DNA of 64,000 bases from Diphasiastrum complanatum (lineage: Eukaryota > Streptophyta > Lycopodiopsida > Lycopodiales > Lycopodiaceae): the NCBI GenBank assembly GCA_029204225.1, contig CM055100.1, forward strand, positions 14,636,538 through 14,700,537, written 5' to 3'. Under the pieces are notes generated by a model. That model was not told the DNA's origin. It saw only the letters and a list, made by a program, of their open reading frames with translations, and ran no database searches. Both the position numbers and the translations under genes were made by a program. Each line of letters starts with the position of its first letter. The stretch's first letter is position 1. Below are positions 1 through 64,000 of the stretch, in pieces.

Positions 1-457
1 AATCTTAACATTTGGGGAAAAAAATAACATGTTGATTAATATACATAAATATATATTTATTTGCGTTAAAGATAAAAGTACTTCAACGACATACAAAAAT
101 AGGATAAAAGTGCAATTTGTTGTAACTAAAATCATTCAACACTTTCTTGTACAAAGATTTAGAAGTCCAAAAGCTAAAAAAAGAAGGCCATCATCTTCTG
201 TAAATATGAAATAAGAGGCTAGTCAAGATTATATTATTGAATAATTGTACTTAGCATAGATATACTTAAAGGGAGAACTAAATTTCTTGCTAACCAAATG
301 CAATAAAGAACAACAATTTTAAACGTGCGCCATTTTTTTCTCCATTGTAGTAACATATATATTGTCTTCGGTTGATGCAATGTTCTCAATGATTATATGA
401 TATGTTTGTTGAAGGCTTGCAACATTAGTAAATAACTTTCAAGTGTCAAAATCATTG

Positions 458-518
<61 letters not shown>

Positions 519-839
519 ATACATGTACACACACATATATACACGTGTGTGTGTATGTGTACATACACACACACACACATAAATACATACATACATTCAT
601 ATACATAGATTCCTCTATTTTAAAATGTTAAAAATAATCAAAATTTTAACATTTTTTAGAAAATTTCCCTTAATAAATTACTAATGATAAATAAATAATT
701 CATTTTATTATGTCAAGCATGGCAAAATGTCTTTGTCTCTTCCAAAACTTTTGCTATGTGCAACATAGCATTTTGTTATGCGTGGCATATGAAAAGAAAA
801 TTGTAAATTAAATGAATAAGAAAATAAAAAAGAAACTAT
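1..839. other. AT-rich intergenic sequence
   Basis: No gene is supported here. Apart from the GT/CA microsatellite near its middle, the stretch is AT-rich, with short open frames that do not look like protein. The right part has oligo-A and oligo-T runs and nothing I can assign to an element. Confidence 0.5.
461..579. repeat. GT microsatellite with CA-rich opposite arm
   Basis: About 28 uninterrupted GT units run from 461 to about 516. They are followed by mixed TACA and ACGTGT sequence and then a CA run near 564-578. GT and CA blocks on the same strand are complementary, so the stretch can fold into an imperfect hairpin. The apparent ORFs on both strands are translations of the repeat and are not genes. 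Confidence 0.95.
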
Positions 840-1064
840 CTAAAAGCTTTTAAAATTCACCACTTCAGACATGTGGAATCGATAGCTATCCACTCTACAA
901 TAGAACTGGTTGCAATAGTTGCTCTGGTCACAAGTGACATCGGTTCGTGCAAACGAAGTGCGATATGCTTTGCCAGTAGCTCTTAGATACTTTCTCTTGA
1001 TGGGCTTGCCATGCAAAACTCGGTGAAAACCGATGATGGCAACGAGCTTGTCGACGGCCGCCAA
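840..1064 (-). CDS. small unassigned ORF (doubtful)
   Basis: This is a 74-codon frame starting with ATG on the minus strand and ending near 840. Its base composition is less AT-rich than its surroundings and it includes a Cys-containing segment (CDQSNYCNQFYC). I recognise no domain, signal peptide or family. It lies beside a decayed copia remnant and could be an exon fragment or chance. Only protein conservation in relatives would make it a gene. Confidence 0.15.
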   Translation of the reverse strand: MAAVDKLVAIIGFHRVLHGKPIKRKYLRATGKAYRTSFARTDVTCDQSNYCNQFYCRVDSYRFHMSEVVNFKSF

Positions 1065-1139
1065 AACTCATCTATGTTGGATTTTAATGCTCAGGAATCC
1101 ATTCAGTAATGACATCCTGAAATCTATATATACGCATAC

Positions 1140-1330
1140 CAAAAAACAACAAAAAGGGACTCAAATTTTTAAGCAGAAGATCGAAAACTAGAATCAAACT
1201 TTTTCGATAACGGATCGCTCGACTTGTGAATTATTTGATACGGAGGAAAATCGAGTCGGATCTATAAAGTTCGATACAAGGGAAAATTCGATACATGTAC
1301 ATTTTCAATACTGTTAGTCGATTCCGACCC
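1140..1330 (+). repeat. TTCGATAC-like motif cluster upstream of copia remnant
   Basis: Variants of TTCGATAC or TTTGATAC occur several times between about 1195 and 1310. The same motif makes up the minisatellite at the right end of the window (63610-64000). The cluster lies 5' of a copia gag remnant, so it may be part of a decayed LTR U3 region. No clear TG..CA boundary is visible. Confidence 0.35.
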
Positions 1331-1863
1331 ACGTCGCCATCAGAAGGATGACGTTGACATTCGCCTACTTGTACATAGATTTACTTTTTACAATGACGAC
1401 TATCTACTATAGGACAACTCCAGTAAATTAAGTAGATTCAATCTTATGCTTTCAAGTACTGATCACTGATCTACAATCATCAACAAGTCGATCAAGTGAA
1501 TCTATAATAGAGTCTGCACTTTTATCATTAAGTAGTCTGGAGTCTGCATTCTAGTCTGACCTTTTCAAGGCAGAAGGCAAAATCCATCTAGTAACAATTA
1601 AGGGAATGAAGCTCTGCAATTTTGCGCCTCACAGACTCGCGCACTACTTCACGCTCATGTACTCTATTTTTTATTAATAAAAGAGTGCAATTTTGTCTAC
1701 ACTATTGATTTTGTTCACTTGCGCATTATTACAGACTGCATTACATCTTGATTCTTGCTGCTACGCTGACACACTTCTGATCCACAACTATCTATTATAA
1801 GTTTTTGCTGCTGGTATCTCAATCTAGATTTCGATTCTGAACCTCTATCTTGGAACCGTAGAA

Positions 1864-2905
1864 ATGGCAAGGCATTTGCCTTGATCACTCTGAATATTAA
1901 AGACTCTCAAATCAACCACATTCGAGTTGCTCAGACTACTAAGGATGTTTGGGACATCCTAGTGACCCTCTATGACATCAGGGATGTTACATCCCAGTTA
2001 CATTTGAGGAAGAAATTTTTTACATTAAAAATGTATGATGCAGACAATATTTCGAGCCACCTCAACACATTAAAAAATCTCATGGAGCAGATGACTTCAA
2101 CATGCTCAGTCATTGAAGATTCCGATGCAGTAATGACTCTATTATCGAGGCCTATGAAAATTGGGTCACGACAATTTCGACCCAGCAACATCTCACTCTG
2201 ACAAAAGTAAATTTGATGCTACTTCAAGAGGAGATAAGATGAAATGGATCCTCCTCCAGCTCAGAATCGGATCCTCAAGCTCTATTCTCAAAGAAAAATC
2301 AGAAGTTTAGATCCAAGAGACCTACAAAGTTAGATTATTTTGACAAAAAGAGCAACATACAGTCTGGATCAAATTCAGGAATGAATTCAAAAATTTCATC
2401 ATTCCAGCCAAGAAAGAAACTATTATCTAAATATGACAAAAGGACTGGTCACGTTATTAAAGATTGCAGGACATTCAAATACAACTGAAGTAACTGTCAG
2501 GATTGAATTTCAGAAAGGTGATGTAAAATTTTTGTCCAATGTTCTTCCGATCCCAAAGTCGAGACCAATTCAAACTCAGGATCGAACATCAAAAATTTGA
2601 TACAAACTCGAACAGTGAGTCAGATTTTCAACGAGTCGAATCGTAATAGAGAATCAAAATTCAACCCAGAAGATCGAATCGATCCAGACAGCCTCCATTC
2701 CGATTTATGGATGATCCAACCTGCTATTTTGTGCAAGAACCATGCACTGTATAAGAAAAAATGTCAACTCGAGATGCTGATCAATGGAAAGCCGCGATGG
2801 ACACAGAATTTGATTCTCTAACTGAGAATCAGACATGGATTGTAACATAGCTACCAAAGGATCGAACTTCGATTCCATGAAAATGGATATTCAAAGTGTT
2901 AGTAG
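1864..2905 (+). pseudogene. decayed Ty1/copia gag and RT start (family G)
   Basis: The frame from about 1864 to 2200 reads as a copia gag (UBN2-type) domain, with the typical 'VWDIL' and 'LHLRKKFFTLKM' segments. A degenerate zinc knuckle follows near 2430-2470: GH and the last Cys survive but the first CxxC is lost. Near 2763-2900 the start of the reverse transcriptase region is recognisable (QWKAAMDTEFDSL, then KWIFKV), with in-frame stops. Protease and integrase between them are missing or unrecognisable. The remnant ends abruptly near 2905, before a segment joined to a family A LTR. It is dead by several stops. A possible primer site (TGGTATCTCAATC) at about 1811 is weak. Confidence 0.7.
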
Positions 2906-2984
2906 AAGTGAACGTGTTTGTTATTTACTGGCTACTCGTCGAATGCGGCTTCTCAAGTAGCTTTACCTACTCTTGCAATATAAG

Positions 2985-3119
2985 TTAAAATAGCAATGAT
3001 CGACTTATACAGTGCTTTCTTATTTCGATGGCACCACATGTGCTTAGTTCTAGAGTTATTGGGCCATCTTCCTTTTACGAGCCCTTTGAGTGCTTTTAAG
3101 CAACTTATCTTTGTACTTA
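2985..3119 (+). repeat. inverted fragment of family A LTR (5' 135 bp)
   Basis: This stretch begins TTAAAATAGCAATGATCGAC and matches the first ~135 bp of the family A LTR seen in + orientation at 7392. It abuts, tail to tail, the full minus-orientation LTR at 3120-3371. The two segments are reverse complements separated by the LTR's distal part, so the locus folds back on itself. It is not a second complete LTR. Confidence 0.85.
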
Positions 3120-3371
3120 TAGTTAAGAAAACACAGTTTAAGCACCCGACCGGATTAATCACCACAGCACAACGTCAAGTGCAACAGGACAAGACAACCG
3201 AATAGCTCGTCTCAAACTGTATATTCAACTGATAAGTAAGTACAAAGATAAGTTGCTTAAAAGCACTCAAAGGGCTCGTGAAAGAAAGATGGCCCGATAA
3301 CTCTAAAACTAAGCACACGTGGTGCCGTCAAAATAAGAAAGCAATGTATAAGTCGATCATTGCTATTTTAA
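3120..3371 (-). repeat. LTR of copia family A (minus copy)
   Basis: On the minus strand this begins TTAAAATAGCAATG just after a purine tract (TGAGGGAGAGAG). It contains the sequence found at 7392-7645 and 41018-41251. It lies downstream of the end of the RNase H frame at 3465, the correct place for a 3' LTR. The canonical TG start is absent, so the exact edge may differ by a few bases. Confidence 0.8.
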
Positions 3372-3464
3372 CTCTCTCCCTCAATGATCAACGTCTCTCT
3401 TTATTTTAGAGTTTACTCTATTTATGGAACATACCTCCATGATAGTACTACAAGTAAAGGCTTT

Positions 3465-5795
3465 TCACATAACCAGATCTAAGCCAAATTTGGCTCTAAA
3501 AGTCCCAAACTTTTCTTTACTTAAAGCTTTTGTAAATATATCAGCAACTTGTAATAACATAGAACAATGTACAATACTTATATCTTCAGATTGTAAATTC
3601 TCACGCACAAAGTGATATTTTACCTCAATATGTTTTGTCCTTGCGTGAAAGATAGGATTCTTAGCCAATTGTATTCCACTTTGACTGTCACAGAAAATAA
3701 CAGTAGGATTTACCTGCTGCATGCCAATCTCACATAATAACTTAGTAGCCAAACAACTTCCTAGGTAGCGGAACTCAACGCTTTATATTCGGCTTCTGTA
3801 GAAGAAAGAGAAATAGTATCTTGCTTCTTGCTAGACCATGAAAAACAACCGCTACCAAAATCAAAGGCACAACCTGTTGTTGACTTTCTATCATCTACAC
3901 TTCCTGCCCAATCAGTGTCAACATAACCCTACAACTTAGGTAAAAAACTTTGTCTTTTGTAAATTGGGCCAAGGTTAGGTGTACCCTTCACATACCTCAA
4001 AATCCTTTTCGCAGTTTTCCAATGGTCCATAGTGGGTGATGACATGAATTGGCTAATCAAACTTACACCATAGCAGATATCAGGACGTGTAGTCGTAAGA
4101 TATATCAAACTCCCAACTAGCTGACGAAATAGAGTAGCGTCAACATATGCACTATCATCAATACGAGATAATTTCTTACCAGCTTCGCAAGGGGTGATGG
4201 AAGGTTTGCACTCTGTCATGTGAGATCTCTCCAATATCTCGCCCACATACTTGTTTTGACATAACCTAATATCACTGCCAGTTTTCCATACTTCGACACC
4301 CAAGCAATAGTGCATAAGATCTAAAACCGTCATCTCAAACTGCTTGCATAAGTTGGTTTTGATAGAACGAGTGAGGTTCTCATCATTGCCCGTTATAATG
4401 ATATCATCAACGTAAAGTACAATCAAGGCAATGCTGTCATCATTTATAAGAACATAAAGGTTTGGATCTGAATTTGTTCTTACAAACCCATGAGAAAGAA
4501 AGTAATTGTCAATGCGTCCATACCATGCGCGTGGCGCTTGCTTAAGGCCATAAAGTGCTTTGTGTAGTTTACATACCTTCTGTTCTTGCCCTTTTGCCAT
4601 GAAGCCCTGCGGTTGGACCATGTAAATTTCTTCCTCTAAGTCACCATTCAAAAATGCAGACTTCACATCCATTTGATGGATCTTTCACCCAAAATGAGAT
4701 GCTAGGGCAATGATAAGGCGCAGTGTAGTCTACTTCGCCACTGGAGCAAATGTCTCTTCATAGTCAATTCCTTTACTTTGCTCATAACCCTTCACTATTA
4801 GGTGTGCCTTATGCTTTGCTATCGTATCTTGCTTCTTGCTAGACCATGAAAAACAACCGCTACCAAAATCGAAGGCACAATTTGTTGTTGACTTTCTATC
4901 ATCTACACTTCCTTCCCAATCAGTGTCAACATAACCCTGCAACACTTTGTCTTTTGTAAATTGGGCCAATGTTAGGTGTACCCTTCACATACCTCAAAAT
5001 CCTTTTCGTAGCTTTCCAATGGTCCATAGTGGGTGATGACATGAATTGGCTAATCAAACTTACAACATAGCAGATATCAGGACGTGTAGTCGTAAGATAT
5101 ATCAAACTCCCAACTAGCTGACGAAATAGAGTAGCGTCAACAGGTGCACTATCATTAATACGAGATAATTTCTTACCAGCTTCGCAAGGGGTGATGGAAG
5201 GTTTGCACTCTGTCATGTGAAATCTCTCCAATATCTCACCCACATACTTGTTTTGACATAACCTGATATCACTGCCAATTTGCCATACTTCGACACCCAA
5301 GCAATAGTGCATAAGATCTAAAACTGTCATCTCAAACTGCTTGCATAAGTTGGTTTTGATAGAACGAGTGAGGTTCTCATCATTTCCCGTTATAATGATA
5401 TCATCAACGTAAGGTACAATCAAGGCGATGTTGTCATCATTTTATAAAAACATAAAGGTTTGGATCTGAATTTGTTCTTACAAACCCATGAGAAAGAAAG
5501 TAATTGTCAATGCGTCCATACCATGCGCGTGGCGCTTGCTTAAGGCCATAAAGTGCTTTGTGTAGTTTACATACCTTCTGTTCTTGCCCTTTTGCCATGA
5601 ATCCCTGCGGTTGGACCATGTAAATTTCTTCCTCTAAGTCACCATTCAAAAATGCGGACTTCACATCCATTTGATAGATCTTCCACCCAAAATGAGATGC
5701 TAAGGCAATGATAAGGCGTAGCGTAGTCCACTTAGCCACTGGAACAAATGTCTCTTCATAGTCAATTCCTTTGCTTTGCTCATAACCCTTCACTA
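3465..5795 (-). pseudogene. copia family A pol (RT-RNase H), internally duplicated
   Basis: The minus strand encodes Ty1/copia reverse transcriptase and RNase H. RT segments include FLNGDLEEEIYM, LYGLKQAPRAWY and the catalytic YVDD. RNase H includes the ending HARTKHIEVKYHFVRE and ADIFTKALS. Two copies of the RT-RNase H segment lie in tandem. The distal copy (5793 to about 4825) has a frameshift near 5430 and runs into a second RT start (KGYEQSKGIDYEETF) at about 4800; the proximal copy then continues to the stop at 3465. Further breaks occur near 4680 and 3760-3920. Gag, protease and integrase are absent because the fragment is cut at 5795, where family H leader begins. It cannot make a functional polyprotein. 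Confidence 0.9.
3817..5795 (-). repeat. ~1 kb tandem duplication inside copia A pol
   Basis: Unit 1 spans about 3817-4820 and unit 2 about 4825-5795. The segment starting TATCTTGCTTCTTGCTAGAC appears at 3817 and 4825, an offset of 1008 bp. After an 11-bp deletion in unit 2 the offset is 997 bp. The junction fuses RNase H (KKQDTIA) to RT (KHKAHLIVKGYEQ). The units differ by scattered substitutions, so the duplication is not brand new. Confidence 0.85.
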
Positions 5796-6447
5796 CTAGT
5801 CTTCCTCATGACTAGGGTTTACAGCCATAAAACTATGGATCTTTGGTTGTAGGAGATCATTTCTGGCTCTGTAAGTGCATGATGGAGGGCACCCTAGTGC
5901 TGGGAAGATAATTCCAGAAGGCCGCTGATTGCCGTGGAGAGTTGGAGGAGAGCTTGAAGGGTTAGTTGTGGGTTCATAATCACCATAGCCGTGGAGAGAG
6001 GCGATTGCAGAGAGAGGCAGCGGACAGACCTCGCGCACCTTCACCCAATCTAGCATTTAGTGTAAATAGGTGCTTAGTGCTTTAAAGTGAAGCTCTAAAT
6101 TCACGACCTCCTTGTAGATCGTTGGATCGAAGACAATGGTCAAGATGGAGTTCTCAAGAAGGAACGTGGACCACAGGATGGAGGATCACTAGTAGATGGG
6201 CTTTGAAAGGGTCTTGAAGAATTGAAAGGCAAAATAGGCCTTCTTTTCATTAAAAATTTTCAAACTGAAAAAATTGTTGGGTCCCAAGTTTTCGAAGGGT
6301 GAAGTTTCTTCACACAAACAGTTCAAAAACCCAAATTGCCCTTATTTTCACCTCCTTTAGCCTATTTTGGCCAAATGAAAGGCTATAGCCTCCAAACGAA
6401 GGGCACCCTGACTGTACCTACAAGTACAGTACACCAAAACATAGTGA
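5796..6447 (+). repeat. fragment of noncoding family H leader
   Basis: The sequence has stretches resembling 32950-33560. Shared landmarks are ACTAGGGTTTA near 5812 and the GAAGAA(A/T)TGAAAGG block near 6215, with similar order and spacing. It has no convincing coding frame. It is cut on both sides by family A copia fragments in opposite orientation, so it is a trapped piece of a larger element. Matches are diverged, and the assignment rests on several short blocks rather than a full alignment. Confidence 0.55.
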
Positions 6448-7298
6448 TGCACTATTGCTTGAATGTCGAAGTATGGCAAACTGGCAGTGATATCAGGTTA
6501 TGTCAAAACAAGTATGTGGGCGAGATATTGGAGAGATTTCACATGACAAAGTGCAAACCTTCCATCACCCCTTGCGAAGCTGGTAAGAAATTATCTCGTA
6601 TTGATGATAGTGCACATGTTGATGCTACTCTATTTCGTCACCTAGTTGGGAGTTTAATATATCTTACGACTACACGTCCTGATATCTGCTATGCTGTAAG
6701 TTTGATTAGCCAATTCATGTCATCGCCCACTATGGACCATTGGAAAACTGCAAAAAGGATTTTATGGTATGTGAAAGGTACACCTAACCTTGGCCTAATC
6801 TACAAAAGACAAAGTGTTTTACCTAAGTTGCAGGGTTATGTTGACGCTGATTGGGCAGAAAGTATAGATTATAGAAAGTCAACAACAGGTTATGCCTTCA
6901 ATTTTGGTAGCGGTTGTTTTTCATGGTCTGGCAAGAAGCAAGATACTATTTCTCTTTCTTCTACAGAAGCTGAATATAAAGCATTAAGTTCTGCTACCCA
7001 GGAAGCTGTTTGGCTACGTAAGTTATTATGTGAGATTGGCATGCAGCAGGTAAATCCTACTATTATTTTCTGTGACAGTCAAAGTGGAACACAATTGGCT
7101 AAGAATCCTATCTTTCACGCAAGGACAAAACATATTGAGGTAAAATATCACTTTGTGCGTGAGAATTTACAATCTGAAGATATAAGTATTGTACATTGTT
7201 TTACGTTATTACAAGTTGCTGATATATTTACAAAAGCTTTAAGTAAAGAAAAAATTGAGACTTTTAGAGCCAAATTTGGCTTAGATCTGGTTATGTAA
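6448..7298 (+). pseudogene. copia family A RT/RNase H C-terminal part
   Basis: An open frame covers the last part of RT and all of RNase H. It starts at the MHYCLNVEVW segment, passes through LVGSLIYLTTTRPDICYAVS and the RNase H core ([33 protein letters not shown]), and ends at FRAKFGLDLVM. The frame is intact but truncated: the RT N-terminal half with YVDD, the integrase, protease and gag are missing. The ATG at 6336 belongs to the adjoining noncoding fragment. It is the inverted partner of the minus-strand copy at 3465-4320 and is followed correctly by a polypurine tract and LTR. Confidence 0.85.
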
Positions 7299-7380
7299 AA
7301 AGCCTTTACTTGTAATACTATCATGGAGGTATGTTCTATAAATAGAGTAAACTCTAAAATAAAGAGAGACGTTGATCATT

Positions 7381-7645
7381 GAGGGAGAGAGTTAAAATAG
7401 CAATGATCGACTTATACATTGCTTTCTTATTTCGATGGCACCACGTGTGCTTAGTTCTAGAGTTATCGGGCCATCTTTCTTTTATGAGCCCTTTGAGTGC
7501 TTTTAAGCAACTTATCTTTGTACTTACTTATCAGTTGAATATACAGTTTGTTGAGAGCAATTCTGTTGTCTTATGTTGTTGCACTTGACGTTGTGATGTG
7601 GTGAATGATCCGGTCGGGTGTTTAAACTGTGTTTCTTAACTATAT
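7381..7645 (+). repeat. polypurine tract and LTR of copia family A
   Basis: The polypurine tract GAGGGAGAGAG (7381-7391) precedes TTAAAATAGC, which starts the LTR at 7392. The LTR matches the minus copies at 3120 and 41018 up to about 7645. Whether it continues further right is unclear because the other copies stop or diverge there. No second LTR is present, so no target duplication can be tested. Confidence 0.75.
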
Positions 7646-8021
7646 ATAGTGGTATGTGCCTCGCCTGTATTATTCTTAGCACACTACCAGACCTGAATTT
7701 CGATTGATATGAATATGAATTATTACAATCAAGCTATGTCTATGTGATATCATTGTATTGCAATCTCTACTTGTTTTCTATTCCATAATGATGATGGAAT
7801 TTTATTGTTATGACACTAAATTTCAATGCTCCTCCAATATTTGAATAGTTTCTCAAATATCTCTACATTTGATTTCAAACTTGTGTCTTTTATGTACTTG
7901 CAAAAAATTGACACCAATTGTGTTGCATTTAGAAATACATCTTTCAAAATAACAATTTAAGAATAACTATTATATGATTAATTGTTGATACTACATAATA
8001 AAAATGTTAAAAGCAACTTAC
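7646..8021. other. intergenic, nothing recognised
   Basis: AT-rich sequence lies between the family A LTR and the minus-strand exon donor. No repeat or coding frame is supported. Confidence 0.4.
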
Positions 8022-9196
8022 CAGTTTACCATTGGAAAGGAATATGAAATATGTGGGTGTATCATATTGTGAGAGCAATAGTTCATTCCTAATGTAACTC
8101 AGGCTCCAATCTTCTTCCACCTCAATACAAGTTAGAAGTCCATTGTAAATTATGTCAATATTTCTCCTCTCGGAGTGTCCACTTTGTTCCAGGTCTTGAT
8201 CCAGCAGTACCCATTTACTTTTAATCCTTTTCCATCTTTGGTAATGGAAGCAGAGGCTAAGCATTTGTTTTTCTATTTGATAACAAAAGCATATGGAGAA
8301 CATTTTGATTCTGCATTCTATATCTCCATTTAATTTCTCATCCCAGCCTTCATCCATAAGCTCAAATAGTATACTTTCCGATAATTTTTACAAATAAACA
8401 TAGTTGGAGTTTTGTACATCGACACTTGCAAAAAAATCCACAAACATATTCAAAGAAACAAACCAACTTAATTGGACTATTTTTGAGCCAGTACTTATCT
8501 TTAATAAAATTTTTATGTCATTATACAATTTACATCGAAATAATTCTGAAACTGAGGCATCAGGAGTAACCCATTCATCACTTCTAAAACTAGATAGTGG
8601 AATGGTCTGGATTCTCCCGAAACCTCCTTTTGAATTGGGAATATACATCGATTCATAGAAAAAGATCCTACAATTAACAAGATCCTTTGCGATTCTACCT
8701 TTGTATTGCAATTGTCCAATATCAGCATGAAGTACATTCAATACACCTGCAACAAAGCAAATGGTCTCCATTCATTATTGGAAGGATATAAATCAACAAT
8801 AGAAAAATGATCAGATTAGCAATTTACAATTAAATGATCTGGAATGTAACAAATAGAAGTGTAAATAATATATCACTCGTAGTTGTTCTTTTGTGATCAT
8901 GATAGTTCAGTCCTTGCACATTTAACTCTGAATGCATATATGCATGTTGAACTAATATTTTAGATATAGATTTTCCTCCTGATGATGTTCTGAAATCCAT
9001 AATTCTGGCCTTCTAGTAAGATTGAAATGATAGTTTTGTCTTCTTGCTTTTTTGAAATTTTCCTTTTGATGATGGATGCAGCAAAACCCAAGACTTTTTT
9101 TAAATACTTTCTTGGCTCTCATAAGGCATTGTCATATTTCTCATTGAAGAGAAGCACAGAGTCGATTGAGGAGCACGGTTTCCTTGACGACGCCAT
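8022..9196 (-). pseudogene. broken host-type gene, family not recognised
   Basis: A minus-strand exon (8746 to 8022) has a strong acceptor (TTTGCTTTGTTGCAG) and a perfect donor (GTAAGT at 8021). It encodes about 240 residues in one frame with a single TAA at 8390-8388. Segments such as GGFGRIQTIPLSSFRSDEW, LLTCIEVEEDWSLSYIRNEL and YFIFLSNGK look like real protein. Upstream, an ATG at 9196 opens a frame reading MASSRKPCSSIDSVLLFNEK, with an in-frame TGA at 9121-9119 and then a basic stretch (YLKKVLGFAASIIKRKISKK). That looks like a first exon of the same gene. At least two nonsense codons suggest a pseudogene. I cannot name the family, and the link between the two parts is inference from spacing and strand. 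Confidence 0.5.
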
Positions 9197-9696
9197 TTGT
9201 AATGTGTAGAAAGCTACCTTGTTGAGAATATGTGTAAACAAAATTTTGAACATTGAGCTTTTTGGCCCTATGGGTTAACTAGTAAACCATGATTTGAGAA
9301 GGTATTCTTATTAAAACTGTCTCAATTTACTCATTTTAACTCTGCATAGCCTTCTCACACATCCATTTTGAATTTGTTTCGATTCCTTCGGGCAGTGATG
9401 AGTGTGGGCCTCAACATTCAATATAATTTTCACATGCTGCCCAACGAAACATTTATTTATTAAAAAAGTTTTTTATTTATTTTAATTTGCGACAAGCTAC
9501 GTACCGTAGAAGCCTGATATCAGTAGTTCTACTGGTCCACATGGCAACGCAAATGAGAAAATAAAAATAAAAATGCATATTTTAGAAAGGCCCTCTTCAG
9601 GTCCATAATTCCTCTAATGTTAGGGAACATGGCTCTTTTTAAATATTGCATGGAGTAAGTGGTTCTCAGTCAATGGCACAACTGTAGGTGCCACAT
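9197..9696. other. intergenic, nothing recognised
   Basis: AT-rich sequence with no coding frame or repeat that I can identify. It lies between the broken minus-strand gene and the start of the 711-bp tandem duplication. Confidence 0.4.
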
Positions 9697-11119
9697 GATT
9701 GACGTCATACAAATTAGAACGAAAAACAAAGAAAACATACAAAAGAAACTTTCAATCTGAACTACTTTTAACAGGTTGTCAAATGCAATTACTTGTTAGA
9801 CCTAAGATTCGTAGGGTACGAAAAATAATTTGTTTGGTTGCAAAAACTAAGTTTCAAAGAAATTGAAAAATTGTGATCAAATTTTTTCTATGGAGCAAAT
9901 ATGAGAAGAATTATTATTGATGTGTAACCATTAGGCCGAACATTGAGTAACAATTATTTCTATTTCTTGAATACAACAAAAGTTTGTCATTACACCTATA
10001 AGGTCATTCATGCTATTAGAAATTTTAGACTTCATAGAATGCATGCAAGATTGCAAAAAGACCTGACATTAGAAGGATCTCTGCAAAGATGAAATGTATT
10101 TCCAAATGCTTTGATTGTGGATGATTGGTTAAAGCATTTCATAGATATGCATGGGGAAAATTGCCAAAATCTTTATATTTAACTTTCTTGATAATTTTAC
10201 AAAATTGGAATTATTAACGACTTTTCTAAAGGAAAACGTGTGCCACTTGTATTTTCTCAGAATGTGGAAGAGAGATTTTGGTATGTTGAAGATTTTTAAG
10301 AAATAAAAAATGATGGTCTATTCAACTTGTGAACTTTTGAAATATGCCAAATAGCTTGCAAAGATTTTAGATGGGATGGATCAATAAAAGACATTGCTGC
10401 CTATTTTGATTGACGTCATACAAATTAGAACGAAAAACAAAGAAAACATACAAAAGAAACTTTCAATCTGAACTACTTTTAACAGGTTGTCAAAAGCAAT
10501 TACTTGTTAGACCTAAGATTCGTAGGGTATGAAAAATAATTTGTTTGGTTGCAAAAACTAAGTTTCAAAGAAATTGAAAAATTGTGATCAATTTTTTTCT
10601 ATGGAGCAAATATGAGAAGAATTATTATTGATGTGTAACCATTAGGCCGAACATTGAGTAACAATTATTTCTATTTCTTGAATACAACAAAAGTTTGTCA
10701 TTACACCTATAAGGTCATTCATGCTATTAGAAATTTTAGACTTCATAGAATGCATGCAAGATTGCAAAAAGACCTGACATTAGAAGGATCTCTGCAAAGA
10801 TGAAATGTATTTCCAAATGCTTTGATTGTGGATGATTGGTTAAAGCATTTCATAGATATGCATGGGGAAAATTGCCAAGATCTTTATATTTAACTTTCTT
10901 GACAATTTTACAAAATTGGAATTATTAACGACTTTTCTAAAGGAAAACGTGTGCCACTTGTATTTTCTCAGAATGTGGAAGAGAGATTTTGGTATGTTGA
11001 AGATTTTTAAGAAATAAAAAATGATGGTCTATTCAACTTGTGAACTTTTGAAATATGCCAAATAGCTTGCAAAGATTTTAGATGGGATGGATCAATAAAA
11101 GACATTGCTGCCTATTTTG
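9697..11119. repeat. 711-bp tandem direct duplication
   Basis: Copy 1 is 9697-10407 and copy 2 is 10408-11119, with a constant 711-bp offset throughout. By eye I count about five substitutions and no length change, so the copies are about 99% identical. The junction is simple (CTATTTTG joined to ATTGACGTC). There are no terminal repeats, so this looks like a recent unequal exchange or replication duplication rather than transposition. Confidence 0.95.
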
Positions 11120-11232
11120 TTAGGGTGCCAGAGAATTTAAATGAGATCAATTTCATTCATGTTTATTTGGTTGGAGCACTTGTATTTAATAGCAATTTGG
11201 AGTCTAACCGTTTTGTTTTTCAATTACCCTAA
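10513..11232 (+). pseudogene. old protein-like frame with stops
   Basis: One + frame can be read without a length change for 720 bp, interrupted by about eight stops. The last 69 codons are open and protein-like, with segments such as CKDFRWDGSIKDIAAYFVR and LVGALVFNSNLESN. The upstream part also has plausible blocks (ALIVDDWLKHFIDMHGENC). Most of it repeats in the first duplication unit (9788-10407). In such AT-rich DNA about 18 stops would be expected by chance, so the low count is suggestive but not proof. No family is recognised. It may be an intronless gene remnant or an old viral or host insertion. Confidence 0.35.
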
Positions 11233-11284
11233 TATTAGAAATAATCGAAATTTGACAATTACTATTGTACCCAAAAATAACATG

Positions 11285-11578
11285 CTAATTTTTCTCCTCT
11301 TCAAAGACAACATCCATAGAAATGTGAACTTTCTTAGAAATGTAAACTCTATAAGCTTCTCGTACTTCACTATAACCAACAAAGAACCCCTTCAAGAATT
11401 TAGAAGATGAGTTGACATAGCAAGTACTACCAAAACTCTTCAAATGCTCAACGCTTGGCTTCTTAGCAAAAAGAATCTCAAATGAACTCTTACCATCCAA
11501 GTCTTCATTTGACCACCTATTGCAAACAAAGTTAGCACACATCAAAGCTTCACCCCAAAAAGACTTAGGAAGATTCAT
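11285..11578 (-). pseudogene. copia integrase C-terminal fragment (family B)
   Basis: A 97-codon minus-strand frame begins MNLPKSFWGEAL and continues with SFEILFAKKPSVEHLKSFG and DVVFEEEKN. This is the typical end of a Ty1/copia integrase: the SFWGEA block, the PSVEHLKSFG motif and the VVFEE close. The DDE catalytic core and everything else are missing, so it is an isolated piece. It resembles the other family B fragments here in style, but no overlapping copy allows a direct test. Confidence 0.8.
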
Positions 11579-12412
11579 GGCTCTGGATCAGCGTGTGGAA
11601 CACGTAGTTGAAAACACATTGAACATGTGACTGGACTAAAGATTGAACAAATTTTAACTAAATTTGTTTCGATCTTGCTGTAGTTGACTTGAAGATGAAT
11701 ATGGCAATGAGATGCAGGAATCAACTCGGACGTGATATGTACTTTGCAGATTTGTTAGATGTGCAGAAATCTGAAACTCTGTATAAGGCGATTTGAAGAT
11801 TGATAGATGAATGACAAGTTATTCTTGAGATACGCTACATGATGTCTCCTGTTCAATGGCTATGTTTGATGAACTAAAACAAATGTAGAAAAAGATATGC
11901 AATTAGAACAAATTACCAAATCAAAAATGACAAAAAATAAACAAGTAAGATACCAATGTTATAGAGAGTGAAAGCCGTAGAGCACTTGTCAAACAAAAAG
12001 TCATTCATCAACATGTATAATTCACCTGGATAATTTCAAGTTTCTATTGATTTTTTAGAGTAATGAAAGATCATGGTTGAGGTACTATGTCCTGATGACC
12101 TCACTGAGCAAGAGATTCAGAACCGAATTTCTATCTGGATTTCCGATTCCTAGATGTATTGTGTATTGGCACATTGAAAATCTTAGCAGCATGTGGAAAG
12201 ACAAATAGATTTGAGGTTGCAGAAGGGGAGAAAAACTGTCAATTCTTTGTGGAGGTTGCTCTTCGTTGGACATTGTAGCAGATGATAGAATATCGGTTTC
12301 GCTTTCCTCCTACAATGACTCATTTCATATTAGTGTCTTTGCACATTATGGAGTTGGTGAATTGCGTGGTTATGTAGAAGTTTGCAAGAAACTTCTCGAG
12401 TGAGCAGCAGGT
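11579..12412. other. anonymous sequence, no gene
   Basis: Six-frame reading gives no convincing protein in this 0.8 kb. It may be gypsy or copia flank, but no domain, primer site or LTR edge is visible. Confidence 0.35.
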
Positions 12413-12458
12413 TTAACTGTTGGTTGCTATGGTGCTCGTGTTGTGTGTCATGAGGATC

Positions 12459-13712
12459 CTATCGTGAGTCATAACTGACGTGGTGGGCAGGTAGGATCTT
12501 GTTGGGTTGTTTTGGACAGTCTTTGAAATTGTGTTTTCTGACACAGTCAGGACACTCGGCATGGTACTTGGTCTTGACTGGGCAATCAACCATGAAATGG
12601 CCGGTTTCAACACAGATGAAACATCTGTTGTTCAATGGACCTTGTATAACTGCATAGCCATCTTGTATGGCGAATGGTTCTGGACTTTCAGGTGGATATT
12701 CATGATAAGTCAAGGAATATTCAAACTGTGACGGTTGTTTTTCATATTGTTGTACTGTATGTGCTTGGATAGGCTGATATGAAGGACAAACATCAGCAGG
12801 ATGCGTAGCCCGACAGTGTGGGCACCATATTGGTTTTCGTCTATAAGGTACCTGTGCAGGGTTTGGCTGACCAGGCATACTGCTTTGGATAAACTTCAAG
12901 GTAGTTTGAAACTCATTGGTGAGTCTCTCCCTCTGTAGTTGGTGTTGCTTATTAAGCAACTCCAACTGGGATTTCCACAGCTGATCTCAGGTGTCCTTGA
13001 TCAGCTTCGACTCATGGACAGGAACACGTGGTGCTCTACTTTCTCTGGATTCGTCAACATCTGATCCCTTATCTTCTTCGTTGATGGCCTCAGACATAGC
13101 TAGCTTTAGGCTCATATATTCATCATTGGATTTAAGCTCTCGTCTAATCCATCTTGGAAGGCCGACTAAGAACTATACGATGAGCATCTATTCGGAGGGC
13201 TGTTCTTGTACTTGACTTTTGAGGCATTTGAAACGCTCGATATAGTCTCGGACACATTCATCTTTTGTCATCGTGATGTTACTCAACTTGACAAAAGGAC
13301 TCTCGATCAAGTGAAAGGGCTTAAAACGCTTGATAAAGGACTCTTTCAAAATTGACCAGCCTGTCTTATCTTCACGATCGAGGTTAAAAAACCAGTCACG
13401 TACTTTAGCAATCATGGTCATTGAAAATAGTTGGACCATAGCAGCGGGAGATGTTTCGCCATACACATCACATGCATTCTCAAAGATTTGCAAAAATCTT
13501 TGAGGGTCCGAACTACCGTCAAACTTTGGTAGATCTAGCTTGGGTGTACATCTCTCAAAATGAGATCCGTGAGTGGCAGAAGCACCATTAAGGTTGGTTC
13601 TGGCCTGGGAGGGTTCAGCACCATAAAAATGTGGTCGTGCACCTGAAGACTCAGCTCTATCAGGTTCTTGTCCCTTGAATGGTTTGTGGATGGCTCGTGT
13701 ATTTGGGCCCAC
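12459..13712 (-). pseudogene. Ty3/gypsy-type gag with zinc knuckles
   Basis: The frame starts MGPNTRAIHKPFKGQE and enters a retrotransposon gag domain (LDLPKFDGSSDPQRFLQIF, KESFIKRFKPF). After a frame break near 13188 it continues into a second open part (12965-12459) with zinc-binding motifs: CPHCRATHPADVC and a classic CCHC (CFICVETGHFMVDC). The gag style and the two-part knuckle region fit Ty3/gypsy rather than copia. Pol is absent downstream on the same strand, where sequence becomes unrecognisable by about 12410. The frame break and missing pol make it a truncated, probably inactive element. Confidence 0.75.
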
Positions 13713-13738
13713 ATTTGGTAGAATCTATGACGTTTGAT

Positions 13739-14040
13739 TTATTCAGCTACAGGGGACCTGATCTTGTATGGATAATCTTTTGGTATTTTAGGATCTGTAT
13801 GTTTGTCCATTGAAGACTGTTGTGTCTTTTTTGTGTTGGGTATGTGTTTCTGGTGTTTTTGGATTTTTTTAGGGTTTTTGGTTTTTTTTGGATTTTTGGT
13901 GTTTTTGGAATTTTTAGGGGTTTTTAAGGAGGTCAAGGGGAGAAGTATGAAAAGGGCTTTCTAATGGTATGGGTTTTATTTTTTTGAAATTTTTTTTTGG
14001 GTGTTTATGCCCTTTTTTTTTTTCTTTTTTTTTCAGCCTC
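13739..14040 (-). repeat. oligo-A/CCAAAAA low-complexity leader
   Basis: The minus strand is a run of degenerate CCAAAAA-like units and long A tracts lying just 5' of the gypsy-type gag start. The ORF predicted there (many K, N and P) is a product of low complexity. It probably belongs to the element's untranslated leader. Confidence 0.6.
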
Positions 14041-14149
14041 TAAGGGTTTGGGGAGATGGTGGTTCAGTCGAAATGCCAATCAGAGGTTTTGTTTGAAAGT
14101 TCTGTGGTCTGGCGTGGATTTGGTCCGGTTGAGATGATGAGGAACCCCT

Positions 14150-14400
14150 TCGGTCGATATTGGACCCAGAACCTCCGGTCGAGATTTGATCGAAACCCTT
14201 TGGTCGAGATTTGATCAAAAACCTGTCGGTCGAGATTTGATCGAAACCCGTCGATCGAGATTTGATCGAAAATCCGTCGGTCGAGATTTGATCAAAAATC
14301 CATCGGTCGAGATTTGACACAGGGTTCCGATTGAGATTTGACACAGGGCTCCAATTGAGATGAGAGTCAGGGAGTGGGTCGAGATTTGAAGGGAATGGAG
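14150..14400. repeat. 26-bp minisatellite (GGTCGAGATTTGATC units)
   Basis: Eight or nine degenerate units of about 26 bp follow the pattern GGTCGAGATTTGATCGAAA plus a variable end. Later units drift to GATTTGACACAGGG. The array sits between the gypsy-type gag leader and the copia B integrase fragment, so it may be part of the gypsy LTR or leader. It also extends an artificial open frame from the copia fragment. Confidence 0.9.
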
Positions 14401-14459
14401 TGTGAAGGTCTGTCTGGGAGGAATGTAGGAGATGGGTGTGGAATCTGGTTTTGTAGGAA

Positions 14460-15449
14460 AGGATGCGTGGATGCAGGTGGTTTTGCAATTTGATACTAAA
14501 GCAAGTCTGATCGCAAATGGATTGGCCCTTAAACTTCACAAAAGCTTCATATACAAGGTTTTTTTTAGACAATAAGTCAATCCAAGTGAATCTAGTACAA
14601 TCATCTATGAAAGTCACATACATTAAGGCACCTCCATTACTTTCATGAGAAAAAGCATGTACATATGAATGAATAAAATCCAAGGGTGAAGTAGATCTTG
14701 TCAAAGATCTCTTGTAGGAAGTCTTGTGTGACTTTGCAAGGCCACATGCCTCACACACTTTGCCACACTTCTTGAATGATTTTGGTAGGCCAAGAGGTAT
14801 CTCCTTTGATGCCATAAACTCCATTGATTGACGACTAGGATGGCCTAATCTTTTGTGCCAAAGCTCAACCATATTCACACTTTCAATGGCCACATTAGCA
14901 TCCAACTTAAAAACCCTTTCTTGCTTAATGCCACTAGCTATGCACTTATCACTTTTCAAGATGGAACATACTCCATTCTTGAAATGTACGTCTAGTCCAT
15001 TGTCCATTGTTGACCAACACTAAGCAAATTTTTTGTAATGGATGGAACATACAAAACATTATCAAGATCTATGCCTTAGATGATCCTAAGCATAATGGAA
15101 TAGATCCTATGCCATCTATCTTACATTCTTGATCACTAGCAGTGTAGATTGACTTCTTAGAATCATTACAAGAAAGTAAAGTAGAAAAATAATGCTTTTT
15201 GAATGACATGTGGGAGCTAGCCCCACTATCAATCCACCATGTCTCTTGGCTTGATTTTGGTGTAGATGCTACCATCAAGGATGTGTTGAAGCCATCATCT
15301 TCCTCCTCCCCTCGTGCAAGATTGCCTTGATCTTCACTCCCTTGTGCATTCTTCTTCTTATAGCATTCGGAAGCAAAGTGTCATTTCTTTCCACAAAAGA
15401 AACACTTTAGCTTGGCTTTGTTCTTTTGCTTCCCTTTGGAGATAGACCC
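14460..15449 (-). pseudogene. copia family B protease to integrase fragment
   Basis: Reading down the minus strand there is a zinc knuckle (KCFFCGKK, an in-frame TGA, then HFASEC) near 15400-15370. The aspartic protease motif WWIDSGASSHMS follows near 15240, then a frame break around 15060. The GAG-pre-integrase HHCC region (LWHKRLGHPS, CEACGLAKSHK) and the start of the integrase core (FIDDCTRFTWIDLLSKKN) come next. The reading is lost near 14490, where it passes into the minisatellite. The upstream edge at 15449 is an insertion junction with the family E LTR. The knuckle stop, the frame break and both truncations make it dead. Confidence 0.85.
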
Positions 15450-16427
15450 TGTCTGAAAGAGGTGTGTAAAAAGATAGGCCAAATAGAATCAAATAAAACG
15501 AATTCGAACGACAAGAATTAAAACTTATCGTGCACAATGGAATAAGCTATCTTCCTCTTTCTCTATGCATGACTACGCCTATCAATTTCAAACAAAACAA
15601 TAGTGATAGAAATCACGTTCGATCATAGTAACTAACTTTGATATCATTAGCACTACAATGATTACGTAGCCAAACATTAAAGCATTGAATTATCAGACAA
15701 ATAATCAGTCGTGAAAAACTACAGAAACGCATACATTCTGAGACAAGCCTGAATGCAATAAGAAGATAGTATTGATTCAGTATGAAAATGAAACAGATGT
15801 AAATGAGTACAACAAGTTGGGATCAAATCTGCGTACTCTAAGTTATCTCTGGACGGCTAAATATAAGTCTGAATAAAGCACAACTACTGATAAGCAGTAA
15901 GCGCAATAGCAATCTCTAATCAACTCTAAAGAACTGAGCTAGAATGCTCAAGAGTATTCAAGCTTGAAAGCTTGAGGGAGAGAGAGTGATAACTATTCTT
16001 CTTGCTTCAATGCTATTAAAATGCAGAAATATGAGCAGCTATTTATACTAAGAAAAATGCGACAACGTCCAATAGTAGGACGACTAATTAGGTCGCAATC
16101 ATAATGGATAGTGAGCTGGAATCCATCCAAAGTGAGTTGGCATCCATCCAGTTGATAATTACTGAAAATTTACTTGATGTAAAATTAGGGCAAGTCATTT
16201 AGCTTCAAGACGAGTGGAACGTTAACTGCCAATCAATCGACATGGCCGAAGTGGACAGATTCTTTGAAGTTTGTCGATGTTGTCAATAAACGTCGAAGCC
16301 ACCTGTGAGCCATTTTTGAGTAGTTTTGCAGACTGTGTAGAAATACAAAGAAAACTGCAGGACTAGATAATGAGTTAGAAGAAGATTAAAATGTCGATTA
16401 GTCGATTAGTAGGAGAATAATTTAACA
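15450..16427 (-). repeat. 978-bp LTR of copia family E
   Basis: The LTR has TG..CA ends on the + strand (TGTCTGAAAG at 15450, AATTTAACA ending 16427). On the minus strand it starts TGTTAAATTATTC directly after a polypurine tract (AAGGGGGAG). A TATA-like TATAAATAGC lies near 16048 on the minus strand, consistent with a promoter about 380 bp into the LTR. It follows the RNase H end of the same element, so it is the 3' LTR. Its distal edge interrupts family B copia at 15449. No second LTR is present to confirm a target duplication. Confidence 0.85.
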
Positions 16428-17130
16428 CTCCCCCTTAATCGGAATCCATGAATGCCTTGACCTTCACACTTAGTTTCGCACAGTACTTTCTATATGCATC
16501 CAAGCTTAATGCTTTAGTAAAAATATCTGCTGTCATACCTTGCGTGCGACAGCACTACAATCTGACCTCTTTGTTGAGAACTTTGCTTCTGACATAGTGA
16601 TACTTAATTTCAATGTGCTTACTCCATGAATGAAACCTAGGGTTGGCTGATAGGCTAGTGGCACTTTGATTATCACAAAATAGTAATGTCGAAGCATATT
16701 GATTCAGACTGATATCTGAAAGTAAGTTCCTCAATCAAATTGCTTCCTTTGTAGCTTGTGAGGCTGCGATATATTCTGATTCTATAGAAGATAGAGCTAT
16801 CGAAGATTGCTTGCGACTGTTCCAAAAGATTGGACCATTGTTGAGGAGGAATGTAAATCCAGAAGTGGATTTATGAGTGTCTACATCTCCTACCCAACTT
16901 GCATCTGTGTAACTATTGAGTAAATTGAGTGCTGTCCAATGTGTTATACCAGGGTTAGTCATAAACTGACTTAGGGAGCTGATTACAAAAGCTATGTCTG
17001 GCCTGGTACAAATCATTGCGTACATAAGACAGACCTTTTGTTGCATGGCTATGACTCGATCTAAAAGGAATCCTAGTATGCTTTCCAAAGATGTAGCTAT
17101 GACAGACAGGGATATCAACTTTGTGCAAGA
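16428..17130 (-). pseudogene. copia family E RNase H region, truncated
   Basis: The minus strand reads as the connection and RNase H region of Ty1/copia: ICTRPDIAFVISSLSQFM, then SYTDASWVGDVDTHKSTSGF and ALSSIESEYIAASQATKEA. The C-terminal RNase H continues below 16735 after a frame break (HIEIKYHYVRSK region near 16560) to the polypurine tract. The frame is cut at about 17130, so RT with its catalytic motif and all upstream domains are missing. Confidence 0.85.
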
Positions 17131-18119
17131 GATCCTTGTGAGAGAGTAGAGAGGGTTTGGAAGAGCGTGTGTGTGAGAGAAAGAGAGTGGTAGAGTTAGT
17201 GTTGTTGGTTTATGTTTGTGGTTTATTGCAAGTAGAGGTAGTTTTTAACTCTTTTGTTATGCAAGCATTTCCAAGGCTGATCGAGCCCACTTCCCGTGCT
17301 ACAAATGACTTGGAAGGAGGAGGTAGAGAGCCGCCTTCTTCTTCACAACATTCTTTTATCAAGTATTTATGAGTTATGCGAGGGAGTAGGATTTTCCTTA
17401 GTCTCTGACCATTGTTTGATGATGCATTGACCTTTTCCCATGAGATGTTTTGGATCATTGTGAGTTTAGGAGCTCCAGTCAACAAATTCTCTTGAAAGAT
17501 CCATTTTAATTATACTCTTATTGCAAGCATGTGCAAGAAATCCATTTAACAAATCAGACATTTTCAATACACTTCTTCCATGAATTTCATCTTGGGAAGG
17601 TGAGTTCAGGAAACATCTACGCCAACACACTAGATTGCATCGTGTAGGCCTCACCATTGAGTTCTTTGGAGAACTTCATGATTGAGAGCAACAAGAATTT
17701 TAGAGACATCATGAGCCCCATCGTGAGAGTCTTTGTTGGGACTCTGAGCTTTTGTATAATGTTTCTATAGTTGAGACTGGAATCACTTGAGAATAACCTC
17801 TCCTATTTGTTAGGGTTACGTAGTAGCCAATTGGGTAGCCACTACGAACCCGATAAGTATGGATAGTACTTGAGAACGACCCATCTTCACATACAACAGG
17901 GTACAATACTGTTTGGGAGGACATAAATTGTATCAACCGCTTGAGCAACATTGACAACTACACCCTCACACCCTCCTCTGACCATACTTCTAGAAGCCTA
18001 GAAAACTTCCATTGGCAAGAGAAGCACGGAGTGACGGTCCCTGCCATAAGGGCAGTGTGGGACCTTCCTATTTTAGGGCTTTCTGGCAAACCAATCCCCC
18101 TCTGAAAAATCCCTAACAT
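17131..18119. other. unassigned sequence, possible leader or LTR
   Basis: No protein family is recognised. The right part (17700-18119) lies immediately 5' of a minus-strand copia gag fragment and may be its LTR and leader. No TG..CA edge or primer site stands out. Open frames on both strands are short and inconsistent. Confidence 0.3.
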
Positions 18120-18420
18120 CAAGCATTACTTGATAAAGTACATTTGCCAATTCCCTTGAGAAATTCATTTGTCACATTTATCCTAATCACATGAAGAGCT
18201 CTCTTAGCCCTCCTATCATATCTCAATTGTTCTAGAGGTGTCAAAGGTCTCTCCTCCACACCTACAACAACATCCATCAACTCATTCTTTCAAGTAAGGA
18301 CTCCATCCTCACCTTCCAATATGAATAATTGCTTGACATAAGCCTATCATTGCTCTCCAACATGAAACCTCCACTTATTCTTATGTTGCAATGATTGATC
18401 AACTTCTTTCAACTTTTTTC
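18120..18420 (-). pseudogene. copia family B gag N-terminal remnant
   Basis: The minus strand gives NELMDVVVGVEERPLTPLEQ followed by LRYDRRAKRALHVIRINV, with an upstream stop. The same words occur on the + strand at 30950-31220 (NELMDIVVGVKQRPLAPQEQ, LRYDRR), so this is one gag family. In-frame stops and the missing downstream part make it a remnant. Confidence 0.7.
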
Positions 18421-18719
18421 AATGCACTTAGCACTCACTTGAATCTTCAACAAATGAAATCACAAAGATTTGCAGCTACACAAATGTCTTTCTTTCTCAC
18501 AACTAGTCAACAAGCACATACAATTGAATAGAACTTGATCAACACATGATCAATCCACAATAGAATGATTTTTGAACCTAAAAGATCTTGAAAAGGTTAA
18601 GATCCTTTCCCTCAAGAGATACTATTCAAAATTTGAGAATTCACAAACATTATGCAAAATTCTAAATAAAGTCACCTCTACTCATTCTGTGGATTGAGAA
18701 ATAAAGATATCAATTTTAT
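18421..18719. other. AT-rich, nothing recognised
   Basis: No coding frame or structured repeat is supported between the copia gag remnant and the possible gypsy tail. Confidence 0.35.
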
Positions 18720-19060
18720 GGGCTTATAGGAACATAGAGAAGGTTGCTATAAAGAAAACTCCATATTACTTGTATGTTTCCAATAATGTCTATTGAATTT
18801 GATGTGCCTACTTGTAGAATTATGACAAAAGGTCGAGATGAATCAGAGTAGATGGTAGAAGAGCATTTAAAAGATATAATAAATTGGACAAAGGCAATCT
18901 TTTGGCCATATTTAACTATAAGAAAAAAGAAAAGGAAAGTATGATTTGAGATTGAAGGCAACTTTAAGAAATGAGATTTAGCTTTCTCGTACGACAACAA
19001 ACACATGAAATTCTTTGGAAAGCTGCACATAAAGCAACTAAGGTTGTTTTTCTATGAGAG
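18720..19060 (+). pseudogene. possible gypsy pol C-terminal remnant
   Basis: A + frame from about 18780 reads protein-like with stops. It ends KKDLAFSYDNKHMKFFGKL-like (one codon is a stop), which resembles the GDLVLxYDxRH..KF segment after the gypsy integrase. It lies near a minus-strand gypsy integrase remnant but on the opposite strand. The match is short, so this call is tentative. Confidence 0.25.
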
Positions 19061-19199
19061 ATCATGAAGTACTTCAATAATTTATCAGTTGTACTATTTA
19101 TAAAATTTGTTCTCTTGTCATTGATCATTCTAATATTCTAGGAAGCTTTCATTATGATTGCTTGAGGCTTGTGCACCAAATCGATGAGGTTTTATAATA

Positions 19200-20290
19200 G
19201 GGTGCCCTCCAAAAGAGTGATTTTCGTTGTCTCGAGCATATGTAGCAGACTGGAATCTGATAGGAGCGTAATAAGTTTTTGGAGACTATTGTTGAACTTT
19301 GTCACTAATAAGTTTTATGGTATGGCTAACTAAATCTACAGATTATGTTTTCTTATAAAAAATGAGCCACTACCTTTGATGTATAATTTCTGAAAGCTTT
19401 AGCCTCAACCCACTTTGTGACATGATCATCGTGGCTAAGATTTAATGACGTTGTGCTGAATTTGTTGGTAGACTTATTGCTCCAACAAATTCTAGTCCCC
19501 ATTTTTCAAATGGATCCAATGGTTTGAATGGATTCAAATGCATAACATAATGTTCATTAGGTTTCCTACTCTTTTACAAACCTGACATACTTTTCAAAAT
19601 CTTTATAGAGAGTGTGCCACCATAAACCAACTTGTAAACCTAAGGGGTTGGCTCAGTTGGTTAGCTTGGCATCCAAAGTTTCTTTGGTCCCAAGTTCAAA
19701 CCCCCTTGGAAACCAAGATGCATAAACCAACTTGTAAACCTAAGGGGGTTGGCTCTGTTGGTTAGCTTGGCATCCAAAGTTTCTTTGGTCCCCAAGTTCG
19801 AGCCTCCCCTTGAAAATCAAGAAGCATAAACTAACTTGTAACATTTTCCTAGAAGTTGTATCTCCATTAAAATATTCTCCTAACACCCTTCATGTGCTTC
19901 TCTAACTAAAAGAGATATTTCAAGGCAACTCACATATACTAAATACTTTATCTAAATCCATTTTATATAATTGTCTTCACGTGAGAGTGAATCTTGCTGG
20001 TTTATTTACTATTCATTTTTTTTTTAGAGGTACAATATGTGAAAATAACCCATTTATAGAGACTCAGAGATTTCAAAATACCATGAGAGAATGACATCTA
20101 CCAAAAATAGAAAAGCATATGGTGTTTCATCACTAATGCCAAAAGCTTCATGATCTTTTCCTTCTTTTGTATCATTAGTGATTCTAGATAGATGGTCAGC
20201 TAGTAAATACACTCTTTTTGGTTATAATATTAAATGTATTTTCTTGTAGGAGAAGTACCCATCTCGCCAAATCTCCTTGTTATGTTAGGT
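19200..20290 (-). pseudogene. Ty3/gypsy RNase H end and integrase, decayed
   Basis: Near 20270-20110 the minus strand reads GDLARWVLLLQENTFNII and then VYLLADHLSRI, the recognisable RNase H close of Ty3/gypsy. Towards lower coordinates it continues with an integrase zinc-finger zone, GDTTSRKMLQV, then (after an insertion) GLWWHTLYKDFEKYVR and finally KWVEAKAFRNYTSKVVAHFL near 19370. The catalytic core between these is degenerate, with many stops. It is split by tandem tRNA-like inserts at 19621-19840 exactly between LQV and GLWW. It is inactive. Confidence 0.75.
19621..19840 (+). repeat. tandem tRNA-like (SINE-like) inserts with target repeats
   Basis: Two units (19621-19720 and 19721-19823) each contain an A-box-like GGCTCAGTTGGTTAGC and a B-box-like GTCCCAAGTTCAAACC. 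These are the internal RNA polymerase III promoter elements of tRNA-derived SINEs. The target segment CATAAACCAACTTGTAA occurs before unit 1, between the units and after unit 2 (as CATAAACTAACTTGTAA). It reads as gypsy integrase codons, so it is a duplicated target site. Each insert body is only about 83 bp and has no poly-A tail. It cannot fold as a good tRNA, so it is not a tRNA gene. Confidence 0.7.
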
Positions 20291-20299
20291 TTATTGACT

Positions 20300-22894
20300 A
20301 GATAAAGTAAGACATGATGATATATGATATACATAAGCTACAAAGCTAATAGATAATCTCCAATTTTTATGCTACAATTATCATTGCTAATCCGTCTCTA
20401 AAAGTCTCTAATTGGAAAATGTACCGTAGCGATAATTTTTTATGATTCGTTTGGAAAATAAGTACATGGGGAGGTAGAAAAATAGATGGAGGAGATGCAA
20501 ATCTTGAGAAGGCATTGGAAGATGAGGGCATACTCATATAATAAGTTGATACACCAAATTGAAAAATGCAATTCATGGAAAATATAGAAGTACTAAACAC
20601 AAATGGTTGGGTACTAGATATCATAGTGGTAGTAAAGGTGGAAAGTGATGAACTTGTAGTTGTTGAGTTTTCTCTTATACCTCAATCCACTTCATCTCCC
20701 CATAAAGCTAAAATACTAACACTTTTTCTCCCTTTTTTTTTTTTTTTTGTCACTGTAGGATAACCACAACATAGGATGAGTACATCACAACAACAAGAAA
20801 GAAAATCAAACTTGATAATTTTCATGCTCACACATTGAACATAATTATCATGCTCATACAATAGGTTAAGCCGCCGTATAGATTCTCACAAGAGATGTAT
20901 TTCTCAAGTATAATTTTTTGTTTTTTTCGTTAACTAAGAGAAAAGGGAGTTTTCTTTGTTTTTCTTTTGGAAATAAAATAATACTGGAAAATGTCCATTC
21001 TCAACCACAAAATTTTAACTACTCTTGATACACTAGCATTTTGATGAGCATTATTTTCATGGCATAAATAAAAAAAGAAATCAAATAAAATCAAACTTGA
21101 ATAACAGCTACATCTCCAAATACATAGATTCAATCCATACAATCAAAACTTCAATCCATATTTTCATAGAAAAAAGAAAGAAAGTGAATTGATATTAGAA
21201 CTCTCATAGGTAATATCCTATTCTTGAATGTCAATACAAATTCCCTCCTTGCAATATGAAGGTCTTCTCTTTTGTAGGAGAATGTTAGAACCTTACCTTT
21301 ACCAAGAATAAATAAGCTTTCCTAGAACAGTGTTCCAGTATCATGTTCATCTCTTGTATATCGTATTTATAAGTAGCATATGCTTACCTCTATATAGCAT
21401 AACAATTGGTTTTCCATTCTCTCTTAACTAAAAAAATATATATATGAGGTTTTATGGTTTATTAGAGCATCCATCAACCATATTATGCTTCAATGCATAA
21501 AAACTTTGTAGTTGAATTTTAGTCCAATGTTTTGTTCTCTTCTTTTGCAATGTATATGTTGTAGGAATAACTATACATTGATGCTATGCCTAAAATAGTT
21601 AAAAAGACACTTGCAATTTTCCACCTTACGTCATTTTATTCTAGCCTTAATAGTCTACTCATACGTGCCAAGATCCATTGTTTGCTAGCAAGAAGGGTTA
21701 GCAAGGCAAATGGAAAATAGATAAACTTGCTTTTATTTGGCTATAGTAGCTAGGTTTTTGTTATTAATTGATACATTCCAAAATATTGGTTGGCATGATC
21801 AATACTTTTGTGAAAATAAACTCGCAAAATTTGCAATTAACTTACTCACAAAATGTTTGCACTCTCTTGGCTTGTGGGTGTTTATCCACTTGATTGTCCG
21901 TGCGTCCATCTTTTGTTGTTATATCCTTGTTGTTGTTGTTAGCCTCGCAATCCTCCCTTTGAAATTAATATTTTGGGCATTGGGCCCCTTTATGTGAATA
22001 AATGTAAATGTTGTTCGTAGTGCCCACGTAATGGGTCTCTATCTCCTTACCCCATTAGGTTGAGGCAAAAGATATTTTATTCATGCCTTTTTGTGGAGGG
22101 TCTTGTACTAGTTAAGTTAGGTTGTGGCGAAAAAGATATTCATTCATAACCATTTGTGGATGGACATCAAAGCCCTAGTCAAATGCCACATTTCAATATT
22201 CAACCCCACATTCCAATATTCAACCCCACACTCCACATAACCATCCCACTTTGAAATGGATGTTGAAATGGATGGTGGAGAACATGAAGTACAAGCATCA
22301 TCCAATTATGAGGTACAACAACAAAAGTATACCTAGTAATGAAGAGTATAACTTAACCAAAACAAAGGGCTTAAGGAGCCACCAACTCAATTTGATTAGG
22401 GTTTAGATAAATTCCAAAAATGGGTTAAAGACTCGAATTTTTTTTTTTTTTTGGAAATTTTTTTGAGCTATCCTAAAACATAACTCACATTATTTTAAGG
22501 ATTTTTTATGCTCAGGACCACCACTCATAACCTTGGGTTTATATACACCTACAAATAAACCCTAAAAATCATGATATCGATATTTAAGAAAACAATCATG
22601 TGTAAAAAACCCTAAAAATTTTCATGATATCAATATATATAAAGTAATGTTGATTCCATTCTTATACTTTGCCGTGCTTTTCACAATGTCACACACTATT
22701 AAGTGCTTTAAACCGGAATTTTTTGAAATTTTACAAACCAATGCCCAACCACTAATTAACTTTGACCACTTTTCAGTGAAATTTTACATCCTAATGCCTA
22801 ACCCCTTGATTCTTTGATGGCCTGCTTTAATAATTTGTCTTATTTTCAAAGAGCAGCTACTAATTTTAGATTTTAGGATCAAGGGGCGTCAAAC
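20300..22894. other. 2.6 kb AT-rich intergenic sequence
   Basis: I see no supported gene. Long T runs occur near 20730 and 22438. The open frames (20566, 21737) have no recognisable domain. Short duplicated phrases such as the AGGTTG(A/T)GGC block near 22056 and 22120 are weak. Confidence 0.4.
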
Positions 22895-23115
22895 GTAACC
22901 GTATAATACACTATCGTATAGTCGCGGAGCTGAAAAACCAGACCAGAGTTAGCAGTCACAGGCGGATAGACATACCGTATTAGAGCCACCGTATGAATAT
23001 AGAGTACGTATGCTCATAAATGAAGAGGACGAGAGAGCAGTTAAACTCGGAGAGATGAGGAGATTATCGTAGGTTAATCGTATAAGATGGTACCGTATAA
23101 GAGCATGGTATATAT
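22895..23115 (+). promoter_or_regulatory. candidate promoter: CGTAT motif cluster and TATA box
   Basis: The motif (A/T/C)CGTAT recurs about six times in 200 bp: ACCGTATAAT near 22900, ATCGTATAG near 22912, ACCGTATTAG near 22976, ACCGTATGAA near 22990, ATCGTATAAG near 23077 and ACCGTATAAG near 23092. A TATATAT box follows at 23109-23115, then a GA tract typical of plant 5' leaders. The intact gene's ATG is 0.9 kb further on, so a long leader or a leader intron is implied. Promoter function is inferred from position only. Confidence 0.45.
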
Positions 23116-23134
23116 GGGCATGAATGCTCGAGAA

Positions 23135-23136
<2 letters not shown>

Positions 23137-23177
<41 letters not shown>
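23137..23177 (+). repeat. GA microsatellite
   Basis: About 20 AG units follow the TATA-like box, with a short related GAGAAAGCGAGAG start. GA tracts are common in plant 5' untranslated leaders. The minus-strand ORF running through it is an artefact. Confidence 0.9.
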
Positions 23178-23179
<2 letters not shown>

Positions 23180-24011
23180 GATGAAGATGGTGGATTCTCT
23201 CTCGATCCATGTGCAAGGAAAATGCCGAAAAGTGGTTGATTTTCCTTAAGTCTGTCCGCATTAGCTCTGCTGGATCTCTTCTATCTTCAGTCCTTTGCTG
23301 CTGCTGTGAACCCCTTTTGGTCGCTTGTTATTGCAGCCTCTAACAAAGCCAGAAGATCCTTGTTGCTGTTGCTTTCGGCTTTCTATCTTGTGATTTTTCT
23401 TCAGCTGGCCATACATCGCCCCTGGATCCCTCCTTAGCCCATTTTGTATGTCCTTCCTGGATCTCAAATCTTCTGTCTGTGGATGGAATCCCTCCCATAG
23501 ATTCAGATAGACTGGGTGCTGTGACGGAATGCACCTTGGGATGAATGGCTGCTGGCTATGCCAGAATTCTTCCTATCTGCCACCTTTTTCAGATTGTAGC
23601 AGTTGCCTTTTTCTTTATAAATTTCCGTCTTCTTTGTACCCTGAACCCAGGCGCTCACTGTCACTTCTCTTGTCACTTTGAAGCTGGAAAAGCTGCAAGC
23701 TGTGAGCTTTAGCTGCAGAGCTTCAGTTCAATATTAATGCGTGCGAAGCTGTTGAGTGTAAGGAAGAATCGAATCTTTCTGTTTGTATCCATACAAGGCA
23801 AGGGATCCTGGATATTTTGTATCGCGTATAGGCTGGTTTGATCAGGGCTACAGGGAATAGACCAGACTTGTGATTTGCGAACTTGAGTTACTTGCTGGCG
23901 TTATAAAGGCTTCATTAAGTAGATTAGCATACAGAGCTCTCACCGTCAGCTATGGCTTTTACAAGTTAGAAATAACACTCTACCATCATACTTCTCTGTC
24001 AGCAAGAAACT

Positions 24012-26255
24012 ATGGCGTTTAAGGTAGCCAGAATTCATGAACGTTCTTTTATTGGGGGTCTTGAAGCAGATGGTGCACCCTCTGAAATGGTGGATCTGTC
24101 TTCTTCTTCGGCAGGTTCAAGCGTGATGTCTCCATTGCCCTTCAGCTCTATGGTGGAATTCTCCGGGTGCTCCACCGAGACTGAGAGCAGCGAAGATGAT
24201 GATTTTTTCGCTGGCCTTGCGGAGCAGATGGCTCATTCCATGCTTGATGACAGCGAAGATGAATACACAAAGACAGACTACGTTGGGATGAAATCTGGAA
24301 GTATCAACCGGGTGAACATCTGGGGGAGCCCCACAACAGAGCATAATGACCAAACAGAGGTTTGCTTTTGTCAATTCTTGCTGCTAATTTTTTGCTGCCA
24401 ATAAGCGGTTAGAGATTTTAGAATCTTGTGTGATATTTTCTGTGTGCATTCAACACTGATGTTCGTCGGAATTTCTTTAATATTTTAGTAGAGAGTGAGT
24501 TTCAGAGATGGTGTCAGAGTCTGAGGCTATGTGCTATTTTTCTGCAGGTGAATTGGTCTCCCAGAACACCCATCGGCAGACCTGCTAGTTTCATGTATAG
24601 CAGCTTGTCTCTTGAAGATCGCTCCCCTCCAGTGCTTCCTTTTTCAATGGAGAGCAGACATTGGGATGTAATGTCTTCTGCAGCTAGGGATCATTCTGGA
24701 TTGAGGAAAGAGGAGAGGATTCCTACTGGTGCGACGCTGCAGTTTGGGGATCAGATTCCCAGCCAAATGCATTCTTCAAAGGCCCATTCATGGCAGTGTA
24801 GTCCTTCATCCAGAAGTGTTCAGCCTCCTCAGCTGAAAAACTTCCCCGAGCACTCCTATTTTTTCCAAGATCATTCTTCTGTGCCTATGTCTTCTTCAGT
24901 TGGTCTCAATGACAGAATCTCAGAGACAAGACCTGCTCATCACAGTCAGAAACAGAGAGACCTGGATCAGGACTGCAAGTTCTTAACCAATGTACTGCAA
25001 CTTTCATGCACATGCCAGATCTTATTTTGTAGTTGGTTACTTTTATTTAGAAACATCCAAATTCCATGATTGTAACTTAGAAAACCAGAAAGTACTTTGA
25101 TCGATTCCGTAAGAATTTATCTGTTTTGTTTGAACCTAAATTTTCTTTCGTCACCGAATTCTGCAGCTACCGTCAAAGCAAGGTACCTCAGCAGCATGGG
25201 CTAGGCACAGTAGACCTCATCCACATCAAAAGAGTATGGGAAATTGTAAAATTGGCCATGTCAAAGGTGGTTTGCAGAATCAATCAAAAAATGGCGCCTC
25301 ACACTGGCGTCCAATGCATCCAATTACTGGTGGGTCAGGAATGAGAGCTGTGTTTCTTGGAGGCAGTGGAGCATGTAAAGAGTCAAGTGGCACCGGGGTC
25401 TTCCTTCCTCTCTCTGCAAATTATCAAAAGAGGAAGCCAGGTATACCCACTGCTTTGACTAAAATCTCTGTCAATCAAAATTCCGTGCTACTTGTAAATC
25501 TGTGGACAAATTTAAGCTTGCAATTTGCTTTCTGAGCCTGTTTGCTTTTCTTGGTGGTGGGTTTCAGTCTGCTCAACAGTTCTTCTTCCTTCTCGGATAG
25601 TTCAGGTGCTCAATCTCCAAGTCGATGATCTGGGGTGTCAGCCTTTGCCGCAGAGTCGCAACACGGCCTCAGGTAAACTTTTGATTGATTGCGAAAGAAA
25701 CTGACTGGCTGCTATTTAGGATAACTGTGGTATTACACAACAATATGCTCAACTAAATATTCGCGCAGGTTAGCCTATTGCTTTTCAAAGTGGTTTTATA
25801 TTATCTATGAATTTGATTTGCAACTTACTGCATTAACATCGCATCTGAGTAAGTGATTGCTTTTCTCTTCTATTCTTTCCCATAGCTTGCAGCAACCGTG
25901 CTTTGCAACCCTATTCTGGCTATAAAATCATGTAATCAGAGCTGATAGGGTGGACTTCATGAACTTAATGGTGGCATGTCTCTTTTGTTGTGTACTACCC
26001 TAGACTTGACACTGTTATGATATAAAATTATGCATTTACTTTTGACGTGAGTTGTACCAATCATATTATGTTCTGTATGCAGCCTCACTCCAGCTTGCAG
26101 AGTCAACTCCTCAGGCAACAACAGCACATCACAAACTGAAATCCTCCTCTGGTAAAGCCCGTGGCAGCAATGAACAGTTGAAAACATTCTCAGCTTGCTC
26201 TCATCTTCACCAGCCTTCTATGGAGTCGAGGCTTCCATCTGACTGGAAATACTAG
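24012..26255 (+). CDS. intact five-exon plant-specific protein, 447 aa
   Basis: Exons are 24012-24359, 24548-24991, 25167-25440, 25568-25672 and 26083-26255. All four introns are GT-AG and the summed length (1344 nt) stays in frame to TAG. The N-terminal part is Ser- and acid-rich (SSSSAGSS, SSEDDDFF). The middle has NWSPRTPIGRPASF, and the conserved core is AVFLGGSG..GTGVFLP followed across an intron by CSTVLLPSRIVQVLNL. The protein ends LPSDWKY. I recall these core motifs and an LP.(E/D)W.Y ending from a plant family of unknown function, some members of which databases label 'TIP41-like'; that label is uncertain. No signal peptide or membrane segment is seen, so it is probably nuclear or cytosolic. 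Flanks are noncoding, and it is the only undamaged gene here. Confidence 0.88.
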
Positions 26256-26520
26256 ATTGAGCAAATAACTTGTCCACTGAATTGTTTCGGTCAGACTGAT
26301 GAAAGGATGGGCAGCCATTTGTTGTGTTAAAAAGTGAAAATTTGATCTAGTTATTTACCAAAATCATATTTTTTATGTGTACATTATAACCACATTGGAT
26401 TGAGCTACAAGGAAATGTAGTCGTGCATGTAGCAATCTCAATAATATCTTATTTTGGCTCTCATTATACTTCAAAAGGCCAATCATGAATATTAAGCTCA
26501 AGATATTTTTGACAGCATGC

Positions 26521-26526
26521 AATAAA
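26521..26526 (+). terminator. candidate poly(A) signal
   Basis: AATAAA lies 266 bp after the stop codon of the intact gene. Position and sequence fit a plant near-upstream element, but other AT-rich sites could serve. Confidence 0.35.
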
Positions 26527-29119
26527 ATATGCTATCCTTCACGATTCCAGGATAGTTGATACCTCAAGGATAACTTGTTTGCATTGTGAATGACAGCTAT
26601 AACAGAAGGGATTTCTAACTCTCATTTGTTTTTGTGGCTTAGAGATTGTTTCTTCATGTAGTATTGTCAGTGACACAAATATTCTGGAGTCATAGGAGAT
26701 CTTTGGCAAACTCTAATGGTAATTTCAGACATATGTGCTGAAAGATTTGGTCCATCTCATACATGACTAGTATTGGTATATATGATTTGGGCGTTTTGTA
26801 GTGCTTTTGAAATACATCATAGCTTTGATCGAAACAACTAACAATTGCAAAACATAAAATTGCATATTTACTGCATCCTACCTAAGCTGTCATCCTTGTA
26901 ACGCACACAAGGAGCATAGAGTGAAATTTGGGTGTAATTGGTCTGACGCCTTGGTTTTTTTTCTTGCTTGTCCTCATTGTGTGACTGAATGGAGTACAAC
27001 CCCTGACCCCAAGAAAAGGGGAGGCCCCTGTACCAGCATGCCACTTATTCTAGCCTCAATTACAGAAGATAAAACCACTCTAAATTAGCTAATTGAGGTT
27101 TTGTTTAAGTTAGTTACAGTGGTGGAACTTGAACTTCTACTGGAATAGAGTTACCCTCTTGTGAAGATGATCTAATACTGTGAAGCAAGGTTCAAAAAAT
27201 CATTCAGCGTTTGACCAAGGTTTTTTGGGTGTTCTATGCTTTTTGCTTATCCCTTGGCTTTATTGTGCCTAAGATCATGAATAGTCTTCTTATCTTGGCA
27301 TGCAGAAGATGCTATTGGGAATGGACAAGTTGTAAGGACCCTCTTCCTCAAATTGACACAGCATTTGCCAAATGGCATGTTATTAGGATCTAGCTGATGG
27401 GTGCTTGGAGGCATAGTGTGGAATATAATGGCTCATCCGCATGTCTAGCCATTATTTTCACAATATGTAGATAAATGCACATTCTTCAACTTAATGTGCA
27501 TTGTGAGAATCTTATCTTAAGATAATGTTTGGCAGACAACATTGTTAGAGGACACTATTTAAGTTCCATTCAAGAGCACTCTGTATTTTCAAGATTTCAT
27601 CCATTAGGGCTCTAGATGTTCAGGGCTGAATATTACAACCAATGAGATTCTTAGGACAAAACCAGGTGCTTCGAAAAATCATAGTCTAGCTTACATCTCT
27701 TAGTCTCATGTTCAAAAGTTTTGGAAAAAAAAATGTCAATCATTGTTGCAATCCATGATTTGATGCACTCCATGAATCATTAATAAAATGTCAAATCAAT
27801 TCTTTACAAAAGTGTAAAAACAAATTGCACAAATAAGGCAATCTCAACAACATTCTTCTCTCCCCATAAGATCCTTAGAAATACAAATCTTTGCATGATT
27901 TAAAGAATGAACAAGAAAAGGATGTGCAAATTCTTCAAAAAATAAGAATGCCCGAGGCACCATCGATGTGAAAAAGGGTGGGATCTGTGCAAATCCATTT
28001 TGCCTACATATTAGCATGCCAAAACCAAAAGAACAATCTAGGATTGAATTCTTAAATATTTTATGTATGGCTACTCACATGTAGCACTTTGGTTAAGAAC
28101 CTATATCCTCTCTTGGAGGTAAGATGTTTGGTTCGCAGTTCAATATCTGCATATGACTTGTTGTGATAAGCATGTGGTAGATATTTGCACTTCGTGATTG
28201 CTTCTATGGTATTGTGGGGTTTTGACTAGATGTTGTCACGTCCTTGGCAACTTGTGCATAAGAATGTAATTAGATGTTGGTTTTAGTTTACAAAATAGTG
28301 TATATGCAATTAAGGAAGAAATTAGGATCTAATTCCACAAGGCAAGCTCTATGTGCTACCTTTACATGTTGATGACAATGGAAATTATAAGTGATTCATA
28401 GTTTTGTGATATGTAGATTAATTTCATGAGAAAAATTCCATAAGGCATAAGAATTCAAAAGTTTCCTTGCAGCTTATGCTTACATACTCTCAATGCAATT
28501 TTGTTTGCAATTAAGGCTAAATGAGAATCTATGTGTTCATGCTCATACTTCAATGAATAAGTTACATTATCGTTAGGTAGTTAAACTATTTATGTTATTG
28601 TGATGCATGCTAACAAGGAATATATAATTTTTTATTGTCTTATCAAAGATACATTTGGTTTTATGGCTGTTTAGTAATTTACAAGAAAGAAAAGCATTAT
28701 TTGTTGAGCAATTACCTTGATAGTTATCATGCCACGACATACTTTGCATCTTTTGAAGAGTCTGTTGTCAACAATATTTAGTTACCATGTGATCCAAATT
28801 GCTGAAGTGATTGCATGTCACAATTATGAAATTATCTTGTAATAAAATTGGTTTTCCACCAATAGCTTACCATAGCTTTACTCTTGTAAAAATATACTCT
28901 TATCACCTATACAAAGGACAAAAGTTAACAATGTTGGTAAATGGATCAACACATGAGGTGAGACTTGGCATATGCATAGTTAAAATCATATTGCATAGTG
29001 AAACATTAAAGAAATTGCTTATACGGTTAATAAAAGTATAATGCTTGGCTAGAAGCTAGAAAACAAGTGGTTCAAGTTAGCACTATGTATTTAAGGGTCA
29101 TATCAACTTTCATTCTTTG
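26527..29119. other. 2.6 kb anonymous intergenic sequence
   Basis: No gene is supported. ORFs at 27211 and 28811 are short, lack domains and sit in AT-rich DNA. There are no clear LTR ends, primer sites or tandem arrays. Confidence 0.4.
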
Positions 29120-29275
29120 CATTAGTTGAGTGGGATAGGAGTTGGAAATGTGCCCATGTAGGCATTGGCTACAATTGCAGTTGTTGGGCAATTGGACGTT
29201 TGGAGGCTTGTGCACTTCTTGGCTTAGCCTTACTTTGTGATGTAAATAGTATACATTGTCTATAGAAAAGTTGGT
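29120..29275 (+). repeat. left arm of ~140-bp inverted repeat pair
   Basis: The block containing GAGTGGGATAGGAGTTG and CCTTACTTTGTGATGTAAA matches the reverse complement of 30262-30400 in order and spacing, at roughly 70-75% identity by eye with gaps. The arms are 1 kb apart. Similarity fades outside the arms, so this is either two inverted copies of a short dispersed repeat or the ends of a foldback element. Confidence 0.6.
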
Positions 29276-30261
29276 TGTTAGGTACCATTGATACACATAA
29301 ATCATATTTTGAATCTTGCATGCCATCTGAGTTTCACAAAGGTACTTGTCTCCACAAACAACAACAAAAACTCTTAGGTCCATTTTTTTTTTCTAGAACT
29401 ACTAGGAAACTAGAAAAAATTGTGCCCAAGGGTTTTGTGGACAAGCTACTAACTTCTGGTTACAACCACGTTAACCACAAGCCAGGTCACACATATATTA
29501 TGCTTGATTTGATACTAGGAAATGAACTTTGTTAGAAAAACAATAAAATTAGTAACCTTCAAATCTAAGAACTTGTTCCTCAAAGGTCTGACTAAATATA
29601 ACAACAGTTAGTTATTGAAGGAGTGGAAAGAGAAACAACTGAGAAGATATGGTGCTTGTGTGCAACACATGCACGATATGGAGTTTATTAAGGTCAGCAT
29701 ATAACAATTAAAATAGAGCACATCAAATGCCTAAGCATTAATCATTACATCATGTGCATATACTATATGAATTGATATGAAGATGTCCATGTTTGGACAA
29801 GCATAGCTTGATGTAAATATCTATGCATTTTTTATGTCCAAATCAAAGATCTACTCATTCATTTAAGAGGGAATGTTAAGAAATGAGCCTCAACACATAT
29901 TTAATACATGATATTGCACGTGTACCTTTATAGATGTTAAATGGCTAGATATTGCTCACCACTAGCTTGTTTTGACTTGAAGAAGTCCACTAGTGACAAG
30001 TTGAAACTAATGGGACACAATAGTAGGCTTATCTTATACCATAAACCAAGATTTAAATGACTATTATAATTAGCATAGTAAGATGTCTACCTCTCAAGGT
30101 TTTACCACATTTGTAGTTGGAAATGATGCATCTATGAACTATGAGTATATCTAGCTATATTGACATACCCAATTGTGTCTTTATTGAAAGAAATGTGGCA
30201 TACACATGTGAGTTACAGAGCATATAAACTTTTTAATCTTAGCCAGGGTCAACTAGCTTCA

Positions 30262-30400
30262 TTATGTACAAGATGTACACTTCACATCACAAAGTAAGGT
30301 CAATCCAAATATGGCTCCAAGTGTCCATCATGCAACATCTAGATTCAAACATGCACCTAATGGGCACAACTTCAACTCCTATCCAACTCAACTATTGTGG
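30262..30400 (-). repeat. right arm of ~140-bp inverted repeat pair
   Basis: The reverse complement of 29120-29275, with landmarks CACATCACAAAGTAAGGTCA and ACTCCTATCCAACTCAA. The 1 kb between the arms shows no transposase-like frame. Confidence 0.6.
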
Positions 30401-30944
30401 AGGACACACAACATGTTTCCATCATGGAGCAACTTGTATTGCTTATCTACTTGGATGGCAAGAACTTCTCAAAGATATTTTGCTTCTCCCAAAACCACAA
30501 TATGACCTAATATTCACCATGTTACATCAGACAAAATATCTTTTTCTTTACATCACATGGCACACATTGGAGACAATCACTACAATATAAATATGCACTT
30601 GCCAAATGTATTAAATTTAAGATTTTGGTTATTCGGAAATGTTCCTAAAAAAATCAATTTACATGGTTGAGCCAAAGTTCTTATTATTCTAAACACTTGC
30701 ATCAACTTATGTGCTTTGAAATGAAGTAACTTATAAAACATCATGACATAAGCAAAATCATTCAGTAATTAAAATATTTGAAATCATTGTTTTGTGAGAA
30801 GGGTGTCTTAGAAAGAATCACAACGATTACACTAGTAACACTTTGATATCTTTGTGATTTCTTCTTGAATTCATTTGTCACACTCTCAAGAGAGTGCATC
30901 AGAACATAGTGAAAGAGAATATCAAATCATTGCAACATGGCTAC

Positions 30945-31221
30945 AAATGGACGCCTTGTTGGAGAGCAATGATAGAATTACCTCAAGCAATTATTCAACT
31001 TGGAAGGTGAGAATGGAGTCTCTCCTTGAGATGAATGAGTTGATGGACATTGTTGTAGGTGTGAAGCAAAGACCTTTGGCACCTCAAGAACAATTGAGGT
31101 ATGATAGGAGGCCATGCTGGGAGATGGTAGGAAGCAATCCACATTTGAAACACCAGTTGATGGCTATGCATGCATTGACAAAATCAAGGTCATACTCAGA
31201 AAATATATGGTACAAATTGTA
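30945..31221 (+). pseudogene. copia family B gag N-terminal fragment
   Basis: The frame from about 30940 reads MDALLESNDRITSSNYSTWK, then ESLLEMNELMDIVVGV and LAPQEQLRYDRR. This is the copia gag start, with the SNYxxWK motif. It matches the minus remnant at 18120-18420. It breaks off at about 31221, where a minus-strand RT fragment of another family begins, so gag is truncated to roughly 80 residues. Confidence 0.75.
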
Positions 31222-31555
31222 AGGTACATCAGACTACCGATTAGATTTTGGTAGGGTATACCTGCCATTTTCTGTTCTTCCTCTTCTGTTTTTAAACAAT
31301 TCTGCTTTGTCAGCTAGCTATCATTGGTGTGGCCTTTTCTTTGCAGTTCATCATGTAATACTGCTTGAGCACCTTTCTGGCATATTCAGACTAACTCAAG
31401 TTCATTTCGCCTTTTATTCGATCTCTTCTGATCTCCAACCCGAGGCATTTTGTTCCTTCTCCTAGATCTGTGATTTTATAATTTTCGGAAATTTGACTCT
31501 TCGTGTCTTTGATCAACATTCCTATCATAAGGGAATCATCCATGAAAATAGTGCA
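31222..31555 (-). pseudogene. copia family C RT C-terminal fragment
   Basis: The minus strand reads TIFMDDSLMIG, then DLGEGTKCLGLEIRRDRIKG and SEYARKVLKQYYMMNC, the part of RT after the catalytic motif. The equivalent region at 46574-46760 shares the FxDD form. Both ends are cut: at 31555 by family H internal sequence and at 31222 by family B gag. Confidence 0.75.
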
Positions 31556-31930
31556 AAACCGCAAAATCATCACACTCACCACTCGTCAAAAGCTTCCAAA
31601 GTGTGATTATTGACCTGTTCTTCATCCTCTGTGTGTCCCACACACAGGTTGTCCAATGCAAGTCTGCTATCTTGCCCAATGGCTTCCAATTGGCACCACC
31701 TCGCACTTCCATCACCTGTGACCGCCAAAATGTGTGTACCTCCAAGCTAGCCCATATTTCCCTCCGAAAGATAAATTTCCAAGATACAGATGCGTGTGTC
31801 AATGCAGCGATCACCTAACTTGACAATGCCACTGCCGATCGTGCCTGTGAGAGCGTTCCTCCAAAATGCCACCTGACGTTGGTCGGTTCTAACCCCAACA
31901 GGTTCACGAGAATTTTTCACCCGTAACAGC
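31556..31930 (-). repeat. family H internal fragment, inverted
   Basis: This segment is the diverged reverse complement of 34010-34395. Shared landmarks include CTCTGTGTGTCCCACACA against TGTGTGTGGGACACAT, and GCCAATGGCTTCCAATTGGCA-like blocks. It sits immediately upstream of a family H LTR in opposite polarity, so an inversion or fold-back joined them. Confidence 0.7.
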
Positions 31931-31949
31931 ATATTATGCCTACCTAGTT

Positions 31950-32410
31950 AGAAATCAGTTTTGATCTGATTCATTATTATAAGCTCTAAATGTGATATTG
32001 TAATTAGTGTACAGTTTATTTGGTTTACTGTATATGGTTGTGATCGGGACGTGACCCGTTAGGATATATTGATCGGGCACTGATCTCGTAGATGGCTACT
32101 TGGGTTAGCCGGATAGCCACATGGAAGAAATTAGCTTGTACAGAGCTATATACAATGCTTGCTATACTTGGGGGCATGTCCCAAGTTTGTTAATCGAATT
32201 TGGCCATATTGGGCCCGACCTTAGTTTGACAGGTGGTAAGCCAATTTTAGGACACCTGCCTTTTCATGCAATTTGTGAATACTCTATATGTACAGTGTTT
32301 CTTTGTAATCTAATAACTTTTGTTGTGCCATCTATGAGAGCTTGTGAGGAGTGGCTATGGTGATTGTGTGATGTGATATGCATACTGCACTAGATTCTAT
32401 CGGAATTTCA
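31950..32410 (+). repeat. family H LTR, copy 1
   Basis: The end is exact: ..CGGAATTTCA at 32410, then ACT and a Met-tRNA primer site. Similarity with copy 2 (36868-37330, minus) extends back to about 31950, including the ATTATTATAAGCTCT-like block, so the LTR is about 460 bp. A CTTTGTAATCTAATAAC stretch near 32300 may be a polyadenylation region. The 5' edge is not sharply defined. Confidence 0.75.
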
Positions 32411-32413
32411 ACT

Positions 32414-32426
32414 TGGTATCAGAGCG
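32414..32426 (+). other. primer-binding site, family H copy 1
   Basis: TGGTATCAGAGCG is complementary to the 3' end of plant initiator methionine tRNA, the usual primer for copia-type elements. It lies 3 bp after the LTR end. Confidence 0.85.
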
Positions 32427-33650
32427 TCAGGGTGTTGCAGGTATGCACGATCCGATGGAGCTATGGAATAGCGTCTTTCACCAGGAGAAATAGCACTCAG
32501 AGCATCTCAGGAGAGAGGACTCCATATAGGGTATCGGCAGTCCGGATGGCTGGAGAAAACAAAGTTCCTTCGATCGGAGCTTCAAGGAAGATCAGAACGA
32601 TCATCGTAGGTGGATTCCGAGGAGAATTCATGGTGGTTTTGGGGAAATCATCGATGGTGGCCTCATAATTCACTGTGTGGACAGCCGTTTGGTGCAACGG
32701 GGCTTGCATGGGTTTGCAAAGAGCAGTGACAGAGAGCCATTGCAATTTACAGGGTCAGATTTGATTGAACACGGTAAAAATTTGAGAAATTTCCAGTTTT
32801 GTGGGGGATTGACGGATTTCTGGGAAAATCAGCTTGTTTGCAGTCGATACCGCACCAATTGTTACATTCTAAATTGCATCGGAGAGCAAAGGTAGGGCGA
32901 CCTCTGTGGAATTGTGCACTGCAAGAAAATTGTGGTGTAAAAAGCCCAAATATCCTCTCTTTCTCACAACTAGGGTTTATATCCTGGAAGCGGTTGATCT
33001 CTCCTTGTATACAATGGATTTTTGGTCTGTAAAACCGTAGACAGAGGCGCCCAAGTATATCGAGCCTGGTGTAGGAGGGCCGTGACTGGTCGCGGGCTAT
33101 AGATGGAGTCATCTCCATTCACAAAGATCTGCCATAGTTGTGAAATCAGCAAGCTTGGAAGCTGGAGAGGAAGGAAAGAGAGAGCAGGGTCATGGACGTC
33201 GCGCACAGCCACCGCATGAAGACCCATAGCGGTTGCAGGGTGACCGTGTATGGAGGAAGATGATTTGGTGCGTGTAATGGAGAAAGGCCATTGGATCTAA
33301 GCCCATTCAAATCAACGGGCAGGTTCAAGATCTCGGGGAGCAAGCTGGACCGTCGGATCAAGGAGGACCGATGGATAGGCTTGAAAAAGGGCCCTGAAGA
33401 AATGAAAGGAAAAATAGCCATTCTACTTTACGTGAAAAAAAAATACTTAATCCACCTCGAAGTTCTAAAAATGCATTTCTTCATTAAGAAACTTCTTTGT
33501 GAAGTCGCAGTTCATTTTTGCAAGCCAAATTGGTTTGTGCCTATCTTTGGCTAAAAGGCACCTTTTTTGGCCATCCTTGGGCCAAAATAACCCCTGAAAC
33601 TGGCTGCTCAGACTAGCAGACAGAGCAACGTCACAAAGTAGGGAGAAACG
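32427..33650 (+). repeat. family H noncoding leader, copy 1
   Basis: About 1.2 kb follows the primer site. It is shared in parts with 36852-35460 (minus), 39059-38560 (minus) and 5796-6447 (+). The first ~240 bp is the most conserved, including ATGGCTGGAGAAAACAAAGT near 32547, which reads MAGENKVPSI like a copia gag start but then loses any gag similarity. The rest has no coherent long frame. This looks like a large noncoding or deleted copia derivative. Confidence 0.65.
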
Positions 33651-35459
33651 CATTTCGGAGAGTTTTCATCACCATTCTATCGAGCAAAGTGCGGGTGACC
33701 TAGTGATGGGCTACATTCGCTATTTGGGTACCGTAGGGCCAAATTTGGGCCAATTTTTGGCTAGTGAAACCTGTTACAAGGCAGTACAATGAGGCATTAT
33801 CGTTTTAGAATCATTATTACGTACTCTTGACAGGGTAACAAGGTGTTTGGAGGTGGTAAATACAGTATGGGGACGAATGGTAGCGGACTTGTGTGGAGAA
33901 AGCTAGTTTTGACGACGGAAGTGTAGTTTGGCAGCATGACTACTCATCATTGGCGACAATTTTGAGAGGGTAAGCAATCACAGTGAGAGGTAGGCATGGT
34001 ATGCCAGTTATAGGTGAAAAATTCTTGTGATCAGGTTCAACTTTTCGGGTTCGAACCAACCAACATCAAGTGGCGTTTTGGAGGAACGCTCTCATAGGTA
34101 TGATTGGCAGTGGCATTGTCAAGTCAGGTGATAGCTGCATTGACACACGCATCTATAGCTTGGAAATTTCTCATTCAGAGAGAAATATGGGCTAGCTTGG
34201 AGGTAAAAACATATTGGTAGTCACAGGTGATTGAAGTGCGAGGTGGTGCCAGTTGGAAGCCATTGGGCAAGATAGTAGACTTGATTGGACGAGCTGTGTG
34301 TGGGACACATGGAGGATGAAGAACGAGTCAATAATCACACTTTGGAGACTCTTGGAGAGTGGTGAGTGTGATGATTTTGCAGTTTTGCAGTCAGTAAGTC
34401 AATTTTGATCAAGCATTTTAGTTGTGGAGTAGTGTATCAGGTTTGTCATTGAGGAGATACACTTCAACTGCCAGTTTGGATAAGTCAAGTCAATTTGCCA
34501 TATCATGATTGCATTAGGGATACAGATTTCAGTGATGACAAGGTGCGGATTGTTTGGTTTGGGCCATGGAAGATCTCACAGGGTCATTTGGAGGGATATT
34601 GGCATGCACAGTCATGTGAGGAACTTGATGGTGGCTTTGGAGTTCACATCTCAGTGTATTCTCAAGGAGTGGTTTGGAACCATTCACAGAAGCAGCTTGG
34701 AGCTAGCTTGGGGGAATACAGGTGGGCACTACAGGGTAGATACTCAGATCTTTGTGATCAGGGATGGCATTGGAATACCTGGTAGGGATAGCACTGCGGG
34801 ATGACATGGGATGATCATCAGGGGGCAGCTATTTCATATTGGACTTGAGTCATTGGCATGGACAGGACTTACAGGTGGGATTCATGATGGAATCAGAAAG
34901 CTGCAAACCCAAATGAGCAAAGCGTGAAGCTTTGGAAGCCAGCTCTAGGTTGGAGAGCTGATGGAGATTGCACGGGCTGTGATCGGAGGGCAAACACTAG
35001 GGTGAGTGTTTTGCTAGCGATCTATTGGAGGGGACACTATGGCGAGGACTTCAAGGTATGCTCATTTGGGAGTACAGGTTGGCATTACAGCATGGGGCCA
35101 GTTTTGGACATTGGCATCGATGGGGAGGCATCTACCATCACGGGCGTGGATTAGCTACCTATAGCTTTCATGCATCTGGCTATATTTGCAGGAGCCTAGG
35201 CTTGGCATAGGTATTGGAATTTTTATGGTGCAGATTCTCAGGTGGTAAGATCAGGGATAAGCCTATAGGGAGTCACTCAGAGCCATATATCTCAGTACGA
35301 TCAGGGAGGCATTAGTCTCGGGATCCCATGAGCGATGACTTAGGGACATGCTTGCATTGGCATGGTGTTGGGTGGCACATAGCCAGGGAGAGCGAGCAGA
35401 TGCTAGGAGCCAAGTGGAGCAGGTGATGCTTTGGAGTTCGGCTTGTCTAGGGGCATTTT
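33651..35459 (+). repeat. family H internal region, noncoding
   Basis: The 1.8 kb is comparatively GC-rich and G-rich on this strand, with degenerate echoes such as GGAATACAGGTGGGCACTACAG near 34708 and GAGTACAGGTTGGCATTACAG near 35070. Frames are open for up to 99 codons but show no gag-pol motif. Only 34010-34395 has a second copy in the window (inverted at 31556). I cannot place the point where copy 1 (+) gives way to copy 2 (minus). Confidence 0.45.
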
Positions 35460-36852
35460 GGTCTAAGGCTGGCCAGAATAGGTGCCTTCTAGTCTTAGTT
35501 AGGCCCAAACCATTTTTGCCTTGCAAAATTGAACTGGTACTTCTATGTGAAGTTTTGTTGATGAAGAATTGCATTTCATGCACTTCGGGTCCAATCTCCA
35601 TTTCAAAATGAAAATTTTTAAAAAAGTTGAAGGCCCAATGGCCCTTCAAATCCCTTCAACCTTTCATGGGTCCCTTCACTTGCCATCTAATGGCTTACCC
35701 ACATCGAATGGCTCACATTGGTCTTCAATTGCCCGATCATGACCATCGATCCTTTTCAGACCTCATCTGATGATGCCTATGCCATCTACGCACCTAATGC
35801 CTTTCCTGCAGCCAATGTTCACTTCAGCACGCTATGGCCTCGCGTGAGTGACGGCCCATGGCCCTCCTCCCTTCTTCTTCACCTTTTCTCTTCTTGAAAG
35901 CTGTAAGAAATAAGCTATGGAGAGCACTTGAAAATGTGCTTCATTTTTCACAAATATCAACTCCTCTGTTCCACAGCCATCAACGACCCTTTGGATATGC
36001 ACTAGGGTGACCTACTGTGTAACTTTACAATAGCCTCAAATGTGCTCTACATGGAAAGATTTATCTCTTCCCTACTAGAAACCCTAGTCCTTAAAAAAAT
36101 GGTTGTCTCAAAGAGTTGACTATTGCACATCCAAATTTCCATGGCTACCCATGACCATCTAGCCTCTGTTCAATCATGCTTGTGCGCCAATCCTTAGCCA
36201 CTGACAGCTCCAAAACTGGTTATGTGTGGAGAAAGATCCACCATTTTTCACTTCCAAACCCTAGCTACCTTATCTCTTCCATAGCTGAGAAGATGGACAA
36301 TTGCTCCTTCTGTGCTTCATGGTTGACTCTACTCTTTTGAGATAAGCTTGGCCACAGTAGAACGATGTTGGGTAGCATTTTATAGTGCCCAATTCTATTA
36401 AAAATGGAGAAAGATCCATGACTTTATGTTTTTCCAAAAAATAGGCCACCATAGCTAGTTCCCCGACCTACTTCTTTCTCCTCACACTATAAATGGATTT
36501 CAAAATCCACTCAACCCTGAGTTACACTACCTTGCAGCCCGTTCTGATTCATTCCGCTCCCCAATTGACGGAGTACTCATAGAAATCCGACCAACTTCAT
36601 GTCATACCCACATACAACCATTTTTTTTTTTGGAGCAATTTTGCGTGAATTCACCCCGCAATTGACGTATGACGATCGTTCTAATCTTCCCTGAAGCTTT
36701 GATTGAAGGAACTTTAATGTCTCCTGCCATCCGGACTGCTGATACCCTTTGTATGGAGTCATCTCTCCTGAGACGCCCTGAGTGCTATTTCTCCTGGTGA
36801 AAGATGCTATCCCAAAGCTCCACCGGATCGTGCATACTTGCAATACCCTAAC
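35460..36852 (-). repeat. family H noncoding leader, copy 2
   Basis: On the minus strand the same order as copy 1 appears: the GAAATAGCACTCA(G)GGCGTCTCAGGAG-like block, the ACTAGGGTTTC block near 36080, and the ATGCAATTCTTCAT block near 35570 that aligns with 33470. It converges on copy 1, giving a head-to-head inverted pair. No protein-coding capacity is seen. Confidence 0.65.
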
Positions 36853-36864
36853 GCTCTAATACCA
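36853..36864 (-). other. primer-binding site, family H copy 2
   Basis: The minus strand reads TGGTATTAGAGC, one change from the Met-tRNA primer site, just after the LTR end. Confidence 0.75.
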
Positions 36865-36867
36865 AGT

Positions 36868-37330
36868 TGAAATTTTGATAGAATCTAGTGCAGTATGCAG
36901 ATCACATCACACAATCACCATAGATACTCCTCACAAGCTCTCAAAGATGGCTCAGCAAAAGTTAATAGATTACAAAGAAACATTGTACATATAGAGTATT
37001 CACAAACTGCATGAAAAGGCAGGTGTCCTTAAATTGGCCTACCACCAAACTAAGGTCGGCCGGGCCCAACATGGCCAAATTCAATCGACAAACTCAGGAC
37101 ATGCCCCTGAGTATAGAAAGTACTATATATAACTCTATACAAGCTAATTTTTCCAATGTGTGGCTACTCGGCAAACCCAAGTAGCCGGCTACGGGATCAA
37201 TGCCTGATCAATAGATCCTAACGGGTCACATCTCGATCAACACCATATGTCTCTAATAACTATATTATGTATGTTACAATGATCATTATGTATATAAAGC
37301 TTGTAATAATGTAGATGTAAGTACATCAAG
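36868..37330 (-). repeat. family H LTR, copy 2
   Basis: This matches copy 1 throughout, including GTGACCCGTTAGGAT and the block ending ATTTCAACTTGGTAT. The LTR end at 36868 (TGAAAT on the + strand) is sharp. The far edge near 37330 is set by where similarity with copy 1 fades. Confidence 0.75.
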
Positions 37331-37619
37331 ATCATGGCGGCTGCTGTCATTGTCCAAGTGGTTGCACAATATAGGAAGTGGGCGTGAGGAGCCTTCGACT
37401 ATCCAAAGTCGAGTATGTGAGGTCGATGAAGTCGACCAATCTTGATGGTCTCTGTTAAGTCGACAAGTCGAACTCCCTCAACAAGTTGGTTGACACTCTA
37501 ATGTCTTGTCTGATAATGGAATATTTCTATAGATTGTGTGACAATGCATGTAAAATTGCAGCAATGTGATTGGAACTAGATTAACATGGGATTTAGAAGA
37601 GTAGAGGAATAAATCCAAC
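37331..37619. other. short unassigned stretch
   Basis: Repeated GTCGA words (AAGTCGAGTATG, GAAGTCGACC, TAAGTCGACAAGTCGA) occur between 37397 and 37470, but nothing else stands out. Confidence 0.35.
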
Positions 37620-38540
37620 AGGCCAAAGAAAGCTCTTCATGCTATAAAGATGAATGTGACAAAACTTCTCAAGGAAATTGGTAAGTGCACTACATCTAGT
37701 GAGGATTGGGAAGCTTTAAAGAAGCTTTATGAGGCCAAGTCTACATCAAGGGTACTAACACTTAGGAGACAAATCTTTCGAAGTTTACAAAAGATGAAAG
37801 TGCTCATGCTTTTGTTTTGAGTATTAAGGCATTCAATGATGAGTTAGCATGTATTGATGAAATGATTAAGGAGGTAGAACTTGTTCAAGTAGTTCTTTAT
37901 GGCTTCTTGAATGATATGCTAATCTTGTTCAAAGTTTTTCTATTCAAAAGACTTTGCCAAGTATGGAGGACTTGCAAAAAATCTTGGTGAATGCGGAGTA
38001 TAGGCTTCTATCAAGAGGAAGATCAACTTCTATATCTCAAGTTGGAGAGGAGGAGGCTATGTCCTCAAAGGGCAAGTTCAAGGGCAAAGGCAAAGGCAAG
38101 TGGTCTAAAGGGCAAGATGAAGGTGAGGCTTCTATTTTTGTTGGCAAGAGGAAAGATAGATCTAAGCTAAAATGTTTCTATTGTGAAATCAAAGGACATT
38201 TTGCTAGTGAGTGCTTTAAGAAAAAGAGAGATCAAGGTGATAAGCAAGGAAATCTAACTCTTGATGAAAATGGTGTTGGTGATCAAAACTAAAATGATGA
38301 TGCTTTGATGCATGCTTGATCAAGAAGAAGGATATTGTGATTGCAAAACGAATAGGCAAGGTAAATTGTTCAAACTTCATGCTTGTGTTGTTGCTAACCA
38401 AGTTGGATGTATGGAAAAGAGGCAATTGTCAATGCAAGAGGTACACACAAGAGAATGGGACATCTCAACTTCAAGTCATTGGAGGTAATGGCAAGGAGGC
38501 AGGTTGTGGATTTCTTGGCCTTTGCTCAATCTTTCATTGA
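37620..38540 (+). pseudogene. copia family B gag and pre-integrase remnant
   Basis: After a frame-broken gag (EDWEALKKLYEAKSTSRVL near 37700) an open part (37954-38292) carries a basic GKFKGKGKGK stretch and a perfect CCHC knuckle (CFYCEIKGHFASEC). The protease is missing. Near 38440 the HKRMGHLNFKSLEVMARR block of the GAG-pre-integrase appears in another frame. Sequence then meets family H copy 3 near 38550. The + strand RT fragment at 39405 is probably the same element's continuation. Confidence 0.75.
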
Positions 38541-38559
38541 GCTTACTCTTGCAGCTCTC

Positions 38560-39059
38560 TGTCAGTCTGAGGTTGCCCTACCTCAAGCATTTCGATGCAA
38601 TTTTTGGCATGTTAATTGGTGCGGTATTGCTCCAAAATAGCCTGATTTTCTGAGAAATCCACCAACACCCCACGAAATAGGAAATTTTTTAAATTTTCTT
38701 AGTTTTCCACCCAATCACACCCTATAAACTGCCCTGGCTATGTAACACTGTTTTTTACAACTCTCTTGCGAATCCAATTGCTTCAACCGGCTGCCTACAC
38801 AGTCAATTACTTAGGCAATGATTTTTCCGAAATCACCGAAACTGCAAGTTTTTTCGTGTTCTCCCCGGGATCCACCTACGATGATCGTTCTGATCTTCCT
38901 CGAAGCTCCGATTGAAGGAACTTTGTTTTCTCCTGCCATCCGGACAGCCGATACCCTGTATAGATTCCTCTCTCCTGAGATGCTTTGAGTGCTATTTCTC
39001 TTGGTGAAAGACGTTATCCCATAGCTCCACCGGATTGTGCATACCTGCAACACCTTGAC
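38560..39059 (-). repeat. family H leader, copy 3
   Basis: The reverse complement of 32427-32900 with good similarity, including the MAGENKVPSI-encoding block near 38935 and the GCACCAATT block near 38625. It is truncated relative to copies 1 and 2. Confidence 0.7.
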
Positions 39060-39404
39060 GCTCTGATACCAAGTTGAAATTCCGATAGAATCTAGTGCAG
39101 TATGCAGATCACATCACACAATCATCGTAGCCACTCCTCACAAGCTCTCAAAGATGGCACAGCAAAAGTTAAGTCTATTATGAAGAAACACTATACAACA
39201 TGTGTCACTAAACTGGCCTACCACCTGCCAAACTAGAGTTAGGCCCAATATGGCCACATATAATGACAAACCCAGGACATGCCCCTGAGTATAGCATAAT
39301 GAACTCAAAATTACTGTACAGCCTAATTTCTTCCTACGTGTGGCTACCCGGCTAACCCAAGTAGCCATCTACAGGATCAGTGCCCGATCAATATATCCTA
39401 ATGG
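39060..39404 (-). repeat. family H LTR and primer site, copy 3
   Basis: The primer site (TGGTATCAGAGC on the minus strand) is at 39060-39071. The LTR starts at 39075 and runs to 39404, where it stops inside the GATCGGGCAC...TAGGAT block. Its distal ~130 bp is missing and copia RT sequence begins at once, so the LTR was truncated by the junction. Confidence 0.75.
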
Positions 39405-39774
39405 ATCTTGAGTATCAAGCTCTAATGAAGAACAACACATCGAGATTAGTGAAGCTTCCTCAGGACAAGAAGGCAATAGGATGCAAGTGGATCTACAAGG
39501 TGAAGACTAATAGAGATGGATCAATCAACAAATACAAGGCAAGGTTGGTGGCAAAAGGATATGCTCAAGAGTCCGGGTATAGATTATGATGAGACCTTTG
39601 CACCCGTGGCAAAAATGATAAGCAGTTGAGTCATTATCTCTCTTGCAACTCTTTATGGTTGGGATATATGGCAATTGGATATCACTAATGCATTCTTGAA
39701 TGGAGATCTTGAAGAGGAAGTCTACATAGAACAACCCGAGGGCTACATTTCACATGGCAAGTCTAATCATGTGT
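39405..39774 (+). pseudogene. copia family B RT N-terminal fragment
   Basis: The frame reads MKNNTSRLVKLPQDKKAIGC and KWIYKVKTNRDGSINKYKAR, then LVAKGYAQE. A frameshift near 39585 leads to DYDETFAPVAKM and LDITNAFLNGDLEEEVYIEQ. It ends at NHVY (39774), before the catalytic motif, where another element's LTR begins. It is broken and truncated. Confidence 0.8.
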
Positions 39775-40336
39775 ATTTTTTTTAAAAGAGTTTGTATTCC
39801 AGAAGGAAAAATCACTCTAATTGTATCAGAAAAGATGTCGGAATAAATGCTGGTATATTGTTCTTAATAGAATTGCAAATTCTGATGGTCATTCCGACCT
39901 ACTAGGAACTAGATGATTCCAAAAAAAATTTACACAAGAAGAAAGAGTATCCATAATTTCAGGCTTTCTAAGAACAAAGCTCAAAAGAGATGAATTCTCC
40001 ATATAAAATGAGAATATAAAGATACTTTCTCCATGCTGGTAGTTCTATTTTTTGTTATTAAAATGTCATTTGGCCAATTGCCCTAAACTTGCCCTAAATG
40101 GTAACTTTTTGGTACTTCATCAAAAAACCTAGAAATTCTAGTCTAGATGCAATGTATGAACTCAAGCTAATTAGAATGGGTCCCAATTCAACCTCATCCA
40201 TTGATCCACTTGCCAAAAATAGTACAAACACTATTTAGGCCTTCATTGACAAATATAAATCTATCTCTAAGTTGAAATTTCATGTGGGCCTCAAAATTGC
40301 CAAAATAGATCAACTAAACTAGTTGAATTTTTCACA
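39775..40336 (-). repeat. LTR of copia family F (approximate)
   Basis: On the minus strand it starts TGTGAAAAATTCAAC just after the purine tract GAAGAGGGAG. The other edge, near 39775, is inferred from the abrupt end of the RT fragment and a possible TGTATTTTTT start on the + strand. The start resembles the family B LTR (TGTGAAGAATTGCC at 55192). Confidence 0.55.
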
Positions 40337-40740
40337 CTCCCTCTTCAGTTAGTTTAGCATAGATTTAGATAGAACTCCAAGAGATGTTCTTTGCTTCATA
40401 AAAAAGAATTTTTTCAATGCTTTAGTGAAGAAATCAGCCACACTCCCTTGACGAGACATGTTGAACCTCCACCTCCCTTGCCATGACTTGTTCTCTCACA
40501 AAATGATAAGCTACTTCAATATGCTTGCTCCTTGCATGAAAAATAGGATTGCTTGCCAATATTTCGGCTGACAGGTTATCACAAAAGATGATTGGACTAT
40601 CTGAAAAGTCCAGCAAGTGAAAATCCATTACCATCCTTTTTATCCAAAACATCTCCTTTGTGCATGAAGTCAAGGCTTTGTACTCGGTCTCACTAGAAAA
40701 TAATCAGATTGTTGCTTGTTTCTTCGACATCCGTGAGATA
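40337..40740 (-). pseudogene. copia family F RNase H C-terminal fragment
   Basis: The minus strand reads SCTKEMFWIKRMVMDF, then DSPIIFCDNLSAEILASNP and HARSKHIEVAYHFVREQV, the closing half of copia RNase H. In-frame stops follow before the polypurine tract. It is cut upstream at about 40740. Confidence 0.8.
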
Positions 40741-41017
40741 GCTCATGTCGTGCTATACCAATCTAGATTTGCTAGTTATGTGTAGTATTTATGTCGTTCC
40801 CCAAGGAGATTGCACTTAAAAGTTGTTAAATTGGTACAGTCCTGACTTATTTTGAATGAAATGGAGTCGGATGTTAATCTACTTGTCAACAGACATTTTA
40901 TAAGTAACCAGTATTACTTGTATTTGTGATGTGTGTTGATAAATGAATTCCAAACAACAATCTTCTTCAAACTAAATGAAAAGCGTTCTGCAAATGAAAA
41001 GTTGAGAATATAGTTTA
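40741..41017. other. unassigned junction sequence
   Basis: Nothing recognisable. It separates family F RNase H from the family A LTR and may include the distal part of that LTR. Confidence 0.3.
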
Positions 41018-41251
41018 AAACCCGACCGAATCAATCACCACAGCACAACGTTAAGTGCAACAAGACAAGACAACAAAATTGCTCTCCACCAAATGTATAT
41101 TCACACACTAATTTGCAAGTACAAAGATAAAATTGCTTAAGAGCACTCAAAGGGCTCGTAAAAGAAAGACGGCTCGATAATTTTAGAACTGGGCACACGT
41201 TGTACTATCAAAATTAGAAAGCATTTTATAAGTCGATCATTGCTATTTTAA
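41018..41251 (-). repeat. LTR of copia family A, third copy
   Basis: The reverse complement of the LTR at 7392, starting TTAAAATAGCAATG at 41251 after the purine tract GAGGGAGAGAG. It has more substitutions than the other two copies, so it is older or diverged. Confidence 0.75.
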
Positions 41252-41344
41252 CTCTCTCCCTCAATGATCAACGTCTCTCTTTGCTCTAAGGTTTATTCTA
41301 TTCATGGAACATACCTCCATGATAGTATCATAAGTAAAACCTTT

Positions 41345-44300
41345 TTACATAACCAAATCTAAGCCAAGTTTAGCTCTAAAAGTTTCAAACTTCTCTTTAC
41401 TTAAAGCTTTCGTAAATATATCAGCAACTTGCAACATCATATAACAGTGTGTAATATTTATATCTTCAGATTGTATCTTTTCACGTACAAAGTGATATTT
41501 CACTTAAATATGTATTGTTCTTGCGTGAAAGGCATGATTGTTAGCCAATTGTATCCCACTTTGGCTATCAATGTATAATGCTATTGTGACATAGCTTGAC
41601 CCTTTATGCCTAAGATATACATTACAGTCTGTAGAGCAAGAAGTAAAATTGTGCTGCAACAAGAAGTGATTAATTATGTCATACCAGGCCCTGGGAGCGT
41701 GCTTAAGACCATATAAAGCCTTAGGCAATTTACATACCAGATGCTCCTTGTCTTGAACGACGTAACCTTCTGGTTGATAGATGAATATCTCTTCTTGTAT
41801 ATATCCATGTAGGAATGTCGTCTGGACCTCCATCTGGTGAATGTCCATACATTCTACAGCAGCTGTAGCCAGTAAGGTATGAATAGACTGATGCTTTACC
41901 ACTGGACTAAAGGTCTCAGTGTAGATATACTTGTTCAAAGACTTTAACCACCAGTCTAGCTTTCCATTTGGATATGGATCCATTTGGTTTAAGCTTCAGC
42001 TTAAAGATCCACTTGGAGTCAATTGGTTTTACACCAGTAGGAGGATTGACAAGACTCCATGTCTTGTTCTTCATTAGAGACTGATACGCAGCATCCATGA
42101 CAGCCTTTTAATTGTCTGCATCGGGCATTGACAGAGCTTTTGCAACTGTGGCAGGTTCATCGTGATTGATGAACGCATGAGGGACAAAATGATCAAGTTG
42201 CTATCGTTGTCTTGCAGACCTTCGAGATGCAGGTGCTTGAGTGGATGATTCTCCTTGGTGAATGACTAGGATCGTAGCATCTTGTGGCTAAACAATCGTG
42301 GGTCTGGGCCCATCGATGGTAAGTGGAGCTATTGGGACAAACTCCTTTGTCTGAACAGTCGTAGGTTGTTGCCTTACAATGGATGTTGGACCTGTTGTGG
42401 CACACTCTTGTATCGGTTGCTTCTGCTTGAAATCGTGATACTTGTCTTCAAGAAAGACAACATCACGGCTGACTGAGATCTGACCTCTATCAACATCATA
42501 GATGCGATATGCTTTATGCAATGTTGAGTAGCCGATAAAGATGTTCTTACAGCTTACTGGGTCCAGCTTCTTCCTCAGATCAGATGGAACTTGTGCATAG
42601 CAGAGACATCCAAAGACACGTAGATGTTTCAATCTTGGTTTGTAGCCGTAGTAGGCTTCAAATGGTGTCTTGAAGTCAACTGCTTTTGTGCTAGAGTAGT
42701 TTTGCAAATAGCATGCCGTAGAAATTGCTTATGCCCAGAATGTTTGAGGTAAATGGGCATTGGAAGTCATGGATCGTGCAACTTCCAACAATGTGCGGTT
42801 CTTGCGTTCAGCTACTCCATTTTGTTGAGGAGTGTAGCTTGTAGTAAACTGATGGTGCATGCCACATGACGACAGATAGTCCTTCATTTCATTTGATAGG
42901 TACTCTCCTCTTAAATCAGACCGTAGGGACCAGTCTGATTCTCAGCATATTGCTTGAATTTTTTGAAGCAATTGAATGCTTCTGACTTGTTCTTAATGAA
43001 CATTACACTAGTAAAATGGGAGTAGTCATCAATGAAGGTAATAAAATATAGAGCCTTATCCAAGGAAGGTACGCTCATAGGACCACATAAGTCACTGTGT
43101 ATCAATGACAAAATGGACTTGGCTCTTTTGGCCTATCCTCTTGGAAATCTGGTTCTAGGTTGTTTGCTTAGTAAGCAACTTTCACAAATAGATTGATTAG
43201 TTGTAGTAACAGCATTTATATTCATGTCCTTGACCATTTTGTTATGATGCATATACAAGATTGAACGTATGTTTAGATGTCCTAATCTCTGATGCCATAA
43301 ATTAGCATCTGAACAACTCACAGAAAGTGCAACATCGTGACTTAGTATGTACAAGTTTCCTTCTTTGTAAGCAGAGAGGATTTTCTTTGAATTCTCATCT
43401 AAAACAGTACATCGCCTAGTAGTAAACAAAGCTCTATAGCCTTGATCAGTGATCTTGCTAATAAACAGTAAGTTCTTTGTTAATTTGGGTACATAAAGTA
43501 CAACATTAGGCTGCCTAGTGATGTCATCAAAGAATTGTAGTCAAATAGAGCCTTGGCCTTCGACTTGAAGTGAACTGGAGTCACCAAAGAAGATGTACTT
43601 TGATTCTGTAGCTGTGAGTGTAGAGAAGTGATCTTTACATGGCGTCATGTGCTGAGAGGCACCTGAATCGAGATACCATTGATGGGCATCTTTACTGGGT
43701 TGATCTTGTACCATCAGCGCTCTCTCATCTTCTTGCAAATCTCTGACTGTGTCAAAGTTGCCTTGTTGTTATTGCTACATCTTCTTTCTGGCTTCATTAT
43801 GCTTGAGGACGCGATAGTCCTTGATATCATGGTTGGTTCTTTTGCAATACCTGCAAAATAGCTTGGTCTTGGATGATGATTGGTTGTGCTGTTGTTGTTG
43901 TGGTTACGTAGCTGCTGGCTGTTCTGCCTTTGTCTTCTTGTCCTTGAAGACTTTCTTCTTCTTGGATTGCTGCTTGGTTGAGTAGAGGGTCATGGATTTG
44001 GTACTCGTTCACGTGGACAAGCTTTTCCTCCTTACTTCTTCCTGCAACAAACTTGCTGTCAGTTTTTGTAGAGGCAGCGCAGGAGTGTTGCTAAGAAGCA
44101 ACACTAAATTGTCATAGGAGGATGGAAGACTGGCAAGAAGGATGTCTCATGCTTCTTTGGAGGTGGTGTTGTTTGACACGTGAGCAAACTGACTGTCTTT
44201 CAGATTCAAGGATACAATGGCAAGTACTTTGCCATCCTTTGCTTCCCATGCTGGAAGCAATCCAGGTTCTACCAGCTTGGGTATTGAGTCATTTATGTAC

Positions 44301-44410
44301 CCCTACAGCTCTTTTTCGATCAGGATCATCCTCATCTTGAACTTCCACATGTGGAAGTCATCTCCATTGAATTTGTTGATCAAGCGGATCTCTGAGGTTG
44401 AACCTTCCAT
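41345..44410 (-). pseudogene. recombinant copia element: family D gag-RT joined to family A RNase H end
   Basis: Reading the minus strand: gag starts MEGSTSEIRLINKFNGDDFH near 44410, followed by a degenerate knuckle near 43850. Next come protease (WYLDSGASQHMT, 43660), GAG-pre-integrase (LWHQRLGHLNIRSILYMHH, 43300), integrase (LIHSDLCGPMS, TFIDDYSHFT) and its C-terminus (HLRVFGCLCYAQVP, DVVFLEDKY), then RT (KWIFKLKLKPNGSISKWKAR, LYGLKHAPRAWY). RT ends inside the catalytic motif (ALYID) at about 41580 and is joined in frame to RNase H (SQSGIQLANN), so the second catalytic Asp and about 200 residues are missing. Several frame breaks occur. The end near 41345 and the LTR belong to family A. It is inactive. 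Confidence 0.85.
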
Positions 44411-44500
44411 AGCGATCGAGTAGCAGAGCTGAAACACAAACAAAAGAACAATTCCATAGAATTAGAATAAGTCCTAGACTCTAGTAATCCAATGAACCTT

Positions 44501-44512
44501 GCTCTGATACCA
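44501..44512 (-). other. primer-binding site of family D
   Basis: The minus strand reads TGGTATCAGAGC, a perfect Met-tRNA primer site, 2 bp from the LTR end (CCCAACA). It lies just upstream of the gag start. Confidence 0.9.
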
Positions 44513-45299
44513 CATGTTGGGAAAGTTGTGGTGTTTGTTCCGATACCTCCTGACGGAGAAAAATAAATTGTTACGACCACTAGCAAGATCGTGGATTACT
44601 TGGAAAATGGAGTTATGAGCAGTTCCTTATGTGAGAAATCAGATTATCAATGTAGGAGTCATAGACTGTCATGAAAGAGAGATTTTAAAACAATTAGGCA
44701 TCTGAGACAGCCATGCAATCGTCTATTGCTGATAACCTGATATGAAGAGAGTGTAGAATCAATTCAGGCATCAGAGACAGCCATACAAAACTCTTCTTAA
44801 TAGATCGTGTGGGAGGAGCGAGAGTTATCATTCAACAAGAATGCAATGAAGTGTAGAACAATAGCGAATCTGTATATGAAGCTGTAAATACAACGATCAG
44901 ACCACAATACAATTGCGCTGATAAGCTCGTGATCCTACAGCAGATTCAAGACAATTGCTAAGGTTCTAGAATAGTTCTCTCTCTATATATATAATCACTA
45001 ACTCTGAGGAGTCAGCTACTGATGAAAGACGTTCTCCGCTATCTGACCTCGCGTATCAAAATCCTCTCATCTATCATCTGTGTCTATCGCTCAATTACAT
45101 GTATATATACATATCAGCTGAGAAGATCTTGTACTAACTTAACCTTACAATTACAAGATTGATTAACAATTGTAAAATTGATCAATGGATCGGTTCGTTG
45201 ATGGAGTGTGAAGGCTTTCAGGTCTGATAGCGACATTCTGTGTATTTCTGATAGACTGAAAATGCAACGCCCTTTGGCCTTTTGGTTGTTGCCTTTATC

Positions 45300-45510
45300 T
45301 GAGGGTAGCCTTCGGGATTTGGAAGATACCTTTGGCATTTGGAAGACACATTCGTCATTTTGTAAGATACCTTTGGCATTTGGAAGACACCTTTGACATT
45401 TGGAAGACACCTTCTTTTGGAAGATACCTTCGGCATTTTTTGAAAGACACCTTCGGCATTTGGAAGGCACCTTTGGCATTTTTTGGAAGACACCTTCAGC
45501 ATTTGTAGGG
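45300..45510. repeat. ~20-bp minisatellite (TTTGGCATTTGGAAGACACC)
   Basis: About ten degenerate copies of a 19-22-bp unit, with AAGACACC/AAGATACC ends and CTTTGGCATTTGG starts. It lies in the inferred U3 of the family D LTR. The open frames across it are repeat artefacts. Confidence 0.9.
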
Positions 45511-45519
45511 CAAGTGTCG

Positions 45520-45750
45520 CCTGTCAGAAAACCCGTGTAAAAACACAGTGTCATGTTTTTTGCCTGTTAAACTGCATGTAAAAACGCAATGTCGCATTTT
45601 TCGCCCTAATTGTCGTCTGTCAAAAACTCTGTGAAAAAACACAATGTTGGATTTTTCGCATTTTTTGGCTGTTGAAAACTTAGTGTAAAAACACAGTGTC
45701 GAGTTTTTTTGCATTTTTCGGCTGTGGAAAAATACGAGTAAAAAACCAGA
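45520..45750. repeat. ~58-bp tandem repeat (AAAAACACAGTGTCG units)
   Basis: About four degenerate units carry GTGTAAAAACACAGTGTC followed by a TTTTTCGC stretch and a GTCTGTC- or GGCTGTT-like end. They adjoin the 20-bp array within the inferred LTR U3. Confidence 0.85.
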
Positions 45751-45853
45751 CTGTAGCAACAATTTGTGGTGGTTGCAAAGAATGTGTTTGTGGATCGTCG
45801 TTTTTGAAAGAAGAGGGATCGAGACTGTTTAAAAACAGTTCATTTTCAACAGG

Positions 45854-45930
45854 TTACATTTGAGAGAGTAAAAAAAATTTAGAGAAGGAAGGGCTGTTGG
45901 GATGAGTAGGAGTTAGATTACATTCCGACA
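45854..45930. other. spacer between family D LTR and TRIM-like element
   Basis: 77 bp of unassigned sequence. Confidence 0.3.
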
Positions 45931-46573
45931 TACTTAGAGTTGGTCGGTAGTGGAGAGCGGTCCAGTAGACAATGTGGCACGTTGTGCGCATGTCTGCGGG
46001 CCGCATGTGGGATCCCATCCCCACCGCCTAGCCACCCGCCATCATTCTTTTTTGACTCCAAAAGGGCTGGTACCAGGGGACTAGGGTACGTTGTCTACAA
46101 TGAGATTATATGTGGGTTCTGTTATAGTCTCCATTTGCTTATGGGATGAATGCACTCTCTTTTTGGTGCCTTTTTGGACACAGCCGCTTTGTGCATAGCT
46201 TGCATCCTCCAACACCCCCACTCAAGCGAGCACAGGGAGAAGGAAACCTCCACTTGCTCGTTCAGGACCAGAACACTTGCTCTGATACCTACTCAGAGTT
46301 TGTTGACAGTGGAGAGCGGTCCAATAGACGATGTGGCACATCGTGCGCGTGCCTGCGGGCCGCGTGCGGGATCCCATCCCCACCGCCTAGCCACCTGCCA
46401 TCATTTCCCTTTGACCCCAAAAGGGCTGGTACTAGGAGACTAGGGTACAATGTCTACAATGAGCTTATATGTGGGTTCTGTTATAGTCTCCATTTGCTTA
46501 TGGGACAAATGCACTCTCTTTTTGGTGCCTTTCTGAACAAAGCCGCTTTGTGCGTAGCTTGCATCCTCCAACA
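45931..46573 (-). mobile_element. 643-bp TRIM-like element
   Basis: Two direct repeats of exactly 284 bp (45931-46214 and 46290-46573) flank a 75-bp centre. On the minus strand each begins TGTTGGAGGATGC. The centre starts with GGTATCAGAGC, a Met-tRNA primer site abutting the first repeat, and ends with a GAGTGGGGG purine tract abutting the second. LTR, primer site, short noncoding centre, purine tract and LTR is the architecture of a terminal-repeat retrotransposon in miniature. No gene is encoded, so it would depend on proteins from another element. The repeats differ by scattered substitutions. The flanks do not show a matching target duplication, so it may have recombined. The open frames on the + strand are fortuitous. 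Confidence 0.85.
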
Positions 46574-47765
46574 ATTTTGACTAACTCAAAATGCATTTCG
46601 TCTTTTATTCGATCTCTACTGATCTCCAATCCAAGGCATTTTGTTGCTTCTCCCAAATCTATGATTTCATAATTTTTGAAAATCTAACTTTTCGTGTCCT
46701 TGAATAGCATCAAGGAGTTTCCTATCATAAGAGAATCATCCACGAAAATAGTCAGAATCACAAAAAATTTTCCTACTCTCTTTATGTATACATTGCAGTC
46801 TGGTTGTGTAGGAGTGAAGTCTAGAGACTTCAGAAGACTGTCGAGCTTCTTGTACCAAGCTCGTGATGTCTGCTTCAGTCCATAAATGCATCTCTGCAAC
46901 CGACAGACATATTGTCGATTGTTGAGGTCTTCAAATCCTTCAAGCTGCTTCATGAAGATTTCTTCCTCTAGATCTTCGTGGAGAAAGGCTGTCTTTACAT
47001 CAATCTGGTGAATTTCTAGATTGTGTTGTGTAGCGTATGCAAGGAGCAGTCGAATGCTTGTCATCTTGACCATTGGCGAATATGTGTTGAAAAAGTTGAC
47101 TCCGTACCTTTGTGTGTAGCCCTTTGCGACAAGCCTTGCTTTGTAACGTCCACCAATGCCATTTGATTTCATTGTTCTTTTGTATACCCACTTGCAGTTG
47201 ACGATCTTTTTATTTTTTGGCAGTGGCTCTAATGTCCATGCCTCGTTTCGCCTCATTGATTCGATCTCCTCTAACATTTCCTGCTTCCAAAATTCTCCCT
47301 ATGGACTATGGACAGCTTCTAGATATGTAGTTGGCTCTTCAGTGAAGCTGCAGTACTTGAATTATGTGTCTTCACTCCACTGAAGATTGTCAGCATATCG
47401 ATCTGGAGGTCTTCTTTGTCTTGTTGACCTTCTGGGTCTGTTTCGTCGCTGTTTGAATGTTTCTTGTTCGTGGGATTGATCTTCTACTTCATGTTGCTCT
47501 GGAGTCTGGGGCTCAACATTCTGATTTGACATCTGTCCTCAATCTCCTTCTTGAATTGGTAGCAGTGTGAAGATCTCGTAGCCTTTTTCATCCTTTAGTC
47601 CAGGGAATGTGGACTTATCGAACTTCACATCTCTACTCGAAACAACCTTCTTCGTGGTTGGATTGTATAGTCTGTACACTTGTGATCCGTTTGAGTACCC
47701 GACCATGATTGTTTGCTCTGGTTTATCATCGAGCTTGCTTCTTTTTTCTTTTGAAATGTGCTTGT

Positions 47766-48713
47766 TGTTGTAAAATCGCGTGTGGATATGAGCAGTAGCG
47801 GAAGTTTGAGGATTGAGCGCGACATGTAGGAATGGAAACGCAACAGTTAGTAGAAAAATTCATACAGATTGCGCGAATGAACGACGCAGTAGTGAGACAA
47901 AAATTGCACTCTGATTAATATCAACTGTGAGTACAATAGGTGGAAGTAATAACTTCAGCTTGCTGAGCGTGATAACGCTGGCTACAGATAACTCTAAAAT
48001 GAAAGAGAATTTCAATTAACTCAATTAACACTTACATAGCTTGAATCAGCTAATATATAGATTTACAAGTATCGAGGAACAAAAATATCTTACAAGCTTT
48101 TAATGCTATTTACGCCAGTCTTTGCATATGTACAAAGTTGGTAACCGCTAACCGCCTTTGGGATATTTGGTTGTCCAGTTGTTTTTAGGGTTGCTGATAA
48201 GTTGGCGACATCGGTCAGCCAATGTAGCAAAAACGCGAAAAAGCCAAAAAAAATCCGAAGGTGTCCTTAGACTAAAAGTATGCAACTCCTGAAGGTGCCC
48301 TTACACTAAAGGTATGTAAATCCCTAAGGCGCCTGTAGACTGAAGGTAGCGAAGAAGGCGAAAAAGAGAAAGGTGCCTTAAGAATGGTTTCTAAGGCATT
48401 CTGGCCAGCCTTATACTAAAGGCAGTAAAGAAGTTGGAAAAAGACAAAAAAGGCAAAGGTGCCTTAGATTAAAAGGCAGTGAAGAAGACGAAGGTGCCTT
48501 AAGAATGGTTTCTAAGGCATTCTAGCCACTTGGCCAGTGTGTCGCATTTTTTGCTAAGGAGCGAGAAAGGGTGAAGGTGCCTAAAAAAATTGTTGAAGGT
48601 AAAAGAAAGGAAAAAAAAATGTGAAGGTCCGAAAATATGAAGTCGGCCTTTGATTTTTCAGAATGCTCATTACTTGAACGATTTGTTTAAGTCTGAGCAA
48701 AAAAAATCTAACA
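47766..48713 (-). mobile_element. 948-bp solo LTR with target duplication
   Basis: On the + strand it starts TGTTGTAAAATCG and ends AAAATCTAACA, giving TGTT..AACA inverted ends. It is flanked by CTTGT at 47761-47765 and CTTGT at 48714-48718. Removing it and one CTTGT rejoins integrase codons (FGCATYK to HISKEKRSKLDD). No internal domain is present, so it is the product of recombination between two LTRs of a once-complete element. Minus orientation is favoured by a TATATATTAGC box near 48055 with U3 repeats upstream of it. Confidence 0.93.
48230..48600. repeat. AAGGTGCC-rich repeats in solo LTR U3
   Basis: Degenerate units carry GAAGGTGCCTTA plus a CTAAAGGCAGTAAAGAAG-like stretch. A 40-bp phrase (GTGCCTTAAGAATGGTTTCT..) occurs twice, near 48372 and 48498. 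They sit upstream of the TATA-like box in the inferred orientation. Confidence 0.8.
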
Positions 48714-50380
48714 CTTGTATGTTGCACATCCAAACACACGCACGTATGATAGATCAGGCTTTCTACTTGTCCACATTTCGTACGGTGTCTTGTTTTTCAG
48801 GGCTGTCGTTGTTGATATGTTCTGCAGATGTACTTATGATGATCTGAATTTTCTTTGAGGTGTGTCTCTCAACAAATGCCACGAACTTCTTAAAAGAGTC
48901 AAACACTTTAGATTTTTTCTTTAGGTAGTAGAGCGTTGTCATCCGGCTGTAATCATCAATGATTGTCAGGAAATACCTCAATCCTGAGAGCGAATCCACA
49001 TTCATCGGTCCACAAACATCTGAGTGGACGAGCTCAAGGACTTCTTTGGCTCTTCTTCCCTCATGTGTGAATGGATTCTGATACTGTTTTGCCTTTCTAA
49101 CAAGCTTTGCAGAACTCAGTATCAGGTCTACCCATGACTATGTCTTTCTTGTACATGTCATAAAGGCTCCTCATATTTAGATGATACATTCTCCTGTGCC
49201 AGAGCCGATCTTCATTTTCCGATGCATGCTATCACAACTGCTGATTATCTTGGCTTGGTAGAGATTTCCTTCTCTGCATCCAACTGTCAGCAATTTGTTT
49301 GTTGCTTTCTTGATCATTCGGCATGTATTGCCATCAAATAGAACTCGAATTCCAAGATCTGCCATCTTGGAGACTGATAGCAGGTCTTTTCTCAGTGAAG
49401 GTACACAGAGTGCTCCTGGTAGCTCTGCTTGACCTGATAGTGTTCACAGCTATAGAGTCCCGATGCCCTTGATATCATGTCAACTCCCATCACCTAGAAT
49501 CACTACTCTATTGTTTTTGAGCTCTCTGAAGTCGGTCAAGATTCTTTTGTTGCAAGTGATGTGTGATGTTGCTCCTGAATCAATGACTACATCGTAGTCT
49601 TGTTCAATGTAGCTTGTTGAAGTTTCATCACCTTTATCTGCATCCTTGGATGACTTTGCAACATTTGCTTTGTCAGCTTTGTTCTTTCTTTTTGGTTTGA
49701 ATCTGCAATTGTATGCAGAGTGCCCCTTCTTCTTGTAGTGCATGCAAAGTGTTGTTGGATTGAATCAGCATTTGTTGGCTGTGTATCCTGGTTTGTGATA
49801 GTGATCATAGGAAGAAGATTGTTGATTATCATTGCCTCTGCTCGAAGACTTTGTCTTGTCGAATCTGGGCTTGTTCTTGTTCTTCTTCTTTCCTTTTGTG
49901 AAGAGAGTTTTCTCTTGATCACTACTTCTTTCTCCTTTGTCCCATCAGTCTCTCATCAGCAACAAGACTGACTGCTTTGTTAATGTCATATCTGGTAGAC
50001 TCAGTATGAGCATTCTCAATGGCTGATAGGACGCAGAGAGAGATTTCATGAAGTACATCAATTGTTGTGGTGCTGGGACCTAGTGTTCCTAACCTGATGC
50101 AGTGAGTTGAGTGAAGATCATTATGATCTTCTCAACATGCTAATCCAATTGGTTGCCATCCCATCTTATGGATTGCAGTTGATTGTGAGGATGCATCACT
50201 AAAGCGGTAGTCCTCACTTCGTACTTCTACTTTAGTCTTTCCCATTATGCATGGCTGCTTTCGCAGTCTTCAATTTGCATGAGTAGATTTTCATTGATGG
50301 ATGAAACGATGATCGCCATTGCACGCTCATCCTTTCTGATCCACTCAGCTCTCCTCGGGTCTCCCTTTGGAAGCTGCACC

Positions 50381-51215
50381 TGTCAGAAATGGTGAACTCC
50401 TACAACTTTGTCGTAGCACGAACAAGGCACAAAGGTTGAACAATTCGTGCCAGTCAACATGACTTTGACTTGAAGCACGAACGAGAACAATTCGCGATAG
50501 TCAACGTGTCTTTGACTCGAAGCACAAACGATTCGCAAGTCAATCGCGAATCGCAAACACACCTCCAGGACCGCAAAGCCCAAAAAGGGGCGCGAAACGA
50601 AAACTACGAAAAGAACGAAAGCCAACGGGAGATTATGAAATAGACGAAGGAAAGTCTTTTGCGCTGGCAGCTGGCAGCTCAACAGGCTTCACATCCAGCT
50701 GAAACAAGTAGCAACGACACAGACTAACTAACTAGTTGATTAGCGTAAACTAGTGATGTGATTCTATTTTAAGCTATCTTGTAAACTCCACATAGTGGAG
50801 ATATAAACGATCCTCTCTGGATAATAATAAAGGAGTGAATACAGAGATCTGTAAGAGACAAAGAGAGACATAGCGAATAGAGTAAGAAAGAAAAGATACC
50901 ATAGCTATGCATGAAAGTCTGCCAACGAGCAAAACACAGCGAAAGAGTAGAATATCATTCCGCCAACGAGCGTGACACTGATGAATTCACTCTAACTAAA
51001 ACTGATAATTTAGTCACTCTATTTTCGTGCATATTGTCTTGTGCTGTATATGATGATTGCTAGAGTAGAATATGTTCTGTGATGTGTAGTCGAGTGTTTG
51101 GGATCCTGTAAGGGCTTCCGCACAAAAGAAAATTAAAACACAGAAAATTGTTTGCGATAAAGAAGACGGAGTGAGGACGAACACGAATCAGTCCCACGCA
51201 TGTGCTCTCGCGACA
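50381..51215 (+). repeat. 835-bp 5' LTR of copia family C, + copy
   Basis: TGTCAGAAATGG at 50381 and CTCTCGCGACA at 51215 give TGTC..GACA ends. A GATATAAACG TATA-like box lies near 50807, followed by ATAATAATAAAGG. Internal short repeats include GCCAACGAGC near 50920 and 50972, and AGCACGAACG-like words near 50420-50530. It is immediately followed by a primer site and gag, and it interrupts the gag of the minus copy. Confidence 0.85.
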
Positions 51216-51231
51216 TGGTATCAAAGACACC
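51216..51231 (+). other. primer-binding site, family C + copy
   Basis: TGGTATCAAAGACACC resembles the Met-tRNA primer site with two or three changes, abutting the LTR end. Confidence 0.7.
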
Positions 51232-51283
51232 AGGTTGTCACTACTGATATCCCAGCAGTGATTCTTCCAGACAACATAATATG

Positions 51284-54024
51284 GCTACGACAAACCAGAG
51301 TAGCAATCAGTCTCGATAGCGCAAATTACATAATCTGGAAATTCAAAATCAAAACACTCCTAAAGGGTCGGTGACCGAGCTCTCAGAGGTGCAGCCTCCA
51401 GAAGGAGACCCGAGGAGAGCTAAATGGATCAGAAAGGATGAGCGTGCAATGGCGATCATCGTTTCGTCCATAAATGAAGATCTACTCATGCAGATTGAAT
51501 ACTACGAAAGCAGCCATGCAGCATGGGAAAGATTAAAGCAGAAGTACGAAGTGAGGACTGCAGCTTCAGTCATGCACCTTCACAATCAGCTGCAATCAAT
51601 ACGGTGGGATGGCAACCAGTTGGATCAGCACGTTGAGAAGATCATAATGATCTTCGCTCAACTCACTACATTAGGACAGGAGCACCAGGTCCCAGCACCA
51701 CAGTAGCTGATGTACTTCATGAAATCTCTACCGATGTCCTATCAGCCGCTGAGAATGCTCATACTGAGTCTACCAGATATGAAATTCGACAAAGCAATCA
51801 GTCTTGTCACTGATGAGAGACTGATGAGAGACGAAAGAGAGAGAAGCAGTGATCAAGAGAAGGCTCTCTTTATGAAAGGCAAGAAGAAGAACAAAAACAA
51901 GCCAAGATTCGAGAAGACGAAGTCCTGGAATCAACAATCTTCTTCCTGCGATCACTGTCACAAACCAGGCCATACAGCCAACAAATGTTGGTTCAATCCA
52001 GCAATACCTTGCATGCATTGCAAGAAGAAAGGGCATTCTGCATACGATTGCAGATTCAACCCAAAAAGAAAAAACAAAACTAAAAAAGCAAACATTGCAG
52101 AATCTTCCAAAGATGCAGAAAGAGGAGACAAAGCTTTCACGATACTCGACGAAGCTTCGACAAGCTACTCCGAACATGACTACGATGTGGTCATCGATTC
52201 AGGAGCAACATCTCACATAACCTACAACAAGAAGATCTTGATCAACTTTCATGAACTCAAAAATGACAGAGCGATGATTCTAGGCGATGGAAGCAGACAC
52301 GATGTCAAAGGCATCGGCTCTCTATAGCTACGAACAATGTTAGGCCAAGCAGAGCTGCCATGAGCACTCTATGTGCCCTCACTTAGAAAAGATCTGCTAT
52401 ATGTCTCCAAGTTGACAGATCTAGGCATTCGAGTTTTGTTCGACGGCAACACTTGTTGTATGATCGAGAAGACGACAAACAAGTTGTTGACGGTCGGATG
52501 CAGAGAAGAAAACCTCTACCAGGCCAAAATAATCAGGAACTCTGATAGCATATTAAATGCTTCAGAAAACAAAGATCAGCTCTGACATAGGAGATTGTAT
52601 CATCTGAACATGCGGAGCCTGTATGACATGAGCACAAAGGACATTGTCACAGTTCTCAAAATATCAAGGCCCGAGGCTGAGATCTGCGAAGCTTGTCAGA
52701 AAGGCAAGCAACATCAGAATCCATTTACACACGAAGGAAGAAGAGCCAAGGAAGTTTTTGACCTTGTCCACTCTGATGTGTGTGGACCGATGAAAATAGA
52801 TTCGCTCTCAGGTTCAAAATATTTTCTAACGTTCATAGATGATTACAGTTGAATGACCACGATCTACTACTTGAAGAAGAAATCTGAAGTATTTGATTCT
52901 TTCAAGAAGTTCGTGGCATTTGCAGAGTGACACACCTCAAAAAGGATACAAATCCTTAGATCTGACAATGGAGGTGAATACAAAAGCACAGAATTCTCAA
53001 GATTCTGCGAAGAACGGGAGATTGAACACTAGTTCACTCCTGCATACACACTAGAATACAACGGTGTGGCAGAAAGAAAACACAACACTCGTCAAAGGAG
53101 CCAGATGCGTGATGGCACAGGCTCAATTGCCAGGCCAATTTTGGGCCGAAGCAATAGCTGCAGCAGTACATCTGTAGAATAGATCAACAACAATAGCATT
53201 GGAGCACAAAACACCATATGTAGACATGAAGAAAACCTGATCTGTCATACGCATGAGTGTTTGGATGTGCAGCATACAGGCACATTCCAAAGGAAAAGAG
53301 AAGCAAGCTTGACGACAAATCCAAACAAACAATCATGGTCGGCTACGTGAACGAAACACATGTGTACAGACTCTACGATCTAACCATGAAGAAGGTTGTT
53401 TCGAAGAGAGATGTGAAGTTTGACGAGTCCACATTCCCTGGATTGAAAGACGAAAGAGGCCATGAGATCTTCACACTGCCTATTCAAGAGGGAGATCAAG
53501 GATAGTCATCAAATCAGAATGCAAGACTCCAGACTCCAGAGCAGCAAGAAACAGAGGATCGATCCCATGAACAAGAAATGTTCGAGCAGCGACGAAACAA
53601 ACCTCGAAGGTCAACCAGACAAAGAAGACCTCCAGACCGCTATTCTGACAATCTTCCATGGAGCGAAGACACGCAGTTTGAGTACTGCAACTTCACAGAA
53701 GAACCAGCTACATACCAAGAAGCTATCTAGAGTCCAAAAGGAGAATTTTGAAAATAGGCAATGTCAGAGGAGATCAAGTCGATGAGGCAAAACGAGGCAT
53801 GGACATTAGAGCCACTGCCATAAAACAGAAAAGTAGTCGACCGCAAATGGGTGTACAAGAAGAAACTGAAATCAGATGGCACCATTGACCGCTACAAAGC
53901 AAGGCTTGTCGCGAAGGGCTACACGCAGAGATATGGTGTCGACTATTTCGACACATATTTGCCCATGGTCAAGATGACAAGCATAAGGCTGCTCTTTGCA
54001 TATGGCACACAATACAATCTAATT
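51284..54024 (+). pseudogene. copia family C polyprotein, + copy
   Basis: Gag begins near 51284, with ANYIIWKFKIKTLLKGR and, after a frameshift at about 51370, DPRRAKWIRKDERAMAIIV. It has two consecutive CCHC knuckles (CDHCHKPGHTANKC and CMHCKKKGHSAYDC). Protease follows (DVVIDSGATSHIT, 52185), then GAG-pre-integrase (LYHLNMRSLYDMS, CEACQKGKQH). Integrase has the first Asp in LVHSDVCGPM and the second in RSDNGGEY, then RT start (DRKWVYKKKLKSDGTIDRYK). Stops occur in gag (51705), after protease (52327), and at several points in the integrase (about 52850, 52930, 53030). It ends inside RT at about 54024. The 3' LTR is missing and it cannot be autonomous. Confidence 0.88.
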
Positions 54025-55191
54025 CTACAAGAGGCTAAGAGCACAAGTGGAGGAGGACAAACAAGGAAACCTTGCAAAGGAGGAGGAGGAGGAGGAAGTA
54101 GACGTATTCTTGATGGCATCTACATCCCCATCAACAAGCAATAGCAATTCAAGAGACAATTGGTGGATTGACAGTGGGGCTAGCTCCCACATGTCTTGTG
54201 AAAAGGACTTTTTCTCAACCTTACACTCTTTCAATGCTGCTAAAAAGTTTGTCTTTACTGCAAATGATGAAGAGTGTAGGATAGATGGTGTTGGCACCAT
54301 CTCTTTGTGTCTAGAATCCTCAAAATGCATGGATCTAGAAAATGTCCTTTATGTACCATCAATCTCCAAGAATATGCTTAGTGTTGGTCTACTCTTAGAA
54401 AGTGGTTTGGATGTCCACTTTAAGCATGGTGTTTGCTTCATCTTGAAGAATGATGTTTGCATTGCAAAGGTGGCAAAGTGTGATCTTTCTTGCATTGAGG
54501 AGGAGCATCAAAAGGAGGAAGATCTTGAGGATCAGCCTCAAAGCATGAGAGTTCCAAGGGAGTCCTCAATGACAATGGCGAAGTCATCGATTATCCTATT
54601 TCAATGATAGGAATAATGGTAGTGTTTTGCTCTTCAAGTAGAGATTGTAGAATCTACTTGTTTTCAACCAAAGAATTTGTCAATGGTGGAAATGTGATCT
54701 TTCAAGAGTGGAAGATTTGTAAACTTGAAGAAGCACCTTTGGATCAACACCTTATTCAATTCATTGATGTTTTGGAGTCAAGTCAAATGGAGGATCAAGC
54801 TCAAGACCCGAGGACTCCAAGAAGAATCTTGAGTATCAAGATGGAGCCATCAAGGCTCAATCATATGGATCAAGCAAGGCAAGTTGTCTTTGGCAACATT
54901 ATTTATGCACTTAATATTTTAATTGATGTATCTTCAAGTGCACAAAATGCCTTGAAATCCATGGCTTGGCATGATGTTTAGTTTTGAAGTGTGCTGCATG
55001 TATATAGACACATTTATGGAACATCTTGTAAGGGATCCTCGAAGAGGTGGTGAAAGATCCTTCATGGACATCATTCTCTATTGGAGTCTCGAAAGTTCTT
55101 TGTTTGTAGCTGGATTTTTTAGACACTTATAAAAGCTTTCATTCATCTATCAAGAGAGTTGTAAATAGATCAAGCTAAATTTGAGGAGGAG
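54025..55191 (+). pseudogene. copia family B remnant with internal deletion
   Basis: It starts in the gag C-terminus (EDKQGNLAKEEEEEE), followed by protease (WWIDSGASSHMSCEKDFFST) and the pre-integrase up to HFKHGVCFILKNDVCIA. It then jumps at about 54490 to the acidic linker after integrase (EEEHQKEEDLEDQPQS), so integrase is deleted. Later sequence lacks RT and includes scraps near 54640-54990 that I cannot place. It ends with the purine tract TTTGAGGAGGAG before the LTR. Confidence 0.8.
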
Positions 55192-55891
55192 TGTGAAGAA
55201 TTGCCAAAAATTGGCAAATCTAGCTTGATCAAAAACCATGTAGAATAGTGTAAATTGTGTACACAAGTGGGTCCCACACATGTGAGGCCATGATGCCACG
55301 TGGGAAACCCATCCTAATGTAGGTTAGGTCAAGTCAAGAGAGTTGGCCATGTCTATTTGGTGGTCATCCCTACTTTATAGGACCTACACCTAAGTTTAAG
55401 GTGAAAATTTGACCAACTAGCTACCTACCAAGCATAACTCTAGGAAATAGACTAGGGTTTCATTTTAGGTCAAGGAGAGTGAGTTAACTTCCTTATTACA
55501 TGCTGGAAATCCACCTAACTTCAAGAAGGAAGTCGAATTTGCTATGTATTCCCTCTCTCCATAGTGAGAAGATAGAAAATTTTTGGAGCTCATTGGCAAT
55601 CTCAAGCTAGTTCACTATGTACATTGATTTTTGTGATCCAAATGAAACCAAATCAATTTCTACTTGTTTCTCAGGTTGAAGGCCGTACTACAGCCTGTAG
55701 TACACATGTGTGGGCTCGGATTTCAATTTTTATCAATGCTTTTGATTGTTAATGCTTGTTGTTTGTCAAATTGCCAATCTAGATCAACTTTTTGATGACT
55801 AGTTTTTTGATAGATTGTTAAGCAAGCATCCAATCACTCTTGTGGATCTTTTGTAGATCCATTTATGGTCCTAAATTATAGTACTTTCACA
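55192..55891 (+). repeat. 700-bp LTR of copia family B
   Basis: TGTGAAGAATTGCC at 55192 follows a purine tract, and the LTR ends GTACTTTCACA at 55891, giving TGTGAA..TTCACA inverted ends. It is the 3' LTR of the remnant upstream. A TTTATAGG box lies near 55374. Confidence 0.8.
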
Positions 55892-55892
55892 T

Positions 55893-56235
55893 CAACAAGT
55901 TATCTTACCAAGGCTATCAAGCCTTGATCAATTCTAAGCAATGCATCATCATAGACCATAAGTCTAATGAGATTTTGAAAGCCATTAGAGAAGGGATTCT
56001 ATACATCTTGATTCATGAACATGCATTTGCATTTAAGTAAAAAACTATGGCATCAACATCTATGACACCTAAACTTTAGAGGTATCTTGTATATGTATCA
56101 TCATAGCATAGTTACAGATTTGCACTTATCTACTATTACTTTAAACACCAAGAATCATATTTGTGAAACATGCTTAATAAGCAAATAGTCTAGAACTAAA
56201 TTTTCTTGACAATGGGGATCATCAACAGAAAGTAG
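55893..56235 (+). pseudogene. copia family D pre-integrase fragment
   Basis: The frame reads KSNEILKAIREGILYIL, then (after stops) LNFRGILYMYHHSIVTDLHL and CETCLISK. It corresponds closely to the family D block at 43140-43430 on the minus strand. It is isolated and broken by several stops. Confidence 0.7.
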
Positions 56236-57544
56236 CTATTCAAGATCATACGGTGGCTCTAACATATACAAATGTAGTTACTCAAAAGCATACGGTGGTT
56301 CCAACAGATACAACCTACTAGTCCTGATCCAAATGATTTGGTTAAAAATTTTTGATTGCCTTATAAAAACATTTATTAAAAAAAAAATTGTGGACATTTT
56401 TTGTCTCTTTGTGTATTGTATTTATTTTAAAAACAGTTGTCTCTTGAATATAACATTTTTGTGTTATTTAAGTTTATAAGTGATTCGTATTAGTTAGATA
56501 AAGAGATTTTTTTTTTTTAATATTATATTTCTAACATTTTTTCTAAATGTTAAAATATTAACATTAAATCGCATGCAAGCTTTTTATATCAAAATCATTT
56601 AAATTGTGTTTTTTAAGTTTTAAAAAAATGTTAAAAAAATTTCAATTCTAAATTCGCCTAATTTAACAAATATTATTTATAATAACAGATTATATACAAT
56701 TAATGTTTATGATTTTTGATGATTTAATAATAAAAAAAAATTTCAATATCTTGCGTCACTCAGTCCAAATTTGAAATATTTGCAAAATGCAGTATTTTAC
56801 AAATAATGAACTAATTTTTTAATTTAAGATTCAAAATTTACGTAAATTACCAAAAAATTGTAAGAGCTTCAAAAAAAATGGGTACGCCGCCATTTCTCGT
56901 TTAAAGAGCTTTTGTGTTATTTGTCAATATTGGTTCTTTTAAAAAATTTCAAAAAAATTAAAATATGATTAGATTGACCAAAGATTTAGCTACTTTTCTA
57001 AAAAGATAAGATGTGAAAGAACTTTTTTTTACCAGTATTATCGAGGAATTGGACACTCCTACACCAAATGTGTTGTTACTACGACGCACATCAAGGTTCA
57101 CATAGAGAATCATTTCAAGTTTATTTTGAAAATCTAAAAAAAAAAATTTGAGAATGATTTCGAGGGGACAAAAATAATTTTTTTTTTTTGGATAGAATGG
57201 AACCAGTATACTGCTTTTATTCTACCCTTAAAATTGACCCCATTCAATTCCAAGAGTTTTTTGTATCACTTCTTATGAAGTTGGTAAGCAAAATCATTTC
57301 TTTACAATTGTTATTAAAAAAATTGTAAATATTGAATCTATATTTCATGCAATTAAAGACTAATGGAAGACAATTATGATTAACAAAATAGCCATACATA
57401 AATGGGCCAAGTACAAAATTATATTACAAACCAAATCAGTAAGCGTACATATGTATGCCTATTTGGCTCAACATGTTTGTGTTAGTCCTTAAAAATGTCC
57501 TTGTTGAAGATGACATGCATGAGTTGCCTCATGCAAGTGATGAC
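56236..57544. other. AT-rich intergenic sequence with dispersed repeat
   Basis: A 42-bp unit is repeated twice near 56232-56315 (CATACGGTGG(C/T)TC). The block 56310-56905 has a diverged direct copy at 58450-58800. No gene is supported. Confidence 0.5.
56310..56905 (+). repeat. dispersed AT-rich repeat, copy 1
   Basis: It shares GATCCAAATGATTTGGTT at its start, and AAGATTCAAAAT and a CC(A)AAAAAATGGG(T/C).C close, with 58450-58800 in the same orientation. The spacing differs because of indels. Confidence 0.55.
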
Positions 57545-57736
57545 TCAGGCACCATGGTCATCCTCAACTATGCGCCTCTCCACATCTAGGTCATAAGAGG
57601 GCAAGACGTCAGCTGATGGAGATGTAGCAAAGAGAGCGTCAAGAAGAGTGGCATAAAGCCGAGGAGAAGTGGGTGGAACGGGGGAAGTGCCTGCAACAGG
57701 AGAAGTTTGGAGAGGAGTCTGAAGGGGCCAAAACAT
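57545..57736 (-). CDS. unassigned 63-codon ORF
   Basis: The minus frame from ATG at 57736 has balanced codon use and locally higher GC (SPVAGTSPVPPTSPRLYAT, then LDVERRIVEDDHGA). No family is recognised. A TTGCAG inside it (near 57690) could be a splice acceptor, so this may be an exon or a captured fragment. Confidence 0.2.
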   Translation of the reverse strand: MFWPLQTPLQTSPVAGTSPVPPTSPRLYATLLDALFATSPSADVLPSYDLDVERRIVEDDHGA

Positions 57737-57849
57737 CTAATAAAGGTTCCTTCTCCAAAATAAAATTTACATTTGTTTGGTGGTGCTATTTCCTTAGAGT
57801 CCTCAATAGATGTTGCTAAAATGCGATGAAAAAACAAAATAGTATTCAT

Positions 57850-60430
57850 TATTAATATTGAACAATGTGATCATCCTCCACTTGATCTTTCATCTGGAGA
57901 GAGACCAATGGAAGTAAGGAATTAGTCCAATCCTCACATGTACATAGTCTTAATGTTAAATTTAAAGATCAAACACATGCTACTGTAACTCCATTTCTAA
58001 TGCTTGTTGACCTTATCTGCAATGGCAGATTTTGACATTAAACTTGTAGATACATTTGTCACAAGCCATGCACTCACAACTACATACATGTGTCTTTTCC
58101 CACGCGATACTACCACACAAACTTGGGACTTAGTCGAAATTTGGACTTTTTTTTTGTAGCTTTGCCACATGTGGTAGATGCACCCAAAATTCTTTCTGAC
58201 AACCTGACTAGTGAACACTGAGTTGAATGTGGGTCTTGGAGACAAATTTTTCATTTTCACGTAGTAGTGCCAAGCAAAAAAACTTTAACTTTTAAATAGT
58301 AAAATAAGTGGCCACAAGCATTGCCACGAAAACTACCACACAAGGGTCGATGGGTCCCCGTCTTGAACCTCAACCACCTGTGGAATTATAGATGGAGGGT
58401 GATTTAATTTGTGGAGCAAGAGCATAATGTTAGTTATAGATATACTTGCATAGTAGCTACTAATGATCCAAATGATTTAGTTGAATTTTTTCAAATTGCA
58501 TGTTTTGTAAAAATTCTAAGTAAATATATTGCAATATATCAAATGTATCTATTTAAACAATTGTTGTTCACAAAAACAAATTGCATAAATATTTTTTTTA
58601 AAATTAAAAATTTTAGTGGCTTGAATGCAAAAATTTTACAATATCTCGTATCATTCATCCAAATTAAAATTATTTGCAAAATGAAGTATTAAAAAAAAAA
58701 CTAAATCGCTTTTTAAATCTAAGATTCAAAATGTAGATGAATTAGCAAAAATTGTAAGGGCTCCAAAAAAATGGGCCTCTATGCCATTTCCCATTTTCAA
58801 AGATTTCACGTTGAGATGCTAAAATCACTAACACAAACTAGCACCAGCTTGGGCTGCTTATTTCAAGAAGTCATAGAAGTTAGAGATAAATGGCACCAAA
58901 TGATAGAAAATTATTGAGAAAGCCATTGTCGTGATGTACATGAAACAACAAAATTGATGAATTAACATTACTCATAAGGAGAGTAAACATTGAGGAGATG
59001 AGCTTTAGGCCAAGCATGAAGGCGAGCTCATTAGGCCAAGCCGCCCTCCAAGCAAGTCATGGGCTTGTGTGTGAAAACCAAATCGGAAAAATGATGGCAA
59101 GATGACGTGAAGTAGCAAAAGCATTTGTACATAGTTGATGTTTTACATCAACAAAACTATGGTGGATGATGATAAACAACAAAAGAAGTCTACAATGCAC
59201 TTTTAGGCCCTTGCATAAATAATGAAACAACGTTTTACAATGCATGCAGTCGTACGAATCTTTATGCCATTAGTATTTTAGCCAAACTCCTAAAATCACT
59301 AAATAATTTCTCTTCAAACCCCTTGGTTTTGATTTTATGGCATAAATAATGCAGCCCTACAAAAAAAAATTTGCTTGAAAAGTTTGCCAACCTGTTATCC
59401 CTTACATAAGGGAATAAATTTGCCAACCTGTTATCTTTACATAAGAGAATAAATTTGTTGGATCAATGTATCCCGCGCTCCCACTACAATGAGAGTGATG
59501 GGCTCCTCCCACACACCTTCTAAGGGTGGGAAAATATACCACCATCTTAGAGATGGTGATATCAACTACCATCACCACTAGATGGTTGAGATCAATGCTT
59601 GGAAAAATCGGCATAGTATAGAAATGGAATCGGCAACTTTTCTCAAAAACCGAGTTCAAAGATATAATGATGTTGAATTCTTAAAAACCAATAGAAATTT
59701 TATTTTTGTAGGAAATTTTATGTTTAGTAACATATATGTAGGATTTTAAACTGTTGGCTTTTGAATATATAGAATGCCTGTAAATTATTATAATACTTCA
59801 TAAAACCAAGTAAAATTTTGAAATGGGAAAGTTCTACCTTGCAGGTGCTAGATCTTATGCACAATTTTATAAAAGTTATGTTTGTAAACCTATTGATACA
59901 TGGCAAATTTCTAACCTTATAACACAATGTACCATGAAAATAATTGTCGGACCCACCTAGGTTGATGCCCACGAAAAATAGTTGGATGCCAAAGATCTTT
60001 AAAATTTATGAAAAAACTTTACTATGAATATATTTTAGGAAATCAAAACTAGTTTCAATATTGGATGCACTTTTTTTTTAAGAAGGGTAACTACTATGAT
60101 AAATGGTAATTTTTTCTAGTTTTAAGATTTTAAAATGCAACATTTATGAGTTGAAGTTTTCATAAGGCATTACTTTTCAAAAGCCAATATCCATTAAAAG
60201 ATGTATGATATTAAATGAAAACTTGAGGGAGGTTTGGAGAGCATTGATTGAGATCTAGAAGTTAGTCATGGTGCAAATTACACTCATCCAAATATTTCAT
60301 TGACCTTGTGGTGGTCAGCATTAATTTTGGAGTCAAACTGAACCTTTGACTGAATCAATGGAAAGGTAGCCATTATTTTATACTCGGACCAAATGTCAAT
60401 GGAAACTTCATTCCGCATTACATTAATAAA
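57850..60430. other. 2.6 kb AT-rich intergenic sequence
   Basis: It includes copy 2 of the dispersed repeat (58450-58800) and a ~33-bp direct duplication near 59382-59455 (TTTGCCAACCTGTTATC). ORFs are short and featureless. Confidence 0.45.
58450..58800 (+). repeat. dispersed AT-rich repeat, copy 2
   Basis: It is the diverged partner of 56310-56905 and is shorter because of deletions. No coding content. Confidence 0.55.
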
Positions 60431-60451
60431 TGACACTAAGTGAACCAGTAA

Positions 60452-60475
60452 CTGAACCCTAAAACCCTAAACCCT
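60452..60475. repeat. short telomere-like CCCTAAA run
   Basis: AACCCTAAAACCCTAAACCCT is three imperfect plant telomere units. Such short interstitial runs are common in plant leaders and intergenic DNA, and this is not a telomere. Confidence 0.6.
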
Positions 60476-60993
60476 ATAACCAACTTTTGTCAAGAAGACT
60501 AGAGACAAGATAGCCCAATGGACTTCAGAGATTGTGAGCGTGAGCAACAAGCTAGGCGGCTTGCCCATCTTTCTGCGATCCATCCATCTGCCTATGCTAT
60601 TGATTATTGTTTATGATTTGTCAAAGTTGAAGTAAGCTTGAGCCTTGCGGTGTTGAAGATTTCCCAGTCGAAGTTGACTTGAGATATATGTCATGGTAGC
60701 TTAACGCGACCAGTGCTAATTAGTTGGATCTCTGTTACAAAATGATTCGTTGTTGGCTACATGTGAGGTGGATATGAGAGGATTAGTGAATTTTAAGCTG
60801 TTATGCAAACTGCTGTTCGGTTGTTCACTTGGGCTAACTGAAAGAAGGCAATTTTGCTCAGATCAAATAGCTTTTTTCGCTTCCACTGGTTGGAATATAG
60901 TATCTCCTATGTTAAAGTACACATCACGATCCAGGTTCTGAGCGTCACCTTGGCACACCATATCCGTTGTAACAACTTCACGCTGTTGCCCAT

Positions 60994-61611
60994 ATGAGGT
61001 GGTACAGTTTCGGTTGCTGTTTCACAGGGTTTATGATAATTATTGTTCTGGGTATCATATCGATATCTGTAGTAATTGTCGTTGAGAGATTTTATGGAGT
61101 TCGAGATCTGGGATACTTGTTAGAGGATGTTCGATTTTCTGCATTAAACTTGACTTCTTCGTCTAATTCCACGCAGCTGAAAGGTGAAATTGATTTCACC
61201 GTCCGAATCAGCAATCCCAGCCTAGGAACCGGAATCTACTTCAAAAGAATTTCCATGGAAACCTCTTACAATGGCATCATACTGGGAGACTGTTTCATAC
61301 CGCCTTTCTACTTGGGCCATAAGACCAGACTAACGCAGCAGCTCAATTGAACTACGAATGTTGTTCTGGATGCCATGCAGGCGGCGAGTCTGAGATCCGC
61401 CATAGCCGGGAATGCGATCAGGCTTTACGTGGATGTAGTTGTAGAACTGAAATGCAAAATTGGATCAGAAAAGTGCACTACAGTGTCAACAAGTGATACT
61501 TGCAACAACGTGGAGGTCAGCCCACCTTCATCACCAGGAGGAAGTCACATTCTCAACAAATGCAGCATGAAGTTGGGAATTACGGAGCAATACAACAACA
61601 GTAATGACTGA
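60994..61611 (+). pseudogene. LEA14/NHL (NDR1/HIN1-like) protein with in-frame TGA
   Basis: A single frame of 206 codons is interrupted once, by TGA at 61348-61350, and otherwise runs to TGA at 61611. Residues ~10-32 form one membrane segment (GFMIIIVLGIISISVVIVV). Then comes an LEA_2-type domain (FTVRISNPSLGTGIYFKRIS, NGIILGDCFIPPFYLGHK) continuing past the stop with VVLDAMQAASLRSAIAGNA and RLYVDVVVELKCKIG. It closes with CNNVEVSP..KCSMKLG. Length and layout fit NHL proteins, which are membrane-anchored and linked to defence and stress in plants. The stop removes the second half of the beta-sandwich, so a truncated product would probably not fold. Readthrough or sequencing error are alternatives. 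Confidence 0.75.
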
Positions 61612-62493
61612 GACTCTGATTGCCTTAGATTGAAAATTCTGCACTGTTGATTTGATCATAATGTGCAAGCATTCGTTAACTTAATAACGGTAACCTATAT
61701 TCCAGTCTTGCACTGTTATCAAGATTGGAGTCTGCAAGGCTGGCAAGCCCTTCAAAGACATCCTTGACTTTGAGATCAATGAATGGTTTGCCTTAGCTAG
61801 AATCAGTTTCCCCTCCCCTTTTTTTTTTTCCAAAGGAAAATGCCCTAATACTAAATCCATCAAAAACAGCAAAAATAATTTACACACCTTTCCCACGAAA
61901 ATTGCATGTACAACAAATCTATGTAAAAACAAGTGACATGTGGCTAGCCACTGCCCTGCCTTGGCATGGAGAAATATTAGGGCTTTGGTAATGTATATTG
62001 CTACAGTTTTTGAAATTTTATCTTGAATGGTTAGTATTGAAATATATTTAAAAAATTGTATTGATGTCATATGGGTGTTTGAATTGGGAACTTAGTAACT
62101 CTTAGTTTTTACTTGAAATGTAGAATAATTTTGGATTTTGATTTATATAAGAATACTCCCCCATACTAGGAGGCCCCATCTCAAATGAGTACTCCTAACA
62201 TTTAGAGTTCTAGGGACGTGGATCCCATAGGGTCTTGTGAGATTCTCTCTTGAGCTGTAATGCAAATGCCTTAGGTATATAGATTGTATATATTCACATT
62301 ACATGTAACAAAGCAAAACTAGCTTAGTAACATGTCTCATTTAATAGTTATTACCATATTCTCACAAATGCAATGACAACCTTCAATTACACAGTTTATA
62401 TGTCTTTGATTAGCACTCTCTCTTCATTTTAGAATACAACCAAAGGTAGGCTTGATGGCGATGGATAGCTCATGAATAAGGAAGGTATGCCAA
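61612..62493. other. intergenic, nothing recognised
   Basis: AT-rich sequence without a supported gene. The minus ORF at 61681-62070 has a poly-K/E tract from an A/T run and no domain. Confidence 0.4.
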
Positions 62494-62845
62494 TCATATG
62501 GCACAACCGAGGAGCTCAGGAATTCTATGAAGGGTTCCACGATTTGGCTCAAGAGTGTGGACTAATGTGCGCTCCTTGCGGAAAGTCGACACAGCTAGAA
62601 AGTTGTTCAATACGTAAGCGGCGGCTTGGATGATGGGGCCATTGATAGCTTCTATCAGATAACCGTTGTTGATGCCGATGTTGACCATGGAGTTACCATT
62701 TATGAGTACCTTTTGTACGTGGTACCTTGGTACAGGATGTGGAAACACGACTTCGGCGCTTCCCCCGTTGCGTAAGCATGGAGTGCTAGATCCATGTTAA
62801 TGTTACAAGAGAAGAGTGCCAAGAAAAAGCGCATTGCTTCGAGAA
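62494..62845 (-). CDS. unassigned ORF, possible exon
   Basis: The minus frame is open from about 62840 (HGSSTPCLRNGGSAEVVFPH) to the stop at 62494 (RIPELLGCAI), about 115 codons. It has balanced composition and higher GC than its neighbours. An ATG at 62748 would give 84 residues. No family, signal peptide or membrane segment is recognised. It may be an exon of a decayed gene. Confidence 0.25.
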
Positions 62846-62984
62846 GGGGGCCACAGCCGCCTGAAGCCAAGGGCAACATATGTACTTCGTCTACTTCGTG
62901 GTGAAGGGTCTTGGTGCTATCAACAACATGTTCGTATACCTGCCAATTATCAGCTATGAAGAGCTATTTCAAATTTTTGCTCTG

Positions 62985-63235
62985 CCATGTAGGAGTCTTT
63001 TCATTCCTATGTTGGAATGGTGTCAATTTTATTCCATAGACATCATATCCTACGACTGCATACACTATCGGATATTGGAGTTCCGCTTCCACTTTTTTAA
63101 TGGGTCTAAAGTAGATGTAGGAGTCTTCACGTGTAAGTGTGTGATTTGGTGTCTATTTTGTTGCACAGACATCGAATCCGACGACTAAATACACTTTCGG
63201 TTATTGGAGTCTCGCTAAAGCTTTTGTACTTCTTG
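62985..63235 (+). repeat. ~128-bp tandem duplication, diverged
   Basis: TGTAGGAGTCTT occurs at about 62988 and 63116. Both are followed by GGTGTC(A/T)ATTTT, CATAGACATC or CACAGACATC, and TACAC(T)..CGG(A/T)TATTGGAGT. Identity is roughly 75-80%, so it is an old duplication. Confidence 0.75.
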
Positions 63236-63609
63236 ACATCACGAGTTCCATTTTAAACGATGTTTTTGCAATATCTGATATTTGTCATGCACAGTACCTT
63301 CAGAGTGCATCAATCAATATGAAATACATCTAGCTAGAAAAACCCAACTCAACAAGTAAGTATAGTAATGAAGAATGCCATATGAGCACTGCTTTGAACT
63401 TTGTGAAAGATACTGCTATCACATGGGTTTTCTCCGAAATACATTTGAGCAATATCTCGATTATTGATCCACTATTAGCAGGGATGGATATCTGACTTGA
63501 CAAGGCACTAGTATGCAAGCCAGTTTGGGTACAAGACCCTAGCATCTGCAACATATCAACCTACAATGACATTGTATGCAAAAGAAATTTGTAAGAAATT
63601 TAAACATGA
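63236..63609. other. intergenic, nothing recognised
   Basis: A minus ORF of 74 codons has no recognisable features. Confidence 0.35.
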
Positions 63610-64000
63610 ATGACTTGTTAGAGTTTTCGGAATTTTCGATACCCAGAGTTTTCTGAATTTTTCGATACCCAGATTTTTTCGGAAATGTTTCGATACCCAT
63701 AAGTTTTCAGAAATTTTTCAATATCCAGAGTTTGGAATTTTTCGATACCCGAAATCAAAAAAATTCGATACCTAGATCTGAATTTCTCGATACCACAAAT
63801 CAGAAGTTTTCAATACGGGATCGACTCGGAGAATTTTTCGATACCCAGAATTTTCGATACCCTAAGCCCAGAATTTTTGATACCTAGAATTCAGAATTTT
63901 CAGCAACCAGAAACTTTTGATACCCTAAGCCCAGAATTTTCGATATCCAAATTCGGAATTTTCAATAACCATAATTTTTCGATACTCAGAATTTTTGATA
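63610..64000. repeat. minisatellite of TTTTCGATACCCAGA units, runs off window
   Basis: About 14 degenerate units of 20-32 bp share TTTTCGATACCCAGA with TTTTCGGAA-like spacers. The array continues past the right edge. Related words occur near 1195-1310, where they precede a copia gag, so this may be the U3 of another copy. Confidence 0.9.

Follow-up and report, generated by a model that had tools for sequence, protein, structure and literature searches.

A high-copy noncoding LTR retrotransposon family of Diphasiastrum complanatum with a copia-related leader and unusual LTR ends

Family H is a noncoding LTR family present in hundreds of copies or more in the genome of Diphasiastrum complanatum, and it is very probably a non-autonomous, LARD-like LTR retrotransposon that descends from a copia lineage whose leader is ~1.3 kb long. 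Three copies fetched entire from elsewhere in the genome measure 5133 bp (L010), 4986 bp (L007) and 3399 bp (L004). The family combines all of the features by which an LTR retrotransposon is recognized, namely paired LTRs of ~470 bp, a primer site of Met-tRNA type immediately adjoining the LTR, a purine tract and short (5-bp) target duplications. The LTRs start with AG and end with CT, and are bounded by duplications that are perfect in seven of the nine testable copies and agree at 4/5 and 3/5 positions in the remaining two, while two further copies were not testable. Divergence within LTR pairs amounts to K2P 0.0255-0.0674, that is 2.6-6.7% (9 copies). The existence of complete noncoding copies with LTR pairs and duplications makes it likely that H is a parasite of copia machinery, and H probably depends for its movement on enzymes from related copia elements.

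The abundance of H was assessed with exact junction words. The word spanning the LTR and primer site occurs 535 times genome-wide and that spanning the purine tract and LTR 615 times, as compared to 0 occurrences of either reversed word, and hence these repeats exceed chance. Junction places were sampled by exact words on C1-C3 for the primer site and on C1-C2 for the tract, a sampling that diverged or rare coding members could escape. H was present in 54 of 60 LTR/primer-site places, with other families in 6, and in 58 of 60 tract/LTR places, each with at least 37 bp of the H 3' tail and 49 with at least 250 bp. The two places lacking the tail are L044 and L011, with L044 rejected as an H copy as it is an H LTR fragment within an unrelated copia integrase (L071). 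A variant of the tract, in which GKGGGAG precedes the LTR, was found at one place. Among 20 coupled pairs of primer site and tract, 13 span 4.0-5.0 kb, 4 span 1.8-2.6 kb and 3 span 8.3-10.6 kb; these last three (L148, L149 and L150) are lengthened by other retroelements, named by eye, and were thus discarded as coding members. The interior is large, conserved and noncoding: besides the tail at 58/60 junctions, a core is common to ten loci at 87.6-90.9% identity, these loci having been fetched because of their core match.

Within the window, i.e., the whole stretch of 64,000 nucleotides analysed, the following H pieces were delineated, where the primer site TGGTATCAGAGC is presumably of the initiator Met-tRNA type.

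~5800 to 6271, plus strand: diverged H leader pieces, 70-86% identical to variable leader segments of other copies
31552 to 31945, minus strand: piece of core from an older antisense H copy, to the left of copy 1, matching core 538-939
31946 to 32412, plus strand: complete LTR of copy 1, 467 bp, AGTTAG..TTCAACT, ends set by target duplications in other copies
32413 to 32424, plus strand: primer site of copy 1, exact match to TGGTATCAGAGC, directly after the LTR
32425 to 32640, plus strand: conserved leader start of copy 1, mean pairwise identity 0.877 (44 copies)
32546 to 32668, plus strand: 40-aa frame MAGENKVPSI.., no gag, from frame reading and Pfam search of a longer version
32641 to 33457, plus strand: hypervariable leader of copy 1, its 3' part showing homology to the long leader found in copia family M
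33458 to 35450, plus strand: noncoding core of copy 1, from core matches at ten loci
35450 to 36865, minus strand: remainder of the older H copy (copy 2), with the core start (35455-35587) and leader
36853 to 36864, minus strand: altered primer site of the older copy, one change from TGGTATCAGAGC
36866 to 37255, minus strand: LTR of the older copy, match starting at LTR position 87
38569 to 39059, minus strand: leader of copy 3
39060 to 39071, minus strand: primer site of copy 3, exact TGGTATCAGAGC
39072 to 39407, minus strand: LTR of copy 3, match starting at LTR position 108

Copy 1 (31946-35450) has lost its 3' tail and 3' LTR. The preliminary description of three copies with primer sites holds, but the LTR of ~460 bp that it assigned to each of them is complete only in copy 1. 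Identity to copy 1 is 86% over 608 bp for the older copy and 77% over 874 bp for copy 3. The leader, earlier thought to be shared over more than 1 kb, is strongly shared from the primer site for merely ~220 bp in copy 2 and ~490 bp in copy 3, and is hypervariable beyond. A fourth leader piece, previously placed at 5796, can be retained in the form of diverged pieces, whose direct match to the window leader covers just 97 bp at 71% (6149-6244). No Rfam family was matched at the gathering score in 31500-39900, nor did ARAGORN (bacterial code) report a tRNA in the whole window.

Coding capacity is absent from the members of H that have moved, as judged from the complete copies and coupled pairs, with L026 and its decayed RNase H (described below) as a possible exception. 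The longest frames of L010, L007 and L004 have 106, 143 and 132 aa, as compared to medians of 119, 126 and 117 and 95th percentiles of 168, 192 and 156 in 100 letter shuffles of each, such that none of the three complete copies contains an open frame above the 95th percentile of shuffled DNA. Six of seven H frames had no Pfam family, and the seventh gave E 0.18, which falls short of the cut-off. With copia proteins as tblastn queries, 31946-35450 gave no firm match, and the best hit in H interiors had E 0.002 over 38 aa versus 2.5e-67 in the positive control, a figure that excludes overlap with the H tail, since the query frame from copia family K includes this tail. Many K_pol matches, those to residues 1-36, correspond to this tail. 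Complete copies hence lack a pol of their own with integrase before reverse transcriptase, the order that defines copia/Ty1 elements. Over 731 nt past the LTR end, copia protein similarity was found at 0/60 LTR/primer-site places (tblastn, E 0.01), although such reads end before the position ~1.3 kb at which the gag of family M starts, so that this 5' sample alone cannot exclude coding members. In the 700 bp before the tract and LTR, 18 copia protein pieces detected sense-strand copia sequence at 2/60 places, L044 and L026. Antisense matches in L013, L024 and L049 were taken as nested elements. The earlier assertions that no gag-pol is found in the window copies and that they represent a large noncoding LTR family are borne out, the former for 31946-35450 and the latter by LTR pairs, duplications, primer site, tract and the absence of gag-pol in complete copies elsewhere.

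The link of H with copia is provided by the leader. Copia family M carries a gag (Retrotran_gag_2, Pfam E 3.9e-32) starting ~1.3 kb downstream of the primer site, as well as an integrase piece (rve, Pfam E 5.9e-13). The H leader matches that of M with up to 86.8 bits, as compared to 32.6 for the best of 200 shuffles and no match for the reversed sequence, which substantiates the proposed relation to copia through homology to the leader of a gag- and integrase-bearing family. LTR similarity between H and M outside the primer site is weak (best E 5e-4 with one M copy and 0.21 with the other). The frame MAGENKVPSI, regarded at first as a gag-like start, does not qualify as such: gag in M begins only after ~1.3 kb, and H has this long leader in common with M. 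The 94-aa version of the frame in copy L075 has no Pfam family, and of the 44 sampled copies in which its ATG was found, 8 have a stop after just 2 codons. Nor did a conserved RNA structure emerge in the leader start, where the first 215 nt of 44 copies gave z -1.06, with 29/200 shuffles equally low. Copia K, present in L149 and in the window at 37616-38462, was rejected as a close partner, as it has TG..CA LTRs and its leader reaches at best 28.3 bits against H, which falls within the shuffles.

In the mechanism that we propose, gag-pol of an ancestral element would have been replaced by a noncoding core and tail of ~3 kb, with retention of the LTRs, primer site, leader and purine tract. H RNA would be transcribed from its own LTR, packed into particles of a related coding copia element, primed by Met-tRNA and copied by a foreign reverse transcriptase, and the resulting DNA would be inserted by a foreign integrase, leaving the 5-bp duplications. 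We infer transcription, packaging and the identity of the enzyme supplier; mobilisation by the proteins of a coding element is suggested by the missing coding capacity together with the target duplications. Parasitism of copia machinery, as originally envisaged, is thus likely, with moved copies devoid of gag-pol and a leader homologous to that of M.

An intact coding element with an H LTR was not found among the junction, MAG-peptide and reverse-transcriptase samples. The MAG-peptide search (150 scored of 1,272 candidates) returned frames of 41-228 aa and is a weak test for coding members, since the M gag lies 1.3 kb away. Its 228-aa frame (L169) is an H/M fusion, and L170, one of two 166-aa frames, revealed no copia gag by eye. 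In the reverse-transcriptase search (150 scored of 119,354 candidates), 18 loci were read 2 kb downstream and none had a 3' region in common with H; 16 of them belong to one family and are at least 95% alike (for L164 and L165, over no more than 83 and 131 bp), four of these 16 having a G tract before TGTTGAA. Three candidate 3' relatives (L160, L161 and L166) were rejected, as their matches fall in DNA flanking the L010 element; the tract resemblance in L151 is loose and belongs to a TG-type end.

Two rare joins, from the H leader to the M gag and from RNase H to the H tail, point at coding kin. In L169/L171, a complete H 5' LTR, preceded in L171 by TTTTG, is followed by ~240 nt of leader and then by the M gag. 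The switch in L171 falls in a short segment common to both, near GCAGTTT..TGG, immediately ahead of the M start codon. The preliminary description held that copia polyproteins following this leader would contradict a noncoding family; among the places examined, one such case was encountered, as an H-M gag junction and not as the usual form of H. In L026, decayed copia RNase H in sense orientation (E 4e-12) is followed after ~75 bp by a truncated H tail, the tract and the beginning of the LTR. This locus, 1 of 60 tract/LTR places, is arranged as a coding H member would look. Given these two cases, a rare coding form of H may exist. It is conceivable, if somewhat doubtful, that the L171 join is a mobile recombinant arising from template switching inside a particle that H shared, with M or a sister family feeding H. 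Entry of the whole 5' LTR and leader into the M gag at a short shared stretch would fit such an event; however, this is a single case with its 3' end unseen and its frame interrupted, none of the best 100 of 399 places with this LTR end, a set reaching into the 2-mismatch class, lies near L171 on C20, and DNA-level recombination or an insertion beside a truncated M would look alike.

That H is an autonomous copia family, of which merely decayed or internally deleted copies were seen, is unlikely. The RNase H remnants of L026, the copy in which a copia gag follows H LTR and leader, and the internal deletions private to single copies (in L004, and as leader-to-core joins in L085, L094 and L113) would suit this explanation, but the same core and tail recur across the family instead of differing remnants in each copy, and the tblastn values cited above stand far below the control. 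Moreover, the fused copy has a gag of family M, of which three other copies were read and have their own upstream sequence, and 17/20 coupled copies are too short for the leader and gag-pol. Likewise improbable is a palindromic origin of the window pieces in one event (self-primed or by inverted duplication), which the arrangement LTR-leader (+), core, leader-LTR (-) at 31946-37255 recalls, since the arms are just ~86% alike, the extra antisense core at 31552-31945 fits the left half of the (-) copy, copy 1 starts exactly at its own LTR start beside that core, and insertion of H into H with later loss accounts for every piece. From the matches, the segments 31552-31945 and 35450-37255 are probably the separated halves of a single older antisense copy of H, into which the copy at 31946 inserted.

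Returning to H as a noncoding relative of copia, such hitchhiking is a known way of life, and what is less usual in H is the odd LTR ends and the rare joins to copia genes. LTRs of barley LARDs are ~4.5 kb long as compared to ~0.47 kb in H. H differs from LARDs also by its copia-related leader and by the lack of an RNA-structure signal in the leader start; as the structure test covered just these 215 nt, H is termed LARD-like and not LARD. Dasheng is a gypsy-type partner of RIRE2, whereas for H no coding partner is picked out by shared LTRs. As a kind, H is not undescribed, contrary to what had been suggested, since noncoding LTR groups such as LARDs and TRIMs are already on record (PMC7215508). 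LARDs (Sukkula etc.) are portrayed there as lacking gag, pol and env, with LTRs, a core domain and assumed trans-complementation by coding elements, all of which H resembles, and well-conserved RNA secondary structure is ascribed to both LARDs and TRIMs (PMC7215508). In Dasheng-type pairs, a coding family feeds a high-copy noncoding LTR family comparable to H; Dasheng and SNRE-S have been suggested to depend on enzymes from other elements (PMC3701649). TRIMs (Cassandra etc.) are also noncoding LTR elements, but are described with short LTRs and almost no interior (PMC7215508), unlike H with 3.4-5.1 kb and LTRs of ~470 bp.

With regard to the LTR ends, H departs from the canonical TG..CA termini. 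Other plant elements with non-standard ends include Tos17, TARE1, AcCOPIA1 and the Rosaceae TGTT and AACA elements, several of them copia-like and two AACA families apparently TRIMs, with TG-GA, TA-CA, TG-TA, TG-TT and AA-CA in the instances given as compared to AG-CT in H (PMC5659011). In copies C, D and L007, the final letter or letters of the H LTR vary. Two related families, L076 and L092, have AACT as the LTR end preceding the primer site, M has AAGT, and L026 has copia RNase H together with an H-type AG LTR start. We tentatively consider, as less likely than not, that the long-leader copia lineage switched its ends from TG..CA, that H keeps these ends to use the integrase of that lineage, and that the H/M fusion is the trace of a shared particle. 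If true, the changed LTR ends would imply an integrase with altered end preference. The LAI pipeline runs LTRharvest with motif TGCA and one mismatch allowed, and LTR finders tuned to TG..CA could miss or mis-bound families such as H. Through its odd LTR ends, the shared leader and the two rare joins to copia genes, H gives a handle on the question of which coding copia elements may mobilise it.

A single repeat family, H, a noncoding LTR retrotransposon family with an LTR of about 470 bp and a Met-tRNA-type primer site, supplies pieces between 31552 and 39407 of the window (G000:C9:14636538-14700537), which belongs to a genome of 1.74 Gb. These pieces are:

31552-31945: antisense H core, corresponding to 33988-34389 in window numbering
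31946-35450, plus strand: H copy 1, with a complete 467-bp LTR and its 3' end lost
35450-37255, minus strand: H copy 2, partial
35455-35587: antisense core start, corresponding to 33458-33588
38569-39407, minus strand: H copy 3, partial

In copy 1, an exact TGGTATCAGAGC primer site abuts the LTR and is followed by about 220 bp of conserved leader start, then by hypervariable leader and roughly 2 kb of core. Copy 1 starts exactly at its LTR start, immediately next to 31945. The pieces in 31552-37255 are most simply explained by insertion of copy 1 into an older H copy in antisense orientation; copy 1 presumably later lost its 3' end, and the older copy about 400 bp. Copy 3 adjoins and sits within sequence of K, another copia family with TG..CA LTRs, whose gag in the window (37616-38306) shares 76.5% identity with a K gag elsewhere that has an open frame, and 39408-39790 appears reverse-transcriptase-like by eye only. 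Also by eye, the H LTR pieces at 38569-39407 and at another locus (L071, 6461-6718) lie inside copia integrase regions whose adjoining pol sequence appears to be missing. Other families form large inverted repeats at 3129-7634 and 47017-54021 (with arms of 616 bp, 95% alike, and 546 bp, 81% alike).

Fetching of ten loci around a core match yielded three complete elements:

L010: complete H element, 5133 bp
L007: complete H element, 4986 bp
L004: complete H element, 3399 bp, with a shortened interior

Their longest open frames (106, 143 and 132 aa, respectively) are near the shuffled medians of 119, 126 and 117 and below the shuffle 95th percentiles of 168, 192 and 156. Genome-wide, the exact word spanning the tract/LTR junction occurs 615 times and that spanning the LTR/primer-site junction 535 times, with no occurrence of either reversed word. 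The preliminary description of a large noncoding retrotransposon family is supported. A rough first look gave 1,686 candidates with a core piece as query and 1,675 with the leader start. Among the first 60 listed places for each word (tract on C1-C2, primer site on C1-C3, skipping one C2 tract place already in L002 and one C1 primer-site place already in L007), H identity was found at 58 tract/LTR and 54 LTR/primer-site places. At L011 (G000:C1:3338730-3339500), the H tract and LTR start follow non-H sequence with a longest frame of 62 aa, raising the question of a different interior behind an H 3' end. Near-identical same-strand pairs of H LTR ends (C18:30928928/30941577, C19:159275/171909 and C8:42112385/42124950) are spaced by 12.57-12.65 kb, and the C18 and C19 places have no primer site after the LTR end with one mismatch allowed; the pairs could mark a single block that was duplicated, or else long elements.

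Eight further LTR pairs were fetched, two of them with one LTR cut short. LTR-LTR K2P distances in nine elements range from 0.0255 to 0.0674 and, using a grass-derived rate of 1.3e-8 substitutions per site per year, uncalibrated for this genome, place H insertions at about 1-2.6 million years. Perfect 5-bp duplications surround AGTTAG..AACT in seven of nine testable elements, while those of L010 (4/5 bases) and element B (3/5) are imperfect, and the final LTR letters vary in elements C, D and L007. These AG..CT ends differ from the non-standard pairs in the part of PMC5659011 that names TG-GA, TA-CA, TG-TA, TG-TT and AA-CA, where AG-CT is absent; we do not present them as previously unpublished.

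Pairing of primer-site and tract places on C1-C3 (81 and 99, respectively, of 100 listed each) gave 20 pairs, of which 13 span 4.0-5.0 kb, four 1.8-2.6 kb and three 8.3-10.6 kb; the last three were rejected as coding H, having other retroelements inside. At L149, a K element is inserted in an H copy with its 5' and 3' halves oppositely oriented, an arrangement like that left by an inversion whose two breaks fell in K and in H. Using tblastn with 18 copia protein pieces at E 0.01, none of the 60 LTR/primer-site places showed a match within the following 731 nt, and sense-strand copia protein preceded the tract/LTR word at two of 60, L044 and L026. No firm tblastn match to copia proteins lay inside L010, L007, L004 or any of the three window copies, where the best match had E 0.002 over 38 aa (positive control 2.5e-67), H tail matches being set aside since the K query frame includes H tail. 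The earlier statement that H copies lack gag-pol stands for complete copies, and is qualified by an RNase H at L026 and a gag join at L169/L171. L044 is an H LTR piece sitting in a foreign integrase.

The two qualifying places are:

G000:C1:32628620-32629390, minus strand: L026, decayed copia RNase H, H tail, tract and LTR start
G000:C20:6345300-6347300: L169 and L171, fused copy with H 5' LTR and leader joined to gag of M, a copia family with gag and integrase

The L026 RNase H has in-frame stops (E 4e-12, or 7e-14 in a smaller search with the same query) and ends about 75 bp upstream of shortened H tail pieces, with no other LTR evident within those 75 bp. The longer tail pieces match L010 and L007 at about 75-80% identity, and are followed by the usual GAGCTTAAGGGAGAG tract and H LTR start. 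This one place of 60 may have survived from an H lineage that encoded proteins, or recombination may have made the join; window 16565-16788 (minus strand) is 71% alike to part of its RNase H. The fused copy, read at its 5' side for description only, stands out as having, of 150 peptide matches scored, the longest open frame. L171 holds the whole of its H 5' LTR, after which roughly 240 nt of H leader lead into M gag; the join lies within a short shared stretch, and the frame is interrupted. None of the other 39 of the best 40 gag matches coincides with the best 40 H leader places, and the other 39 of the best 40 H leader matches end at or before this junction. Three further M loci each carry a long upstream sequence of their own, with an exact primer site at two.

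M and H leaders align with up to 86.8 bits; 200 shuffled versions of a single M leader reached no more than 32.6, and the reversed-sequence control gave no match. The aligned stretch is the one preceding the core; in L010 it extends roughly 60 bp into the core. Leaders of L076 and L092, two more families that the primer-site word picked up, score 48.3 and 42.5 bits against H and 103 and 62.5 bits against M, with no match in the reversed control; outside the primer-site word, the L083/L084, L106 and L117 group matches the H leader no better than shuffles do. The M LTR, whose ends are provisional, shows at best weak similarity to the H LTR.

The leader frame MAGENKVPSI, previously taken as a gag-like start, is leader and not gag, because its ATG, findable in 44 of 54 sampled H copies, opens frames of 2 aa in eight and 43-46 aa in 17 of these 44, its 94-aa version matches no Pfam family, and M gag (Retrotran_gag_2, DUF4219) starts 1,297 and 1,320 nt past the primer site in the two M copies showing both. 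In L085, L094 and L113 (3/54 copies), the first 66-70 nt of leader are joined directly to core, representing recurrent internal deletions with a nearly identical left point. For 44 leader starts (54 copies minus six with deletions, insertions or truncation and four near-duplicates), the folding energy was -13.1, compared with -9.99 +/- 2.93 in column shuffles, and no structure signal was seen.

LARD-like noncoding LTR families are an already known kind, and H is such a noncoding, once mobile family, derived from a copia lineage with a long leader and very likely mobilised by proteins of other elements.
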